DNA of 46,108 bases from Celeribacter ethanolicus (GTDB taxonomy: Bacteria; Pseudomonadota; Alphaproteobacteria; Rhodobacterales; Rhodobacteraceae). The notes beneath the pieces were generated by a model that saw only the letters and a program-made list of their open reading frames with translations, was not told the origin of the DNA and did no database searches. Each line of letters begins with the position of its first letter. Position 1 is the first letter of the stretch. Location: NCBI RefSeq assembly GCF_001550095.1, contig NZ_LRUC01000024.1:1-46108 (forward strand), given 5' to 3'. The position numbers and the translations under genes are program-made. Positions 1-46,108 of the stretch are shown here, piece after piece.

Positions 1-78
1 TATTTTGTTGAAAAACTCGTGCTTGATCGGTGTGTGATCTGCTGTTTCAATTCTTCCAACGGACGGGAGGATTGACCG

Positions 79-665
79 ATGATGGGTCCGAGGCAGGAAG
101 CGCAGGCATCGCTGTTTTACGAGTTCTCGCTTGAGGATCACGTCCCTCAGGATCATTTGCTGCGGTCGATTGATCGGTTCGTCGACTTGGGCAGCATCCG
201 TGCTCATCTTGCTGAGTTCTACAGCCGCACGGGCCGGCCTTCCGTTGACCCCGAGCTGCTGATCCGGATGCTTCTGGTCGGCTATTGTTTCGGCATCCGG
301 TCGGAGCGGCGGCTCTGCGAAGAGGTGCATCTGAACCTCGCCTATCGCTGGTTCTGCCGCCTCGATCTGAACGACCGGGTGCCTGATCATTCGACGTTTT
401 CGAAGAACCGGCACGGTCGTTTCCGCGAGAGCGAGCTGCTGCGCCATCTATTTGAGACAACGGTGGCGCGCTGCATCGAAGAAGGCCTGGCGAGTGGCCA
501 GCGCATGGCGGTGGATGCCAGCCTGATTGAGGCAGATGCGAACAAACAGAACTCGACGTCAAAGGAAGACTGGGATGCTTCAACCATCGAGCCCGCTGAT
601 GCGCCTCGTGCCGTACGCGAGTATCTCGACACCCTTGATGAGGCTGCATTTGGCGCATCGCGCCG
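79..665 (+). pseudogene. IS1182-type transposase, N-terminal part only
   Basis: The frame encodes the N-terminal half of a DDE transposase of the IS1182/IS5-like type. It begins with the usual short leader, followed by the conserved Y-RWFCRLDLNDRVPDHSTFSKNR block at about residues 90-112 and the first catalytic Asp region (MAVDASLIEADA). A GGGAGG ribosome site lies just upstream of the ATG at 79. Normal family members run past 400 residues. Here the similarity stops near residue 193 (after EAAFGAS) and the reading frame runs into unrelated DNA and ends at 723. The remaining catalytic residues are missing, so the protein cannot transpose. The sequence at the very left edge (TTGTTGAAAAACTCG) resembles the terminal repeat of such elements, but the other end is gone. 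Confidence 0.85.
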
Positions 666-668
666 GAA

Positions 669-761
669 CGCATCGCCGATGTGGTGGCCTTCGCGCTCTC
701 TCTGCCGGAAGATACGACGGTAAATGAATTCACCGTTGGACCTGCCAATCAACCTTGGTGA
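669..761 (+). pseudogene. C-terminal remnant of an SDR oxidoreductase
   Basis: In a different frame from the transposase fragment, this stretch encodes about 30 residues ending in EFTVGPANQPW and a TGA stop at 759-761. The pattern IADVVAFALSLPED followed by an NEF-V-P-NQPW end is the typical C-terminus of YdfG-like short-chain dehydrogenases. The Rossmann fold and the catalytic Ser-Tyr-Lys are absent. The join to the transposase falls at about 655-668. The simplest reading is that an IS inserted in or next to an SDR gene and a deletion removed the rest of both. Confidence 0.7.
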
Positions 762-1151
762 GCGGGTATCGCCGGACTTGTGATAGAGTCACATATGCTC
801 TGACTTTGCAGTCGAGAATTGGGCGCGCGGTCTGTTCGTGCGCCCAAAAATCACTGTGCCGATAAAACGTTGTTCTTCCTGTCGTTCGAAACCGACCTTC
901 GCTGCCTTATCGGCAAACGACAGCTATGGGCCGAAATGGTTACTTCCGCGTCCCTCGGCACTTAGGATAGCGCGAGCATCCCCAAAATTTCTCACCATTT
1001 TGTCGGTTCGTGCGCTCAACCATTGCCGAGCTGAAGGCACGGGTGCGAGACTGGGCACATCTCAATCAGGCCGCAGAGGAGTTCGTGAACGGCGCGCCAT
1101 GAGCGGCTGTGCTCGCTCTTCGAACTTCAGTTGTTGCCAGGCAGGACCAAT
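762..1151. other. Gene-poor stretch with a possible gene-tail fragment
   Basis: No complete gene is convincing here. One forward frame (971-1102) is open and ends in a plausible helical tail containing the segment AELKARVRDWAHLNQAAEEF before its stop. It has no start codon or upstream coding support, so it looks like the broken end of a lost gene of unknown family. The rest is probably debris from the IS-mediated rearrangement to the left. Confidence 0.35.
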
Positions 1152-1367
1152 ATGTCGAAAGCCAACCCCGACAAACCGTTCCGGGTGAAATGCACGCTCT
1201 GCGGCACCATCGCTGAAAGCTGGCACTATGCAGCTAAAGCGCCGAAAGGGGCGAACAAAGGCATGGCGTCTTGCGAATGTGGCAACATCACCGTCGATAG
1301 CTTGGGCTACAAGAAGCTCGGGCGGGTTTTCGAAAAGCAACCAGGCACAGCAGAAGGCGTAGAGTGA
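1152..1367 (+). CDS. Small zinc-ribbon-like protein of unknown function
   Basis: This encodes a 71-residue protein with a CTLC pair at about residues 14-17 and a CEC pair about 30 residues later. The spacing suggests one structural zinc site. The remainder is basic and without membrane segments. I chose the ATG at 1152 because the cysteine-bearing, protein-like sequence starts there; the frame is open further upstream but reads poorly. A strong hairpin follows the stop. The family is not recognised. It stands alone between IS debris and hipA. Confidence 0.55.
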   Translation: MSKANPDKPFRVKCTLCGTIAESWHYAAKAPKGANKGMASCECGNITVDSLGYKKLGRVFEKQPGTAEGVE

Positions 1368-1371
1368 TCCG

Positions 1372-1400
1372 CTATTCTCCGCATCTGGTGCGGAGAATAG
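1372..1400. terminator. Perfect 12-bp hairpin between convergent genes
   Basis: CTATTCTCCGCA (1372-1383) pairs perfectly with TGCGGAGAATAG (1389-1400) around a 5-base loop. It sits between the convergent stops of the zinc-ribbon gene and hipA. There is no clear T-run on either side, so it may act as a transcript end stabiliser and not as a classic intrinsic terminator. Confidence 0.5.
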
Positions 1401-1432
1401 GCCGCGTAATCTCCGCACCCCGCCCAACAGGG

Positions 1433-2737
1433 TCACAAGTCGAAACTGGCTACCCGCGCCCGAATGCAATTTGCGAGAACCTCAATTAGCACGGAGGGGA
1501 AGTCCTTGGGCAGCGCGGCCTGCGTTTCCGCCAGCGCCCCCTCCACACGCCCGGCAACCTCTGCCAATACCTCTTCCGCCAGCGCCACGCCAAACCCCGC
1601 CGCTTTGGCGGCTTGCAGGAAGTGACGCGGCACCACCTCGTTGATCCGGTAGTGCCCATCCACCGCCATGGCGAGGCGCATCCGGTTTTGGCGGATCTGC
1701 CCGCCATCCACGGCCCTTTGCGCGCTCAGCACATCGTAGAGCGGCGTCATGCGGAAACCGCCGGGGCGCAGCGCGATGCTGAAATTCTTGGCATGGCCGT
1801 CCGTCGCGCCCAAAAGCCAGAACAGAACCTGCGCGCGGAAGAAAGCGCGTTGATCGGCCAGCGCATCATCGCTGCCTGCCAAAAGGCCGATACCCTCGAT
1901 GATCCCCGGCCCGCCATCCATCTGGTATTTCTGACTGGGCGGCACCGAAAGCGCCTGACAAAAATCCTCCTGTGGCAGGCGGATCAGCCGCCCGTCAGCG
2001 GTCCAGCGCCGGTCAAACCGTGTCACCACAAGACTGCGCACATCCTCGAAATCGACGATCTCGACCTCGGCCACATCCGCCCCCATGGCGCGACAGAAGC
2101 TCATGCAGAAGAACTCATTTTCGACGCTGTCCGATAAGTTGATCCCGTTCGGCAGTACGCCAAGCTGGGTTTTCAATATATGGGTTGTGGGCGTCAGACC
2201 CGAGGGTCGAATCCATTCGCCGTTATGACGTAAAAGCGCGGTTTTCTCCTGCGCACCGGCAATGGAAATGCGGAAATCGTCGTCCTCGTCGAGGCCAAGC
2301 GGGGCGCTCGCCAGATTGCGCAGCAGGGTGGCGATCTGAGCATCCGTGACCGGCTCGCCCTCCAGCCCGCCTGCCTCGGGCACCTCACCCGAGACGAATT
2401 GCAACGCCCCCACACAGTCGCGCCCGATCTTCTCCAGCATGTGCCAGGCATCCGTGCCGCCCGCGCGCACCCGCGCCGCCACACGCTCGCGGATCGCCTG
2501 ATTGTCAGGCAGCAGGTTTTCCAGATAAGCGATGACCGGCGCGCCCTGATGTGCCTCTTCGCGCAGGGGCAGCGACAGCGAGATCGGTATGGCATGTTCC
2601 CACGCCAGCCAGCCCAGATCATAGGCGAAACTGATCGCGCCAGAGCTGGCAAGGCGCAGATGCCCCACCAGCCGCCCGTTCAAAAGCACCTGCATTGTGC
2701 CGCTGCGCCCGCGCCGGTTTGATTTTTTGCGGGCCAT
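1433..2737 (-). CDS. hipA: HipA-type serine/threonine kinase toxin
   Basis: This 434-residue protein has the HipA architecture: an N-terminal HipA_N domain (VLLNGRLVGHL, then SLPL and YLENLLPDN at about residues 55-80) and a C-terminal kinase-like HipA_C domain. The kinase part shows the IAGAQEK loop, the catalytic DGHAKNF motif (Asp at about residue 313) and the metal-site LYDVLS. In the family such kinases phosphorylate a translation component (GltX in E. coli) and cause growth arrest; the target here is unknown. Translation is probably coupled to hipB, because the stop and start overlap as TGATG. An internal Met at residue 15 is an alternative start. Confidence 0.9.
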   Translation of the reverse strand: MARKKSNRRGRSGTMQVLLNGRLVGHLRLASSGAISFAYDLGWLAWEHAIPISLSLPLREEAHQGAPVIAYLENLLPDNQAIRERVAARVRAGGTDAWHMLEKIGRDCVGALQFVSGEVPEAGGLEGEPVTDAQIATLLRNLASAPLGLDEDDDFRISIAGAQEKTALLRHNGEWIRPSGLTPTTHILKTQLGVLPNGINLSDSVENEFFCMSFCRAMGADVAEVEIVDFEDVRSLVVTRFDRRWTADGRLIRLPQEDFCQALSVPPSQKYQMDGGPGIIEGIGLLAGSDDALADQRAFFRAQVLFWLLGATDGHAKNFSIALRPGGFRMTPLYDVLSAQRAVDGGQIRQNRMRLAMAVDGHYRINEVVPRHFLQAAKAAGFGVALAEEVLAEVAGRVEGALAETQAALPKDFPSVLIEVLANCIRARVASFDL

Positions 2738-2982
2738 CAGAAGATGTCCTCAATCTCAACCGAGCCGCCGCGCTCAACCAGCCGGAACTCCAACCCGAGT
2801 GCTGCCATAACAGCCAAAAGCGTCGCCAGTTTGGTACCCGCATCGCCGTTTTCCAGCGATGAAATCGTCGCGACGCGCAGGTTGGTGCGCGCGCTGATAT
2901 CGCCCTGTGTCCAACCGCGCGCCTTTCGCGTGCGCCGGATCGCTTCACCGATCTGTTCGGCAGTTCTCGCTGAGAGGTCCAT
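2737..2982 (-). CDS. hipB: HipB-type antitoxin, XRE DNA-binding protein
   Basis: This is an 81-residue protein with an XRE helix-turn-helix at about residues 10-60 (IRRTRKARGWTQGDISARTN, then ISSLENG). Its C-terminal tail ends in VEIEDIF, as in HipB antitoxins. It should neutralise the adjacent HipA and repress the operon. The gene order antitoxin then toxin is typical, and the one-base overlap with hipA supports co-translation. A cluster of GCGTAA half-sites directly upstream of the ATG is the likely operator. Confidence 0.88.
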   Translation of the reverse strand: MDLSARTAEQIGEAIRRTRKARGWTQGDISARTNLRVATISSLENGDAGTKLATLLAVMAALGLEFRLVERGGSVEIEDIF

Positions 2983-3005
2983 GATGCGGCTCCTTTTACT
3001 GCAAA

Positions 3006-3065
3006 GCGTAAATCAAAACGAATTACGCCTCAACGTAAATTTTCAATATTTACGCTAAAGCGTAA
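3006..3065 (-). promoter_or_regulatory. Probable hipBA operator cluster
   Basis: Five copies of a GCGTAA/TTACGC-type half-site lie upstream of hipB: GCGTAA at 3006-3011, TTACGC at 3023-3028, ACGTAAAT at 3033-3040, ATTTACGC at 3048-3055 and GCGTAA at 3060-3065. The last two form the palindrome TTACGC-TAAA-GCGTAA. Multiple spaced inverted sites are what HipB-type dimers use for autorepression. Confidence 0.65.
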
Positions 3066-3114
3066 CTGCCCGATTAGATGACCGGCGAAAGCTATCCCGT
3101 CGCTCAACGCCCGC

Positions 3115-3405
3115 TTAGTCTGCTTGCAACACCCGAAACATCCGCCCATTGTAGCGGGCGAGATTCGACAGGCCGGGGGCACTCCAGCGGGTGATGGTTT
3201 CACCTTGCGGCACCACGATCACCACGCGGTTGCGGTAGGGGACCAGATCGAACCCGATTTGCTGCCGCAGCTCTGCAAAGTGTTCCAGATCGGCGCGCGC
3301 TGCATCGCGGTCGGCACCAAGCTGCGCCAAATCGGCACCCATCGCCTCGATATTGGCGGTCAGCACGGCCTCACGGCTTGCCAGCCGATCTGCGAGGGCC
3401 TGCAA
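3115..3405 (-). CDS. Coiled-coil protein of unknown function, start uncertain
   Basis: The reading frame gives a heptad-rich, Ala/Glu/Arg-rich helical N-terminal half and a conserved-looking C-terminal block (PYRNRVVIVVPQGE, then SNLARYNGRMFRVLQ). The only start in the open frame is a TTG at 3405 without a good ribosome site. The same frame continues open and coiled-coil-like upstream to at least about 3540 (DAEADASRIVHEAQTEAAH) but offers no ATG, GTG or TTG there. Either an unusual start is used or a frameshift has cut the gene off from its true start. I do not recognise the family. Confidence 0.5.
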   Translation of the reverse strand: MQALADRLASREAVLTANIEAMGADLAQLGADRDAARADLEHFAELRQQIGFDLVPYRNRVVIVVPQGETITRWSAPGLSNLARYNGRMFRVLQAD

Positions 3406-3595
3406 AGCTGCTTCGCCTTCGGCCCGCGCCTCGGCAATCTCCTGGGCGTTCTCGGTGCGGATGTGGGCGGCCTCGGTTTGTGCTTCATGGACTATGCGGC
3501 TGGCATCCGCCTCCGCGTCCCCGTTGCGGCATTGACATGCTTCCTCCCCGCCTTCAGTCTCGGCGCCAACTCCTCTCGTTGCCCGGAAAAGCTTT

Positions 3596-5032
3596 TTGGA
3601 ACAAGCCCCTCAGCTCCCTATCCAGACCCTCGCCGTCGATCTCGACGGCACAGTTCTGCGCTCGGACATGCTGCATGAAACCTTCTGGTCCGGCTTTGCC
3701 CGGGACTGGGCTTTGCCGTTTCGGGCGCTCGGGGCGCTCACCCAGGGCAAGGCGGCGCTCAAACGGATTCTGGCGGAGCGCTCCGATGTCGATGTCACGA
3801 CCCTGCCCTATGACGAAACCGTCTTGCAGCGCCTGCGCGACTGGCGTGCACAGGGCGGGCGCACCGCGCTTGTGACCGCAAGCGATCAAAGGCTCGCGGA
3901 CCGCATCGCGGAACACCTCGGGCTATTCGATCTGGTGATCGGGTCCGACGGCACCGACAACCTCAAAGGTCCGGCCAAGGCGGAGCGTCTGATCTCGGAA
4001 TTCGGCGCGGGCAATTTCATCTACATGGGCGATCATGCGGCGGACCTGCCGGTCTGGCAGGTGGCGGGCGGTGCGATCACGGTGAATGCCAGACCGGCAC
4101 TACAGGCGGGCGTCGCCTGCAACGGGCCGGTCGAACATCTGACGCCCTACAACCGCGACCTGCGCCCCTATGCCAAGGCGATCCGCCCGCATCAGTGGCT
4201 CAAGAACCTGCTCGTCTTCGTGCCGATGCTGGCCGCACATGACCTGAGCTTCGGGGTGTTTTTCCTTGCCTGCGTCGCCTTCATCTCCTTCAGCCTCATC
4301 GCCTCATCGGTCTATGTGCTGAACGATCTTCTCGACCTGAAAGGCGACCGGGCGCATCCCCGCAAGCGGCTCCGGCCCTTTGCCGCAGGCACGATCCCCA
4401 TCGCGCGCGGCACTGTGATGGCGGCCTCGCTGCTGATCGCGGGGCTGATCCCGGCAATCCTTCTTGGGCCGCATTTTCTCGCGATCATGATGGTCTATTA
4501 CGTGCTGACCATGGCCTATTCGCTCTGGCTGAAACGACAATTGGTCATCGACATTTTCGCACTCGCCGGACTTTACACCCTCCGCATTCTGGCGGGCGGC
4601 ACCAGCGCGAGCATTCCGATGTCGGTCTGGCTGCTGGCTTTCTCGATCTTCTTCTTTTTCTCGCTCGCCGCCGTGAAACGTCAGGCCGAGCTGGTCGACG
4701 GCCGCAATTCCGGCAAGCTCACGGCCCATGGCCGCGGCTATCATGTCGCGGACGTGCCTATCGTGACGATGATGGCGCTGGCTTCCGGCTATGTCTCCGT
4801 CCTCGTCATGGCGCTTTATATCAGCGCGCCGCATGTTCTGGAGATGTATCCGCAGCCGGGCTTTCTCTGGGGGGCCTGTCTGGTGCTGCTCTACTGGATC
4901 AGCCGCATGGTGATGACCACCCATCGCGGTCAGATGAACGACGATCCGGTGCTTTATGCCGCGAGAGACAGCGTCAGCCTGATTTGCTTTGGCCTCATCT
5001 TCGCCCTCGGGGTCGCCGGCACCTTGCTATGA
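3596..5032 (+). CDS. HAD phosphatase-UbiA prenyltransferase fusion
   Basis: This 478-residue protein is a two-domain fusion. The N-terminal HAD domain (about residues 10-190) has the nucleophile motif DLDGT (Asp15), a TASDQ segment and a late YMGDHAADLPVW acidic motif. The C-terminal domain (about 195-478) is a polytopic UbiA prenyltransferase with the aspartate-rich NDLLDLKGDRAHPRKRLRP motif. In the family, UbiA proteins of this subgroup (decaprenyl-phosphate phosphoribosyltransferase-like) transfer a phosphosugar to polyprenyl phosphate, and a fused HAD domain can remove the phosphate. Its stop overlaps the gtrA start (ATGA), which fits a role in lipid-linked sugar metabolism. The exact substrate is not visible from sequence. 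Confidence 0.85.
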   Translation: MEQAPQLPIQTLAVDLDGTVLRSDMLHETFWSGFARDWALPFRALGALTQGKAALKRILAERSDVDVTTLPYDETVLQRLRDWRAQGGRTALVTASDQRLADRIAEHLGLFDLVIGSDGTDNLKGPAKAERLISEFGAGNFIYMGDHAADLPVWQVAGGAITVNARPALQAGVACNGPVEHLTPYNRDLRPYAKAIRPHQWLKNLLVFVPMLAAHDLSFGVFFLACVAFISFSLIASSVYVLNDLLDLKGDRAHPRKRLRPFAAGTIPIARGTVMAASLLIAGLIPAILLGPHFLAIMMVYYVLTMAYSLWLKRQLVIDIFALAGLYTLRILAGGTSASIPMSVWLLAFSIFFFFSLAAVKRQAELVDGRNSGKLTAHGRGYHVADVPIVTMMALASGYVSVLVMALYISAPHVLEMYPQPGFLWGACLVLLYWISRMVMTTHRGQMNDDPVLYAARDSVSLICFGLIFALGVAGTLL

Positions 5033-5451
5033 GCGCGACACCGCTGCCCCTGCCCGCGCTATTTTTACGCTATGGGACCTTTGCCGCCCTTGCCACGCTT
5101 GCCAATCTCGGGGTGCAGCGGCTCGCGCTTGTGCTGTGGCCCGGCCCCGGCGCGCTGCTTGTGGCGCTCATCGCGGGCACCGGCATCGGGCTCGTCATCA
5201 AATACCTGCTCGACAAGCGCTGGATCTTCTATGACCGGGAGACCGGCGCGCGGGCGCATGGCCGCAAATTCGGACTTTACACCGCCATGGGGCTGATCAC
5301 GACGGCGATTTTCTGGAGCATGGAGGTCGGGGCCTGGGCGCTCTGGCACAGCACGGCTGCCCGCGAGGCCGGTGCAATCCTCGGCCTCGCCATTGGCTAT
5401 GTGATCAAGTTTCAGCTCGATCGGCGCTATGTGTTCCGGTCGAACCAATAA
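5029..5451 (+). CDS. GtrA-family membrane protein
   Basis: This 140-residue protein has four predicted membrane helices and the GtrA pattern, including the KYLLDKRWIFYD motif after helix 2 and the mirrored KFQLDRRYVF end after helix 4. GtrA-like proteins are proposed to move polyprenyl-phosphate-linked sugars across the membrane. The start at 5029 overlaps the stop of the HAD-UbiA gene by four bases, so the two are probably made together. Confidence 0.88.
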   Translation: MSATPLPLPALFLRYGTFAALATLANLGVQRLALVLWPGPGALLVALIAGTGIGLVIKYLLDKRWIFYDRETGARAHGRKFGLYTAMGLITTAIFWSMEVGAWALWHSTAAREAGAILGLAIGYVIKFQLDRRYVFRSNQ

Positions 5452-5454
5452 ACC

Positions 5455-6858
5455 TTAAGCGAGCGTCAGGCCCGGCGGGTGCGGCAGTTTATGCCCGCTA
5501 TTCGCCAGACAGCTCATCAGCGCATCCTGCAAGGTTTCTTCGAGCACCGGGTGATAGAACGGGCTTTCGAGACAGGCGTCCACCGTCAGCCCCTGTTCGA
5601 TCGCCAGCGCCAGCCAATGCGCCATATGCTCGCCCGCGCCAATCGCCAGGGTCGCGCCCAGAAGTTTCAGCGAGCTCTTGTCGGCATAGACCCGGATCGT
5701 GCCTGCCGTCTCGGCCTTGACCTTCGAACGCCCGTTGCCCTCCGCCGAGGCGACGCCGATGGCGATCTGCTCCGGATCGAGCGTGTCGAAAGACGCACCC
5801 ACCGTGGCGATCTGCGGGCTGGTGAAGGCCACGCCCAGCGGCACGCGGCGGCGGAAGGGTTTGCGGCTGCCTGCGATAATATTGAGCGCGGCGATCTTGC
5901 CCTCGTCCTTGGCCTCATGCAGCAGCGGCCGGTCCGCGTTGGCATCCCCCGTCAGATAGACCGGCAGATCGCCGATCTGTAGCGTTTCGCGGTCGTAAGC
6001 GGGCATGCCGTGGCCGTCCAGCTCGACACCGAGCGCCTCAAGGCCCAGACCGGTGACATTGGGGCGTCGCCCGATGCTTGCGAGCACGCGCTCGACATTC
6101 ACCGTCTTGCCGCCCGCCGTGATCGTCACAGTGCCATCGGCTTCGAGCTTCGGCTCGACGCTCGCGCCCAGGGTGATCGACATATCCCGCCCAAGCCACT
6201 CGGCAGCGGCTTCCGCCACCACCGGGTCCTTGATCCCGGCAATCACCGGCGCGGCGTCAAAGCCGTGCACCTCGACACCCAGACGACCCAGCGCCTGACC
6301 GATTTCGCAACCGATCACACCAAGACCCACGACCGCGATGGATTTCGGCAAATCCGGTTGTTCGAAAAACGTATCCGTGGTGACCAACGCCTCGCCCAGC
6401 GCGCGAAACGGCGCGGGCAGAACCGGGGTCGATCCGGTCGCGATGAGGATCGCCCCGGCCTCGATCTCCTCACCATTCACCTCGACACGGTTCGGGCAGA
6501 GGATCGTGGCGTGACCGTCGATGAACTGGGTCTCGTCGAGATGTTTGTGGGTGCGCGTGATGAAGCCGTTCACCAGCTTGTCGCGGATCGCCCGCACCCG
6601 CGCCATAACCGCAGGCCCGTCGACGGCAAGCGCCTCCGTGCCGCTCAGGCCGAACGCCTTCTGGCGCTCCCGGTCATGATAAAGCGTCGCCACCTCGATC
6701 AGCGCTTTCGACGGCATGCAACCGACCCGGGCGCAGGTGGTGCCTTCCGGCCCGGAATTGATCAGAACGACGCTCTTGCCCGCCCTGAGCAAGGTGAAAA
6801 GCGCCGTCACACCGGCGCTGCCGGCCCCGAGAATGGCCACATCGACTTTGCGTGTCAT
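5455..6858 (-). CDS. Dihydrolipoamide dehydrogenase-like flavoprotein disulfide reductase
   Basis: This 467-residue class I pyridine-nucleotide disulfide oxidoreductase has the FAD motif GAGSAG (residues 11-16), redox cysteines in TTCARVGCMPSK (Cys42 and Cys47), an NAD(P)-binding GLGVIGCEIG motif near residue 180, the second FAD motif YLTGDAN and a C-terminal HPVLEE with the catalytic His. The usual GGTC before the first cysteine is GTTC here. It lies apart from any 2-oxoacid dehydrogenase genes, so a role in pyruvate dehydrogenase is not shown; a stand-alone disulfide or quinone reductase is equally possible. An AAAGGAC ribosome site precedes the ATG. Confidence 0.85.
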   Translation of the reverse strand: MTRKVDVAILGAGSAGVTALFTLLRAGKSVVLINSGPEGTTCARVGCMPSKALIEVATLYHDRERQKAFGLSGTEALAVDGPAVMARVRAIRDKLVNGFITRTHKHLDETQFIDGHATILCPNRVEVNGEEIEAGAILIATGSTPVLPAPFRALGEALVTTDTFFEQPDLPKSIAVVGLGVIGCEIGQALGRLGVEVHGFDAAPVIAGIKDPVVAEAAAEWLGRDMSITLGASVEPKLEADGTVTITAGGKTVNVERVLASIGRRPNVTGLGLEALGVELDGHGMPAYDRETLQIGDLPVYLTGDANADRPLLHEAKDEGKIAALNIIAGSRKPFRRRVPLGVAFTSPQIATVGASFDTLDPEQIAIGVASAEGNGRSKVKAETAGTIRVYADKSSLKLLGATLAIGAGEHMAHWLALAIEQGLTVDACLESPFYHPVLEETLQDALMSCLANSGHKLPHPPGLTLA

Positions 6859-7012
6859 GAATCATGTCCTTTATATGCTTCTGCGAAACCGCACAGAGAC
6901 CGGGGTCTCCGCACGGCTTCGCTCAACCTGATGATGTCATAACATGTATCTGTCGCGGAACAATCGTCGCGCCACGCGACAAGACGACACCCGTGCGCCC
7001 TCTCCCGGTATC

Positions 7013-7945
7013 TTAGCGCTCCCCCCGCACATAGGCCGCCCCCAGAGCGGCGGGCAGTTTGGCGTTGCGCCCGGCGATCAGCAGCACCAGCATGACCGCC
7101 ACGAAAGGCAGCATCTGCACCACATCGGTCGGAATATCGACACCTGCGACCTGAAGCGCGGTGGCCGCCGACAAGCAGGCGCCGAACAGCACCGCCCCGA
7201 ACAGCACCCAAAGCGGACGCCCGCGCGCCAGCATCGCCAAAACGATGCCAATGAAGCCGTTGCCATGGGTCATGAAGGGTACGAACACCCCGGCCCCGAC
7301 GATGGACATGAAAGCCCCGCCAAGCCCGACCATCGCGCCACAACCCAGAACGGCAAAGCTGCGAATGGCCAACACGCTCTGGCCTGCAGAATCGAGCGCC
7401 GCCGGTTTATCCCCAGCCGCTTGCACCGCAAGGCCCAGATGGGTGCGACGATAAACATAGACGAGGATCGGCACCAGCGCGACGGCCAGATAGACCACGG
7501 GTTCGCGGTCGAACAAGGCCGGGCCGATGATCGGAATATCGGCCAGACCGGGAATGCGCCATGTGGCGACATCGGAAAGACGCGGGTAAAGACGGCTGAA
7601 CTGCACATGATGCAAAAGCGCCGTCGCCCCCTCGGCCCCGAGCGTCAGCGCGATCCCGATGACGATCTGGTTGAGCCCCATGCGCACGCAAAAGAGCACC
7701 ATGAGAGAGGCAACCAGCATCCCGCCCAGAATGCCGCCGAGAAACCCGAGCCCGGTGCTCTCCGTCGCCCAGGCGATGTAAAATCCGAGATAGGCACCGC
7801 CGAGCATCATGCCTTCGATGCCGACATTGAGCACGCCGGCTTTCTCGGAAAGCTGTTCGCCAAGGCCCGCAAGCAGGAGCGGCACGCCCGCCGCGGCGAT
7901 CCCTGCGATCAGGGCGATCAGGAAAGTGTCCGTGAACAGGGTCAT
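7013..7945 (-). CDS. BMP-type ABC importer, permease 2
   Basis: This 310-residue inner-membrane permease resembles the NupQ/YufQ partner of nucleoside importers. It has about eight hydrophobic helices and the conserved N-terminal segment AGVLNVGIEGMMLGGAY, which marks the branched-chain/BMP permease superfamily. It is the last gene of a leftward four-gene operon (binding protein, ATPase, permease 1, permease 2) and starts one base after permease 1 ends. The complex imports a small solute from the periplasm; purine nucleosides are the best-known substrates of this type, but the cargo here is unproven. Confidence 0.9.
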   Translation of the reverse strand: MTLFTDTFLIALIAGIAAAGVPLLLAGLGEQLSEKAGVLNVGIEGMMLGGAYLGFYIAWATESTGLGFLGGILGGMLVASLMVLFCVRMGLNQIVIGIALTLGAEGATALLHHVQFSRLYPRLSDVATWRIPGLADIPIIGPALFDREPVVYLAVALVPILVYVYRRTHLGLAVQAAGDKPAALDSAGQSVLAIRSFAVLGCGAMVGLGGAFMSIVGAGVFVPFMTHGNGFIGIVLAMLARGRPLWVLFGAVLFGACLSAATALQVAGVDIPTDVVQMLPFVAVMLVLLIAGRNAKLPAALGAAYVRGER

Positions 7946-7946
7946 G

Positions 7947-9029
7947 TCAGGCTCCCGCTTTCTGGCGCTTGGCGCTGTAATATTCGGAGACCGCGAGCAT
8001 CACGAGCAAAATGCCGATGGTCACGAGGGTAAAATAATTCGGCACGCCTGTGCGCCGCGCCGCACTTTCCGCACCGATCGAGAGGATCGAAAACAGGCCG
8101 ACAAAACCGATGGCGGCAAAGCCGTTGAACCGCGCGAGGAACACCAGAGGCACGATGGACAGCGAATAGGCCGGATTCCAGTCGGCGCGCACATTGCCGT
8201 ATTGGCCGAGGATCGCGACCCCGCCCGACAGCCCCGCCAGACCGCCCGAAATGGCAAAGACCGCGATGGTCAGAAGCGGCACGGCAAGGCCCGCGTGCAC
8301 CGCCGCACTGGCATTGCCGCCCACGACCCGAAGGCGCAGCCCGAAAGCCGTGCGGGTCATCATGAAATGCACCGCCAGAATGGCGACAAGCCCGATGATC
8401 AGCCCGCTCGAAATCGTCGTCCCGAACAGTGTCGGCAAACGGTCCTCGACGGCAAGGGTGCGGGTCTGCGGCACGGTGGTGGCCGGGTCGAGGAAGACGA
8501 GTTTGACCAGAACCGAGGCCAGGGAAATGCCGAGGAAGTTCATCATCAGCGTGGTGATGATCTCGTTGAGCCCCTGATAGGCACGCAGGAAAGCGGGCAC
8601 CAGCGCCCAGAGCGCGCCGAATATGGCCGAAATTGCTGCGCCTGCCAGAAGACCGAGCCAGATCGGCACATGCGGCGCCATCAAAGGCGTGGCCGCGGCA
8701 CAGAACACCGCACCGACCAGAAATTGCGCGTCCCCGCCGAGGTTCCAGATCCCCGCCCGAAAAGCGACGATCAGCGCCGCAGCGATCAGCAGGAGCGGCC
8801 CCATGCGCGTGAGCGTCGCCTGCACACCCGTCGGCGACAAAAGCCCGCGCCCGAAGACATAGCCGTAATAGGAAAACGGGTTCACCTTGAGGATCAGAAG
8901 GATGACGCCCGAGAGGAGAAAGGCCATCAGGACCGGCCCGAGGCTCATCATCAAAACGCCGCCGATGGCACGCAACCTCTGGCCTGCATCGGTGGTTTGA
9001 ACTGTGTCTGTCATGCTCTGTGTGCTCAT
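7947..9029 (-). CDS. BMP-type ABC importer, permease 1
   Basis: This 360-residue permease matches the NupP/YufP type: a cytoplasmic N-terminus, then multiple helices, with the signature AFRAGIWNLGGDAQFLVGA and the LNEIITTLMMNFLG loop that contacts the ATPase. Its start overlaps the end of the ATPase gene by four bases (ATGA), so translation is probably coupled. It should form the membrane channel with the downstream permease. Confidence 0.9.
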   Translation of the reverse strand: MSTQSMTDTVQTTDAGQRLRAIGGVLMMSLGPVLMAFLLSGVILLILKVNPFSYYGYVFGRGLLSPTGVQATLTRMGPLLLIAAALIVAFRAGIWNLGGDAQFLVGAVFCAAATPLMAPHVPIWLGLLAGAAISAIFGALWALVPAFLRAYQGLNEIITTLMMNFLGISLASVLVKLVFLDPATTVPQTRTLAVEDRLPTLFGTTISSGLIIGLVAILAVHFMMTRTAFGLRLRVVGGNASAAVHAGLAVPLLTIAVFAISGGLAGLSGGVAILGQYGNVRADWNPAYSLSIVPLVFLARFNGFAAIGFVGLFSILSIGAESAARRTGVPNYFTLVTIGILLVMLAVSEYYSAKRQKAGA

Positions 9030-10609
9030 TTTGCGGCCCCGCTCATCAAGGCCCCGATGGTGTGGCGGGCGCCGTCTTCATTCTCGACGATGCCCGCGAT
9101 CCGGCCCTGATCCATCACGGCGATGCGGTGGCTCAGCGCCAGCAACTCGTCGAGTTCGGTGGAAATCAGGATCACCGCCGCCCCGCTTTTGGCCGCCTCA
9201 CGGATGCGCATCTGGGTCGCGGCGATATTGGCGAGATCGAGCCCGTAGGTCGGTTTCTCGAAAATCACCACCCGGGAGCTGCCCGCCAGCTCGCGTGCCA
9301 AAAGCACCTTCTGGATATTGCCGCCCGACAGCTTGCCCACCGGCGTGTCGATGGAAGGCGTGCGGATGTCGAAGTCCGTCACCTTCCGGCGGGCGTTTTC
9401 GCGGATCGCCTCGGGCTGCTCAAGACCGCCGCGCCAATAGGGGGCCTGTCCGATTTCCTTGAGCAAGAGATTGATCGACATGGGAAACGTGCCCACGGTT
9501 CCCTCGCCCAAGCGGTCGTCGGTCACGTAACGCACCCCCTTTTCCCGGCGCTGACCGATGGTCATCCTGTCGATGTAAGCCCCGTCCAGAACGATGCGCC
9601 CGTCCGACACCGGCGCCTGCCCGGAAATGGTTTCCGCCAGTTGTTTCTGGCCATTGCCGTCGATCCCGGCGATGCCGAGAATTTCCCCCGGCCAGACCTT
9701 GAATTCGATATTCTGAAGCGGTACGCGCCCGGCTTCGGCATAAACGGCCAGAAGTTCGAGCGTCGGTTTCGCGGCGCGGTCGACGGTCGTGCTGTCGGGA
9801 TGCGCCTCTTCCGCGCCCGAGGCGTCGCGCGTGCCGAACATCAGCCGCACCACCTCATTGGTGGCCTCCTGAGGATCGAGCGTTTTGAGCGCGTCAGGCG
9901 CGAGCCCGCCGACCTTCTTGCCGAGGCGCAGCACAGAGATCCGGTCGCCGTAAGCCACCGCCTCGTTGAGTTTATGGGTGATGAACACCACCGCCATACC
10001 CTCCGCTGCCAGACGCCGCATCAGCTCGCCCAAACGGGCGGCATCGTTGGGCGTCAGCATCGCGGTGGCTTCGTCGAGAATGAGGAAACGAGCCCCCCGC
10101 ATCAGGGCGCGGGTGATCTCCGCCTGCTGGCGTTCGCCAAGGGACAGATCGCCGGTCACGGCCATGGGATCGAGGTTCACGCCAATGCGTTCGGCGGCGG
10201 CCTTCATCGCCTCCGCTGTGCCCGCGCGATCCGGCTTCTGCCACCATTTTCGCCCAAGCGTGGCATTTTCCACCAAGGTCAGGCTGGGCACCAGCATGGA
10301 GTGTTGAAACACCGTCGAAATCCCGATTTCCAGCGCCTCCGACGGCGAACCGATGGGCCGTTCGACACCGTCGATCAGGATGCGCCCGCCGTCGGGCTGT
10401 TGCAGGCCTGAGAGCATGGAGACGAGGGTCGATTTGCCCGCGCCGTTCTCGCCCAGAAGCACATGCACCTCGCCCGCGCGGAATTCCATGTCGATGCTGT
10501 CATTGGCGATGATGCCCGGATAGCGTTTGGTCACCCCTTCAAAGGCGACAATCGGCGGGGCCTCCGTGCCGGAAGGGCGGGCGGTTGCGCGGGTCTGTGC
10601 GTCTAACAT
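9026..10609 (-). CDS. BMP-type ABC importer, double ATPase subunit
   Basis: This 527-residue protein has two ABC domains in tandem, as in NupO/YufO and sugar importers of the same fold. The first has Walker A GENGAGKST, signature LSLGERQQ and Walker B FLILDEAT. The second has a degenerate Walker A (GIDGNGQKQ), signature LSGGNIQK and a changed Walker B with EKPTYGLD. Such asymmetry is normal for this family, where one site is weakly active. It couples ATP hydrolysis to transport by the two permeases encoded downstream. Confidence 0.92.
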   Translation of the reverse strand: MLDAQTRATARPSGTEAPPIVAFEGVTKRYPGIIANDSIDMEFRAGEVHVLLGENGAGKSTLVSMLSGLQQPDGGRILIDGVERPIGSPSEALEIGISTVFQHSMLVPSLTLVENATLGRKWWQKPDRAGTAEAMKAAAERIGVNLDPMAVTGDLSLGERQQAEITRALMRGARFLILDEATAMLTPNDAARLGELMRRLAAEGMAVVFITHKLNEAVAYGDRISVLRLGKKVGGLAPDALKTLDPQEATNEVVRLMFGTRDASGAEEAHPDSTTVDRAAKPTLELLAVYAEAGRVPLQNIEFKVWPGEILGIAGIDGNGQKQLAETISGQAPVSDGRIVLDGAYIDRMTIGQRREKGVRYVTDDRLGEGTVGTFPMSINLLLKEIGQAPYWRGGLEQPEAIRENARRKVTDFDIRTPSIDTPVGKLSGGNIQKVLLARELAGSSRVVIFEKPTYGLDLANIAATQMRIREAAKSGAAVILISTELDELLALSHRIAVMDQGRIAGIVENEDGARHTIGALMSGAAK

Positions 10610-10687
10610 ATCGGTCTCCAGAGTTCTGGACGGACCCTCGACGGGCCCGCCCGATCATTTCCAAGCGTCGGTTTAAACGCTTACAGG

Positions 10688-11725
10688 TCACTCTCCGGTG
10701 ACGAGCGCATGCACCGATTCCGCATCGAAATGCGGCTCGACCACCAGCGCGCCGGACACGATCTCGTCCTTGACCGCCATCACCTCGGCCCAGACATCCT
10801 CGGGGATATAAGGCGATTTCAGCAGCGCCACGGAGCCATCGGCCAGATTGATGCCGTAGTTCCGGGTGCCGAACGTATCGGCACGGATGTCTTCGATCAT
10901 TGCCTCATAAACCGGTGTCAGGTTCCAGAGCACGGAAGACAAGAGGTAGCCCTTGTCGATCGGGGTCTTGTCGCCAATCACGTCGATGAACATGACCTTG
11001 CCACCATCGGCGGCGGGCGTGGTTTCCACAGCCTGCAACATGCCAAAGGACGAACCGTTGCCCTGACCGAAGATGATGTCCGCCCCTGCAGCAATCAGGG
11101 ATTCGGTCACGCGCTTGCCGCCCGCAGCGTCGGAGTAAGCAGCCGGGCCAATTACCGCATAACGGATCACCAGCTCCGGGTTGGTCGCCTTGACGCCCTC
11201 GGCGAAAGCGGCGGATTGCGAGTTCCATGACGGCGGCTCACCGGAGGTGACGATGCCAACGGTGCCGGACCGGGTCATCTTCGCGGCAAGCACGCCAGCG
11301 AGATAGGCGCCTTCGTGGCCGGAGGCGGTGTAATCGACCACCGCACCTTCGCTCAGCGCGCTCGGGCTGTCGACGATGGCGACTTTGACACCGGTTTCGG
11401 CACCGATCTCGGGGGCGGCCGTGTTGTAACCGCTGGCATGGGCGATAATCAGGCCCGGCTCTTCTTCCGCCAGTTCGCGCAGGGTCGGACGCACATCGCC
11501 ATAGCCGAGGTTCTCGGCCACGATCACCTCGACGCCCATCGCCTCTCCGGCGGCTTTCGCGCCGTCGATGCCTTGCTGGTTCCAGCCGTAATCCGTCCCG
11601 GTTTCCGGCGTCAGAATGGCCATGGAAGTGATTTCTTCGGCCAGCACGGCGGTGCTCATGCCCGCCGTGAAAGCGAGCGCGGTCATCAGCCGCAATGCCC
11701 CTTTCGTCGTCTTTGTCATCGTCAT
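10688..11725 (-). CDS. BMP-family substrate-binding lipoprotein-like protein
   Basis: This 345-residue periplasmic binding protein of the BMP/PnrA family has a signal peptide (TAGMSTAVLAEE cleavage region at about residues 20-32) and the family landmarks GTDYGWNQQGIDGAK and GHEGAYLAGVLAA. No lipobox cysteine is evident, so it is probably soluble in the periplasm. I chose the ATG at 11725 because GGAG lies six bases upstream; the frame is open further upstream but lacks a ribosome site. It heads the transporter operon. PnrA-like proteins bind nucleosides, but related ones bind other ligands. Confidence 0.88.
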   Translation of the reverse strand: MTMTKTTKGALRLMTALAFTAGMSTAVLAEEITSMAILTPETGTDYGWNQQGIDGAKAAGEAMGVEVIVAENLGYGDVRPTLRELAEEEPGLIIAHASGYNTAAPEIGAETGVKVAIVDSPSALSEGAVVDYTASGHEGAYLAGVLAAKMTRSGTVGIVTSGEPPSWNSQSAAFAEGVKATNPELVIRYAVIGPAAYSDAAGGKRVTESLIAAGADIIFGQGNGSSFGMLQAVETTPAADGGKVMFIDVIGDKTPIDKGYLLSSVLWNLTPVYEAMIEDIRADTFGTRNYGINLADGSVALLKSPYIPEDVWAEVMAVKDEIVSGALVVEPHFDAESVHALVTGE

Positions 11726-11830
11726 ATTTCGCTCCATCTGTTGACAAATTTTATTTTTAGTCTTCCGTTTCCGGCACACTCGCCGTGCTCTTGCACCGCG
11801 AATTTCTCTCCCCCAACCGAGGATTCCATC

Positions 11831-12316
11831 GTGTCCCATCTCCCCCGCACGCTCGCGCCCACAGCTCTTTGCCTGTCGCTTTTCGCCTCTGTTTTCAGTG
11901 GCATGTCTGCTAGCGCACAGGGCCACGGCCCGACGCCGAAACGTGGCACCGACGGGCTTTCGCCTGTGGCCTTCGAGATTGCGAACACCGGGGAGATCGC
12001 GCTGTCGTGCAGCGTGAAGCTGGCACATTGGTATTCTCTGGAGCTTGGCCAGGCCGCCCATGGCGTCTCGCTCTCTGCGATGCTCTGGTCGAACCCGGAG
12101 ACCGGCGAGGTCTTCATGCTCAACCCGATCGGCGACCAGATGCCGGTGGAGCGGTTGTGGTGCGGGGTGAGCGGGCGTAGCTGGGACACCCGGTTCGAAA
12201 TGCCGCTGCTGCGGACCGCCGGGCGCGCCGAACCCGATCTGCGCTTCGATTGCGCCGCCGATCCGCTGGGTGCCGTCCCCGAAGAGGCAAGCGCAACGCT
12301 TTGCACAGCGCGGTAA
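11831..12316 (+). CDS. Small exported protein of unknown function
   Basis: The GTG start at 11831 is preceded by CGAGGA at suitable spacing and gives a 161-residue protein. It has a signal peptide (hydrophobic stretch to about residue 28, SASAQ cleavage region) and a mature part with four cysteines (near ALSCSV, RLWCGV, RFDCAA and ATLCTA) that may form two disulfides. It is divergent from the transporter operon and lies upstream of the B6 locus control region. I do not recognise a family; it is compact and probably periplasmic. Confidence 0.6.
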   Translation: MSHLPRTLAPTALCLSLFASVFSGMSASAQGHGPTPKRGTDGLSPVAFEIANTGEIALSCSVKLAHWYSLELGQAAHGVSLSAMLWSNPETGEVFMLNPIGDQMPVERLWCGVSGRSWDTRFEMPLLRTAGRAEPDLRFDCAADPLGAVPEEASATLCTAR

Positions 12317-12914
12317 TCTGGCCCATCACTTGGCACGGCCCCGTCCGCCTCCCCCAAACGGGGAGGTGACCGGCCCCAAGCGTTTCTACGGTCCACCAGC
12401 CTCTGGTTCACCATCGACATCCCTGCCATTCGCGTTCCTGAAAAATCCGGACACCGAGCCATTGGCCAAGCCACCGGAATGTGCGTGGGCTGGCTGTTCT
12501 GCCTGTCGCCTCTCTGCGGAGCGATCACGCGCCGGGACAACCCGACCAAAACAACCAATCTCGACTCAACCATAACGCCGATCAAACAGCCGTCAACAAA
12601 TCTCAACCGTTTTATTGGTTGTTTTCTCAACCAAACCAAACCAAGCCACCCAAAAGCACAAATTTCAGACGAACGGTGCAAAATTCGCTGTATTTAGGGT
12701 ATTTTTTCGGCATCTTGCGAAAAAATACTGCTTATCCCTGCTGATATTCTACGCAACCCACTCCAAAATTTTTAAAAATATGACTCAACCATTCTTTTTT
12801 GGTTGCGCATAGTTGGTTGCGCGATCTAGCGTAACTCATCAGTCGGCGGTCCGAAACATCTCGACTCGGATGACAACGCCAGCAGCCCCACCAACAGGGA
12901 CTTCAGGAGAAGCA
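12317..12914. other. Long control region of the B6/pyridine operon
   Basis: No gene is visible in this stretch. The first 200 bases are GC-rich and featureless to me. From about 12540 it becomes clearly AT-richer, with A/T runs at 12690-12790, and carries seven copies of a CAACCA/TTGGTTG motif listed separately. This is the promoter region for the monooxygenase operon that begins at 12915. Confidence 0.6.
12552..12820 (+). promoter_or_regulatory. Repeated CAACCA/TTGGTTG operator sites
   Basis: Sites seen: CAACCAA 12552-12558, CAACCA 12567-12572, CAACCG 12604-12609 facing TTGGTTG 12615-12621, CAACCAA 12628-12634, CAACCA 12786-12791 facing TTGGTTGC 12799-12806, and TTGGTTGC 12813-12820. The last two are tandem TTGGTTGCGC copies 14 bases apart. 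The same motif is clustered upstream of the FadR-type regulator gene at 21749, so that regulator is the probable binder. Confidence 0.65.
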
Positions 12915-14408
12915 ATGACAGTGCAAGATACATCCACCACGGCGAGCAAACCCGCGCACCGGCTCAAGACCGGCGCCGAGTTCAAAGCCTCGCTCGATGA
13001 CGGTCGCAACATCTGGATCGGCAAGCGCAAGCTCGACAAGGTCACCGACGAACCCGCGCTCGGCGCCGGTGTCGACCTTCTGGCCGAGATGTTCGACGAT
13101 CAGTTCAAACCGGAATTCGAGGATGCGACCACCTATCTCGACCCCAAATCCGGCGAGATCGTCAGCCGCGCCTGGCAGGTGCCGACCACCATCGAAGAGC
13201 TGGCCGACCGCCGCAAGATGATCGAATACACCAGCCTCAAAACCGCTGGTACCTTTGGCCGCCCGCCGGACCTTTCGCCCGCAATCGTCGCGGGTCTCAT
13301 GGCCTATCAGGATGTTTTCAAACAGAAAAAATCCATGATCGACGGCTGCAACCCGGATTTCGCGGAAAATATCGAAGCCTATATGGACTTTGGTCGCAAC
13401 ACCAACCTCACCGCCTCCGAGAGCCTCGCCGGTCCGCAGACCGACCGCTCGAACCCGAAGGCGGCGGAGATGGCCTTCCTGCGTGTGACCAAGGCGCAAG
13501 CCGACGGCATCTATGTCTCCGGCGCGAAAACCGTTGGCTCGATCGCGGCGCAGGCCAATGACATTTTCTTCACCAACCTCGGCGGTCTGACCACCACCCC
13601 GCCGGAGGCCTGTGTCTGGGGCGCCGTTCCGATCAATGCCGATGGCATCACCATGATCTCGCGCGAGATGGTGTCGCAACCCGGTGCCAACAAGTTCGAC
13701 CATCCGGTCTCCTCCATGGGCGAAGAGGCCGACCAGTTCATCGTCTTCGACAATGTCTTCGTGCCGAAAGAGCGCATCTTCAACCTCGGCGATCCGGACG
13801 GCATGTCCTGGTATGGCCGCGCCACGGTGTTCGCACACTGGCATGTGCTGACCCGCATGGCGGTGAAATCCGAGCTTTTCGTCGGCGCCGGTCAGATGGT
13901 GCTCGACGTGCTCGGCACCGGCAATATCCCCGCCGTACAGCAGATGCTGGGCGAGCTGATCCAATATGCCCAGACGCTCCGCGCTTTCGTGATCGCCGCT
14001 GAAGCCAAAGCGACGCAGCTCGCCTCCGGCGTTGTCACCCCCGATGTGTCGATGCTGACCGCCGGTCGCCTCTACTCGATCGAACATTACCCGCGGATCA
14101 TTCATATCCTTCAGGAAATGTGCGGTCAGGGTCTCGTCATGCGCTTCGGCAAAGACGCGTTTGAGAACCCCGAAATCGGTCATTACCTCAATGACTTGCT
14201 GCCGGGTCACGGCGTCTCCGCCATGCAGAAAGAACTGTTGATGAACTTCATCTGGGACATGACCAGCGGGTCGCTTGCGGGTCGCGTGGCGCTCTTCGAG
14301 AACGTCAACTCCTCGCCCGCCCCGCGTCTGCGTGCCCGCCTCTTCGACGAAGTGAGCCGCGAGGCCTTCGTCGATCAGGTGAAAACCATCGCCGGCATGG
14401 ACTGGTAA
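12915..14408 (+). CDS. HpaB-type two-component flavin monooxygenase
   Basis: This 497-residue protein belongs to the 4-hydroxyphenylacetate 3-monooxygenase (HpaB) family, the oxygenase half of FADH2-dependent hydroxylases. Family features include the helical N-domain, the central beta domain with FVPKERIF at about residues 282-289, and a C-terminal helical bundle ending near the C-terminus. The ATG at 12915 has AGGAG five bases upstream. The family hydroxylates phenolic rings next to or para to a hydroxyl. Because a NicX-like dioxygenase and B6-oxidising enzymes share the locus, I infer a 3-hydroxypyridine substrate hydroxylated to a 2,5-dihydroxypyridine pattern. The flavin reductase encoded at 18732 should supply reduced flavin. 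Confidence 0.85.
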   Translation: MTVQDTSTTASKPAHRLKTGAEFKASLDDGRNIWIGKRKLDKVTDEPALGAGVDLLAEMFDDQFKPEFEDATTYLDPKSGEIVSRAWQVPTTIEELADRRKMIEYTSLKTAGTFGRPPDLSPAIVAGLMAYQDVFKQKKSMIDGCNPDFAENIEAYMDFGRNTNLTASESLAGPQTDRSNPKAAEMAFLRVTKAQADGIYVSGAKTVGSIAAQANDIFFTNLGGLTTTPPEACVWGAVPINADGITMISREMVSQPGANKFDHPVSSMGEEADQFIVFDNVFVPKERIFNLGDPDGMSWYGRATVFAHWHVLTRMAVKSELFVGAGQMVLDVLGTGNIPAVQQMLGELIQYAQTLRAFVIAAEAKATQLASGVVTPDVSMLTAGRLYSIEHYPRIIHILQEMCGQGLVMRFGKDAFENPEIGHYLNDLLPGHGVSAMQKELLMNFIWDMTSGSLAGRVALFENVNSSPAPRLRARLFDEVSREAFVDQVKTIAGMDW

Positions 14409-14471
14409 CCCCGTCCCCTACGGGCGCGCCTGCCCTCTTCCGGGCGCGCCCTCCTTCACAAGAGCAGACTG

Positions 14472-14873
14472 ATGACCGATTGCCCCCTCATCGACGCGTT
14501 TTACGCCGCCTATAACCGCCACGACGCCGAGGCCGCCACCCGGCTTTATGCGACAGAGGGGCGCCATGACGAAATCGCCATGGGCAAGAGCCGCACGGGG
14601 CATGAGGCCCTGCGCGACGGGCTGACCGGGTTCTTCAACATGCTCCCGGATGTGACATGGACCCCGCACCAGACCGTGCGCTCGGCGGATCACATCGCGG
14701 TATTCTACCATATGACCGGCACGTTCACGCCGCGCCCCAGCGACAAGGCCCCGGACCCCGCCCCGAAACCGGTGGCGCTCGACGGGATGCATCTTTTCCA
14801 GCGCGCGGGCGATGAGATCGTGCGGACACAGGACTATTGGGACAAGGACGCGTTCCTGGCCCAGATCGGATAA
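14472..14873 (+). CDS. SnoaL-like NTF2-fold protein
   Basis: This 133-residue protein has the SnoaL/NTF2-like pattern: an N-terminal helix (IDAFYAAYNRHDAEAATRLY), the GHEALRDGLTGFF helix and beta strands ending in a DGMHLFQRAGDEIVR-type motif. Members of this fold are isomerases, hydrolases, decarboxylases or non-catalytic binding proteins. It lies three bases before the first amidase gene, so it may handle an unstable ring-opened or hydroxylated intermediate. The exact role cannot be read from sequence. The short gap to the monooxygenase gene contains two GGGCGCGCC copies. Confidence 0.75.
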   Translation: MTDCPLIDAFYAAYNRHDAEAATRLYATEGRHDEIAMGKSRTGHEALRDGLTGFFNMLPDVTWTPHQTVRSADHIAVFYHMTGTFTPRPSDKAPDPAPKPVALDGMHLFQRAGDEIVRTQDYWDKDAFLAQIG

Positions 14874-14876
14874 GAC

Positions 14877-16316
14877 ATGCGAGACGAGTACGACAGGCTG
14901 GACGCCACCGCGATCGCCGGATTGGTGCAAAGTGGCGAGGTCAGCGCCAAGGAGGTGTTCGACGCCGCCATGACCCGGATCGAGGCGCTTGAGCCACATC
15001 TCAACACCATCGTGCATCCGCATTTCGATCTGGCCGAAGCGGATATCGACGCGGGCCTGCCCGACGGTCCGTTCAAGGGCGTACCCTTCCTGATCAAGAA
15101 CACCGGCATCGCCGTGCGTGGCATGGAAATGTCCACCGGGTGTCGGCTGTTCAAAGGCCATGTGGATCAGACCGATTGCACCCTCGTGGCGCGCTACCGC
15201 GCGGCGGGGCTGGTGATCCTTGGCAAATCCAACACGCCGGAATTCGCGCTGAGTTTCGCCACCGAACCGCGCGACTATGGGGTCACACGCAACCCGTGGA
15301 ACCTCGATCACGGCCCCGGCGGCTCCTCGGGCGGCTCGGCGGCGGCGGTGGCCGCAGGGCTTGTGCCCTTTGCCAACAGTTCGGACGGTGCGGGGTCGAC
15401 CCGCCTGCCCGCCGCGCACACCGGACTGTTCGGGTTCAAGCCCAGCCGGATGCGCAACCCGCTTGGCCCCGTCGCCGTTGAGGGCATCGCGGGCATGTCC
15501 ACGCCCCATGCGCTGACCAAATCCGTGCGCGACAGCGCGGCGCTTCTGGACATTTCCGGCGGTGCGGACATCGGCGATCCCTATGCGCAGCCGGTGAAAA
15601 CCGAGAGCTATCTCATCTCCGTCGGGCGTGATCCGAAACCGCTCAAAATCGGTCTGACCCTCGCTTCGCCTCTGGGCACGCCGGTCGATCCGGAGATCCT
15701 TGCCCGCACCGAAGAGGCCGCCAAGCTGATGGAAAGCCTCGGCCATCATGTCGAGATCGTCGAAAGCGCGGGCTATGACGCCGAGGCGCTCAAGACCGCG
15801 TGGCAGGTCATTCCCGGCGTCAACGTCGCCACCGCCGTTCTGGCCCGCGGCAAGGCTTTGGGGATCAAAGATCCGATTGCCGAGTTGGAACCCGCCAACG
15901 CGGAATGGATCCGCAAGGCTCTGACCCTCACCGGCATGGATTACCTCGCCTCCGTCAACCAGCTTCACGCCACCGCGCGCGGGCTTGGCCGCTTCTTCGA
16001 GCGTTTCGACATTCTGATGAGCCCGACCAGCGCCGAATTGCCGCCGAAACTCGGAACGATGTCGAGCCAGACCCAGAGCCTTGACGCCTTCTACGATCAA
16101 TTCTGGGCGCACAGCCCTTTTACCTGCGCTTTCAACGCCTCGGGTTTCCCGGCGATGAGCCTGCCCTTTGGCCTCTCGACATCCGGCCTGCCGATCGGCG
16201 TCCATTTCGGCGCGGCTCTGGGCGGGGAGAACCTTCTGTTCTCGCTCGCCGGTCAGGTTGAACGCGCCGCCCCCTGGGCCGATCTGCGCCCCGATCTTTC
16301 GGAGTTTCTGTCATGA
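14877..16316 (+). CDS. Amidase-signature family hydrolase 1
   Basis: This 479-residue enzyme has the Ser-cisSer-Lys triad of the amidase signature family: Lys74 in FLIKN, Ser150 in the GGSSGGS motif and the nucleophile Ser174 in DGAGSTRLPA. The usual D-GGS-R-PA motif is slightly altered (DGAGS). These cytoplasmic enzymes hydrolyse C-N amide bonds. It overlaps the next amidase gene by four bases. In this locus one amidase could remove an N-acyl group from the ring-cleavage product and the other could release ammonia; which does which is not visible. Confidence 0.88.
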   Translation: MRDEYDRLDATAIAGLVQSGEVSAKEVFDAAMTRIEALEPHLNTIVHPHFDLAEADIDAGLPDGPFKGVPFLIKNTGIAVRGMEMSTGCRLFKGHVDQTDCTLVARYRAAGLVILGKSNTPEFALSFATEPRDYGVTRNPWNLDHGPGGSSGGSAAAVAAGLVPFANSSDGAGSTRLPAAHTGLFGFKPSRMRNPLGPVAVEGIAGMSTPHALTKSVRDSAALLDISGGADIGDPYAQPVKTESYLISVGRDPKPLKIGLTLASPLGTPVDPEILARTEEAAKLMESLGHHVEIVESAGYDAEALKTAWQVIPGVNVATAVLARGKALGIKDPIAELEPANAEWIRKALTLTGMDYLASVNQLHATARGLGRFFERFDILMSPTSAELPPKLGTMSSQTQSLDAFYDQFWAHSPFTCAFNASGFPAMSLPFGLSTSGLPIGVHFGAALGGENLLFSLAGQVERAAPWADLRPDLSEFLS

Positions 16317-17617
16317 GCGATCTCATTCAATACGATGCGACGGATCTGATCGCGAAAGTCTCCTCCGGTGCGGTGAGCCACCGTGAAGTGGCTGAGGCCT
16401 ATCTCGAACGGATCGCCGAAAAAGACGGCGAAATCGGCGCCTATATCCATTGCGACCCGGAGCTGGTGCGCCGCACCGCCGATGCCCGCGACAAGGCGGG
16501 CGCAGGGCCGCTTGCCGGTCTGCCCGTGGGGGTCAAGGATGTGATCGACACGGTCGACATGCCGACGGGCTATGGCTCTGCCGCCTATGAGGGGTGTCAG
16601 CCCTATTGGGACGCGCCCTGTGTGACGCAATCCAAAGCCGCCGGTGCGCTGATCATGGGCAAGACGGTTTCGACCGAATTCGCCATGGCCAGCTCCGGCA
16701 AGACCCGCAACCCGTGGAACCTTGCCCATACGCCGGGAGGCTCCTCCTCGGGGTCCTGTGCCGCCGTCGCCGCGGGCATGGCGCTGATGGCCTTCGGTAC
16801 CCAGACCGCAGGCTCGATCATCCGCCCGGCCTCCTATTGCGGCGTGGTCGGTTACAAGCCCTCTTTCGGGCTTCTGGAGCCCGCCGAGATCAAGGTTCTG
16901 GCCCATTCGCTCGACACGCTGGGGCTTGTGACCCGCACTGTGCGCGACGCGGCCCTCACCGCCTCCGTTCTGGCGGGCGGTCCGGGTCTGGCACTGTCGG
17001 GCGATCTGCCCAGCGCGCCCAAGGTGGGCCTGTTCCGCACCCCGCCCTTCGATCCTGCCGAGCCTGCGACCGTGGCCGCGCTCGATCTGGCCGTGGCCCG
17101 GATCGAAGCCGCCGGTGGCACGGTGGTCGAAATCGACGTGCCGGACACTTTCATCACCACACATGATCTGCATGCCGCCGTGATGGGCTGGGAAGTCAGC
17201 CGCGCCCTGTCCCATGAGCGCGCCGCGCTATGGGACCAACTCACGCCCGTGACCCGCGATTTTCTGACCGAAAAGGCACGGATCGATGCCCCCGCCTATG
17301 ATGCCGCCCGCGCCGCTTTGCCCAAGGTAGCCGCCGATCTGGCAGAGGCCATGGCCGATGTCGATGTGCTTCTGGCCCCTGCGGCCCCCGGCACCGCCCC
17401 CGAGGGCTTTGCCAGCACCGGCGCACCGATGTTCAACACCCCCTGGACGCTTCTTCACATGCCCGCGCTGAACGTGCCCGCCCTCATGCACGACGGCCTT
17501 CCCGTCGGCGTTCAGGTCATCGGGCGGGTCGGCGAAGATGCGAAAACCCTCGCCATGGCCGCCTTTATCGAAACCTGTCTCGACACGCCCTTCGATGCCC
17601 TGCGAGGCCATCCATGA
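16313..17617 (+). CDS. Amidase-signature family hydrolase 2
   Basis: This is a 434-residue second amidase-signature enzyme, clearly diverged from the first and not a recent tandem copy. The triad is Lys75 in GVKD, Ser144 in GGSSSGS and Ser168 in QTAGSIIRPA, the canonical nucleophile motif. It overlaps both neighbours by four bases (ATGA type), which indicates strict co-translation. A pair of unlike amidases behind a NicX-like dioxygenase would replace the unrelated NicD and NicF enzymes used in nicotinate degradation. Confidence 0.88.
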   Translation: MSDLIQYDATDLIAKVSSGAVSHREVAEAYLERIAEKDGEIGAYIHCDPELVRRTADARDKAGAGPLAGLPVGVKDVIDTVDMPTGYGSAAYEGCQPYWDAPCVTQSKAAGALIMGKTVSTEFAMASSGKTRNPWNLAHTPGGSSSGSCAAVAAGMALMAFGTQTAGSIIRPASYCGVVGYKPSFGLLEPAEIKVLAHSLDTLGLVTRTVRDAALTASVLAGGPGLALSGDLPSAPKVGLFRTPPFDPAEPATVAALDLAVARIEAAGGTVVEIDVPDTFITTHDLHAAVMGWEVSRALSHERAALWDQLTPVTRDFLTEKARIDAPAYDAARAALPKVAADLAEAMADVDVLLAPAAPGTAPEGFASTGAPMFNTPWTLLHMPALNVPALMHDGLPVGVQVIGRVGEDAKTLAMAAFIETCLDTPFDALRGHP

Positions 17618-18735
17618 GGGGACAGAACCCGCTTGAACGCCTGAGCAGTCGCGATGTGCGCCAGAGCCTGCAATGGTCCGCCCTGCTCGCGGCGGCCATC
17701 GGGCTGGCCTCGCTCCTCGGGCTGATCCATTTCCCCGCCGCCCCGCTTCTGGGCGCGATGATCGCGGGCATCGCCTTTGGCGCCAGCGGCAGCCACCTGC
17801 GCGTGCCCCGCCCCGCCTATGTGCTGGCGCAGGGCGCGGCGGGCGTGTTCATCGCCACCTCCATGTCCCCCGCCATTCTCGTCGATGTGGCACAGGACTG
17901 GCCGCTGCTTCTGGCGATGACCGGGGCGACGCTTGTCGTCGCCTTCACCATCGGCTGGCTGATGAACCGTGTCACCGGGATTTCCGAGGATGTCGCGGTT
18001 TACGGCAGCCTGCCGGGCATGTCCGGCGCCATGGTGATCATCGCCAATGAGCGCGGCGCCGATGCCCGCATCGTGGCGCTGATGCAATATGTGCGCCTCG
18101 CGTCGGTGATCCTGTCCGTCGCGCTCTTTGCCTCGCTGCTGCCCGACAGCCCCGAGGCCAGCCTGCCGGCCCGGGACATCTCGCCGCTCTCGCCGATCCT
18201 CGCCCCTGCCCTCGCGGCAATCTCGCTCATTGCCGTCAAGCTCAAGCGCCTGCCCGCCGCCGGCATGCTGATCCCTCTGATTCTCTGTGCCGTGATCGAG
18301 GCCACCGGCCTCTTGCACCTGCAAATGCCGCATGTCCTGATCCTCGCCACCTTCGGAGTGATCGGGCTCGAGGTCGGGCTCAAATTCACCCGCGAGGTGC
18401 TCGGCCATGTGATCCGGCTGATCCCTGCCGTTCTGATTTCTACCATCGCCCTCATCGCGATCAGCGCCGGGTTGGGCCTGATCCTCTATGCCCTCACCGA
18501 TCTCGACGTGAAAACCGCGCTACTGGCCTCCGCTCCCGGCAGCATCGAAACCGTCGCCCTCGTCGCCATCGCGACCAAGGCCAATGTCGCCGCCGTCATC
18601 GCCTTTCAGACCGTGCGGATGTTCACCGTGGTCCTGTTCGGCCCGTTTCTCGTGGACCTGCTGATGCGCCTGCCGATCTGGTCCCCCTCCCTGCGCATAG
18701 ATGCCGCCAAACCCGCTTCACGGAGTGAAACATGA
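17614..18735 (+). CDS. AbrB-type polytopic membrane protein, possible transporter
   Basis: This 373-residue protein has about ten membrane helices in two similar halves, as in the AbrB membrane family often labelled ammonia monooxygenase or transcriptional regulator. Each half has a glycine-rich helix break, such as YGSLPGMSGAMVIIANERGAD in the first and SAPGSIETVALVAIATKAN in the second. There is no DNA-binding domain, so the regulator label is misleading. It is translationally coupled with amidase 2 and the flavin reductase, so a transport role for the pathway substrate, an intermediate or ammonium is a fair guess. Confidence 0.8.
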   Translation: MRGQNPLERLSSRDVRQSLQWSALLAAAIGLASLLGLIHFPAAPLLGAMIAGIAFGASGSHLRVPRPAYVLAQGAAGVFIATSMSPAILVDVAQDWPLLLAMTGATLVVAFTIGWLMNRVTGISEDVAVYGSLPGMSGAMVIIANERGADARIVALMQYVRLASVILSVALFASLLPDSPEASLPARDISPLSPILAPALAAISLIAVKLKRLPAAGMLIPLILCAVIEATGLLHLQMPHVLILATFGVIGLEVGLKFTREVLGHVIRLIPAVLISTIALIAISAGLGLILYALTDLDVKTALLASAPGSIETVALVAIATKANVAAVIAFQTVRMFTVVLFGPFLVDLLMRLPIWSPSLRIDAAKPASRSET

Positions 18736-19250
18736 TCATGCCGATGATTTTTCCCCAAGCCGATGCCGTCGAAGGCCTCAAGGCCGCCATGCGGTTCTAC
18801 CCCGCGGGCGTCACCGTTATCACCGCCGGTCGTGGCGACGCCCGGCGCGGGCTGACCGCCACGGCCTTTACCTCCGTCACGATGGAGCCGCCAACCGTGC
18901 TCGTCTGTGTCAATCGCAACGGTGCCGCGCATCGGGCGATCACCGAGAACCGGCATTTCTGCGTCAACATCCTGTGCGAGCAAAGCCGCGATCTCGCCGA
19001 GAGCTTTGCCGGTATGACCGGCAAGACCGGCGCCGATCAGTTCGAGGGCTTCGAATGGGTCGAAACCTGTGTCGGTGCCCCCGCCTATGCCTTTGCCCAG
19101 GCTTCCGTCGCCTGCGACCTCACCCAGGCCGTCGAGGCCGGATCTCACAGCATCTTCATCGGGGAGGTGCGCGAAGCCGCGCTCAACCCCGACCGTCACC
19201 CGCTTTTGCATTACAACCGCGGCTTTCACGCCGTCGGTGCAGCCAGATAA
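18732..19250 (+). CDS. HpaC-type NAD(P)H:flavin reductase
   Basis: This 172-residue flavin reductase of the HpaC/ActVB type has the conserved GLTATAFTSVTMEPPTVLVC flavin-binding segment and a GEV-EA strand before the HPLLHYNRGFH C-terminal motif. The family reduces free FMN or FAD with NAD(P)H and passes it to the partner oxygenase; the HpaB-type protein encoded at 12915 is the natural partner although five genes lie between them. It overlaps the membrane protein gene by four bases. Confidence 0.9.
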   Translation: MIMPMIFPQADAVEGLKAAMRFYPAGVTVITAGRGDARRGLTATAFTSVTMEPPTVLVCVNRNGAAHRAITENRHFCVNILCEQSRDLAESFAGMTGKTGADQFEGFEWVETCVGAPAYAFAQASVACDLTQAVEAGSHSIFIGEVREAALNPDRHPLLHYNRGFHAVGAAR

Positions 19251-19262
19251 ACAGGAGCTCCC

Positions 19263-20300
19263 ATGGCGATCAGCAACGCAGATTTCGTCCTCGCGTGGAA
19301 AAACGTGTTGGAACAATGCCAACTCAAACCCGGCGAACAGGTCGCGATCCTGACCTCCGACGACAGCAATATGCAGATCGTCGAATGCGCGCGCACGGCG
19401 GCGGGGCTTTTGGGCGGGATCATCACCATGATCAACCTGCCGATGATCAATGGCGACAAGGCGCTGTCGCGCGACAAATCGGGCTATGTCGGCCAGACCA
19501 CGCAGCTTGGCGTCAACACCTCGGCGCTTGCCGCACTGAAGGCCGCCGATCTGGTGATCGACACGCTTCAGCTGCTTTTTTCCCACGAACAGGAAGAGAT
19601 CCTGAAAACCGGCACACGCATGCTTCTGGCCGTCGAACCGCCGGAAACAATGCTGCGGATGATCCCCTCGCCGGAGGCCAAAAACAAAGTCATCGCCGCC
19701 AATAAATACATGGACCCCGCCAGGGAAATGACCGTCACCTCGAAAGCCGGGACGGATTTCCGCTGCAAGCTCGGCCAGTACCCGGTGCTCCTGCAATACG
19801 GCCTCGCCGATGAGCCGGGGCGCTGGGATCACTGGCCGAGCTGCATGATTGCGCGCTGGCCCGATGAGGGCTCCGCCGAAGGGATCATCGTGATCGACGA
19901 GGGCGATATTTTGCTGCCCTTCAAACGCTACGCCGCTGACAAGATCTATCTCACCATCGAGAAAGGCTTTGTCACCAAGATCGAAGGCGGCTGGACCGCC
20001 GAATACATGAAGACCTTCATGGACAGTTTCAACGACCCGGACGCCTATGCCATGGCGCATGTCGGCTGGGGGCTTGAGAACCGCGCGAACTGGACCACGC
20101 TCGGGCTTTACGATCGCGAGGCGGCGCTGTCGATGGATGCGCGCTGTTTCGCCGGGAACTTCCTGTTCTCCACCGGACCGAACACCGAAGCGGGCGGCAC
20201 CCGCGACACACCCTGTCACCTCGACATCCCGCTGCGCGGCTGTTCTCTGTCGCTCGATGGCGTGCCGATGACCCGGGACGGTGTGGTCGTCCACGACTGA
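19263..20300 (+). CDS. NicX-like 2,5-dihydroxypyridine 5,6-dioxygenase
   Basis: This 345-residue protein closely follows NicX of Pseudomonas along its length, with the segments ILKTGTR-LLAVEPPE, GQYPVLLQYG-ADEPGRWDHWPS and GNFLFSTGPNTE. The iron ligands of NicX (His265, His318, Asp320) correspond to His266 in AHVGWGL and to His319 and Asp321 in PCHLDIPL. NicX cleaves the C5-C6 bond of 2,5-dihydroxypyridine with O2 to give N-formylmaleamate. Here the locus suggests a substituted dihydroxypyridine from vitamin B6. An AGGAG precedes the ATG, and a terminator follows. Automatic pipelines often call such proteins leucyl aminopeptidase, which the metal ligands do not support. Confidence 0.88.
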   Translation: MAISNADFVLAWKNVLEQCQLKPGEQVAILTSDDSNMQIVECARTAAGLLGGIITMINLPMINGDKALSRDKSGYVGQTTQLGVNTSALAALKAADLVIDTLQLLFSHEQEEILKTGTRMLLAVEPPETMLRMIPSPEAKNKVIAANKYMDPAREMTVTSKAGTDFRCKLGQYPVLLQYGLADEPGRWDHWPSCMIARWPDEGSAEGIIVIDEGDILLPFKRYAADKIYLTIEKGFVTKIEGGWTAEYMKTFMDSFNDPDAYAMAHVGWGLENRANWTTLGLYDREAALSMDARCFAGNFLFSTGPNTEAGGTRDTPCHLDIPLRGCSLSLDGVPMTRDGVVVHD

Positions 20301-20320
20301 TCCCGCCTCGTTCACGCACG

Positions 20321-20351
20321 AAAAAGGCGGTCGATCTGGCCGCCTTTTTTT
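20321..20351. terminator. Bidirectional intrinsic terminator
   Basis: AAAAAGGCGG (20321-20330) pairs with CCGCC-TTTTT (20340-20349), followed by more T on the plus strand and preceded by A on the same strand. It can end the rightward dioxygenase operon and the leftward aminotransferase transcript. Confidence 0.88.
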
Positions 20352-20364
20352 GGTGATCAAGCTT

Positions 20365-21549
20365 TTATCCGCGCATCACCGCCTCTGCCGCCGCCACCGC
20401 GGCCCCGATGTCGAGCGGCTTGCCAAGCAGCTCACCCATCGCGCCACCCAGCGCGGTCAGCGCCAGAACGGTATAGAGCGGGAAAGCCGTCGGCCCCATA
20501 TGCCCCACCCGCACCAGCTTGTTGAAGGTCTCCGCCCGGCCCGAGGAAATCACCACGCCGTAGCGCACCTTCATCAGATTGCGCAGCTCGGTCTCGTCCA
20601 CCCCATCGGGCAATTTGATCGTGGTGCAGGTCGGCGAAGCGATCTCTTCGCGCGCGGCCCAAAGTTCAAGCCCCATGGCCTTCACCCCTGCCCGCATGGC
20701 TTCGGCGGTCTTGGCGTGGCGCGCCCAGACATTGGCCGGGCCTTCCGACAAATAGCGGTCGATCCCGGCTTCGAGCCCGTAAATCTCCGACACCGACGGC
20801 GTAAACGGAAATCCTTCCGTCGCCCTCCACGCGTCCTTCCAATCGAGAATCGACAGGATCGAGGCGCGCGGCGCCGCCGGATTGGCCGCCATCTTGGCCC
20901 AGGCCCTCTCCGACACCGTCAGGATCGACAGCGCAGGCGGGCAGCCAAGGCATTTGTTCGGCCCCGTCACCAGAAGGTCGATGCAGCAGGCCTCGACATC
21001 CACCTCGACCCCGGCCCAGGCCGACACACTGTCCACCACGTAAAGCGCGCCGTGTTTGCGCACCACCTCGCCGATCTCCCTGATCGGGTTGATCGTGCCG
21101 GAGGGCGTGTCGTGATGACAGACCGCAACCAAACCAACCTCTGGATGGTTGGTCAGGAATTCATCGACCGCAACCGGATCGACCACATCGTTATAGGCCA
21201 CGCGAATCTCGTGGAATACCCCGGCCCTCGGTTTGAGCCATTCACCGTACCCCGCGCCGTAAACCCCGGAGGCGAGGTTGAGAACCGTGTCCTCCGGCGC
21301 GACAAGGGAATAGGCCGCAGCCTCCAGCCCCAGAACTGGCTCGCCCTGCAGGACAATCGGCACATCTGAGGTCCCGAGCGCCACCGCCAGCTTTTTCATA
21401 ACCTTCTCGTAATAGGCCATAAATGACGGATCATAATCATAAAAAACCGGTTTCCCGAGGGCTGAAAGCACCTCGGGATAACAGTTCACCGGTCCTGTCG
21501 TCAGGGTGAAGAGCGCGGGGGCATTCACCGCGGCCGTCTTGTCGTTCAT
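20365..21549 (-). CDS. Pyridoxamine-pyruvate aminotransferase
   Basis: This 394-residue fold-type I class V aminotransferase reads like PPAT of Mesorhizobium loti nearly throughout: TGPVN-YPEVL at the N-terminus, GEPVLGLEAAA, LNLASGVYG, CHHDTPSGTINPI, TGPNKCLG with the catalytic Lys at about residue 199, and PFTPSVSEI. PPAT converts pyridoxamine and pyruvate to pyridoxal and alanine without bound PLP as cofactor and belongs to B6 catabolism. Serine-glyoxylate aminotransferases are relatives, but the match to PPAT is closer. I chose the ATG at 21549 because the family similarity starts there; AGGA lies nine bases upstream. Confidence 0.9.
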   Translation of the reverse strand: MNDKTAAVNAPALFTLTTGPVNCYPEVLSALGKPVFYDYDPSFMAYYEKVMKKLAVALGTSDVPIVLQGEPVLGLEAAAYSLVAPEDTVLNLASGVYGAGYGEWLKPRAGVFHEIRVAYNDVVDPVAVDEFLTNHPEVGLVAVCHHDTPSGTINPIREIGEVVRKHGALYVVDSVSAWAGVEVDVEACCIDLLVTGPNKCLGCPPALSILTVSERAWAKMAANPAAPRASILSILDWKDAWRATEGFPFTPSVSEIYGLEAGIDRYLSEGPANVWARHAKTAEAMRAGVKAMGLELWAAREEIASPTCTTIKLPDGVDETELRNLMKVRYGVVISSGRAETFNKLVRVGHMGPTAFPLYTVLALTALGGAMGELLGKPLDIGAAVAAAEAVMRG

Positions 21550-21612
21550 TGTGCTAAGTCCTGTGTTCTTGCGCCGGGGGCAGCCACGGATCGCCGGGCA
21601 GCGCCCCTCACT

Positions 21613-21681
21613 GCAACCATGCAACCACAGGGCGGCAACCGCTTGCAACCAAACTTTGACCATTTTCGATTTTTTGGTTGC
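21613..21681. promoter_or_regulatory. GCAACC/TTGGTTGC operator cluster between aminotransferase and regulator
   Basis: Direct copies GCAACCA at 21613-21619 and 21621-21627, GCAACC at 21635-21640 and GCAACCAA at 21645-21652 face an inverted TTGGTTGC at 21674-21681. The AT-rich segment between the last two could hold promoters for either direction. It matches the motif set upstream of the monooxygenase operon. Confidence 0.7.
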
Positions 21682-21748
21682 ATTGCGCATGGGTTTCGCA
21701 CAAATTCAGGCAAACAGATGTCAGAGTGAGCAGGAGGGCGCGCGGAGA

Positions 21749-22480
21749 ATGAGCGGGGATATGTCATCGGCACAGGGGACAAAACGCGACGCGGCCCCTC
21801 GGACAGACAAGTCGGCCATGGTCGACGACCTGCTGGAGCATCTGCGCGGCCTGCTCAAGACCTCTGATGAATTGCCGCCCGAACGCGTTCTGGCCGACAC
21901 GCTTCAGGTCTCCCGCCACAGCCTGCGCAAGGCACTCAAGGTGCTGCGCGACAATGGCGAGCTGACCTCCGCCAAAAGCGGGCGCCGGGCGCATTCCGAC
22001 ACCAATCCCACGCCGCCCAGCAGCGCGCGGCTGGTGCAATCCACCAACCCTCTCGAAGTCATGGAAATGCGCCTGATGATCGAGCCCGCGCTGGCCCGTT
22101 TGGCCGCGCTCCGTGCCTCGCCGGACGAGATCGCCCAGATCCTGCGCACCGCGCATTCCCCCGCCGATCTGAGCCCCGCGCAGGCCGATCAGGATTTCCA
22201 CCGTGCCGTCGCCGCAGGCTCGCGCAACAGCCTCGCCTCCGAGCTTCACATCCTGTTGCACCGGGTTCAAAACGACGCCCGCCTGCGCTTCACCGATGCG
22301 GACAGCGACGAAAACACCACGGTCGAACGGGTGAAAGCCCGCGACCTTGAACACCAGAAGATCGCCGAAGCCATTGCCTCGCGCGATCCGACCACCGCCG
22401 AACGGGCGATGTTCGACCATCTCGAACGCACCCAACGCAAACTCATGGGACTTGGATTGAGACCGGGCGATGCCGCATGA
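21749..22480 (+). CDS. FadR-subfamily GntR regulator
   Basis: This 243-residue regulator has an N-terminal winged helix (LPPERVLADTLQVSRHSLRKAL at about residues 40-62) and a C-terminal all-helical FCD effector domain (EVMEMRLMIEPALARLAA, then D-DFHRAVAAGS and a late ERAMFDHLERT helix). FCD proteins bind small acids or metals and usually repress catabolic genes. It is divergent from the aminotransferase gene and overlaps the oxidase gene. The start at 21749 has AGGAGG 11 bases upstream; an in-frame ATG at 21761 is possible. I infer that it controls both B6 blocks through the GCAACCA sites, with a pathway intermediate as inducer. Confidence 0.88.
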   Translation: MSGDMSSAQGTKRDAAPRTDKSAMVDDLLEHLRGLLKTSDELPPERVLADTLQVSRHSLRKALKVLRDNGELTSAKSGRRAHSDTNPTPPSSARLVQSTNPLEVMEMRLMIEPALARLAALRASPDEIAQILRTAHSPADLSPAQADQDFHRAVAAGSRNSLASELHILLHRVQNDARLRFTDADSDENTTVERVKARDLEHQKIAEAIASRDPTTAERAMFDHLERTQRKLMGLGLRPGDAA

Positions 22481-24026
22481 CTCTGACGCTTTGAGGAGCG
22501 ACATCCTCATTCTGGGCGGCGGCTCCGCCGGCTGCATCCTCGCCAACCGCCTGAGTGCCGACCCGAGTGTCAAGGTCACACTCCTCGAAGCCGGCGGATG
22601 GGCAAAAGACCCCGACATTGCGAAACCCGACATGTGGCCCTTTATCCAGGGCCGCGAGTTCGACTGGGATTTCGAAACCACACCGCAGGCGGGCACCGCA
22701 GGCCGCGTACATCGCTGGGCCCGGGGCCGTGTGCTGGGCGGGTCGAGCAACCTGCACGCCATGTTCCATGTCCGCGGCCATCGCGCGGACTTTGCCCGCT
22801 GGGCCGAACTGTCCGGCGATGCGCGCTGGAGCTATGACGGGCTTTTGCCGCATTTCAAGGCGACCGAGACCTGGAACATCCCCGAAGACGCCCTGCACTC
22901 CAGTGACGGCCCGATGCCGATCATGTTGCCCGACGAGACCCAGAGCCATCCTTTGGTGAAGGACTATATCAAAGGCTGGGTGGCGCTTGGCATGCCGCGT
23001 CTGCGCGACCATTGCGGCGAAGAACTGATCGGCACCGCGCCCAACGCCCTGATGATCCGCGACGGCAAACGCGTGACCACGGCGGATGCCTGGCTGACGC
23101 CCGATGTTCTGGCGCGTCCGAACCTCACCATCGTCGAACAGGCCCCCGTGCGGCGTCTGATCCTCGACGGCACGCGCGCGGTCGCCGCCGAAGTGCATCA
23201 CGGCACGGAGCTTCTGCGCTATGAGGCCGATGAGATCATCCTCTCCCTCGGCGCCATCGGGAGCCCGACGACCCTGATGCGCTCTGGCATTGGAGATCCG
23301 GAGCGGCTGGCCGAGGCCGGTGTCGACTGCCTGATCGCACGGCGCGAGATCGGCAAGAACCTGCACGATCACTTGCTCGCTGCGGGCAATATCTACCGCG
23401 CCGCCAGGGACATCATCCCGTCCAAGCTGCAAATCTCGGAATCGCTCAGCTATCAGGCCGAGGATCCGACCCGGACCGAAGGCCGCCCCGACATCGTCGT
23501 CGGCTGTGTCGTCGCCCCGAGCGCCTCGGAGATGTTCGACAACGCGCCCGAACCGGGCCATGGTTTCACCCTTCTGTTCGGCGTCACCAACCCGACCAGC
23601 CGCGGAGAATTGACCATCACCGGGCCGGAGCTTTCCGATCCCGTCACCATCGACCCGAATTACCTCGCAACAGAACGCGACCGGCATCTGTTCCGCGTGG
23701 CGCTCGACCGTGCCCGCAAGATCGGTCAAAGCGCCGAGCTTGCTCCCTGGATCGCCGAAGAAGTTCAGCCCACGCCCGGAGACCTGACCGACGAAGCCGC
23801 GATGGATGCTTTCATCGCCATGGCCGCGATCACCCATCACCACCCCGTGGCCACCTGCCGGATGGGGTCTGACGGTGCGGCCATTGTCGATTCCAATCTG
23901 AAAATGCGCGGCCTCGACAACCTCTGGATCGTCGATGCCTCGATCATCCCGGAAATCACCGCCGGCCCGATCCACGCCGCCGTGATGGCCATCGCGGAAA
24001 GCTTCGCCTCGGCGCGTCTCGGCTGA
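22470..24026 (+). CDS. Pyridoxine 4-oxidase, GMC flavoprotein
   Basis: This 518-residue GMC oxidoreductase follows Mesorhizobium pyridoxine 4-oxidase over its whole length, including GGGSAGCILANRLS (FAD site), the WDFETTPQAGTAGR loop, HRWARGRVLGGSS and the C-terminal THHHPVATCRMG with catalytic-site histidines at residues 456-458. Like PNO it has AGPIHAAV at the end, with Pro where many GMC enzymes have His or Asn. PNO oxidises pyridoxine to pyridoxal with O2, forming H2O2. The gene overlaps the regulator by 11 bases. Choline dehydrogenase is the usual generic label but fits less well. Confidence 0.9.
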   Translation: MPHDSDALRSDILILGGGSAGCILANRLSADPSVKVTLLEAGGWAKDPDIAKPDMWPFIQGREFDWDFETTPQAGTAGRVHRWARGRVLGGSSNLHAMFHVRGHRADFARWAELSGDARWSYDGLLPHFKATETWNIPEDALHSSDGPMPIMLPDETQSHPLVKDYIKGWVALGMPRLRDHCGEELIGTAPNALMIRDGKRVTTADAWLTPDVLARPNLTIVEQAPVRRLILDGTRAVAAEVHHGTELLRYEADEIILSLGAIGSPTTLMRSGIGDPERLAEAGVDCLIARREIGKNLHDHLLAAGNIYRAARDIIPSKLQISESLSYQAEDPTRTEGRPDIVVGCVVAPSASEMFDNAPEPGHGFTLLFGVTNPTSRGELTITGPELSDPVTIDPNYLATERDRHLFRVALDRARKIGQSAELAPWIAEEVQPTPGDLTDEAAMDAFIAMAAITHHHPVATCRMGSDGAAIVDSNLKMRGLDNLWIVDASIIPEITAGPIHAAVMAIAESFASARLG

Positions 24027-24084
24027 CACCGCGACCTGAAAAGACGCAGCTTCAGCGCCGCAAAGTGATAATTTTCGCGAGAAG

Positions 24085-24161
24085 TGGCGATCCCTTGAGG
24101 ACTCGAACCCCAAACCTGCTGATTAGAAGTCAGCTGCTCTATCCAGTTGAGCTAAGGGACC
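24085..24161 (-). tRNA. tRNA-Arg (anticodon TCT)
   Basis: Read on the minus strand the gene runs from GGTCCCT (24161-24155) to AGGGATC, discriminator G and an encoded CCA (24087-24085). The D-arm TAGCTCAACTGGATAGAGCA, the anticodon stem-loop CTGACTTCTAATCAG with TCT, and the T-arm GGGGTTCGAGTCCTC are all intact. It decodes AGA. Its 3' end faces the B6 locus. Confidence 0.95.
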
Positions 24162-24232
24162 GCGCTTGGGCCGCTCCGGCCATAAAAGAGGCGCCGTAAA
24201 ACCGGCGCCGTCTCAAAGCGTATCGCACCGGA

Positions 24233-24544
24233 TCAGTGAGTCCAGGGCGCGCGTCTGTTGGTGGCGAAGTTTTCGCCATAACCGCCCGCACGCACGTTGT
24301 GCTGACGTTTGTGCGGCTCTTGCACCACATATTCGATGCCATGCTCCTTGGCATAGGCGATCGCATGTTCCTTGCTGTCGAATTTCAGACGCACCTGCGT
24401 TTGCGTGTCATGCGACGAGGTCCAGCCCATCAGCGGATCAATGTCACGCGCGGAGGCCGGCGCATAATCGAGATGCCATTGCTTGGTCTTGCCTTGCCCG
24501 GATTGCATGGCATTGCGGGCGGGCTGATAGATACGAGCGCGCAT
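24233..24544 (-). CDS. NDUFS4-like complex I accessory protein
   Basis: This 103-residue protein matches the ETC complex I conserved region (NDUFS4/18-kDa subunit): [18 protein letters not shown] at the start, [19 protein letters not shown], and [20 protein letters not shown]. In alphaproteobacteria this nuclear-type accessory subunit is encoded apart from the nuo operon and stabilises the NADH dehydrogenase module. AAGGAGT eight bases upstream of the ATG at 24544 sets the start. Confidence 0.9.
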
Positions 24545-24630
24545 CGGGTGACTCCTTTTTGCCTTGCGCCGGTTATCCCCGTTTCCGCACAGCGTTTCAA
24601 GCCCTTCACGCATCCCTGCGGGTCTCAACC

Positions 24631-24662
24631 ATAAGAAAACCCGCCATGTGTATCAAGGCGGG
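24631..24662 (-). terminator. Minus-strand intrinsic terminator-like hairpin
   Basis: On the minus strand CCCGCC and GGCGGG (24662-24657 and 24645-24640) close an 11-base loop and are followed directly by TTTTCTTAT. No annotated gene ends here, so it would stop an unrecognised leftward transcript starting somewhere in 24670-24940. Confidence 0.45.
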
Positions 24663-24900
24663 CGGATCGGGATCGTTTAGGGTGACTGCCCGACCGGCTG
24701 TGTGGGAGCGAGGGGTGGGGTGGGTGGTACACGGCCAGCCGGGTCAGTCTTTTCTGCTGCTTGCAATGACAGGTTAGGCCTGAACACGGTCGTGGCACAA
24801 GGGAAAATATCGCATTGGTTGTAAAATTTACTAAAAAATTCTCCTTAAAGTAGTAACCCTTTATTAACCTCAGCTCTCTTGCCCACAAGACTTGAAAGGT

Positions 24901-24915
24901 GAACAAAAAGGGATC
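24901..24915 (+). promoter_or_regulatory. Degenerate LexA (SOS) box candidate before uvrB
   Basis: GAAC at 24901-24904 and GATC at 24912-24915 are separated by exactly seven bases. Alphaproteobacterial LexA recognises GAAC-N7-GAAC, so this has one mismatch. Its position 45 bases upstream of uvrB is suitable. Confidence 0.35.
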
Positions 24916-24959
24916 ATCTGTTAACAACTCCCAAAGACCAGCCGATGGAAAGGGCCGCC

Positions 24960-27140
24960 ATGGATCCGCGCCTGATGACAGACCCGCCGAAGGAGCTGAA
25001 ACACCGCCCGAAACTCGAAGGCGGTAAGAAATTTGTCATGCACAGCGCCTTTGAGCCCTCCGGCGACCAGCCGACCGCCATCGCGGAGCTCTCGGCGGCC
25101 ATTGAGGCGGGCGAGCGCAATCAGGTTCTCCTGGGCGCCACCGGCACGGGCAAAACCTTCACCATGGCCAAAGTGATCGAGGCGACCCAACGCCCGGCGA
25201 TCATCCTTGCCCCGAACAAAACCCTCGCCGCCCAGCTTTATGGCGAGTTCAAGGGCTTCTTCCCGGAAAACGCCGTCGAATATTTCGTCTCCTATTACGA
25301 CTATTACCAACCCGAGGCCTACGTCCCGCGCTCCGACACCTTCATCGAGAAGGAAAGCCAGATCAACGAACAGATCGACCGGATGCGCCACGCCGCCACA
25401 CGGTCTCTGTTGGAGCGCGATGACGTGATCATCGTCGCTTCCGTGTCCTGCATCTACGGCCTCGGCTCGCCCGAGCTTTACATGGCGATGACCATCGACC
25501 TGATGATGGGGCAAGACTACGACCAGCGGCAGTTGATGGCCGATCTGGTCGAGCTGCAATATCGCCGCAACGACACGGCTTTTGATCGCGGGTCGTTCCG
25601 GGTGCGGGGCGACAGTTTGGAGATTTGGCCCGCGCACATGGAAGACCGGGCGTGGAAGCTTTCGTTCTTCGGCGAAGAGCTTGAGAGCATTACGGAATTC
25701 GACCCGCTCACCGGTAAGAAAACCGACACGCTCGAACACGTCCGCATCTACGCCAACAGCCACTATGTGACGCCGAAACCGACGATCCGGCAGGCCATTG
25801 CCGGGATCAAGAAGGAGCTGAAACAGCAGCTCATCAAATTCACCGACGAGGGCAAACTCCTTGAGGCGCAGCGGCTGGAGCAACGCACGAATTTCGATCT
25901 CGAAATGCTGGAGGCCTCGGGCTTTTGCAACGGGATCGAAAACTATTCGCGCTATCTGACGGGCCGCGCGCCGGGGGAGCCGCCGCCCACCCTGTTCGAA
26001 TTCATCCCCGACAATGCCATTGTGTTTGCCGACGAGAGCCACGTCTCCGTGCCGCAGATCGGCGGCATGTATCGGGGCGACTATCGGCGCAAATTTACCC
26101 TGTCGGAACACGGTTTCCGCCTTCCCTCCTGCATGGACAACCGGCCTTTGAAATTCGAGGAATGGGACGATATGCGCCCGCAATCGGTCTTCGTCTCGGC
26201 GACGCCCAAAGACTGGGAACTGGAGCAATCCGGCGGCGTGTTTGTCGAACAGATCATCCGTCCGACCGGCCTATTGGACCCCGTGGTGGAAATCCGACCC
26301 GTGGACACGCAGGTGGACGATCTGTTGGACGAGGCCAGGAAAATGGCCGAGCTGGGCCGCCGCGTTCTGGTCACGACGCTGACCAAACGCATGGCCGAAG
26401 ACCTCACCGAATATCTCCACGAACAGGGCGTCCGGGTGCGCTATATGCACTCCGACATCGACACCATCGAGCGGATCGAAATCCTGCGCGACCTGCGGCT
26501 TGGGGCCTTTGATGTGCTCGTCGGCATCAACCTGTTGCGCGAAGGTTTGGACATCCCGGAATGCGGCCTCGTCGCCATTCTCGACGCCGACAAGGAGGGC
26601 TTCCTGCGCTCGGAGACCTCGCTCATCCAGACCATCGGTCGCGCCGCGCGGAACGCGGAAGGGCGTGTGATTTTGTATGCCGACAAGATCACCGGCTCGA
26701 TGCAACGCGCCATGGACGAAACCGACCGCCGCCGCGCGAAACAGATGGCCTATAACGAGGAACACGGCATCACGCCGCAGACCGTCAAGAAGAACGTCGA
26801 TGACATTCTGGCGGGGCTCTATCAGGGCGACGTGGACATGAACCGCGTGACCGCCACCATCGACCGGCCTGCGGCGGGGCAGAACCTTCAGGCCGTGCTG
26901 GAAGGCCTCAAAACCGACATGCGCGTGGCCGCCGAAAACCTCGAATTCGAAGAAGCCGCGCGGCTCCGCGACGAGATCAAGCGGCTCGAAACCGTCGATC
27001 TGGTACTGCACGACGATCCGCTGGCGCGGCAATCGGCGGTGGATGATGCGGTGGCGGATGCCAAGGCGAAAAGCGGGCGGTCTACGGCGGGGAGACCCGG
27101 GATGCGGGGCGGCAAGGCTGGTCGGGGGAAGAGGAAGTAG
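24960..27140 (+). CDS. uvrB: UvrABC excision nuclease subunit B
   Basis: This encodes UvrB, the damage-verifying helicase-like subunit of nucleotide excision repair. Visible motifs are Walker A GATGTGKT, the beta-hairpin region [21 protein letters not shown], the helicase motif TIGRAARN and a C-terminal UVR domain ([15 protein letters not shown]) that contacts UvrC. About 50 basic residues extend the C-terminus beyond the UVR motif, as in other alphaproteobacteria. I use the ATG at 24960 because AAGGG sits just upstream; an in-frame ATG at 24945 is the alternative. Confidence 0.97.
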
Positions 27141-27154
27141 CCCGCCTCTACGAC

Positions 27155-27700
27155 CTACCTCAACGTCGGCAAATCCTTCAACTGAACCCGCCCGCGCGCC
27201 CAGTAGCCGCGGACAAGCAAACTGCCTTTTCGCAGGATCGGAAAGTCCTCCTGCCAATCCCGATAGCGGTCGTTGGTCACGATCAGCGCCTTTCGCCGTT
27301 GCGCCATGCGCAGAATCAACGGATCGGCGGGCGTGCCGCTCGGCGACACCATGACCTGTTGCGCAGGCAGGCCCAGCGCGCGCGCCAGTCGAACCGGCCC
27401 AAGATAGCCGTCCGATACCAGATAACCGACATTCGCATCGAACCAGACAATCGGCGCATAGCCCTTTGCCCGCGCGACGTCGACCGCCGAGCGCACGGTT
27501 CTCAGATCCGGCACCTCATTGTTCCAATACAGGATGTTCGAACCATCGAAGACGACAAGCGGTTCGCGCCTGCGAAACAGGTTCAGAGTCCCAGCAAAAA
27601 GCAGGGCAGCGAGCAAAAAGGCAAACAGAACCTGCCAATATTCAAGCCCGTATTGTATGAAGAGTTGAAACCATTCCTGAGCGTAAATTTTTTCAAACAC
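27155..27700 (-). CDS. Membrane-anchored NYN-domain (Zc3h12a-like) ribonuclease
   Basis: This 181-residue protein has one N-terminal membrane helix (about residues 20-42) followed by a PIN/NYN-like domain. The domain shows VVFDGSNILYW with the first catalytic Asp, a central VWFDANVGY strand and TNDRYRDW near the end, the layout of Zc3h12a-type RNases. The catalytic domain should face the cytoplasm next to the membrane. The start is a GTG. Its substrate RNA is unknown. It is convergent with uvrB. Confidence 0.75.
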   Translation of the reverse strand: MFEKIYAQEWFQLFIQYGLEYWQVLFAFLLAALLFAGTLNLFRRREPLVVFDGSNILYWNNEVPDLRTVRSAVDVARAKGYAPIVWFDANVGYLVSDGYLGPVRLARALGLPAQQVMVSPSGTPADPLILRMAQRRKALIVTNDRYRDWQEDFPILRKGSLLVRGYWARGRVQLKDLPTLR

Positions 27701-27747
27701 CTGAAAACACTTTCGACACCGTCATAATCGCTCAAAATATGAAGACC

Positions 27748-27778
27748 CGGGGCAATAGAGACAAGTCTCCACGCCCCG
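27748..27778 (-). terminator. Two-part hairpin after the rhodanese gene
   Basis: CGGGGC (27748-27753) pairs with GCCCCG (27773-27778), and inside it GAGAC (27758-27762) pairs with GTCTC (27765-27769). It lies just downstream of the leftward rhodanese gene and has no long T-run. Confidence 0.5.
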
Positions 27779-27809
27779 AGTCACCAAACAAAATTCTCAG
27801 CTTGCGAAA

Positions 27810-28418
27810 CTACTCCGGCACCACCACCGTCAGCCCCAGCATCCGCCAGACCTGCATCCCGCCGCGGTAATAGAAAATCTTCTCCGCCGGAAAGCCCGCC
27901 TCGATCATCCGCCGCGCGGCCGTTGGCGACTGGCCGCACCACGGCCCGTTGCAATAAAGCGCCACGGTCTTGACCTGATCGCCCTCGCAGATGAAGCCTT
28001 CGAAATCCGGCTCACAGCCGAGTTCCCCCAGCCGGTCCGCCGCTTCTGTGTAGGGCATATGCACCGCGCCGGGAATTGCCCCGCCGTCGAAATCCGGTTT
28101 CACCCGGCTGTCGAGCACCATTGCGTCCGGGTCCTGCAACATCGCGATCAGTTCCAGTTCGCCGATCGTGGTCACGCCCTCGGCGGGCGTCATCGGCTGG
28201 ATGCAGAAATTCGGGCAGGGCCGCGAGGTCTGCGCCCAGACGCCGCTCACCTCGTTGGCGTTATCCTGAATCCGGGAAATCTCCACCGGGCCTGCGGGCG
28301 TCTCCACCGTCGCAGCCATCATATCCGGCGTGATCCCCACCGGATCGGCAAATGCGCCCCCGGTCGTCAAAACCAAAGCCGTCGCCCCCACAACCGTCGC
28401 AGTCAAAATCTTTTGCAT
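27810..28418 (-). CDS. Exported rhodanese-domain protein
   Basis: This 202-residue protein has a signal peptide (cleavage near GGAFADP, residue 25) and one rhodanese domain: VLDSRVKPDFDGGAIPGAVHMPY, then the active-site loop LYCNGPWCGQS with Cys as the likely nucleophile, and FYYRGGMQVWRMLG at the end. A second cysteine pair (RPCPNFC) lies before the domain. It probably acts in the periplasm on sulfur or thiol chemistry. Its start overlaps the stop of the upstream gene by one base (TGATG), so they form a two-gene operon. Confidence 0.85.
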   Translation of the reverse strand: MQKILTATVVGATALVLTTGGAFADPVGITPDMMAATVETPAGPVEISRIQDNANEVSGVWAQTSRPCPNFCIQPMTPAEGVTTIGELELIAMLQDPDAMVLDSRVKPDFDGGAIPGAVHMPYTEAADRLGELGCEPDFEGFICEGDQVKTVALYCNGPWCGQSPTAARRMIEAGFPAEKIFYYRGGMQVWRMLGLTVVVPE

Positions 28419-28735
28419 CAGTACACTCCTTCCACGTCATACATCACCGGTTCGAACGACTTGCACATGCCGTTGATCACCCGGTTGCGTTTGCGCATTT
28501 CCTCGGTGCGCAACATCGCCTGATAATCCTCGCGCCGCTGCCATTGCGAATAATTCGCGATCCGGGTCTGCGCGTCGTTGATATGCAACGCCGCCGATAT
28601 GAACCCCGGCTGTTGTGAAATCACTTCCGCATAGGCGGCCTGCAACGCCTCCATCAGATCCTGCGCCACGCCGGGCGTCGTCTCGAATGTCGTCAGAACC
28701 GTCTGACAGGTCGTATCCTGTGAAATAACCGGCAT
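28418..28735 (-). CDS. Antibiotic biosynthesis monooxygenase (ABM)-fold protein
   Basis: This 105-residue ferredoxin-like dimeric ABM-fold protein has the typical QPGFISAALHI strand, followed by N-SQW-R-EDYQAML and a C-terminal region. The ATG at 28735 follows GGGAGGAG. Members include quinol monooxygenases and heme-binding proteins; no specific activity can be assigned. It is translationally coupled to the exported rhodanese gene. Confidence 0.8.
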   Translation of the reverse strand: MPVISQDTTCQTVLTTFETTPGVAQDLMEALQAAYAEVISQQPGFISAALHINDAQTRIANYSQWQRREDYQAMLRTEEMRKRNRVINGMCKSFEPVMYDVEGVY

Positions 28736-29154
28736 CGTCTCCTCCCTGATCTGAGCCAATGTCGTCAGTGTAAGACTGTCTCGCATTTTAGCCAGTCCGG
28801 ATTTGGAGAATCACCTCCGCCCCGCTAGTCCTTTCGCATTCCGCAAAACGCCGCCCGGGGTCTTCCCTCTCCGTTAACCAGAGTTTTTCGGACATTCTCC
28901 CAAGTCAAACCGCGCTTTTGCCCAAGCCTCGCCGCATTCCTTTCCGGCATCCCGAGTCCCTTCGATTTTCTCGCGTTCTCAGGATGTTAACCATAACAAA
29001 TCCTTGCCAGAGCCCCACATGGTTTAGCTAAAATTCAATCCATCTCTCATCGAGGCGCAAAAAACGGCGCCCGGACAATGTCCAGAACGGACCCACTCCC
29101 CGACCGCGCAACCGAGGAATGTCGCGTCGGGGGATGCCCCGAAAGGATATTGAT
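28736..29154. other. Divergent intergenic region before the CtrA-like regulator
   Basis: No gene is visible in this stretch. It separates the leftward ABM-rhodanese operon from the rightward response-regulator gene and contains two GTTAACC motifs listed separately. Confidence 0.5.
28873..28994 (+). promoter_or_regulatory. GTTAACCA motifs, candidate CtrA half-sites
   Basis: GTTAACCA at 28873-28880 and GTTAACCAT at 28986-28994 match the common alphaproteobacterial CtrA half-site TTAACCAT. Neither shows a perfect second TTAA seven bases on, so binding is only a possibility. Confidence 0.3.
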
Positions 29155-29847
29155 ATGCGTGTGCTGCTTGCCGAAACCAACTGGAACGCCATGACTGCCG
29201 CCGCCGGTCTGACCGAGGCCGGGATGCTCGTCACCCGGGTCGACGATGGGCGCGAATTGATGGATTTCGCCGATTTCGGCGAACAGAGCGCTGTCGTGCT
29301 CGACCTCGACATGCCCGACATCAATGCGCTCAAACTGATCGCGCAACTGCGCCGCAAGGATGCCTTGATGCCGATCTATGCGCTGACCGAAGACGCAAGC
29401 TGGGAGACCCGCAAGAAAGCCTATGACATGGGCGCGGACGATGTGATCTTCGGCCCCGTGCAGCCCGCCATGCTGGCCGCCAAGATCAAGGCCGCCGTGC
29501 GCCGCACCGGGGGCTATGCCAGCAGGGAACTGCGGGTCGGCACTCTGGTGCTCAACACCGAGACCATCTCCGCCGCGGTCGGGGCCAAGACATTGCAACT
29601 GACGCGCAAGGAATATGAGATCCTCGAAATGCTGATGCTGCATCGCGAACGCCTCGTGACCCGAGAGGCGCTGATGAACCATCTTTACGCCTGGGACGAC
29701 GAGCCCGACGCCCGCATCATCAACGTCTATCTGAGCCGTATCCGGCAACAGATCGAGACCTGCGGCGGCGACCCGGAGCTGGTCGAAACCGTCTGGGGGC
29801 TGGGCTACCGCATCGCGGCGGAGCAAACCGCACGACAGGCGGCCTGA
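29155..29847 (+). CDS. CtrA-like OmpR-family regulator with a degenerate receiver
   Basis: This 230-residue protein is laid out like CtrA: a receiver (1-118) and a winged-helix DNA-binding domain (LTRKEYEILEMLMLHRERLV, then IINVYLSRIRQQI and ETVWGLGYRI). The phospho-acceptor region LDLDMPD is kept, with Asp at about residue 50. The Mg-binding acidic pair is E7-T8-N9 where CtrA has E7-D8-D9, and the conserved TKP Lys is replaced (FGPVQP). Phosphorylation-dependent switching is therefore doubtful. No histidine kinase is nearby. AAAGGA eight bases upstream supports the ATG at 29155. Confidence 0.85.
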   Translation: MRVLLAETNWNAMTAAAGLTEAGMLVTRVDDGRELMDFADFGEQSAVVLDLDMPDINALKLIAQLRRKDALMPIYALTEDASWETRKKAYDMGADDVIFGPVQPAMLAAKIKAAVRRTGGYASRELRVGTLVLNTETISAAVGAKTLQLTRKEYEILEMLMLHRERLVTREALMNHLYAWDDEPDARIINVYLSRIRQQIETCGGDPELVETVWGLGYRIAAEQTARQAA

Positions 29848-29953
29848 GCGGCATGTCCGGGCGCCGCCATTAAGAGGCTGTCAAACCTTTTGGCCTAACC
29901 TGCCCGCGAGTCATTGCTCGCCAGATCGCACCAAAGACCGAAAAGGCCTCTCC

Positions 29954-30838
29954 ATGCCCCGATTGCTGTCGCGTCTCCTCGGCCACCTGCTCCTGTTCTT
30001 ACTGCTCGCCCCTTTGCTGCCGCAGACCGCGCTGGCCGACACGGAATTGCAGGTCAAGCTCGACGTCGCCGGGCGTCAACGCATGCTGAGTCAGCGCATG
30101 ATGCGGGCCATGTGCAATGCCGGGCTGGGCATCGACGCCATGGCGAACAAGAAAATCCTGCTGACCTCGGAATTTACCTTCAAAAGCTCGCTCAAGGCCC
30201 TGAAAGACGGTGGCGGGCCAGCGGAATTCTCGCCGGAGACCGGGACCGAAGCCCTTGCGACCCTCGCCCGGATCGAGGAGATCTGGTCACAGTTCGAGAC
30301 CGGGATCGACCGGTTCAACACCGGAACACTCACGGACTATGACGATTACGCCGCGCTCTCCGATCTGTCCCTCGAACTGCTCAAGGCCTCCAATGCCCTG
30401 GTGCAACAGCTCGATGCCCGCTACAAGGCGCAAGCCACGAACACCGACCCGGCGCTGGGCCGGATGATCAACATCGCCGGACGACAACGCATGCTGATCC
30501 AGAAAGCGGGCAAGGAAGTGTGCCTGCTGCAAATGGCGGACACCGCCCCCGGCGCCCCGGATCAACTGGCGCAATTGCAACAGACCCTCGCCCTGTTCAA
30601 CAGCTCCGCTTTCGGCCTGACCTTCTCCTCCACGGTGATGCAGTTGCCGCCGCCCCCCACCGCGGACATCGAGCTGGACAATTTCAATCACTGGCAGGAG
30701 TGGAGCAGCCTCATCACCCTGTTCGAAGCGGCGCAGGTCGAGCGGCTCGACCCCATGGAACTGCACGAGATTTCCGTGAGCGTGGAGTTCTTTCTGAAGG
30801 CGCTGAACACCACGGTCGGACGTTACGCCGCGCTCTGA
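29954..30838 (+). CDS. Exported protein with two PilJ/NarX-like sensor domains
   Basis: This 294-residue protein has a signal peptide (to about residue 28, ALAD) and two copies of the PilJ-type helical sensor module, each opening with AGRQRML (residues 39 and 175). The first reads AGRQRMLSQRM, as in NarX/PilJ P-box-like nitrate sensors. There is no membrane helix after the signal and no kinase or methyl-accepting domain, so the protein is probably a free periplasmic binding or signalling protein. It follows the CtrA-like gene by about 100 bases. Confidence 0.8.
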   Translation: MPRLLSRLLGHLLLFLLLAPLLPQTALADTELQVKLDVAGRQRMLSQRMMRAMCNAGLGIDAMANKKILLTSEFTFKSSLKALKDGGGPAEFSPETGTEALATLARIEEIWSQFETGIDRFNTGTLTDYDDYAALSDLSLELLKASNALVQQLDARYKAQATNTDPALGRMINIAGRQRMLIQKAGKEVCLLQMADTAPGAPDQLAQLQQTLALFNSSAFGLTFSSTVMQLPPPPTADIELDNFNHWQEWSSLITLFEAAQVERLDPMELHEISVSVEFFLKALNTTVGRYAAL

Positions 30839-30961
30839 CCTCGATGGCTCAGACAGCGCAGGAAACGCATGCAAAACATATGCAGGGCAGCCCGCGCAAA
30901 TCCTGACAATAAAGCTATGTTTTTTCTGGCCAGACGTGGCTTTGCCCTTTAGAACAGCGCC

Positions 30962-31459
30962 ATGACAGAGGACAAACCTTCCCCGATCCGCCCGACCGAC
31001 GCCGAGGCCCGCGCCATGGCGCAGGAGTTGATCCGTGGCGCGCGCATCGCCGCCCTCGCCGTGCTCGATCCCGACAGCGGCGCCCCGCATGTCACCCGCA
31101 TCGCCTTTGGCCTTGGGGGCAACAACGGCTGGCTGACGCTGGTCTCCGATCTCTCGGCCCATACCAAAGCGCTGCGCGCCGCGCCGCGCGCCGGGCTTTT
31201 GCTGGGCGAAGCGCCCACGAAAGGCGATCCGCTCGCCTTCCCGCGCCTCTCCGTCGCGGTGGAAACCCGCTTCGTCCCGCACGGCACCGAAGAGCATGCC
31301 GCACATCGTGCCGCCTGGCTCACGCATCACCCGAAAGCCCAGCTTTACATAGATTTCGCGGATTTCACATTTGTCAGTTTCATGCCCCTGTCCGCCGATC
31401 TCAACGGCGGCTTCGGCAAGGCCTATCGCCTCACACCGGACGATCTGAGCCTGACATAA
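30962..31459 (+). CDS. HugZ-like / PNPOx-fold flavin- or heme-binding protein
   Basis: This 165-residue protein of the pyridoxamine 5'-phosphate oxidase-like split-barrel fold is closest in pattern to HugZ N-domains: ARIAALAVLDPDSGAPHVTRIAF, LTLVSDLSAHTKAL, and a late YIDFADF-FVSF-P segment followed by GGFGKAYRL. Family members bind FMN or heme and act as oxidoreductases or heme oxygenases. It is not PdxH and there is no evidence that it belongs to the B6 locus 7 kb away. Confidence 0.8.
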   Translation: MTEDKPSPIRPTDAEARAMAQELIRGARIAALAVLDPDSGAPHVTRIAFGLGGNNGWLTLVSDLSAHTKALRAAPRAGLLLGEAPTKGDPLAFPRLSVAVETRFVPHGTEEHAAHRAAWLTHHPKAQLYIDFADFTFVSFMPLSADLNGGFGKAYRLTPDDLSLT

Positions 31460-31489
31460 AAAACCGGGCCGCCAAAGCCGCCCGGTTTT
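31460..31489. terminator. Bidirectional intrinsic terminator
   Basis: AAAACCGGGC (31460-31469) pairs with GCCCGGTTTT (31480-31489). It lies between the convergent HugZ-like and beta-helix genes and has A/T runs on both sides. Confidence 0.85.
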
Positions 31490-31510
31490 CCGCCTCTTCT
31501 CTGACAGCCC

Positions 31511-33799
31511 TCAGATCGGCCGATCCATCCGGGCGATCATGTTGACCGTGCCCTTCACCGCCTGCGGGAAGGTCAGCCGGATCTGGTTGTTCGAACTGCC
31601 ATAGTTCACCGTCACATAGGGCGTCGCGGACACCGCATTGCCCGAGGCATCTGTCAGCGCATTGCGGAACACCAGGCTCTCCACCACGCGTGCCCAGCCG
31701 CCGAACGGCAGATAGGCCGACGGATCGAGCACCCAGTCGGTCGACGCCGTGCTTTGCGAATATTCTGCCGAGACCGGGTTGATCGTAAGCTTGCTCACGC
31801 CGTTGAACGTGTTGCCCTCGAAGGTCACGTTGCGCGTCGAATTGTACGCGAGATCGGCAAAGGTGGTGTCCACCTTGTCGACCCGGTCGATGAAACCGTT
31901 GAGCGATTTGAACACGTTGTTCTGCACCGCCAGCCCCTGAAGGAAGTGACCCGGCCCATAGGGCTTGATCACGATCCAGGAGAAATAGCTCGCCGCGTCG
32001 TTCACCGTGAAGATATTGCCCGTGACGGTCAGCCCGCCAAAGGAATATTCCGACGAGAAATCCGGCGCGGCATCGTGCTCGTTCGTCATCTCGATGAAGG
32101 AGTTGTCGATATAGTTGCCCGTCACGATGGATTTCACGTTCGGATAGGTGAACACCAGCCCCGCCATGCGCGGGCTGTCCGTGTCCTCGTCGCCCTGGAA
32201 CCAGTGGTTGCCGACAAACATATGCCCGTTGCCAAAGACGATGCCGGTGTGACCGAACCGCTGGAACCGGTTGTCGCGGATCTTGCAGTCGTTCGAGTTG
32301 ATGTTGAACGCCACCGACTGCCGATCCTCCGCCCGCACCGTCTGTTCGTTCGACACGAAAGAACAGCGGTCGATGTGCAGATCCTGACAGCCGCCGCCGA
32401 TCGAGGTCACGCCGCGATTGAGCGGCGATTTGATGTGACAGTCGCGGAGCTGGAAATTGTTGCCGCCCGGCGAGAGCATCACGCCCGAGGCCCGCCCGTT
32501 GCACAAAAGCTCGACATCGGAGAGCTGAAACTGCGACAGTTTCGAGAGCCCGGAGAAATCGAACATGTATTTGAACCGCGTGAACGTGTAGGTCTGGCTC
32601 GTATTCGGCGCGTAAAGCGGCTGGCTGAGCGTCAGCGACTGGTTGCCGACATTCACCGCCTGAACATAGACCTCACGCCCGACGCCGGTGCCGGTCACCA
32701 GACTGCCGACCTTGATATTGGCGATATTCGTGACATTGCTCAGGGTCTTGGGCGAAGCCACGCTGTAGCTCGCGGTCGAAGTCGCCACCTCATTGTCCCA
32801 GTTGCTCGACGCAACCGTGGTGATCTGACCGTTGCGGATCACCCGGCGCACCTCAAGCGACGTCGCCCCGGTGATCTCCGCCACATCCAGCGGCTGATCC
32901 AGTTCGACCCGCCGCCCGCGCATGTCGAGACTGTCGTGATCGGTATAGTAGAACATCGCCTGAATGGCGCGTTTGAGCCCTTCGACCTCGTCGCCAAAGG
33001 CGTCGATATAGGCGTTCAGGTGGAAATTCTTGCGCAGAACCAGACGGTTCGCCGCCGGCATGATCACCGTGCCGTCAAAAGTCACTTCTTCGGTGAAAGA
33101 AACCGTATCGCCGAGGTAATAGGTTCCCTCCGGCACAATCACCCGCCGCCCTGCGGCGGCGGTATTGGCGGCGTTGAACGCCTCGTGATCGTCGGTCACC
33201 CCATCGCCCAGAGCGCCGTAATCGCGCACGTCGATCGAGCCGGAACTGTCGACCAGAAACCATTCCGAGACATCCTCGATCACGATATCGTCGATCCGCA
33301 CCGTGCCGCCATTGGCCCCCGTCAGATCGAGCCCGAAATGACCGTAGACCGGCTCGATCCCCCAGGGCATGTCGACCCCGCCACGCTGGCCGGAGCCGAC
33401 GATGGCCGTCACCTCGACCACCTCGCCATAGGCGGTAAGCGCCGTCTCCGCGCCGATCTCGGTCAGCCCGGCGACATGAGCGAGCGAGCTGTTCCCGGCC
33501 CACCCCGCGATGCGCACCGACGGCAGGTTGCCGGCAATCGCCTTCACCTTCGCCCTGATCTGAAGATACATCCCCGGCACGAGCGGCGTCTCGCCCATGT
33601 AGCGCAGCTTGGTCAGAGTGTCGTTCTTGACGATCTCGAGACAACTGCCGAACTCCGCATCCGCCACCACAAGAGAGGCATTCGCCGCCCCGTCATAGGT
33701 CGCCGAGCCGGGTGTGCCGTCTTCGCTGGACCAAACGTCCAGACCGTTCTCGAACGCCGGCGGCATCAGCACCAGCCCATCTGTTATGGCCTTGTTCAT
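31511..33799 (-). CDS. Large right-handed beta-helix (pectate-lyase superfamily) protein
   Basis: This 762-residue protein has a short N-terminal carbohydrate-module-like region, then a pectate lyase-type domain opening with DVRDYGALGDGVTDDHEAFN (about residue 190) and the RVIVPEGTYYLGDTV motif. Many N-rich beta-helix coils follow (for example GNTFNG and NNVFKS). No signal peptide is obvious. Relatives include GH28-related enzymes, polysaccharide lyases and phage tailspikes. The ATG at 33799 has GAAAGGGG upstream. No polysaccharide or phage genes are adjacent, so the substrate is open. Confidence 0.75.
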   Translation of the reverse strand: MNKAITDGLVLMPPAFENGLDVWSSEDGTPGSATYDGAANASLVVADAEFGSCLEIVKNDTLTKLRYMGETPLVPGMYLQIRAKVKAIAGNLPSVRIAGWAGNSSLAHVAGLTEIGAETALTAYGEVVEVTAIVGSGQRGGVDMPWGIEPVYGHFGLDLTGANGGTVRIDDIVIEDVSEWFLVDSSGSIDVRDYGALGDGVTDDHEAFNAANTAAAGRRVIVPEGTYYLGDTVSFTEEVTFDGTVIMPAANRLVLRKNFHLNAYIDAFGDEVEGLKRAIQAMFYYTDHDSLDMRGRRVELDQPLDVAEITGATSLEVRRVIRNGQITTVASSNWDNEVATSTASYSVASPKTLSNVTNIANIKVGSLVTGTGVGREVYVQAVNVGNQSLTLSQPLYAPNTSQTYTFTRFKYMFDFSGLSKLSQFQLSDVELLCNGRASGVMLSPGGNNFQLRDCHIKSPLNRGVTSIGGGCQDLHIDRCSFVSNEQTVRAEDRQSVAFNINSNDCKIRDNRFQRFGHTGIVFGNGHMFVGNHWFQGDEDTDSPRMAGLVFTYPNVKSIVTGNYIDNSFIEMTNEHDAAPDFSSEYSFGGLTVTGNIFTVNDAASYFSWIVIKPYGPGHFLQGLAVQNNVFKSLNGFIDRVDKVDTTFADLAYNSTRNVTFEGNTFNGVSKLTINPVSAEYSQSTASTDWVLDPSAYLPFGGWARVVESLVFRNALTDASGNAVSATPYVTVNYGSSNNQIRLTFPQAVKGTVNMIARMDRPI

Positions 33800-33924
33800 C
33801 CGAACCCCTTTCAATCCTTCAATCCGATGCGCACCGATCTGCATGACGGCACCCCGCGCCTCCGGAGCCCCGGACGCGCTCAATCGCAATGTCTCGTCAT
33901 GGAAACCCAAGGCGCGCGCATATG

Positions 33925-33953
33925 CCCTGAGATGCAAAATATCTATCTCAGGG
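33925..33953. repeat. Inverted repeat between the beta-helix and CHAD genes
   Basis: CCCTGAGAT (33925-33933) and ATCTCAGGG (33945-33953) are perfect inverted copies with an 11-base spacer. They lie in the divergent promoter region between 33799 and 34076 and could be an operator or a transcript leader hairpin. Confidence 0.5.
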
Positions 33954-34075
33954 GGCTAACGACGCTGTTAACCCTGCGGACGCCCACCGCCCTCTACGCG
34001 CAACATCGCCTGTCAAGGCTCAGGTGTCATAGACGGGTCACATATCCTGTCCTATTGTCGGCAAGAGAGGTGATC

Positions 34076-34963
34076 ATGAGCTACCGCATCCGCCCGAAAG
34101 ACCCCGACATGAGCGCCGCGCTCCGGCGCATCGCCGAGGATCGTCTGACCCGCGCCATCGAAGTGACCAGAGCTGTAACGCCCGAAGCCCGGATGCTGGC
34201 CGTGCACGACATTCGCAAGCGTCTCAAGGAGATGCGCGGGCTGATCCGTCTCGTGCGTCCGGATTTCGACGGCTTCAAACCCGCCGATCAGGCCCTGCGC
34301 GACATCGGGCGCGGGTTGTCCGCCCTGCGCGACATCAAGGTGCGCTGTGACACACTCGGTCATGTCGCGGATTATGCCGCCCTGCCCGACGATCCTCTGG
34401 GGCCTTACCTCGCGGAGTTGGGGACGCGCCGCGATGCCGCCTATGGCGATCCGTCCGTGGCCCTTCTGCGCGACACCGGCGCGGCGCTTACTGCGCTCCG
34501 GGACAGTTCCGCCCAGTGGTCCCTGCGGCACAGCGGGCGCAGGGCGATCTTTCCCGGCCTGTCAAAGACCTATGCCGAGGCCCGCGACGCGATGGAGCAC
34601 GCCCGCGAAACCCACGCCCCGGAGGACTTTCACGCCTGGCGCAAACATGTGAAATACCATTTCTACCATGCCCAGATCCTCGCCCCGATCTGGCCGGAGG
34701 CGATGGCCGCGCATATCGCCGCCGCCGAAGCTCTGGGCGAGCTTTTGGGGAAACATCACGACCTGCATGTTCTGGGCGAAGAGGCCCGCGCCGCAGGTCT
34801 TGCCAAAGCGCCGCTCAAGGTGTTGGAGCAGGGTCTGACCGACCGCATCGAGATGCTTGAGAAACAGGCCTTCCTCGATGGCGCACGGCTTCTGGCCGAC
34901 ACGCCCGAGACCCTGTCGCGCCGCTGGTCCGTCTGGTATCGGCTCTGGCGCAATTCCAACTGA
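34076..34963 (+). CDS. CHAD-domain protein
   Basis: This 295-residue protein is a single CHAD domain of helical bundles with conserved histidines: HDIRKRLKEMRGLIRL (about residues 43-58) and HAWRKHVKYHFYH (about 185). CHAD proteins bind polyphosphate through their basic, His-rich surface. No CYTH phosphatase domain is fused or adjacent. AGAGAGG upstream supports the ATG at 34076. Confidence 0.88.
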   Translation: MSYRIRPKDPDMSAALRRIAEDRLTRAIEVTRAVTPEARMLAVHDIRKRLKEMRGLIRLVRPDFDGFKPADQALRDIGRGLSALRDIKVRCDTLGHVADYAALPDDPLGPYLAELGTRRDAAYGDPSVALLRDTGAALTALRDSSAQWSLRHSGRRAIFPGLSKTYAEARDAMEHARETHAPEDFHAWRKHVKYHFYHAQILAPIWPEAMAAHIAAAEALGELLGKHHDLHVLGEEARAAGLAKAPLKVLEQGLTDRIEMLEKQAFLDGARLLADTPETLSRRWSVWYRLWRNSN

Positions 34964-34977
34964 AACCCCACATATGA

Positions 34978-35005
34978 AAAGGGCCACCCCGGAGGGCAGC
35001 CCTTT
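34978..35005. terminator. Hairpin between CHAD and lysK genes
   Basis: AAAGGGC (34978-34984) pairs with GCCCTTT (34999-35005) around a GC-rich loop. It is placed between convergent genes. Confidence 0.65.
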
Positions 35006-35027
35006 GAAAACACCTCTGAAACAAGGC

Positions 35028-36671
35028 TTACGAAAGTTCGCCCGACAGCCCCTTGTCGATCAGCGCGATGGTCTCGGTCACGCCGTAAAGCGCCGCGAAG
35101 GAGCCGAAACGCGGACCTTGGCTTTGGCCCAAAAGCACCTCGTAGAGCGCCTTGAACCAGTCGCGCAGGTTCTCGAACCCGTGGTTCTTGCCGACCGCGA
35201 AAACGATGCTCTGGAGGAAATCGCCATCCGCGAAATCCGCCTCCGGCAGCGCCTCGTCGTTGCCCATATCCGCGTTCTTCCTGGCAATCGCGGCCAAAGC
35301 CACCTCGGACGAACCGAATGCCGTCTTGAGATCTTCCATCGCCGCACGTTCCTGAGCGGTCGGTGCGCGGAACACTTTCTCCGGCTTCACGAAGTCATTG
35401 TAATAGCGCACCGCATAGCCCGCCGCCGCATCGAGCTGCGGGTTGGCCTCGGGCGACGCGTCCGGCGCATAACGCTGGATAAAGCCCCAAAGCTGCTCTT
35501 TCTCTTCCGCACCCGCGACAGACGCGAGGTTCAGAAGCATCGAGAACGGCACCACCATATCGGACAGTGGCACATCCGCGCCGTGGATGTGGAACACCGG
35601 GTTCGCCGCCTTCTGCGCCGCATCCTGCCCCGGATAGGCCCGAAGCTGCTGGTGATATTCGTCCATCATCCGCGGGATGACATCGAAATGCAGCCGTTTC
35701 GCGGTTTTCGGCTTCTGATACATGAAATAGGCGAGGCTCTCGGTCGAGGCATAGGTCAGCCATTCGTCGATCGACAACCCATTGCCTTTCGACTTCGAGA
35801 TTTTCTCGCCATTGGCGTCGAGGAACAGCTCATAGGTGAAGTGTTCCGGCTTCTTGCCGCCGAGGATTTCGCAAATCCGGTCGTAGATCGGCGTGTTGGT
35901 CGAGTGATCCTTGCCGTACATCTCGAAATCGACATCGAGCGCCGCCCAGCGCGCACCGAAGTCCGGTTTCCATTGCAGTTTCACCGCCCCGCCGGTGACC
36001 GGCAGCGTCCATTCGCGACCGTCCTCGTCGTCGAACGTGATGGTGTAATCATCCCGGTTCACCGATTTCATCGGCACATAAAGCACCCGCCCCGTCTCCG
36101 GGTGGATCGGCAGGAAGATCGAATAGGTCTGCTGCCGCTCTTCGCGCAGGGATTTCAGCATCACTTTCATCACGTCGTCGTATTTCTCGACGGCGCGTTT
36201 CAGGATCTCGTCGAACTGGCCGGTTTTGTAAAACTCGGTCGCCGAATAGAATTCATACTCGAACCCGAACGTGTCGAGGAACCGGCGCAGCATGGCGTTG
36301 TTGTGATGGCCGAAGCTCTCGAACTCCTCGAACGGGTCCGGCACCGAGGTCAGCGGTTTATGCAGGTTCTCGTGCAACAGCTCCTGGTTCGGCACGTTCG
36401 ACGGCACTTTGCGCATCCCGTCCATATCGTCCGAAAAACAGATCAGCCGCGTCGGCACATCCGAGATCACCTCGAACGCGCGGCGGATCATCGTCGTGCG
36501 CAGCACCTCGCCAAAGGTGCCGATATGCGGAAGACCCGACGGACCGTAGCCGGTCTCAAAGAGCACATAGCCCTTCTTGTCCTTGGATGCCTCATACCGC
36601 TTGAGTACAGTCCGGGCCTCTTCAAAGGGCCAGGCTTTCGAGCTCATACCGGCATCACGCAGGTCCGTCAT
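35028..36671 (-). CDS. lysK: Lysyl-tRNA synthetase, class I
   Basis: This 547-residue class I lysyl-tRNA synthetase is the form found in archaea, spirochaetes and many alphaproteobacteria in place of class II LysS. The HIGH-type motif is [13 protein letters not shown] (about residue 45) and the KMSKS-type motif is [11 protein letters not shown] (about 290). It charges tRNA-Lys in the cytoplasm. The ATG at 36671 has AAAGGA ten bases upstream; MSSK eight codons on is an alternative. It is the only such gene in the window. Confidence 0.95.
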
Positions 36672-36784
36672 TTTCAGCAATCCTTTTGTCGCGCGGGTCT
36701 CTCCCGCAAGGCGCAACTCCTATTGCCCCTCCCCTCTTCCGTCAATATTGTTTGACCGCACATGCCCCATGAGGAGCCAAGAAA

Positions 36785-37219
36785 ATGAACGATATTCCCC
36801 ATTCCCTGACCCCGCAGGACTGTCTCGTCGCCGTGATGATCGCCCAGTCCATGTCCGACGAGAACATCCGCACCGCAGAGCTTGTCACCATCGAGAATAT
36901 CGTCAATCACCTGCCGGTGTTCGGAGAATACGACACCGACCGGATCAAGGTGGTCTCCTCCACCGTCTTCGACCTGTTCTCCGAAGAGGACGGGCTCGAC
37001 GCGCTCTTCGGCCTCATTCGCGACAACCTGCCGGAGTATCTCCACGAGACCGCTTATGCGCTGGCCTGCGATGTCGCCGCCGCCGATGGCCACACCTACG
37101 AGGCCGAACTGCGCCTTCTGGAAGAAATCCGCTACGAGCTGAACATCGACCGGCTGCACGCCGCCGCCATCGAACGCGGCGCGCGGGCCCGGTATATGCT
37201 GGTGCATCCCATCAACTGA
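36785..37219 (+). CDS. TerB-family protein
   Basis: This 144-residue all-helical protein has the TerB pattern: LTPQDCLVAVMIAQSMSDENI near the start, then helices, and ALACDVAAADGHTYEAELRLL with the acidic metal-site residues. TerB proteins are linked with tellurite resistance and membrane stress, but a stand-alone copy does not show that role. GAGGAG precedes the ATG. It lies eight bases before the AMP-binding gene and probably shares its transcript. Confidence 0.8.
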   Translation: MNDIPHSLTPQDCLVAVMIAQSMSDENIRTAELVTIENIVNHLPVFGEYDTDRIKVVSSTVFDLFSEEDGLDALFGLIRDNLPEYLHETAYALACDVAAADGHTYEAELRLLEEIRYELNIDRLHAAAIERGARARYMLVHPIN

Positions 37220-37227
37220 GGCCCGCC

Positions 37228-38676
37228 ATGAGCCTGATGTCGGACCTTGCGGAGATCGCCGCCGAGCAGCCGCAGAAGATCGCCCTGATCACCGAAACCA
37301 GCCAGATGAGCTATGCCGATCTGCTGGACCTGATCCAGCGGCTCGACGGACCGCTGGCGATGAAGGGCCTGCGCCCCGGCCACACCCTTGCTCTCGACAC
37401 CAGCCGCGCCGAGTTCGTCATCGCGGCGATCTTCCTCGCCAGCCTGCGCGGGCTGACCCTCGCGGTCGCCCCCACGCTGCGCTGCCGGGACGCCGGCCTG
37501 ATCCCCGATTTCAGCCTCGTGCACAAACCCGATCCTGTCCTGCCCCGCGACACGCAAATCGTGATCGAACCGGGTTGGTTCTCCACCCCGCTGCGTCAAC
37601 GCGCCGACTATCGCGGCTTGGGCAAGGACAACGCCCGCTACGCTTTCCAGTCCTCCGGCTCCACCGGCCAGCCGAAACTCGTCATCGCCGAAGAGACCGA
37701 ATGGCGCGTCGCCATGGCCCATGCCATGAGCCTCGGCACCGATCCCCAACGCGGACAACGCCTGCTCTCCACTCTCGCACCGACCACCAACTGGGCGGCG
37801 GGATGCAATATCGAGACCCTGCTCAGCGGCGGCAGCGTCGTCAGCCTCGGCGCCCAAAGCGACAGGCTGCTGCAATATATCGACCTCTATCGCATCGACA
37901 CCCTGGCCACCGCGCCGGGCATGGTGCCGAAGATCCTCGAGATGCCCCAGGCCGGGCAATATCTCGCCTCCCTGCGCGATGCGATCTTTGCCGGTGCGGT
38001 GGTCAGCCCCGCCCTGCTCGATCGCTTCGCAAAGCTCACCACAGCGCGGCTCCATATCGACTACGGTTCGACCGAGGTCGGCGTTTGTTTCCGCGCCGTC
38101 TATCGTCCCGGTACGCCGCAAGCACCGGGCCATGTCGGTCGGTTGGTGCGCCCCGATCTCGAGGTCCTGTTCTGCGACGACAGCCTCACCCCCGCCCCCG
38201 AGGCCACCGAGGGCCGTATCGCTTTTCGCCGCCCCGCCGGGCAGATGCGCAGCTATCTCCGGCAGAGCGGACCGGATGCGTCCGGCGCGGGTTTCACCCA
38301 TGACGGGCTGTTCCTGCCCGGCGATCTGATGCGGCGCGAGGGGGAGGAGTATTTCATCCTCGGTCGGGTCAAGAACATCGTCAATTGCGGTGGCAACAAA
38401 TACCGGCTCGAGGACATTGCCGAACTGCTCGAACGGGCCTTCCCGGACAGCCAGATGGTACCGCTGATCGACACCGGCGCCGATGGGCTCGAAGCCATCG
38501 CACTGGCCTATCGCGCGCCTGAAGAGATCGCCCCCGCCGCAATCACCGCGGCCCTCAAACCGCGGTTTCGCGGCCTCGCGCTTCTGCGCGCCCAGCGCCT
38601 CGACGCTTTCCCGCTAACCCCGACCGGCAAGATCGACCGCCGCACCCTTACGGAGCTGCTTGCGGCGAACACCTGA
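37228..38676 (+). CDS. AMP-forming acyl-CoA synthetase/ligase family protein
   Basis: This 482-residue ANL-superfamily enzyme has the P-loop-like SSGSTGQPKLV (about residue 142), a YGSTEVG motif, GDLMRREGEEYFILGR (about 370) and a late PLTPTGKIDRRTL with the catalytic Lys. These enzymes adenylate a carboxylate and pass it to CoA or another acceptor. The acceptor and acid are unknown. It is shorter than typical 520-560-residue acyl-CoA ligases. It follows the TerB gene, probably in one transcript, and ends at a strong hairpin. Confidence 0.85.
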   Translation: MSLMSDLAEIAAEQPQKIALITETSQMSYADLLDLIQRLDGPLAMKGLRPGHTLALDTSRAEFVIAAIFLASLRGLTLAVAPTLRCRDAGLIPDFSLVHKPDPVLPRDTQIVIEPGWFSTPLRQRADYRGLGKDNARYAFQSSGSTGQPKLVIAEETEWRVAMAHAMSLGTDPQRGQRLLSTLAPTTNWAAGCNIETLLSGGSVVSLGAQSDRLLQYIDLYRIDTLATAPGMVPKILEMPQAGQYLASLRDAIFAGAVVSPALLDRFAKLTTARLHIDYGSTEVGVCFRAVYRPGTPQAPGHVGRLVRPDLEVLFCDDSLTPAPEATEGRIAFRRPAGQMRSYLRQSGPDASGAGFTHDGLFLPGDLMRREGEEYFILGRVKNIVNCGGNKYRLEDIAELLERAFPDSQMVPLIDTGADGLEAIALAYRAPEEIAPAAITAALKPRFRGLALLRAQRLDAFPLTPTGKIDRRTLTELLAANT

Positions 38677-38699
38677 TCAAAACCTGGCCCCGACACCAA

Positions 38700-38722
38700 A
38701 ACGGGCCCCTGAAGGGCCCGTT
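38700..38722. terminator. GC-rich terminator hairpin
   Basis: AACGGGCCC (38700-38708) pairs perfectly with GGGCCCGTT (38714-38722) around CTGAA. It lies between the convergent AMP-binding and outer-membrane-protein genes. Confidence 0.75.
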
Positions 38723-38743
38723 CAAGTCGAAATTTCGTCCCGC

Positions 38744-39358
38744 TCAGAACCGGAAGCCGACCCGCACGGAGGCCGTGGTCAGCTTGTCGATCCCGACATA
38801 ATAGGGATCGGCGTCGCCACCATAGACCGTGCCGCCCACCTCGAGATCGCGGCTGAGCAATTCCAGACCGACGAAGGCATTGCCTTTCAGCATCGTCTCG
38901 ACGCCGAGACCGTAGTTCATACCTTCCGCATCGACGCCCTTGGCATAATCGCCGTAGATCCCCGTGTTCGGATCGCCCTTGCTGTAGCCCAGAATGCCGT
39001 AGACATAGGCATTGCCGAAGACACGACCGAATTTCGCCTTCAGGTCGACCATGTTGTCGATGCCCGCACCGTCGATGTCGTCGAGATCCATGCCCCCGTT
39101 GAACGCCACTTCGGCGCCGACGATCCAGCCGCCGAGATCGGTGTTGTAGCCGGTGAAGAACCCCGGCGCAACGCCGGACAGGTCATCCGTCTGGTTGTAA
39201 TTGTAGGTCATTTCCGAATCAAACGGCAAAGCCCCGGACAGACCGGCATAGAACCCTGTGAAATCCTGCGCCATTGCCGGCGCGGCAAACCCCAACATCG
39301 TGGCCCCGCTCGCGAAAACCACGCTACCGATGGCCGTACTGACTGCCTTGTTAACCAT
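38744..39358 (-). CDS. Outer-membrane beta-barrel protein
   Basis: This 204-residue protein has a signal peptide (APAMAQD, cleavage near residue 30) and a small beta-barrel of alternating strands, starting DFTGFYAGLSGALPF and ending ASVRVGFRF with the C-terminal Phe used by the BAM machinery. The pattern is that of Omp25/OmpA-barrel-like porin-family proteins. AAGGGGG precedes the ATG. Confidence 0.85.
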   Translation of the reverse strand: MVNKAVSTAIGSVVFASGATMLGFAAPAMAQDFTGFYAGLSGALPFDSEMTYNYNQTDDLSGVAPGFFTGYNTDLGGWIVGAEVAFNGGMDLDDIDGAGIDNMVDLKAKFGRVFGNAYVYGILGYSKGDPNTGIYGDYAKGVDAEGMNYGLGVETMLKGNAFVGLELLSRDLEVGGTVYGGDADPYYVGIDKLTTASVRVGFRF

Positions 39359-39466
39359 GATGCACCCCCTTTATGAAATAAATTTCAATGGGTCCATTTT
39401 ACCGCCGAAACCGCCTTTCGGGCAAGCTCTGTCGCAACGTAAGGCGCGGGGAGGTGTTGCGCCTTC

Positions 39467-40990
39467 TCACCCCGCATAAACCCCCGCCCAGCGCTCGATC
39501 AGCGCCTGCTGGAGTTTCTTCGCGCGGGTGTTGAACGTCCGCGCGCCCTGTGGACGCTCTTCCGCCCCCGCCGCCTTCGCCGCTTCACGGCGCGGCACAT
39601 CGGCGGCGAAGATCGCAAAGGCCATCCGCGCGCCACCCGGCGCATCGACATAGCCCGCCAGAGCCGAGACGAAATCCAGCGTCCCGGTCTTGGCGTGCAC
39701 GCTCACCCGGCTGTTCTGGATCACATTGCCTTTCGCATCGCGCATCGGGATCGGCTTCATCAACGGGGCAAGCGTCGCCTCCACCCCCGGGGCGCTCAGC
39801 ATATGCACCATATCCACCGTGGTCACTTTCGACGCGCCGCCAAGCCCGGAGTGATCCACCAGCGCCACATGCCGCATGCCCAGCGCCGATTGCGCCCACT
39901 CACTCATCGCCATAGCCGACCCAGCAAGCGTGGCGGGCGCCAGCCCCCGCGCCTTGCTCGCTGTCAGCCCGATCGCCTCCGCCGTCAGGTTGGTCGAATA
40001 TTTCAGCATGTCGCGCACCACGACACTGAGCGGCGCGCTCTCGATCCGTGCCAGTTCCGTGCCGCTCCCCATGCCATTCACCGTCCCGCGCTGCCCCTGC
40101 GGCAGGCGCACCCCCTGTGCGTTCGCCACCGCCTGAAACACCTCCGCCGCATAAAGCCCCGGCAGCCGCACCGGCAACCACCGCGCGCCGCCATTGCCCA
40201 AGGCCCCCCGCGCCACGGTCCATTCATCCCGCCCCTGTCCCGCGACATGATCGAACACCGGCAGGTCCCGCGCCGCCACGCTGATCCGCGCGATCCGCAC
40301 ATCCGGCGCATAGCGTTCCGCGCGCGCGTCCATCTTGAGGCTGTAGTCCTCGCCCTGCCGCTTCCACTCGAAATGCACCCGGTTGTAATTCAGGTTCAGC
40401 CCGGAAATCGTCGGATTATACCCCGCGTATTCCACCTGCTCGCCGTCGATCTGCGCAATCCGCGGCAGCGCCGTATCGTCGACATAGAACTGCCCTTTGA
40501 CCCCGGTGATCCCCGCCTCGCGCAGCTTGCCCGCAAGCACCCCGAGCCCGTCTGTGTCGAGCGTCGGATCGCCGCCGCCGACCAGCACCAGATCGCCCTG
40601 CACCACGCCGTTCACGACCGGCCCGCTCGCCAGCACCCGCGTCACGAACCGGTGCTCCGCCCCCAGATGATGCAGCGCGTAAAGCGCCGTCACCGTCTTC
40701 GCCACCGAGGCAGGCGGCAGGCGCAGCAACGGCTCATGCACCTCATGCAGGTCTCCCGTCGCACTCCCCGCCACGGCATAGCTCACCTCGCCCGAAAGCC
40801 CCGCCGCCGCGATCAACGCCTCCCCCGTGGGGATCGAGCGCCGATAAAGATCCGCCGGGCGCGGTTTCGGGATCACAGAGGCGACCAGCCCCTCCGCTCC
40901 CGCCGCCTGCGCCACGACCTGTGCCGCGCCGCCCAACAAGAGCCCAAGCGCCTTACGTCGGTTCATTCGAGAAAAATCATGTCCAGTCAT
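39467..40990 (-). CDS. dacB: D-alanyl-D-alanine carboxypeptidase/endopeptidase (PBP4 type)
   Basis: This 507-residue penicillin-binding protein of the DacB class has the active-site SVAK (Ser nucleophile), a KYSTN motif in place of SxN, and HAKTG near the C-terminus. A long insertion between SxxK and SxN is typical of PBP4. The N-terminus carries a twin-arginine-type signal (NRRKALGLLLGGAAQ), so it is exported folded or by Tat-like routing. It trims peptidoglycan peptides in the periplasm. An ATG eight codons downstream (MNRRKA) is an alternative start. Confidence 0.92.
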   Translation of the reverse strand: MTGHDFSRMNRRKALGLLLGGAAQVVAQAAGAEGLVASVIPKPRPADLYRRSIPTGEALIAAAGLSGEVSYAVAGSATGDLHEVHEPLLRLPPASVAKTVTALYALHHLGAEHRFVTRVLASGPVVNGVVQGDLVLVGGGDPTLDTDGLGVLAGKLREAGITGVKGQFYVDDTALPRIAQIDGEQVEYAGYNPTISGLNLNYNRVHFEWKRQGEDYSLKMDARAERYAPDVRIARISVAARDLPVFDHVAGQGRDEWTVARGALGNGGARWLPVRLPGLYAAEVFQAVANAQGVRLPQGQRGTVNGMGSGTELARIESAPLSVVVRDMLKYSTNLTAEAIGLTASKARGLAPATLAGSAMAMSEWAQSALGMRHVALVDHSGLGGASKVTTVDMVHMLSAPGVEATLAPLMKPIPMRDAKGNVIQNSRVSVHAKTGTLDFVSALAGYVDAPGGARMAFAIFAADVPRREAAKAAGAEERPQGARTFNTRAKKLQQALIERWAGVYAG

Positions 40991-41069
40991 GGCCGCGAGT
41001 TAAGCGCGGCTTGGCGATCCGGGCAAGACGGGAAATCATGGCGTTCGCTCCCCGCAACACTTTCGAGGA

Positions 41070-41699
41070 TCAGCCCCGCACCCAACCGCCCCGTGCCCGG
41101 ATCTCCGTCGAGGAGGCATCCGACATCGGCACGTTGATGAAACACCAGCACGGCGCACCGCAGCGCCTCAGGAGCCGCGAGGCGCCGGGCGCCAGTTTTG
41201 CATGGGCAAAGCTCTGCGCCGCCACCGAATTGCGCGCCGCGCCCCGCTTGCCGGGCCGGGCAATCACGCCGACGGGTGTCGTCGCCATGATCTCGCGCCA
41301 GTCCTGCCAGAGATGAAACTGCGCAAGGTTATCCGCCCCCATCAGCCACACGAAGGTCACACCGGGATAAAGCCGTTTGATCGCCTTAAGCGTCGCCGCC
41401 GTATAGCGCGTGCCGGTCCTGGCCTCCAGATCCGTGACTTCGACACGCGGGTGCTGCATGATCTGCCGCGCATGGGACAGCCGCCGCTCCATCGACGCAG
41501 GCCCCTGTTCTTTCAGCGGATTTCCGGGGCTCACAAGCCACCACACCCGATCCAGGCCGAACCGTTTCAGCGCCATCTTGGTGATATGCACATGGCCTTC
41601 GTGAGCGGGATCGAACGATCCCCCCAGAAGCCCGATCACCTGACCGGGGCGGGCATAAGGCAGCTCATATCGCATGGGTCTTTGCATGGCGTTCTGCAT
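41070..41699 (-). CDS. nadD: Nicotinate-nucleotide adenylyltransferase
   Basis: This enzyme of NAD synthesis makes nicotinate adenine dinucleotide from NaMN and ATP. Clear motifs are [17 protein letters not shown] (nucleotidyltransferase HxGH site), [27 protein letters not shown] and the late SSTEIRA. The start is uncertain: GTG at 41750 and ATGs at 41699, 41688 and 41675 are in frame and none has a good ribosome site; the start at 41675 would match the usual N-terminus. The MarR operator palindrome lies beside the longest start. Confidence 0.93.
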
Positions 41700-41750
41700 G
41701 GCGGCAAGCCGGACGGCTGTCAATCGCTCTTGCTTGACTTCAAATTTCAC

Positions 41751-41764
41751 CTGACTAAAGTCAG
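41751..41764. promoter_or_regulatory. Perfect palindrome, probable MarR operator
   Basis: CTGACT-AA-AGTCAG is a perfect 14-base palindrome between the divergent nadD and MarR-GNAT genes. A second CAGTCAG copy lies at about 41781-41787. Such sites upstream of a MarR gene are usually autoregulatory. Confidence 0.65.
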
Positions 41765-41795
41765 AAGAAATAACAGACCTCAGTCAGACATCACC

Positions 41796-42671
41796 ATGAC
41801 CCTTTCGCCCATCGCCCGCATCCGCCGCTTCAACCGCGCCGTGACCACCGAAACCGGCGTGTTGGACCAGAGCTTTCTCGGCCGCGGCCGCCCGCTCGGC
41901 GCCGCCCGCGTGCTCAATGCCATCGGCCCCACGGGCCGCGCCGTCTCCGACATCCGCGCCTTCCTCGATCTCGACACCGGCCTTCTGTCGCGCCTGTTGC
42001 GTAGTCTTGAGGACGAAGGCCTCGCCTCCGTCACCGAAGACCCCGCCGACAAACGCCGCCGCATCGCGCACCTGACACCCGAGGGCCTGCGTGAATACGC
42101 CGCTTACGAAAGCCTCTCCGACACCCGCGCGCAGGCGCTTCTGGACCGTCATCCGCATCCCGAAGCGCTCCTCGCCGCCATGGACCTGATCGCCTCCGCA
42201 CTCGGCCGCGACCGGATCGAGATTGTGGAAAGCGATCCGCACAGCGCCCCCGCCATCTTTTGTCTCGAAAGCTACTACGCCGAACTGGCCGCGCGCTTCG
42301 CCATGGGCTTCGACCCCGCCAAAGCCGCCCGCCTCGACAGCGACGACATGCGCCCGCCGCGCGGCGTGTTCCTCGTGGCCTTGTCCGATGGGCTGCCCTC
42401 CGGCTGCGTCGGCCTCAAGGGCACAGATAAAGGCTACGCCGAAATCAAACGCCTCTGGGTCGCGCCGTCGGCGCGGGGACTGGGACTGGCAAAACGCCTG
42501 ATGTCAAAGGCCGAAAGCTACGCGCGAGAGATGGGCATCACCACGCTCAGGCTCGACACCAACTCCGCCCTCCCGGAAGCGGCGGGATTGTATCAGCGGT
42601 TGGGATGGAGTGAGATCGAGCGGTTCAACGACGATCCCTACCCGGATTTGTTTTTTGAGAAGCGGGTGTGA
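41796..42671 (+). CDS. MarR-GNAT fusion protein
   Basis: This 291-residue two-domain protein has an N-terminal MarR winged helix (DLDTGLLSRLLRSLEDEGL, then D-ADKRRRIAHLTPEG, about residues 50-90) and a C-terminal GNAT acetyltransferase (VGLKGTDKGYAEIKRLWVAP, then ARGLGLAKRLM acetyl-CoA loop and LYQRLGWSEIERFNDDP). The fusion may sense and acetylate a small molecule and adjust its own promoter. The ATG at 41796 is the first suitable start after the palindrome. Confidence 0.9.
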   Translation: MTLSPIARIRRFNRAVTTETGVLDQSFLGRGRPLGAARVLNAIGPTGRAVSDIRAFLDLDTGLLSRLLRSLEDEGLASVTEDPADKRRRIAHLTPEGLREYAAYESLSDTRAQALLDRHPHPEALLAAMDLIASALGRDRIEIVESDPHSAPAIFCLESYYAELAARFAMGFDPAKAARLDSDDMRPPRGVFLVALSDGLPSGCVGLKGTDKGYAEIKRLWVAPSARGLGLAKRLMSKAESYAREMGITTLRLDTNSALPEAAGLYQRLGWSEIERFNDDPYPDLFFEKRV

Positions 42672-42706
42672 GGCTGGAGCAGCAACCACGACCATCTAAT
42701 CACTTG

Positions 42707-43078
42707 TTACTTGCTCTTCAAAGCAGCCGCCAACAAGACAGCCAATGCCGCGACCCCAACCAAGCCTAAAGCAGCGTCCGGTGTATTAACCTCTTTCTTA
42801 GAAGCCACCATGACACCTTGTTCCCTAAGCTGGCGCACAGCATTTTCGTAAGTCTGAACAAGATCAACCAATGTCATGCTCAGCGCATTCGCCAAGCTTT
42901 GCAGCGCAACAAGATTGGCACTCGCCTCACCTCTTTCTAAGCGCGATAGCGACGCACGGCTCATGCCTGAATGTTCGGCGAGCTGCCCCTGCTCGAGTCC
43001 TCTTTGCTTGCGCAGCGTCACAAGCACCTGTCCAAAAACAGTATCAGCGACTGCAAAACGTTCACCACTACTTGACAT
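42707..43078 (-). CDS. XRE-family regulator with a C-terminal membrane segment
   Basis: This 123-residue protein has an XRE helix-turn-helix at about residues 17-72 (LRKQRGLEQGQLAEHSGMSR, then LSRLERGEAS), a short helix and a hydrophobic C-terminal segment (about 101-120, GLVGVAALAVLLAAAL) that could cross the membrane. It is divergent from the LRAT-like gene with a palindrome between them. Base composition is AT-richer than in the neighbours by eye, which suggests acquisition of this pair. Confidence 0.8.
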   Translation of the reverse strand: MSSSGERFAVADTVFGQVLVTLRKQRGLEQGQLAEHSGMSRASLSRLERGEASANLVALQSLANALSMTLVDLVQTYENAVRQLREQGVMVASKKEVNTPDAALGLVGVAALAVLLAAALKSK

Positions 43079-43093
43079 GAGAGATCCCTTCCG

Positions 43094-43118
43094 TATATTT
43101 CCGATTATCGTAAATATA
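43094..43118. promoter_or_regulatory. 25-bp near-perfect palindrome between XRE and LRAT-like genes
   Basis: TATATTT (43094-43100) pairs with AAATATA (43112-43118), and inside it CGAT (43102-43105) pairs with ATCG (43107-43110). Only one flanking base pair is mismatched. This is a likely XRE operator controlling both genes. Confidence 0.65.
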
Positions 43119-43157
43119 GCAATTCAGCTAATTTGTCAAAAAGGAGTATACTCAAAA

Positions 43158-43607
43158 ATGCTAGCTGGCACGATCATTAAAACACTTAAATTCCCCGTAA
43201 CCCACTACGGCATCTACATCGGGAATGGACAGGTTATTGATAATTCACCAAAACGCGGGGCCGTTGGGGTGACAACTATTTCAGACTTCAAGCGCGATGG
43301 CGTCTGTGAAATTGTGAATGCTCCGCCTTCTACTCAAGAAGGATCACGTCGATGCGGCCTAGCGCACCAAAGGATTGGTAAACCCTATCATCTTCTCCAG
43401 CAGAATTGTGAGCATTTCGTAACCGAAATCATGACTGGTACTGCCAAATCTACTCAAGTGGCTATTGCTGCCACAATCGGCATTGCAGCATTTACGCTCT
43501 CCAAGGGCGATCTACCTCAAAAAATGGCAACTTCTGCACTGGCGGCTTCTGGCGTTTTGTTGCTGATGAGCGCAATCAGCCCAACCCAAAGCCTAAAGAA
43601 GGTATAA
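43158..43607 (+). CDS. LRAT-like (NlpC/P60-superfamily) membrane-associated protein
   Basis: This 149-residue protein has the LRAT/H-box pattern: THYGIYIGNGQVIDN with His16, and QQNCEHFVTEI with Cys84 as the probable nucleophile. The family contains acyltransferases and thiol hydrolases acting on lipids or peptides. Two hydrophobic stretches follow (about residues 100-113 and 126-142), so it should sit at a membrane. The ATG at 43158 has AAAAGGAG at good spacing. Its partner is the divergent XRE gene. Substrate and role are unknown. Confidence 0.75.
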   Translation: MLAGTIIKTLKFPVTHYGIYIGNGQVIDNSPKRGAVGVTTISDFKRDGVCEIVNAPPSTQEGSRRCGLAHQRIGKPYHLLQQNCEHFVTEIMTGTAKSTQVAIAATIGIAAFTLSKGDLPQKMATSALAASGVLLLMSAISPTQSLKKV

Positions 43608-43611
43608 AGAG

Positions 43612-43654
43612 GAAGAGGGGACGATGACTCCCCCTTCCCATCCCCCCTCTTCCC
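43612..43654. terminator. Long-loop inverted repeat after the LRAT-like gene
   Basis: GGAAGAGGGG (43612-43621) is the exact complement of CCCCTCTTCC (43645-43654). It lies just after the stop of the LRAT-like gene and before ettA. There is no T-run, so termination is uncertain. Confidence 0.45.
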
Positions 43655-43699
43655 ACGCTAAACCACCGCCCAAACCATTCCCCCCAAAGGAGCCCCCAA

Positions 43700-45355
<1,656 letters not shown>

Positions 45356-45396
45356 GCGGGGGAATTTCCTTCAATCTTTTGAGTGAAACCACATGC

Positions 45397-45418
45397 AAAA
45401 GCGCCTTCGGGCGCTTTT
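45397..45418 (+). terminator. Intrinsic terminator with UUCG loop after ettA
   Basis: AAAAGCGCC-TTCG-GGCGCTTTT is a compact hairpin with a stable tetraloop and flanking A/T runs. It is a strong candidate for ending the ettA transcript. Confidence 0.9.
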
Positions 45419-45498
45419 GTCATGCGCGCGAGGCAGCGTATTTTCAAAGAAAATGCGCGTTCGCGCCCCGTGGAGCAGGAGCGGAATGGCCGCAGCAG

Positions 45499-45528
45499 AA
45501 GCGCCTGAAGTATAAGAAGTTTAGTCGA
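45499..45528 (+). pseudogene. Remnant of a second ettA C-terminus
   Basis: These 30 bases encode [10 protein letters not shown], identical to the last ten residues of EttA 140 bases upstream, but with different codons at several positions (for example AGTCGA for the final Ser-Arg instead of TCCCGC). The frame upstream has no clear ABC-F similarity. It looks like the leftover end of a diverged second copy and not a fresh duplication. Confidence 0.55.
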
Positions 45529-45599
45529 AGGGTAATCCCCCCGAAATTTAGGGGCGTTTGAAAGTAGAATTTTCTCGAAAGATAAAAGAGGAGATTCTG

Positions 45600-45866
45600 A
45601 TGAAGAAATCGAAATACAGCGACGCTCAGATCATGAGTATTTTGAAACAGGCCGAAGGCGGTGTGCCGGTTGCGGATCTGTGCCGTGAGCATGGGATGAG
45701 TTCGGCGAGCTTTTACAAATGGCGCTCGAAGTATGGCGGCATGGATGCGAGCCTGATGGCGCGGATGAAAGAGCTCGACGAGGAAAACAAGCGCCTCAAG
45801 CGCATGTATGCCGAGAAGAGCATGCAAAACGACCTGTTGAAGGAAGCGCTTGGAAAAAAGTGGTAA
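45600..45866 (+). CDS. IS3-family transposase OrfA
   Basis: This 88-residue protein has an N-terminal helix-turn-helix (YSDAQIMSILKQAEGGVPV, then CREHGMSSASFYKWRSKYGG) and a leucine-zipper-like helix (LDEENKRLKRMYAEKSMQND). It binds the element ends. GAGGAG precedes the ATG. It ends in GKKW right after a slippery A-run, so part of the ribosomes should continue into orfB. Confidence 0.92.
   Translation: MKKSKYSDAQIMSILKQAEGGVPVADLCREHGMSSASFYKWRSKYGGMDASLMARMKELDEENKRLKRMYAEKSMQNDLLKEALGKKW
45854..45860 (+). other. Slippery heptamer for -1 frameshift (A AAA AAG)
   Basis: The zero-frame codons GGA-AAA-AAG-TGG-TAA contain A-AAA-AAG. A slip back by one base before the stop at 45864 opens the frame VVRPSQRREMAEW that continues into OrfB. 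This is the classic IS3 way to make the OrfAB transposase. Confidence 0.75.
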
Positions 45867-45886
45867 GGCCGTCTCAACGCAGAGAG

Positions 45887-46108
45887 ATGGCCGAGTGGGC
45901 GGTTCGGCACCGGTCCGTCAGCATTGCTTTGGCCTGCCGAGCATTCAGCATCAGTGAGACGTGCTATCGATATCAGCCGACGCTCAGAGCTGAGAACGAG
46001 CTGATCGCCGATTGGCTTGTCGCGCTGACAACGGCCAAGAGGAGTTGGGGGTTTGGTCTGTGCTTTTTGCATCTGCGGAACGTCAAAGGTTTTGGCTGGA
46101 ACCACAAA
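45887..46108 (+). CDS. IS3-family transposase OrfB, partial
   Basis: The frame runs open to the window end. It starts at ATG 45887 if translated alone, or is entered by frameshift from orfA. It encodes the HTH_21-type region ending WGFGLCFLHLRNVKG-WNHK, which precedes the DDE integrase core. The catalytic residues lie outside the window, so intactness cannot be judged. Confidence 0.88.
   Translation, partial: MAEWAVRHRSVSIALACRAFSISETCYRYQPTLRAENELIADWLVALTTAKRSWGFGLCFLHLRNVKGFGWNHK

Follow-up and report, generated by a model that had tools for sequence, protein, structure and literature searches.

The window, a 46,108-nucleotide stretch of Celeribacter ethanolicus DNA (contig NZ_LRUC01000024.1), carries an operon running from an HpaB-type hydroxylase gene to a NicX-type dioxygenase gene, beside genes for a predicted pyridoxamine-pyruvate aminotransferase (PPAT), a regulator and a predicted pyridoxine 4-oxidase (PNO). 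All genes named in a preliminary description of this DNA are present where it had placed them. Missing from it was a B6-type ABC transporter (7013-11725, minus strand) that adjoins the catabolic genes. The operon is tight: three pairs of neighbouring genes overlap by 4 bases, two gaps measure 3 and 12 bases, and 63 bases follow HpaB, whose reading frame opens at 12813 and has its likely ATG at 12915. The features are as follows.

7013..7945, minus strand: B6-type ABC transporter permease 1 (NF047928, 494.8 bits, cut-off 465)
7947..9029, minus strand: B6-type ABC transporter permease 2 (NF047929, 493.1 bits, cut-off 400)
9026..10609, minus strand: B6-type ABC transporter ATP-binding protein (NF047930, 751.5 bits, cut-off 670)
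10688..11725, minus strand: B6-type ABC transporter substrate-binding protein, BMP family (NF047927, 472.2 bits, cut-off 400; start read from the sequence)
12604..12621, no strand: operator-like inverted repeat CAACC-N8-GGTTG, located between the transporter genes and the HpaB operon
12786..12806, no strand: operator-like inverted repeat CAACC-N10-GGTTG, which contains GCAACCAAAAA and lies 108 bases ahead of the HpaB ATG
12915..14408, plus strand: HpaB-type flavin-dependent hydroxylase, oxygenase component (Pfam HpaB_N 208.5 bits, HpaB 144.5 bits)
14472..14873, plus strand: SnoaL/NTF2-like small protein (Pfam SnoaL_2, 68.3 bits)
14877..16316, plus strand: amidase-signature enzyme 1, proposed imide or amide hydrolase (Pfam Amidase, 278.1 bits)
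16313..17617, plus strand: amidase-signature enzyme 2 (Pfam Amidase, 244.5 bits)
17614..18735, plus strand: AbrB-duplication membrane protein, possible transporter (PF05145, 264.7 bits)
18732..19250, plus strand: HpaC-type flavin reductase (Pfam Flavin_Reduct, 145.7 bits)
19263..20300, plus strand: NicX-type Fe(II) ring-cleaving dioxygenase (7cn3, 392.7 bits)
20365..21549, minus strand, likely ATG: predicted PPAT (NCBIfam equivalog NF046070, 623.7 bits, cut-off 600)
21612..21682, no strand: operator-like cluster of four TGCAACCA and one GCAACCAAAAA in the PPAT/regulator intergenic region
21749..22480, plus strand: GntR/FCD transcription regulator (Pfam FCD 67.8 bits, GntR 31.6 bits; start codon taken from the sequence)
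22470..24026, plus strand: predicted PNO, GMC family (4ha6, 564 bits)

Genes for uptake and entry

Besides exceeding the equivalog cut-off, the PPAT protein matched the Mesorhizobium loti PPAT (2z9u) with 509 bits, the next solved family reaching 140 bits. By sequence it is a member of the pyridoxamine-pyruvate aminotransferase family, with predicted activity on free pyridoxamine. The closest solved relative of the GMC protein is pyridoxine 4-oxidase (4ha6/3t37, 564 bits; next different enzyme, 240 bits), which identifies it as a PNO of predicted catalytic function. All four transporter proteins exceeded the cut-offs of NCBIfam models for a 'putative B6 ABC transporter', which are themselves labelled putative. 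Such transporter genes also accompany PPAT in the absence of the NicX module (L003, G151, G021, G552 and G725, and further G459, G649, G425 and two Thermomicrobiales MAGs); the full set was not matched in the PPAT stretches of G550, G675, G423 and a Haematobacter plasmid. In the PPAT-bearing genomes G550 and G675, other contigs encode distant relatives of NicX (39% and 42% identity).

Hydroxylase, amidases and dioxygenase of the operon

The HpaB/HpaC-type pair and the two amidases of the preliminary description were recovered, the pair with Pfam HpaB_N/HpaB and Flavin_Reduct domains over their cut-offs and the amidases with Pfam Amidase domains. HpaB scored below the equivalog cut-offs of 4-hydroxyphenylacetate 3-hydroxylase (226 vs 480 bits for TIGR02309, 145 vs 885 bits for TIGR02310); among solved structures it is closest to nitrophenol and trichlorophenol monooxygenases. 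The AbrB-type protein reached 227 bits with TIGR03082 (cut-off 94.7); the three Rhizobium/Ochrobactrum stretches described below gave no counterpart at 1e-15.

The NicX-like protein proved to be a true NicX relative, with 393 bits to 7cn3 and no other significant match; it is 52% identical to Pseudomonas putida NicX. In a quick tree it forms, together with its counterparts from the related loci, a single clade (SH-aLRT 100) that branches among the NicX proteins of nicotinate clusters. The Fe ligands of NicX are His265, Ser302, His318 and Asp320, according to the accessible text of PMC7910607. These were kept in the alignment in 8/8 clade rows and in 53/53 rows overall, and His189 and Arg293 are also retained in the locus NicX. 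Compared with P. putida NicX, residues 177, 193, 197, 251 and 264 are changed. T197R was found in 8/8 clade rows vs 0/45 others, and G193C in 8/8 vs 1/45. The substrate contact Glu177 is Gln in 8/8 clade rows and also in 13/45 others, so that E177Q, a perfect clade mark against 16 comparators, failed as such in the wider set (five of the 34 non-own matches, no locus, were omitted from this comparison). Since Glu177 is not kept, we file the protein as a NicX relative and not as a 2,5-dihydroxypyridine-specific NicX. Another substrate contact, His105, is Phe in 8/8 clade rows and in 37/45 others; it is not diagnostic and was rejected as a clade mark. The P. putida variant H105F stays active, and activity of NicX on substrates other than 2,5-dihydroxypyridine is said to be unreported, both according to PMC7910607. 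By alignment, the clade NicX has intact iron ligands and a changed substrate pocket, in which positions 193 and 197 are putatively pocket-facing.

Search for the classical degradation genes

The preliminary description had stated that no intermediate or ring-opening gene of the classical path is in the window. This holds, and we extended it to the whole genome (G000) for four enzymes, with 10/13 candidates covered for the ring-opening oxygenase MHPCO. The best scores were 29 bits for pyridoxolactonase (cut-off 325), 198 for pyridoxal 4-dehydrogenase (cut-off 325) and 151 for FHMPC dehydrogenase (cut-off 500). The MHPCO candidates are the 13 FAD_binding_3 matches of the genome. No MHPCO was recognised among the ten compared with NCBIfam (L129, L132 and L133 were outside the scan; L121, L123 and L124 got no name from it), and for neither of the two of these compared with the PDB was MHPCO the top match. 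A search of 25 loci for MHPCO-like genes with a NicC query gave no match at 1e-4, there being no positive control that NicC retrieves MHPCO. The three other classical families were over their cut-offs in both PPAT genomes without this NicX (G151 and G021), and in none of the three genomes with the NicX module (G000, G356 and G115).

Distribution of the module

PNO, PPAT and the HpaB/NicX operon were found together in independent lineages with differing gene order. The HpaB-NicX-amidase set occurs with PNO, PPAT and the B6-type transporter in Celeribacter, in a second genus and on three Rhizobium/Ochrobactrum plasmids, and thus in two orders of Alphaproteobacteria. NicX with more than 80% identity was present in 3/390 genomes of the order, all three among the 5/390 with PPAT over the cut-off; a search at class level gave nothing above 55% besides the window's own. 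Among 72,556 plasmids, three had NicX at least 70% identical (next 55%), three HpaB above 70% (next 64-65%) and three PNO above 50% (next 38%). All three proteins are encoded on one and the same set of three records, which make up three of the four with PPAT. On the Rhizobium/Ochrobactrum plasmids PNO adjoins NicX, which in Rhizobium it follows after a 3-base gap. When a single origin of the module was tested, the PPAT tree required two changes and the transporter tree one (support 54/97).

The Rhizobium loci have five extra genes. One of them, an MmgE/PrpD gene, had no match in the C. ethanolicus genome, nor had the MBL-fold gene of these loci in a search run without a positive control.

A second group of six plasmid records, none among the four with a PPAT match, has HpaB with 60-65% and amidase 1 with 48-51% identity. 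The three examined (Thioclava, Terrarubrum and Neorhizobium) carry a sister module that lacks both PNO and PPAT. Compared with the locus, identities are 60-67% for HpaB (by piece), 40-52% for the two amidases, 34-35% for AbrB, 35-39% for the FCD regulator and 33-36% for the reductase. The NicX-like protein is only 35-43% identical to the locus NicX and has Leu at the position of Arg293 in the two aligned. Two of the three modules, as annotated, have an extra isochorismatase-family gene that the locus lacks, and in Thioclava a SnoaL gene and B6-type transporter genes (3/4 subunits over the cut-off) are present as well. Because this sister module lacks PPAT and PNO, the HpaB/NicX module is not strictly tied to them, and this is the main caveat for the B6 reading.

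Operator-like motif and regulator

The motif GCAACCAAAAA occurs exactly twice per locus in 5/5 loci, with one copy in each control region and none elsewhere; by its count in the window alone it is not rare. That both halves of the locus share this motif in five loci speaks for the interpretation given in the preliminary description. A counterpart of the repeat at 12604..12621 is present in each of L001, L002, L004 and L039. In the three Rhizobium/Ochrobactrum loci neither control region contains the motif, so that co-regulation of the HpaB operon with the PPAT/PNO side is suggested only for the Celeribacter and G115 loci. The regulator, for which the label 'FadR-type' was right at superfamily level (GntR with an FCD domain), is a candidate reader of these sites.

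Proposed route and alternatives

We consider it likely that the locus joins a front end for B6 uptake and entry to a non-classical ring-opening module, forming a third B6 route in which pyridoxal is the substrate of the hydroxylase. The interpretation of the preliminary description is supported by the sequence comparisons. After uptake by the B6-type transporter, PNO would oxidise pyridoxine to pyridoxal, and PPAT would convert pyridoxamine and pyruvate to pyridoxal and alanine. HpaB, with reduced flavin from HpaC, would most likely hydroxylate the ring para to the 3-OH, at C6, so that a substituted 2,5-dihydroxypyridine results. This would then be cut by the NicX-type Fe(II) dioxygenase at C2-C3, which corresponds to the C5-C6 bond of the substrate usual for NicX. 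We infer these two reactions, with pyridoxal or 4-pyridoxate as the substrate. Since C2 bears a methyl group, the cleavage product would be an N-acetyl and not an N-formyl maleamate derivative, from which the two amidase-signature enzymes would free acetate and then ammonia, replacing the deformylase NicD and the amidase NicF. We also infer the order in which the amidases act, binding by the regulator, what becomes of the C4 unit, and the roles of the SnoaL-like and AbrB proteins. We see about an even chance for a more detailed version: the two-component flavin enzyme would hydroxylate C6 of pyridoxal itself, a NicX-family enzyme re-specialised for a fully substituted pyridine would cut the ring, and the two amidases would take apart the resulting N-acetylmaleamate. 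The HpaB-NicX-amidase module, which also occurs with a different front end (in Thioclava next to the same transporter family), would then be a general toolkit for 2-alkyl-3-hydroxypyridines.

It is possible, but rather unlikely, that an unrelated dehydrogenase oxidises pyridoxal first and that HpaB and NicX act on 4-pyridoxate or 4-pyridoxolactone. The arginine at position 197 of the clade NicX could bind the extra carboxylate if it faces the pocket, and transporter genes without PNO/PPAT, as in Thioclava, are expected if a more oxidised B6 compound is imported; however, in none of the three NicX-type genomes did a protein reach the cut-off for the known pyridoxal 4-dehydrogenase or 4-pyridoxolactonase family. 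Next to PPAT, the Rhizobium loci have two genes that resemble dehydrogenases and one that resembles an MBL-fold lactonase, but their MBL and SDR proteins did not reach the cut-offs of the classical lactonase and dehydrogenase when the locus only was tested.

That the operon degrades another 3-hydroxypyridine or an unrelated heterocycle and merely lies beside PNO/PPAT appears improbable. The sister module without PPAT and PNO in the three records and the breadth of the HpaB and amidase families would fit this explanation, whereas the recurrent co-occurrence in two orders with the genes variously arranged, the position of PNO immediately after NicX in Rhizobium and the operator-like motif common to both halves argue against it; moreover, no alternative ring-opening genes were recognised for pyridoxal made by PNO and PPAT (10/13 candidates for MHPCO). 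Hardly credible is a remnant of an ordinary nicotinate cluster beside B6 genes, since, for all the 52% identity of NicX and its place in the tree, counterparts of NicC, NicD, NicE and NicF are present in 4/4 annotated nicotinate-type NicX clusters compared but were not found among ten locus proteins scanned, and the pocket changes are clade-specific.

If true, the preferred reading, from pyridoxal through C6 hydroxylation to NicX-type cleavage, would add a third B6 route with different ring-opening chemistry, predicting substrates, products and mutants, and would extend the NicX family to a substituted pyridine. It would suggest functions for proteins whose annotation goes no further than amidase, 4-hydroxyphenylacetate hydroxylase or NTF2/SnoaL-like, and provide candidates for an operator and a regulator of B6 utilisation. 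No description of this route was found in open-licence PMC text among the matches listed, and a subscription paper could exist; in the accessible part of a review on HpaB, 'pyridoxal' is used only as a cofactor name (PMC6165268).

Comparison with known systems

The locus pair has the same Pfam domains as the two-component HpaB/HpaC hydroxylases of 4-hydroxyphenylacetate, chlorophenol and nitrophenol, but its oxygenase is below the HpaB-1 equivalog cut-off, and the proposed substrate is a 3-hydroxypyridine. With the nic pathway of P. putida the locus shares a dioxygenase of the same family, with the four Fe ligands, His189 and Arg293 in both, and the proposed order of hydroxylation to a 2,5-dihydroxypyridine before cleavage. 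In contrast, the nic pathway hydroxylates by NicC and uses NicD and NicF, where the locus has the HpaB/HpaC pair and amidase-signature enzymes, and the operon lacks a maleate isomerase.

We know of no gene set for B6 pathway II (Pseudomonas IA, Arthrobacter Cr-7; the 5-pyridoxate route). In pathway I (Pseudomonas MA-1, Mesorhizobium loti) the ring bond broken is C2-C3. Its end products include acetate, as stated in the accessible text of PMC3538738. The locus shares with it the entry to pyridoxal through PNO and PPAT, and in related loci PPAT often comes with the same B6-type transporter. Pyridoxal 4-dehydrogenase, 4-pyridoxolactonase, FHMPC dehydrogenase and a recognised MHPCO (10/13 candidates) are absent here, and in their place the locus has HpaB/HpaC, NicX and two amidases. 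In both pathway I and the proposed route, the C2-C3 bond of the B6 ring is expected to break, with release of acetate.

Gene content of the locus

The window spans a whole contig. Its locus centres on a tight operon that starts with the gene for an HpaB-type hydroxylase and ends with that for a NicX-like ring-cleaving dioxygenase. It faces the gene for pyridoxamine-pyruvate aminotransferase (PPAT), and pyridoxine 4-oxidase (PNO) is encoded nearby.

Table. Features of the locus
7013-11725, minus strand: four-gene BMP-type ABC transporter, left of the HpaB operon and divergent from it
12915-14408, plus strand: HpaB, first gene of the tight operon
19263-20300, plus strand: NicX, last gene of the tight operon
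20365-21549, minus strand: PPAT, facing the HpaB-to-NicX operon
21749-22480, plus strand: GntR/FCD regulator, divergent from PPAT and overlapping PNO
22470-24026, plus strand: PNO, overlapping the regulator gene

The operon encodes, in this order, HpaB, a SnoaL-like protein, two amidases, an AbrB-type membrane protein, an HpaC-like flavin reductase and NicX, and its genes are joined by three 4-base overlaps and short gaps. A tRNA-Arg gene (tct; 24085-24161, minus strand) lies immediately beyond PNO. As read off their sequences, the ORFs at 1433-2737, 3596-5032 and 5455-6858 resemble a HipA-type kinase, a HAD-UbiA fusion and a flavoprotein disulfide reductase.

The PPAT, PNO, NicX-like and HpaB genes of the preliminary description were borne out by profile scores and by comparison with solved relatives. 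PPAT scored 623.7 bits against an NCBIfam equivalog cut-off of 600, and 509 bits with the solved M. loti enzyme versus 140 for the next family. PNO reached 564 bits with the solved pyridoxine 4-oxidase versus 240 for the next, NicX reached 393 bits with 7cn3, and both Pfam domains of HpaB were above cut-off. HpaB was far under the NCBIfam equivalog cut-offs for 4-hydroxyphenylacetate hydroxylase, and its closest solved relatives are nitrophenol and trichlorophenol monooxygenases. All four transporter subunits exceeded the NCBIfam cut-offs for 'putative B6 ABC transporter'.

Co-occurrence of the genes in genomes and plasmids

The preliminary description had proposed a search for conserved co-occurrence of PNO, PPAT and this operon. 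Together with the B6-type transporter, this set indeed recurs in Celeribacter, in a genome of another genus (G115) and on three Rhizobium/Ochrobactrum plasmids. PPAT was above cut-off in five of 390 order-level genomes, and NicX with >80% identity was found in three, all within those five (locus L001 and genome G356 entered the counts as one); the other ten NicX matches had 42-44% identity. Three of the six PPAT loci examined on GTDB contigs, all from Celeribacter, hold the set (one culturable carrier of the locus is C. neptunius DSM 26471), and the others, from Pseudaminobacter and two Thermomicrobiales MAGs, combine PPAT and a B6-type transporter without the NicX set. G115 holds the set at 57-86% identity within the fetched stretch, permease 1 lying beyond the stretch end.

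Among 72,556 plasmids, PPAT was detected in four. NicX with at least 70% identity (next 55%), HpaB with >70% (next 64-65%) and PNO with >50% (next 38%) were each found in three, and these were the same three, from Rhizobium daejeonense, Rhizobium sp. ACO-34A and Ochrobactrum quorumnocens. Their gene order differs: PNO comes immediately after NicX, and the two share a gene string with HpaB, HpaC, SnoaL and the two amidases; on the opposite strand, PPAT and the transporter come next. HpaB and NicX are the best conserved proteins between the two orders (71-72%), the remaining ones sharing 47-68%. Two of five extra Rhizobium genes were sought in the C. ethanolicus genome and neither was found, the second search being run without a positive control. 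A Haematobacter massiliensis plasmid (L044) encodes a PPAT homologue (64%) that is long-branched in the PPAT tree; in its neighbourhood the NicX module was not matched, nor were classical genes above cut-off.

Of 385 genomes drawn across the class, eight had PPAT above cut-off, and no NicX with >55% identity was found except that of the window, so most PPAT loci are not of the NicX form. G550 and G675, two of the eight genomes, encode distant relatives of NicX (39% and 42%) on other contigs. The B6-type transporter was not found in the PPAT stretches of G550, G675, G423 and the Haematobacter plasmid, G675 having only a 33% match to the ATP-binding subunit.

Six plasmid records, none of them among the four PPAT plasmids, encode HpaB (60-65%) together with amidase 1 (48-51%). 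Three of these (L134, L135 and L136, from Thioclava, Terrarubrum and Neorhizobium) carry a sister module made up of HpaB, two amidases, AbrB, an FCD regulator, a reductase and a NicX-like protein annotated as leucyl aminopeptidase, and PNO and PPAT are absent from these three records. This shows that PNO and PPAT are not obligatory companions of the HpaB/NicX/amidase module. In Thioclava the module lies with genes of a B6-type transporter, of whose four subunits three are above cut-off, which keeps it near B6 chemistry; those of Terrarubrum and Neorhizobium have other transporters.

Classical pathway genes

Five PPAT genomes were searched for genes of the classical pathway. Pyridoxolactonase, pyridoxal 4-dehydrogenase and FHMPC dehydrogenase were each above cut-off in both genomes without the NicX operon (G151 and G021) and stayed below it in all three that have the operon (G000, which is C. 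ethanolicus, G356 and G115). The C. ethanolicus genome has 13 FAD_binding_3 matches as candidates for MHPCO, the classical flavin ring-opening oxygenase. The preliminary description had held that classical MHPCO and pyridoxolactonase genes elsewhere in the genome, if needed for growth on B6, would speak against its reading; it stood with respect to the three families, all below cut-off, and, as to MHPCO, for the ten candidates sent to NCBIfam (all but L129, L132 and L133), none of which was recognized as this enzyme. L121, L123 and L124 remained without a name. Of the weakly named candidates L127, the most MHPCO-sized one, has its best match in a salicylate/3-hydroxybenzoate-type monooxygenase (162 bits, versus 60 bits for MHPCO), and L131 had no solved relative at 1e-5. 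Beyond PNO and PPAT, no dedicated pyridoxal enzyme was recognized.

Several other loci (L041:3573-12234 with L037, L042 with L038, L079-L082, L090) encode FHMPC dehydrogenase, pyridoxal dehydrogenase, lactonase, PNO, PPAT and a B6-type transporter, and also a gentisate-dioxygenase-like cupin and a GST. An MHPCO-like gene was not matched near them in a search run without a positive control, and they possibly represent another undescribed ring-opening step. The cupin was not matched in the fetched stretch of G459 (L090), which begins at contig base 6000. The two Thermomicrobiales MAG loci (L005 and L006) encode relatives of the B6-type transporter (39-46%) and PPAT (41-42%), an SDR, and FHMPC-dehydrogenase-like and pyridoxolactonase-like proteins under cut-off; in L005 they lie beside the gene for a molybdenum hydroxylase large subunit (1047-3509). 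An ORF that looks like a Rieske oxygenase, as read off its sequence, is found at 6846-8066 near the PPAT/PNO/pyridoxal-dehydrogenase genes of G550 (L088).

A shared motif in the control regions

We compared two control regions, the 400 bases 5' of HpaB and the 200-base stretch that separates PPAT from the regulator, in five loci (the window, L001, L002, L004 and L039). Four of these loci come from one genus and are not independent. Of 44 8-mers common to both control regions of any locus, four recurred in four or more loci; each of them was in fact present in all five, and all fall in one motif. Its 11-base form, GCAACCAAAAA, has exactly two copies in each locus, one per control region, and occurs nowhere else in the five loci, even with one mismatch allowed. 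In the window alone the motif is not rare: two GCAACCAAAAA sites were reached in 12 of 100 shuffles, and the seven YGCAACCA sites in 11 of 100. Its weight lies in position and conservation. In the window, sites lie at 12786-12806 and 21643-21682. Inverted repeats CAACC-N8-10-GGTTG surround the motif, and every one of the five loci has two of them between the transporter and HpaB (two were reached in 3 of 100 shuffles of the window). Neither control region of the three Rhizobium/Ochrobactrum loci contains the motif, and these loci gave no match to the FCD regulator at 1e-15. In the Thioclava sister locus, CAACC-N-GGTTG sites lie 54 bases 5' of the FCD gene and between the NicX-like and reductase genes.

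The NicX clade and the proposed ring opening

In a quick tree the eight NicX proteins from set-bearing loci group in a single clade (SH-aLRT 100), which lies among those of nicotinate clusters. We inspected the residues named in PMC7910607, using 45 comparison rows that omit five of the 34 non-own class-wide matches, which lack a locus. The four Fe ligands, His189, Leu104, Arg293 and Glu308 are retained in all eight. In P. putida NicX, the residue at position 177 binds the substrate at N1 and O1. It is Gln in all eight; in the others it is Glu in 30/45 and Gln in 13/45, so E177Q is not unique to the clade. T197R is unique (0/45), and G193C and S264A nearly so (1/45 each). The ten order-level NicX-like proteins with 42-44% identity (L056-L065) keep Glu177 and all Fe ligands.

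The HpaB, NicX and amidase steps are proposed from family chemistry. PNO and PPAT both yield pyridoxal. HpaB-family enzymes act on phenols, adding a hydroxyl group, and HpaB would hydroxylate pyridoxal at C6, para to the 3-OH. NicX cleaves between the hydroxyl-bearing C5 and C6 (PMC7910607), a cut that on 6-hydroxypyridoxal would map to the C3-C2 bond. Since C2 carries a methyl group, the product would be an N-acetyl, not an N-formyl, maleamate, which would explain why two amidase-signature enzymes replace NicD and NicF. The substrate may be pyridoxal itself or an oxidised form of it; if it faces the pocket, Arg197 would suit a carboxylate.

Comparison with known pathways

Two B6 catabolic routes have been described (PMC3538738 and PMC6253932). 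A B6 route via a dihydroxypyridine, NicX, HpaB or 6-hydroxylated B6 compounds was found neither among the literature matches listed nor in the accessible parts of PMC6165268, nor among the matches listed in broader searches on B6 degradation. As far as genomes can support it, the reading of the preliminary description is supported, and the locus is taken as a B6 catabolic one whose ring-opening module differs from the classical one. Four annotated nicotinate-type NicX neighbourhoods (a fifth carried no annotation) have an FAD monooxygenase, an alpha/beta hydrolase, an Asp/Glu racemase and an isochorismatase or N-carbamoylsarcosine amidohydrolase, whereas a domain scan of the window operon proteins detected none of these four types. 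Another pyridine route that hydroxylates and then cleaves the ring is 4-hydroxypyridine degradation in Arthrobacter, whose enzymes are unrelated (PMC7356986).
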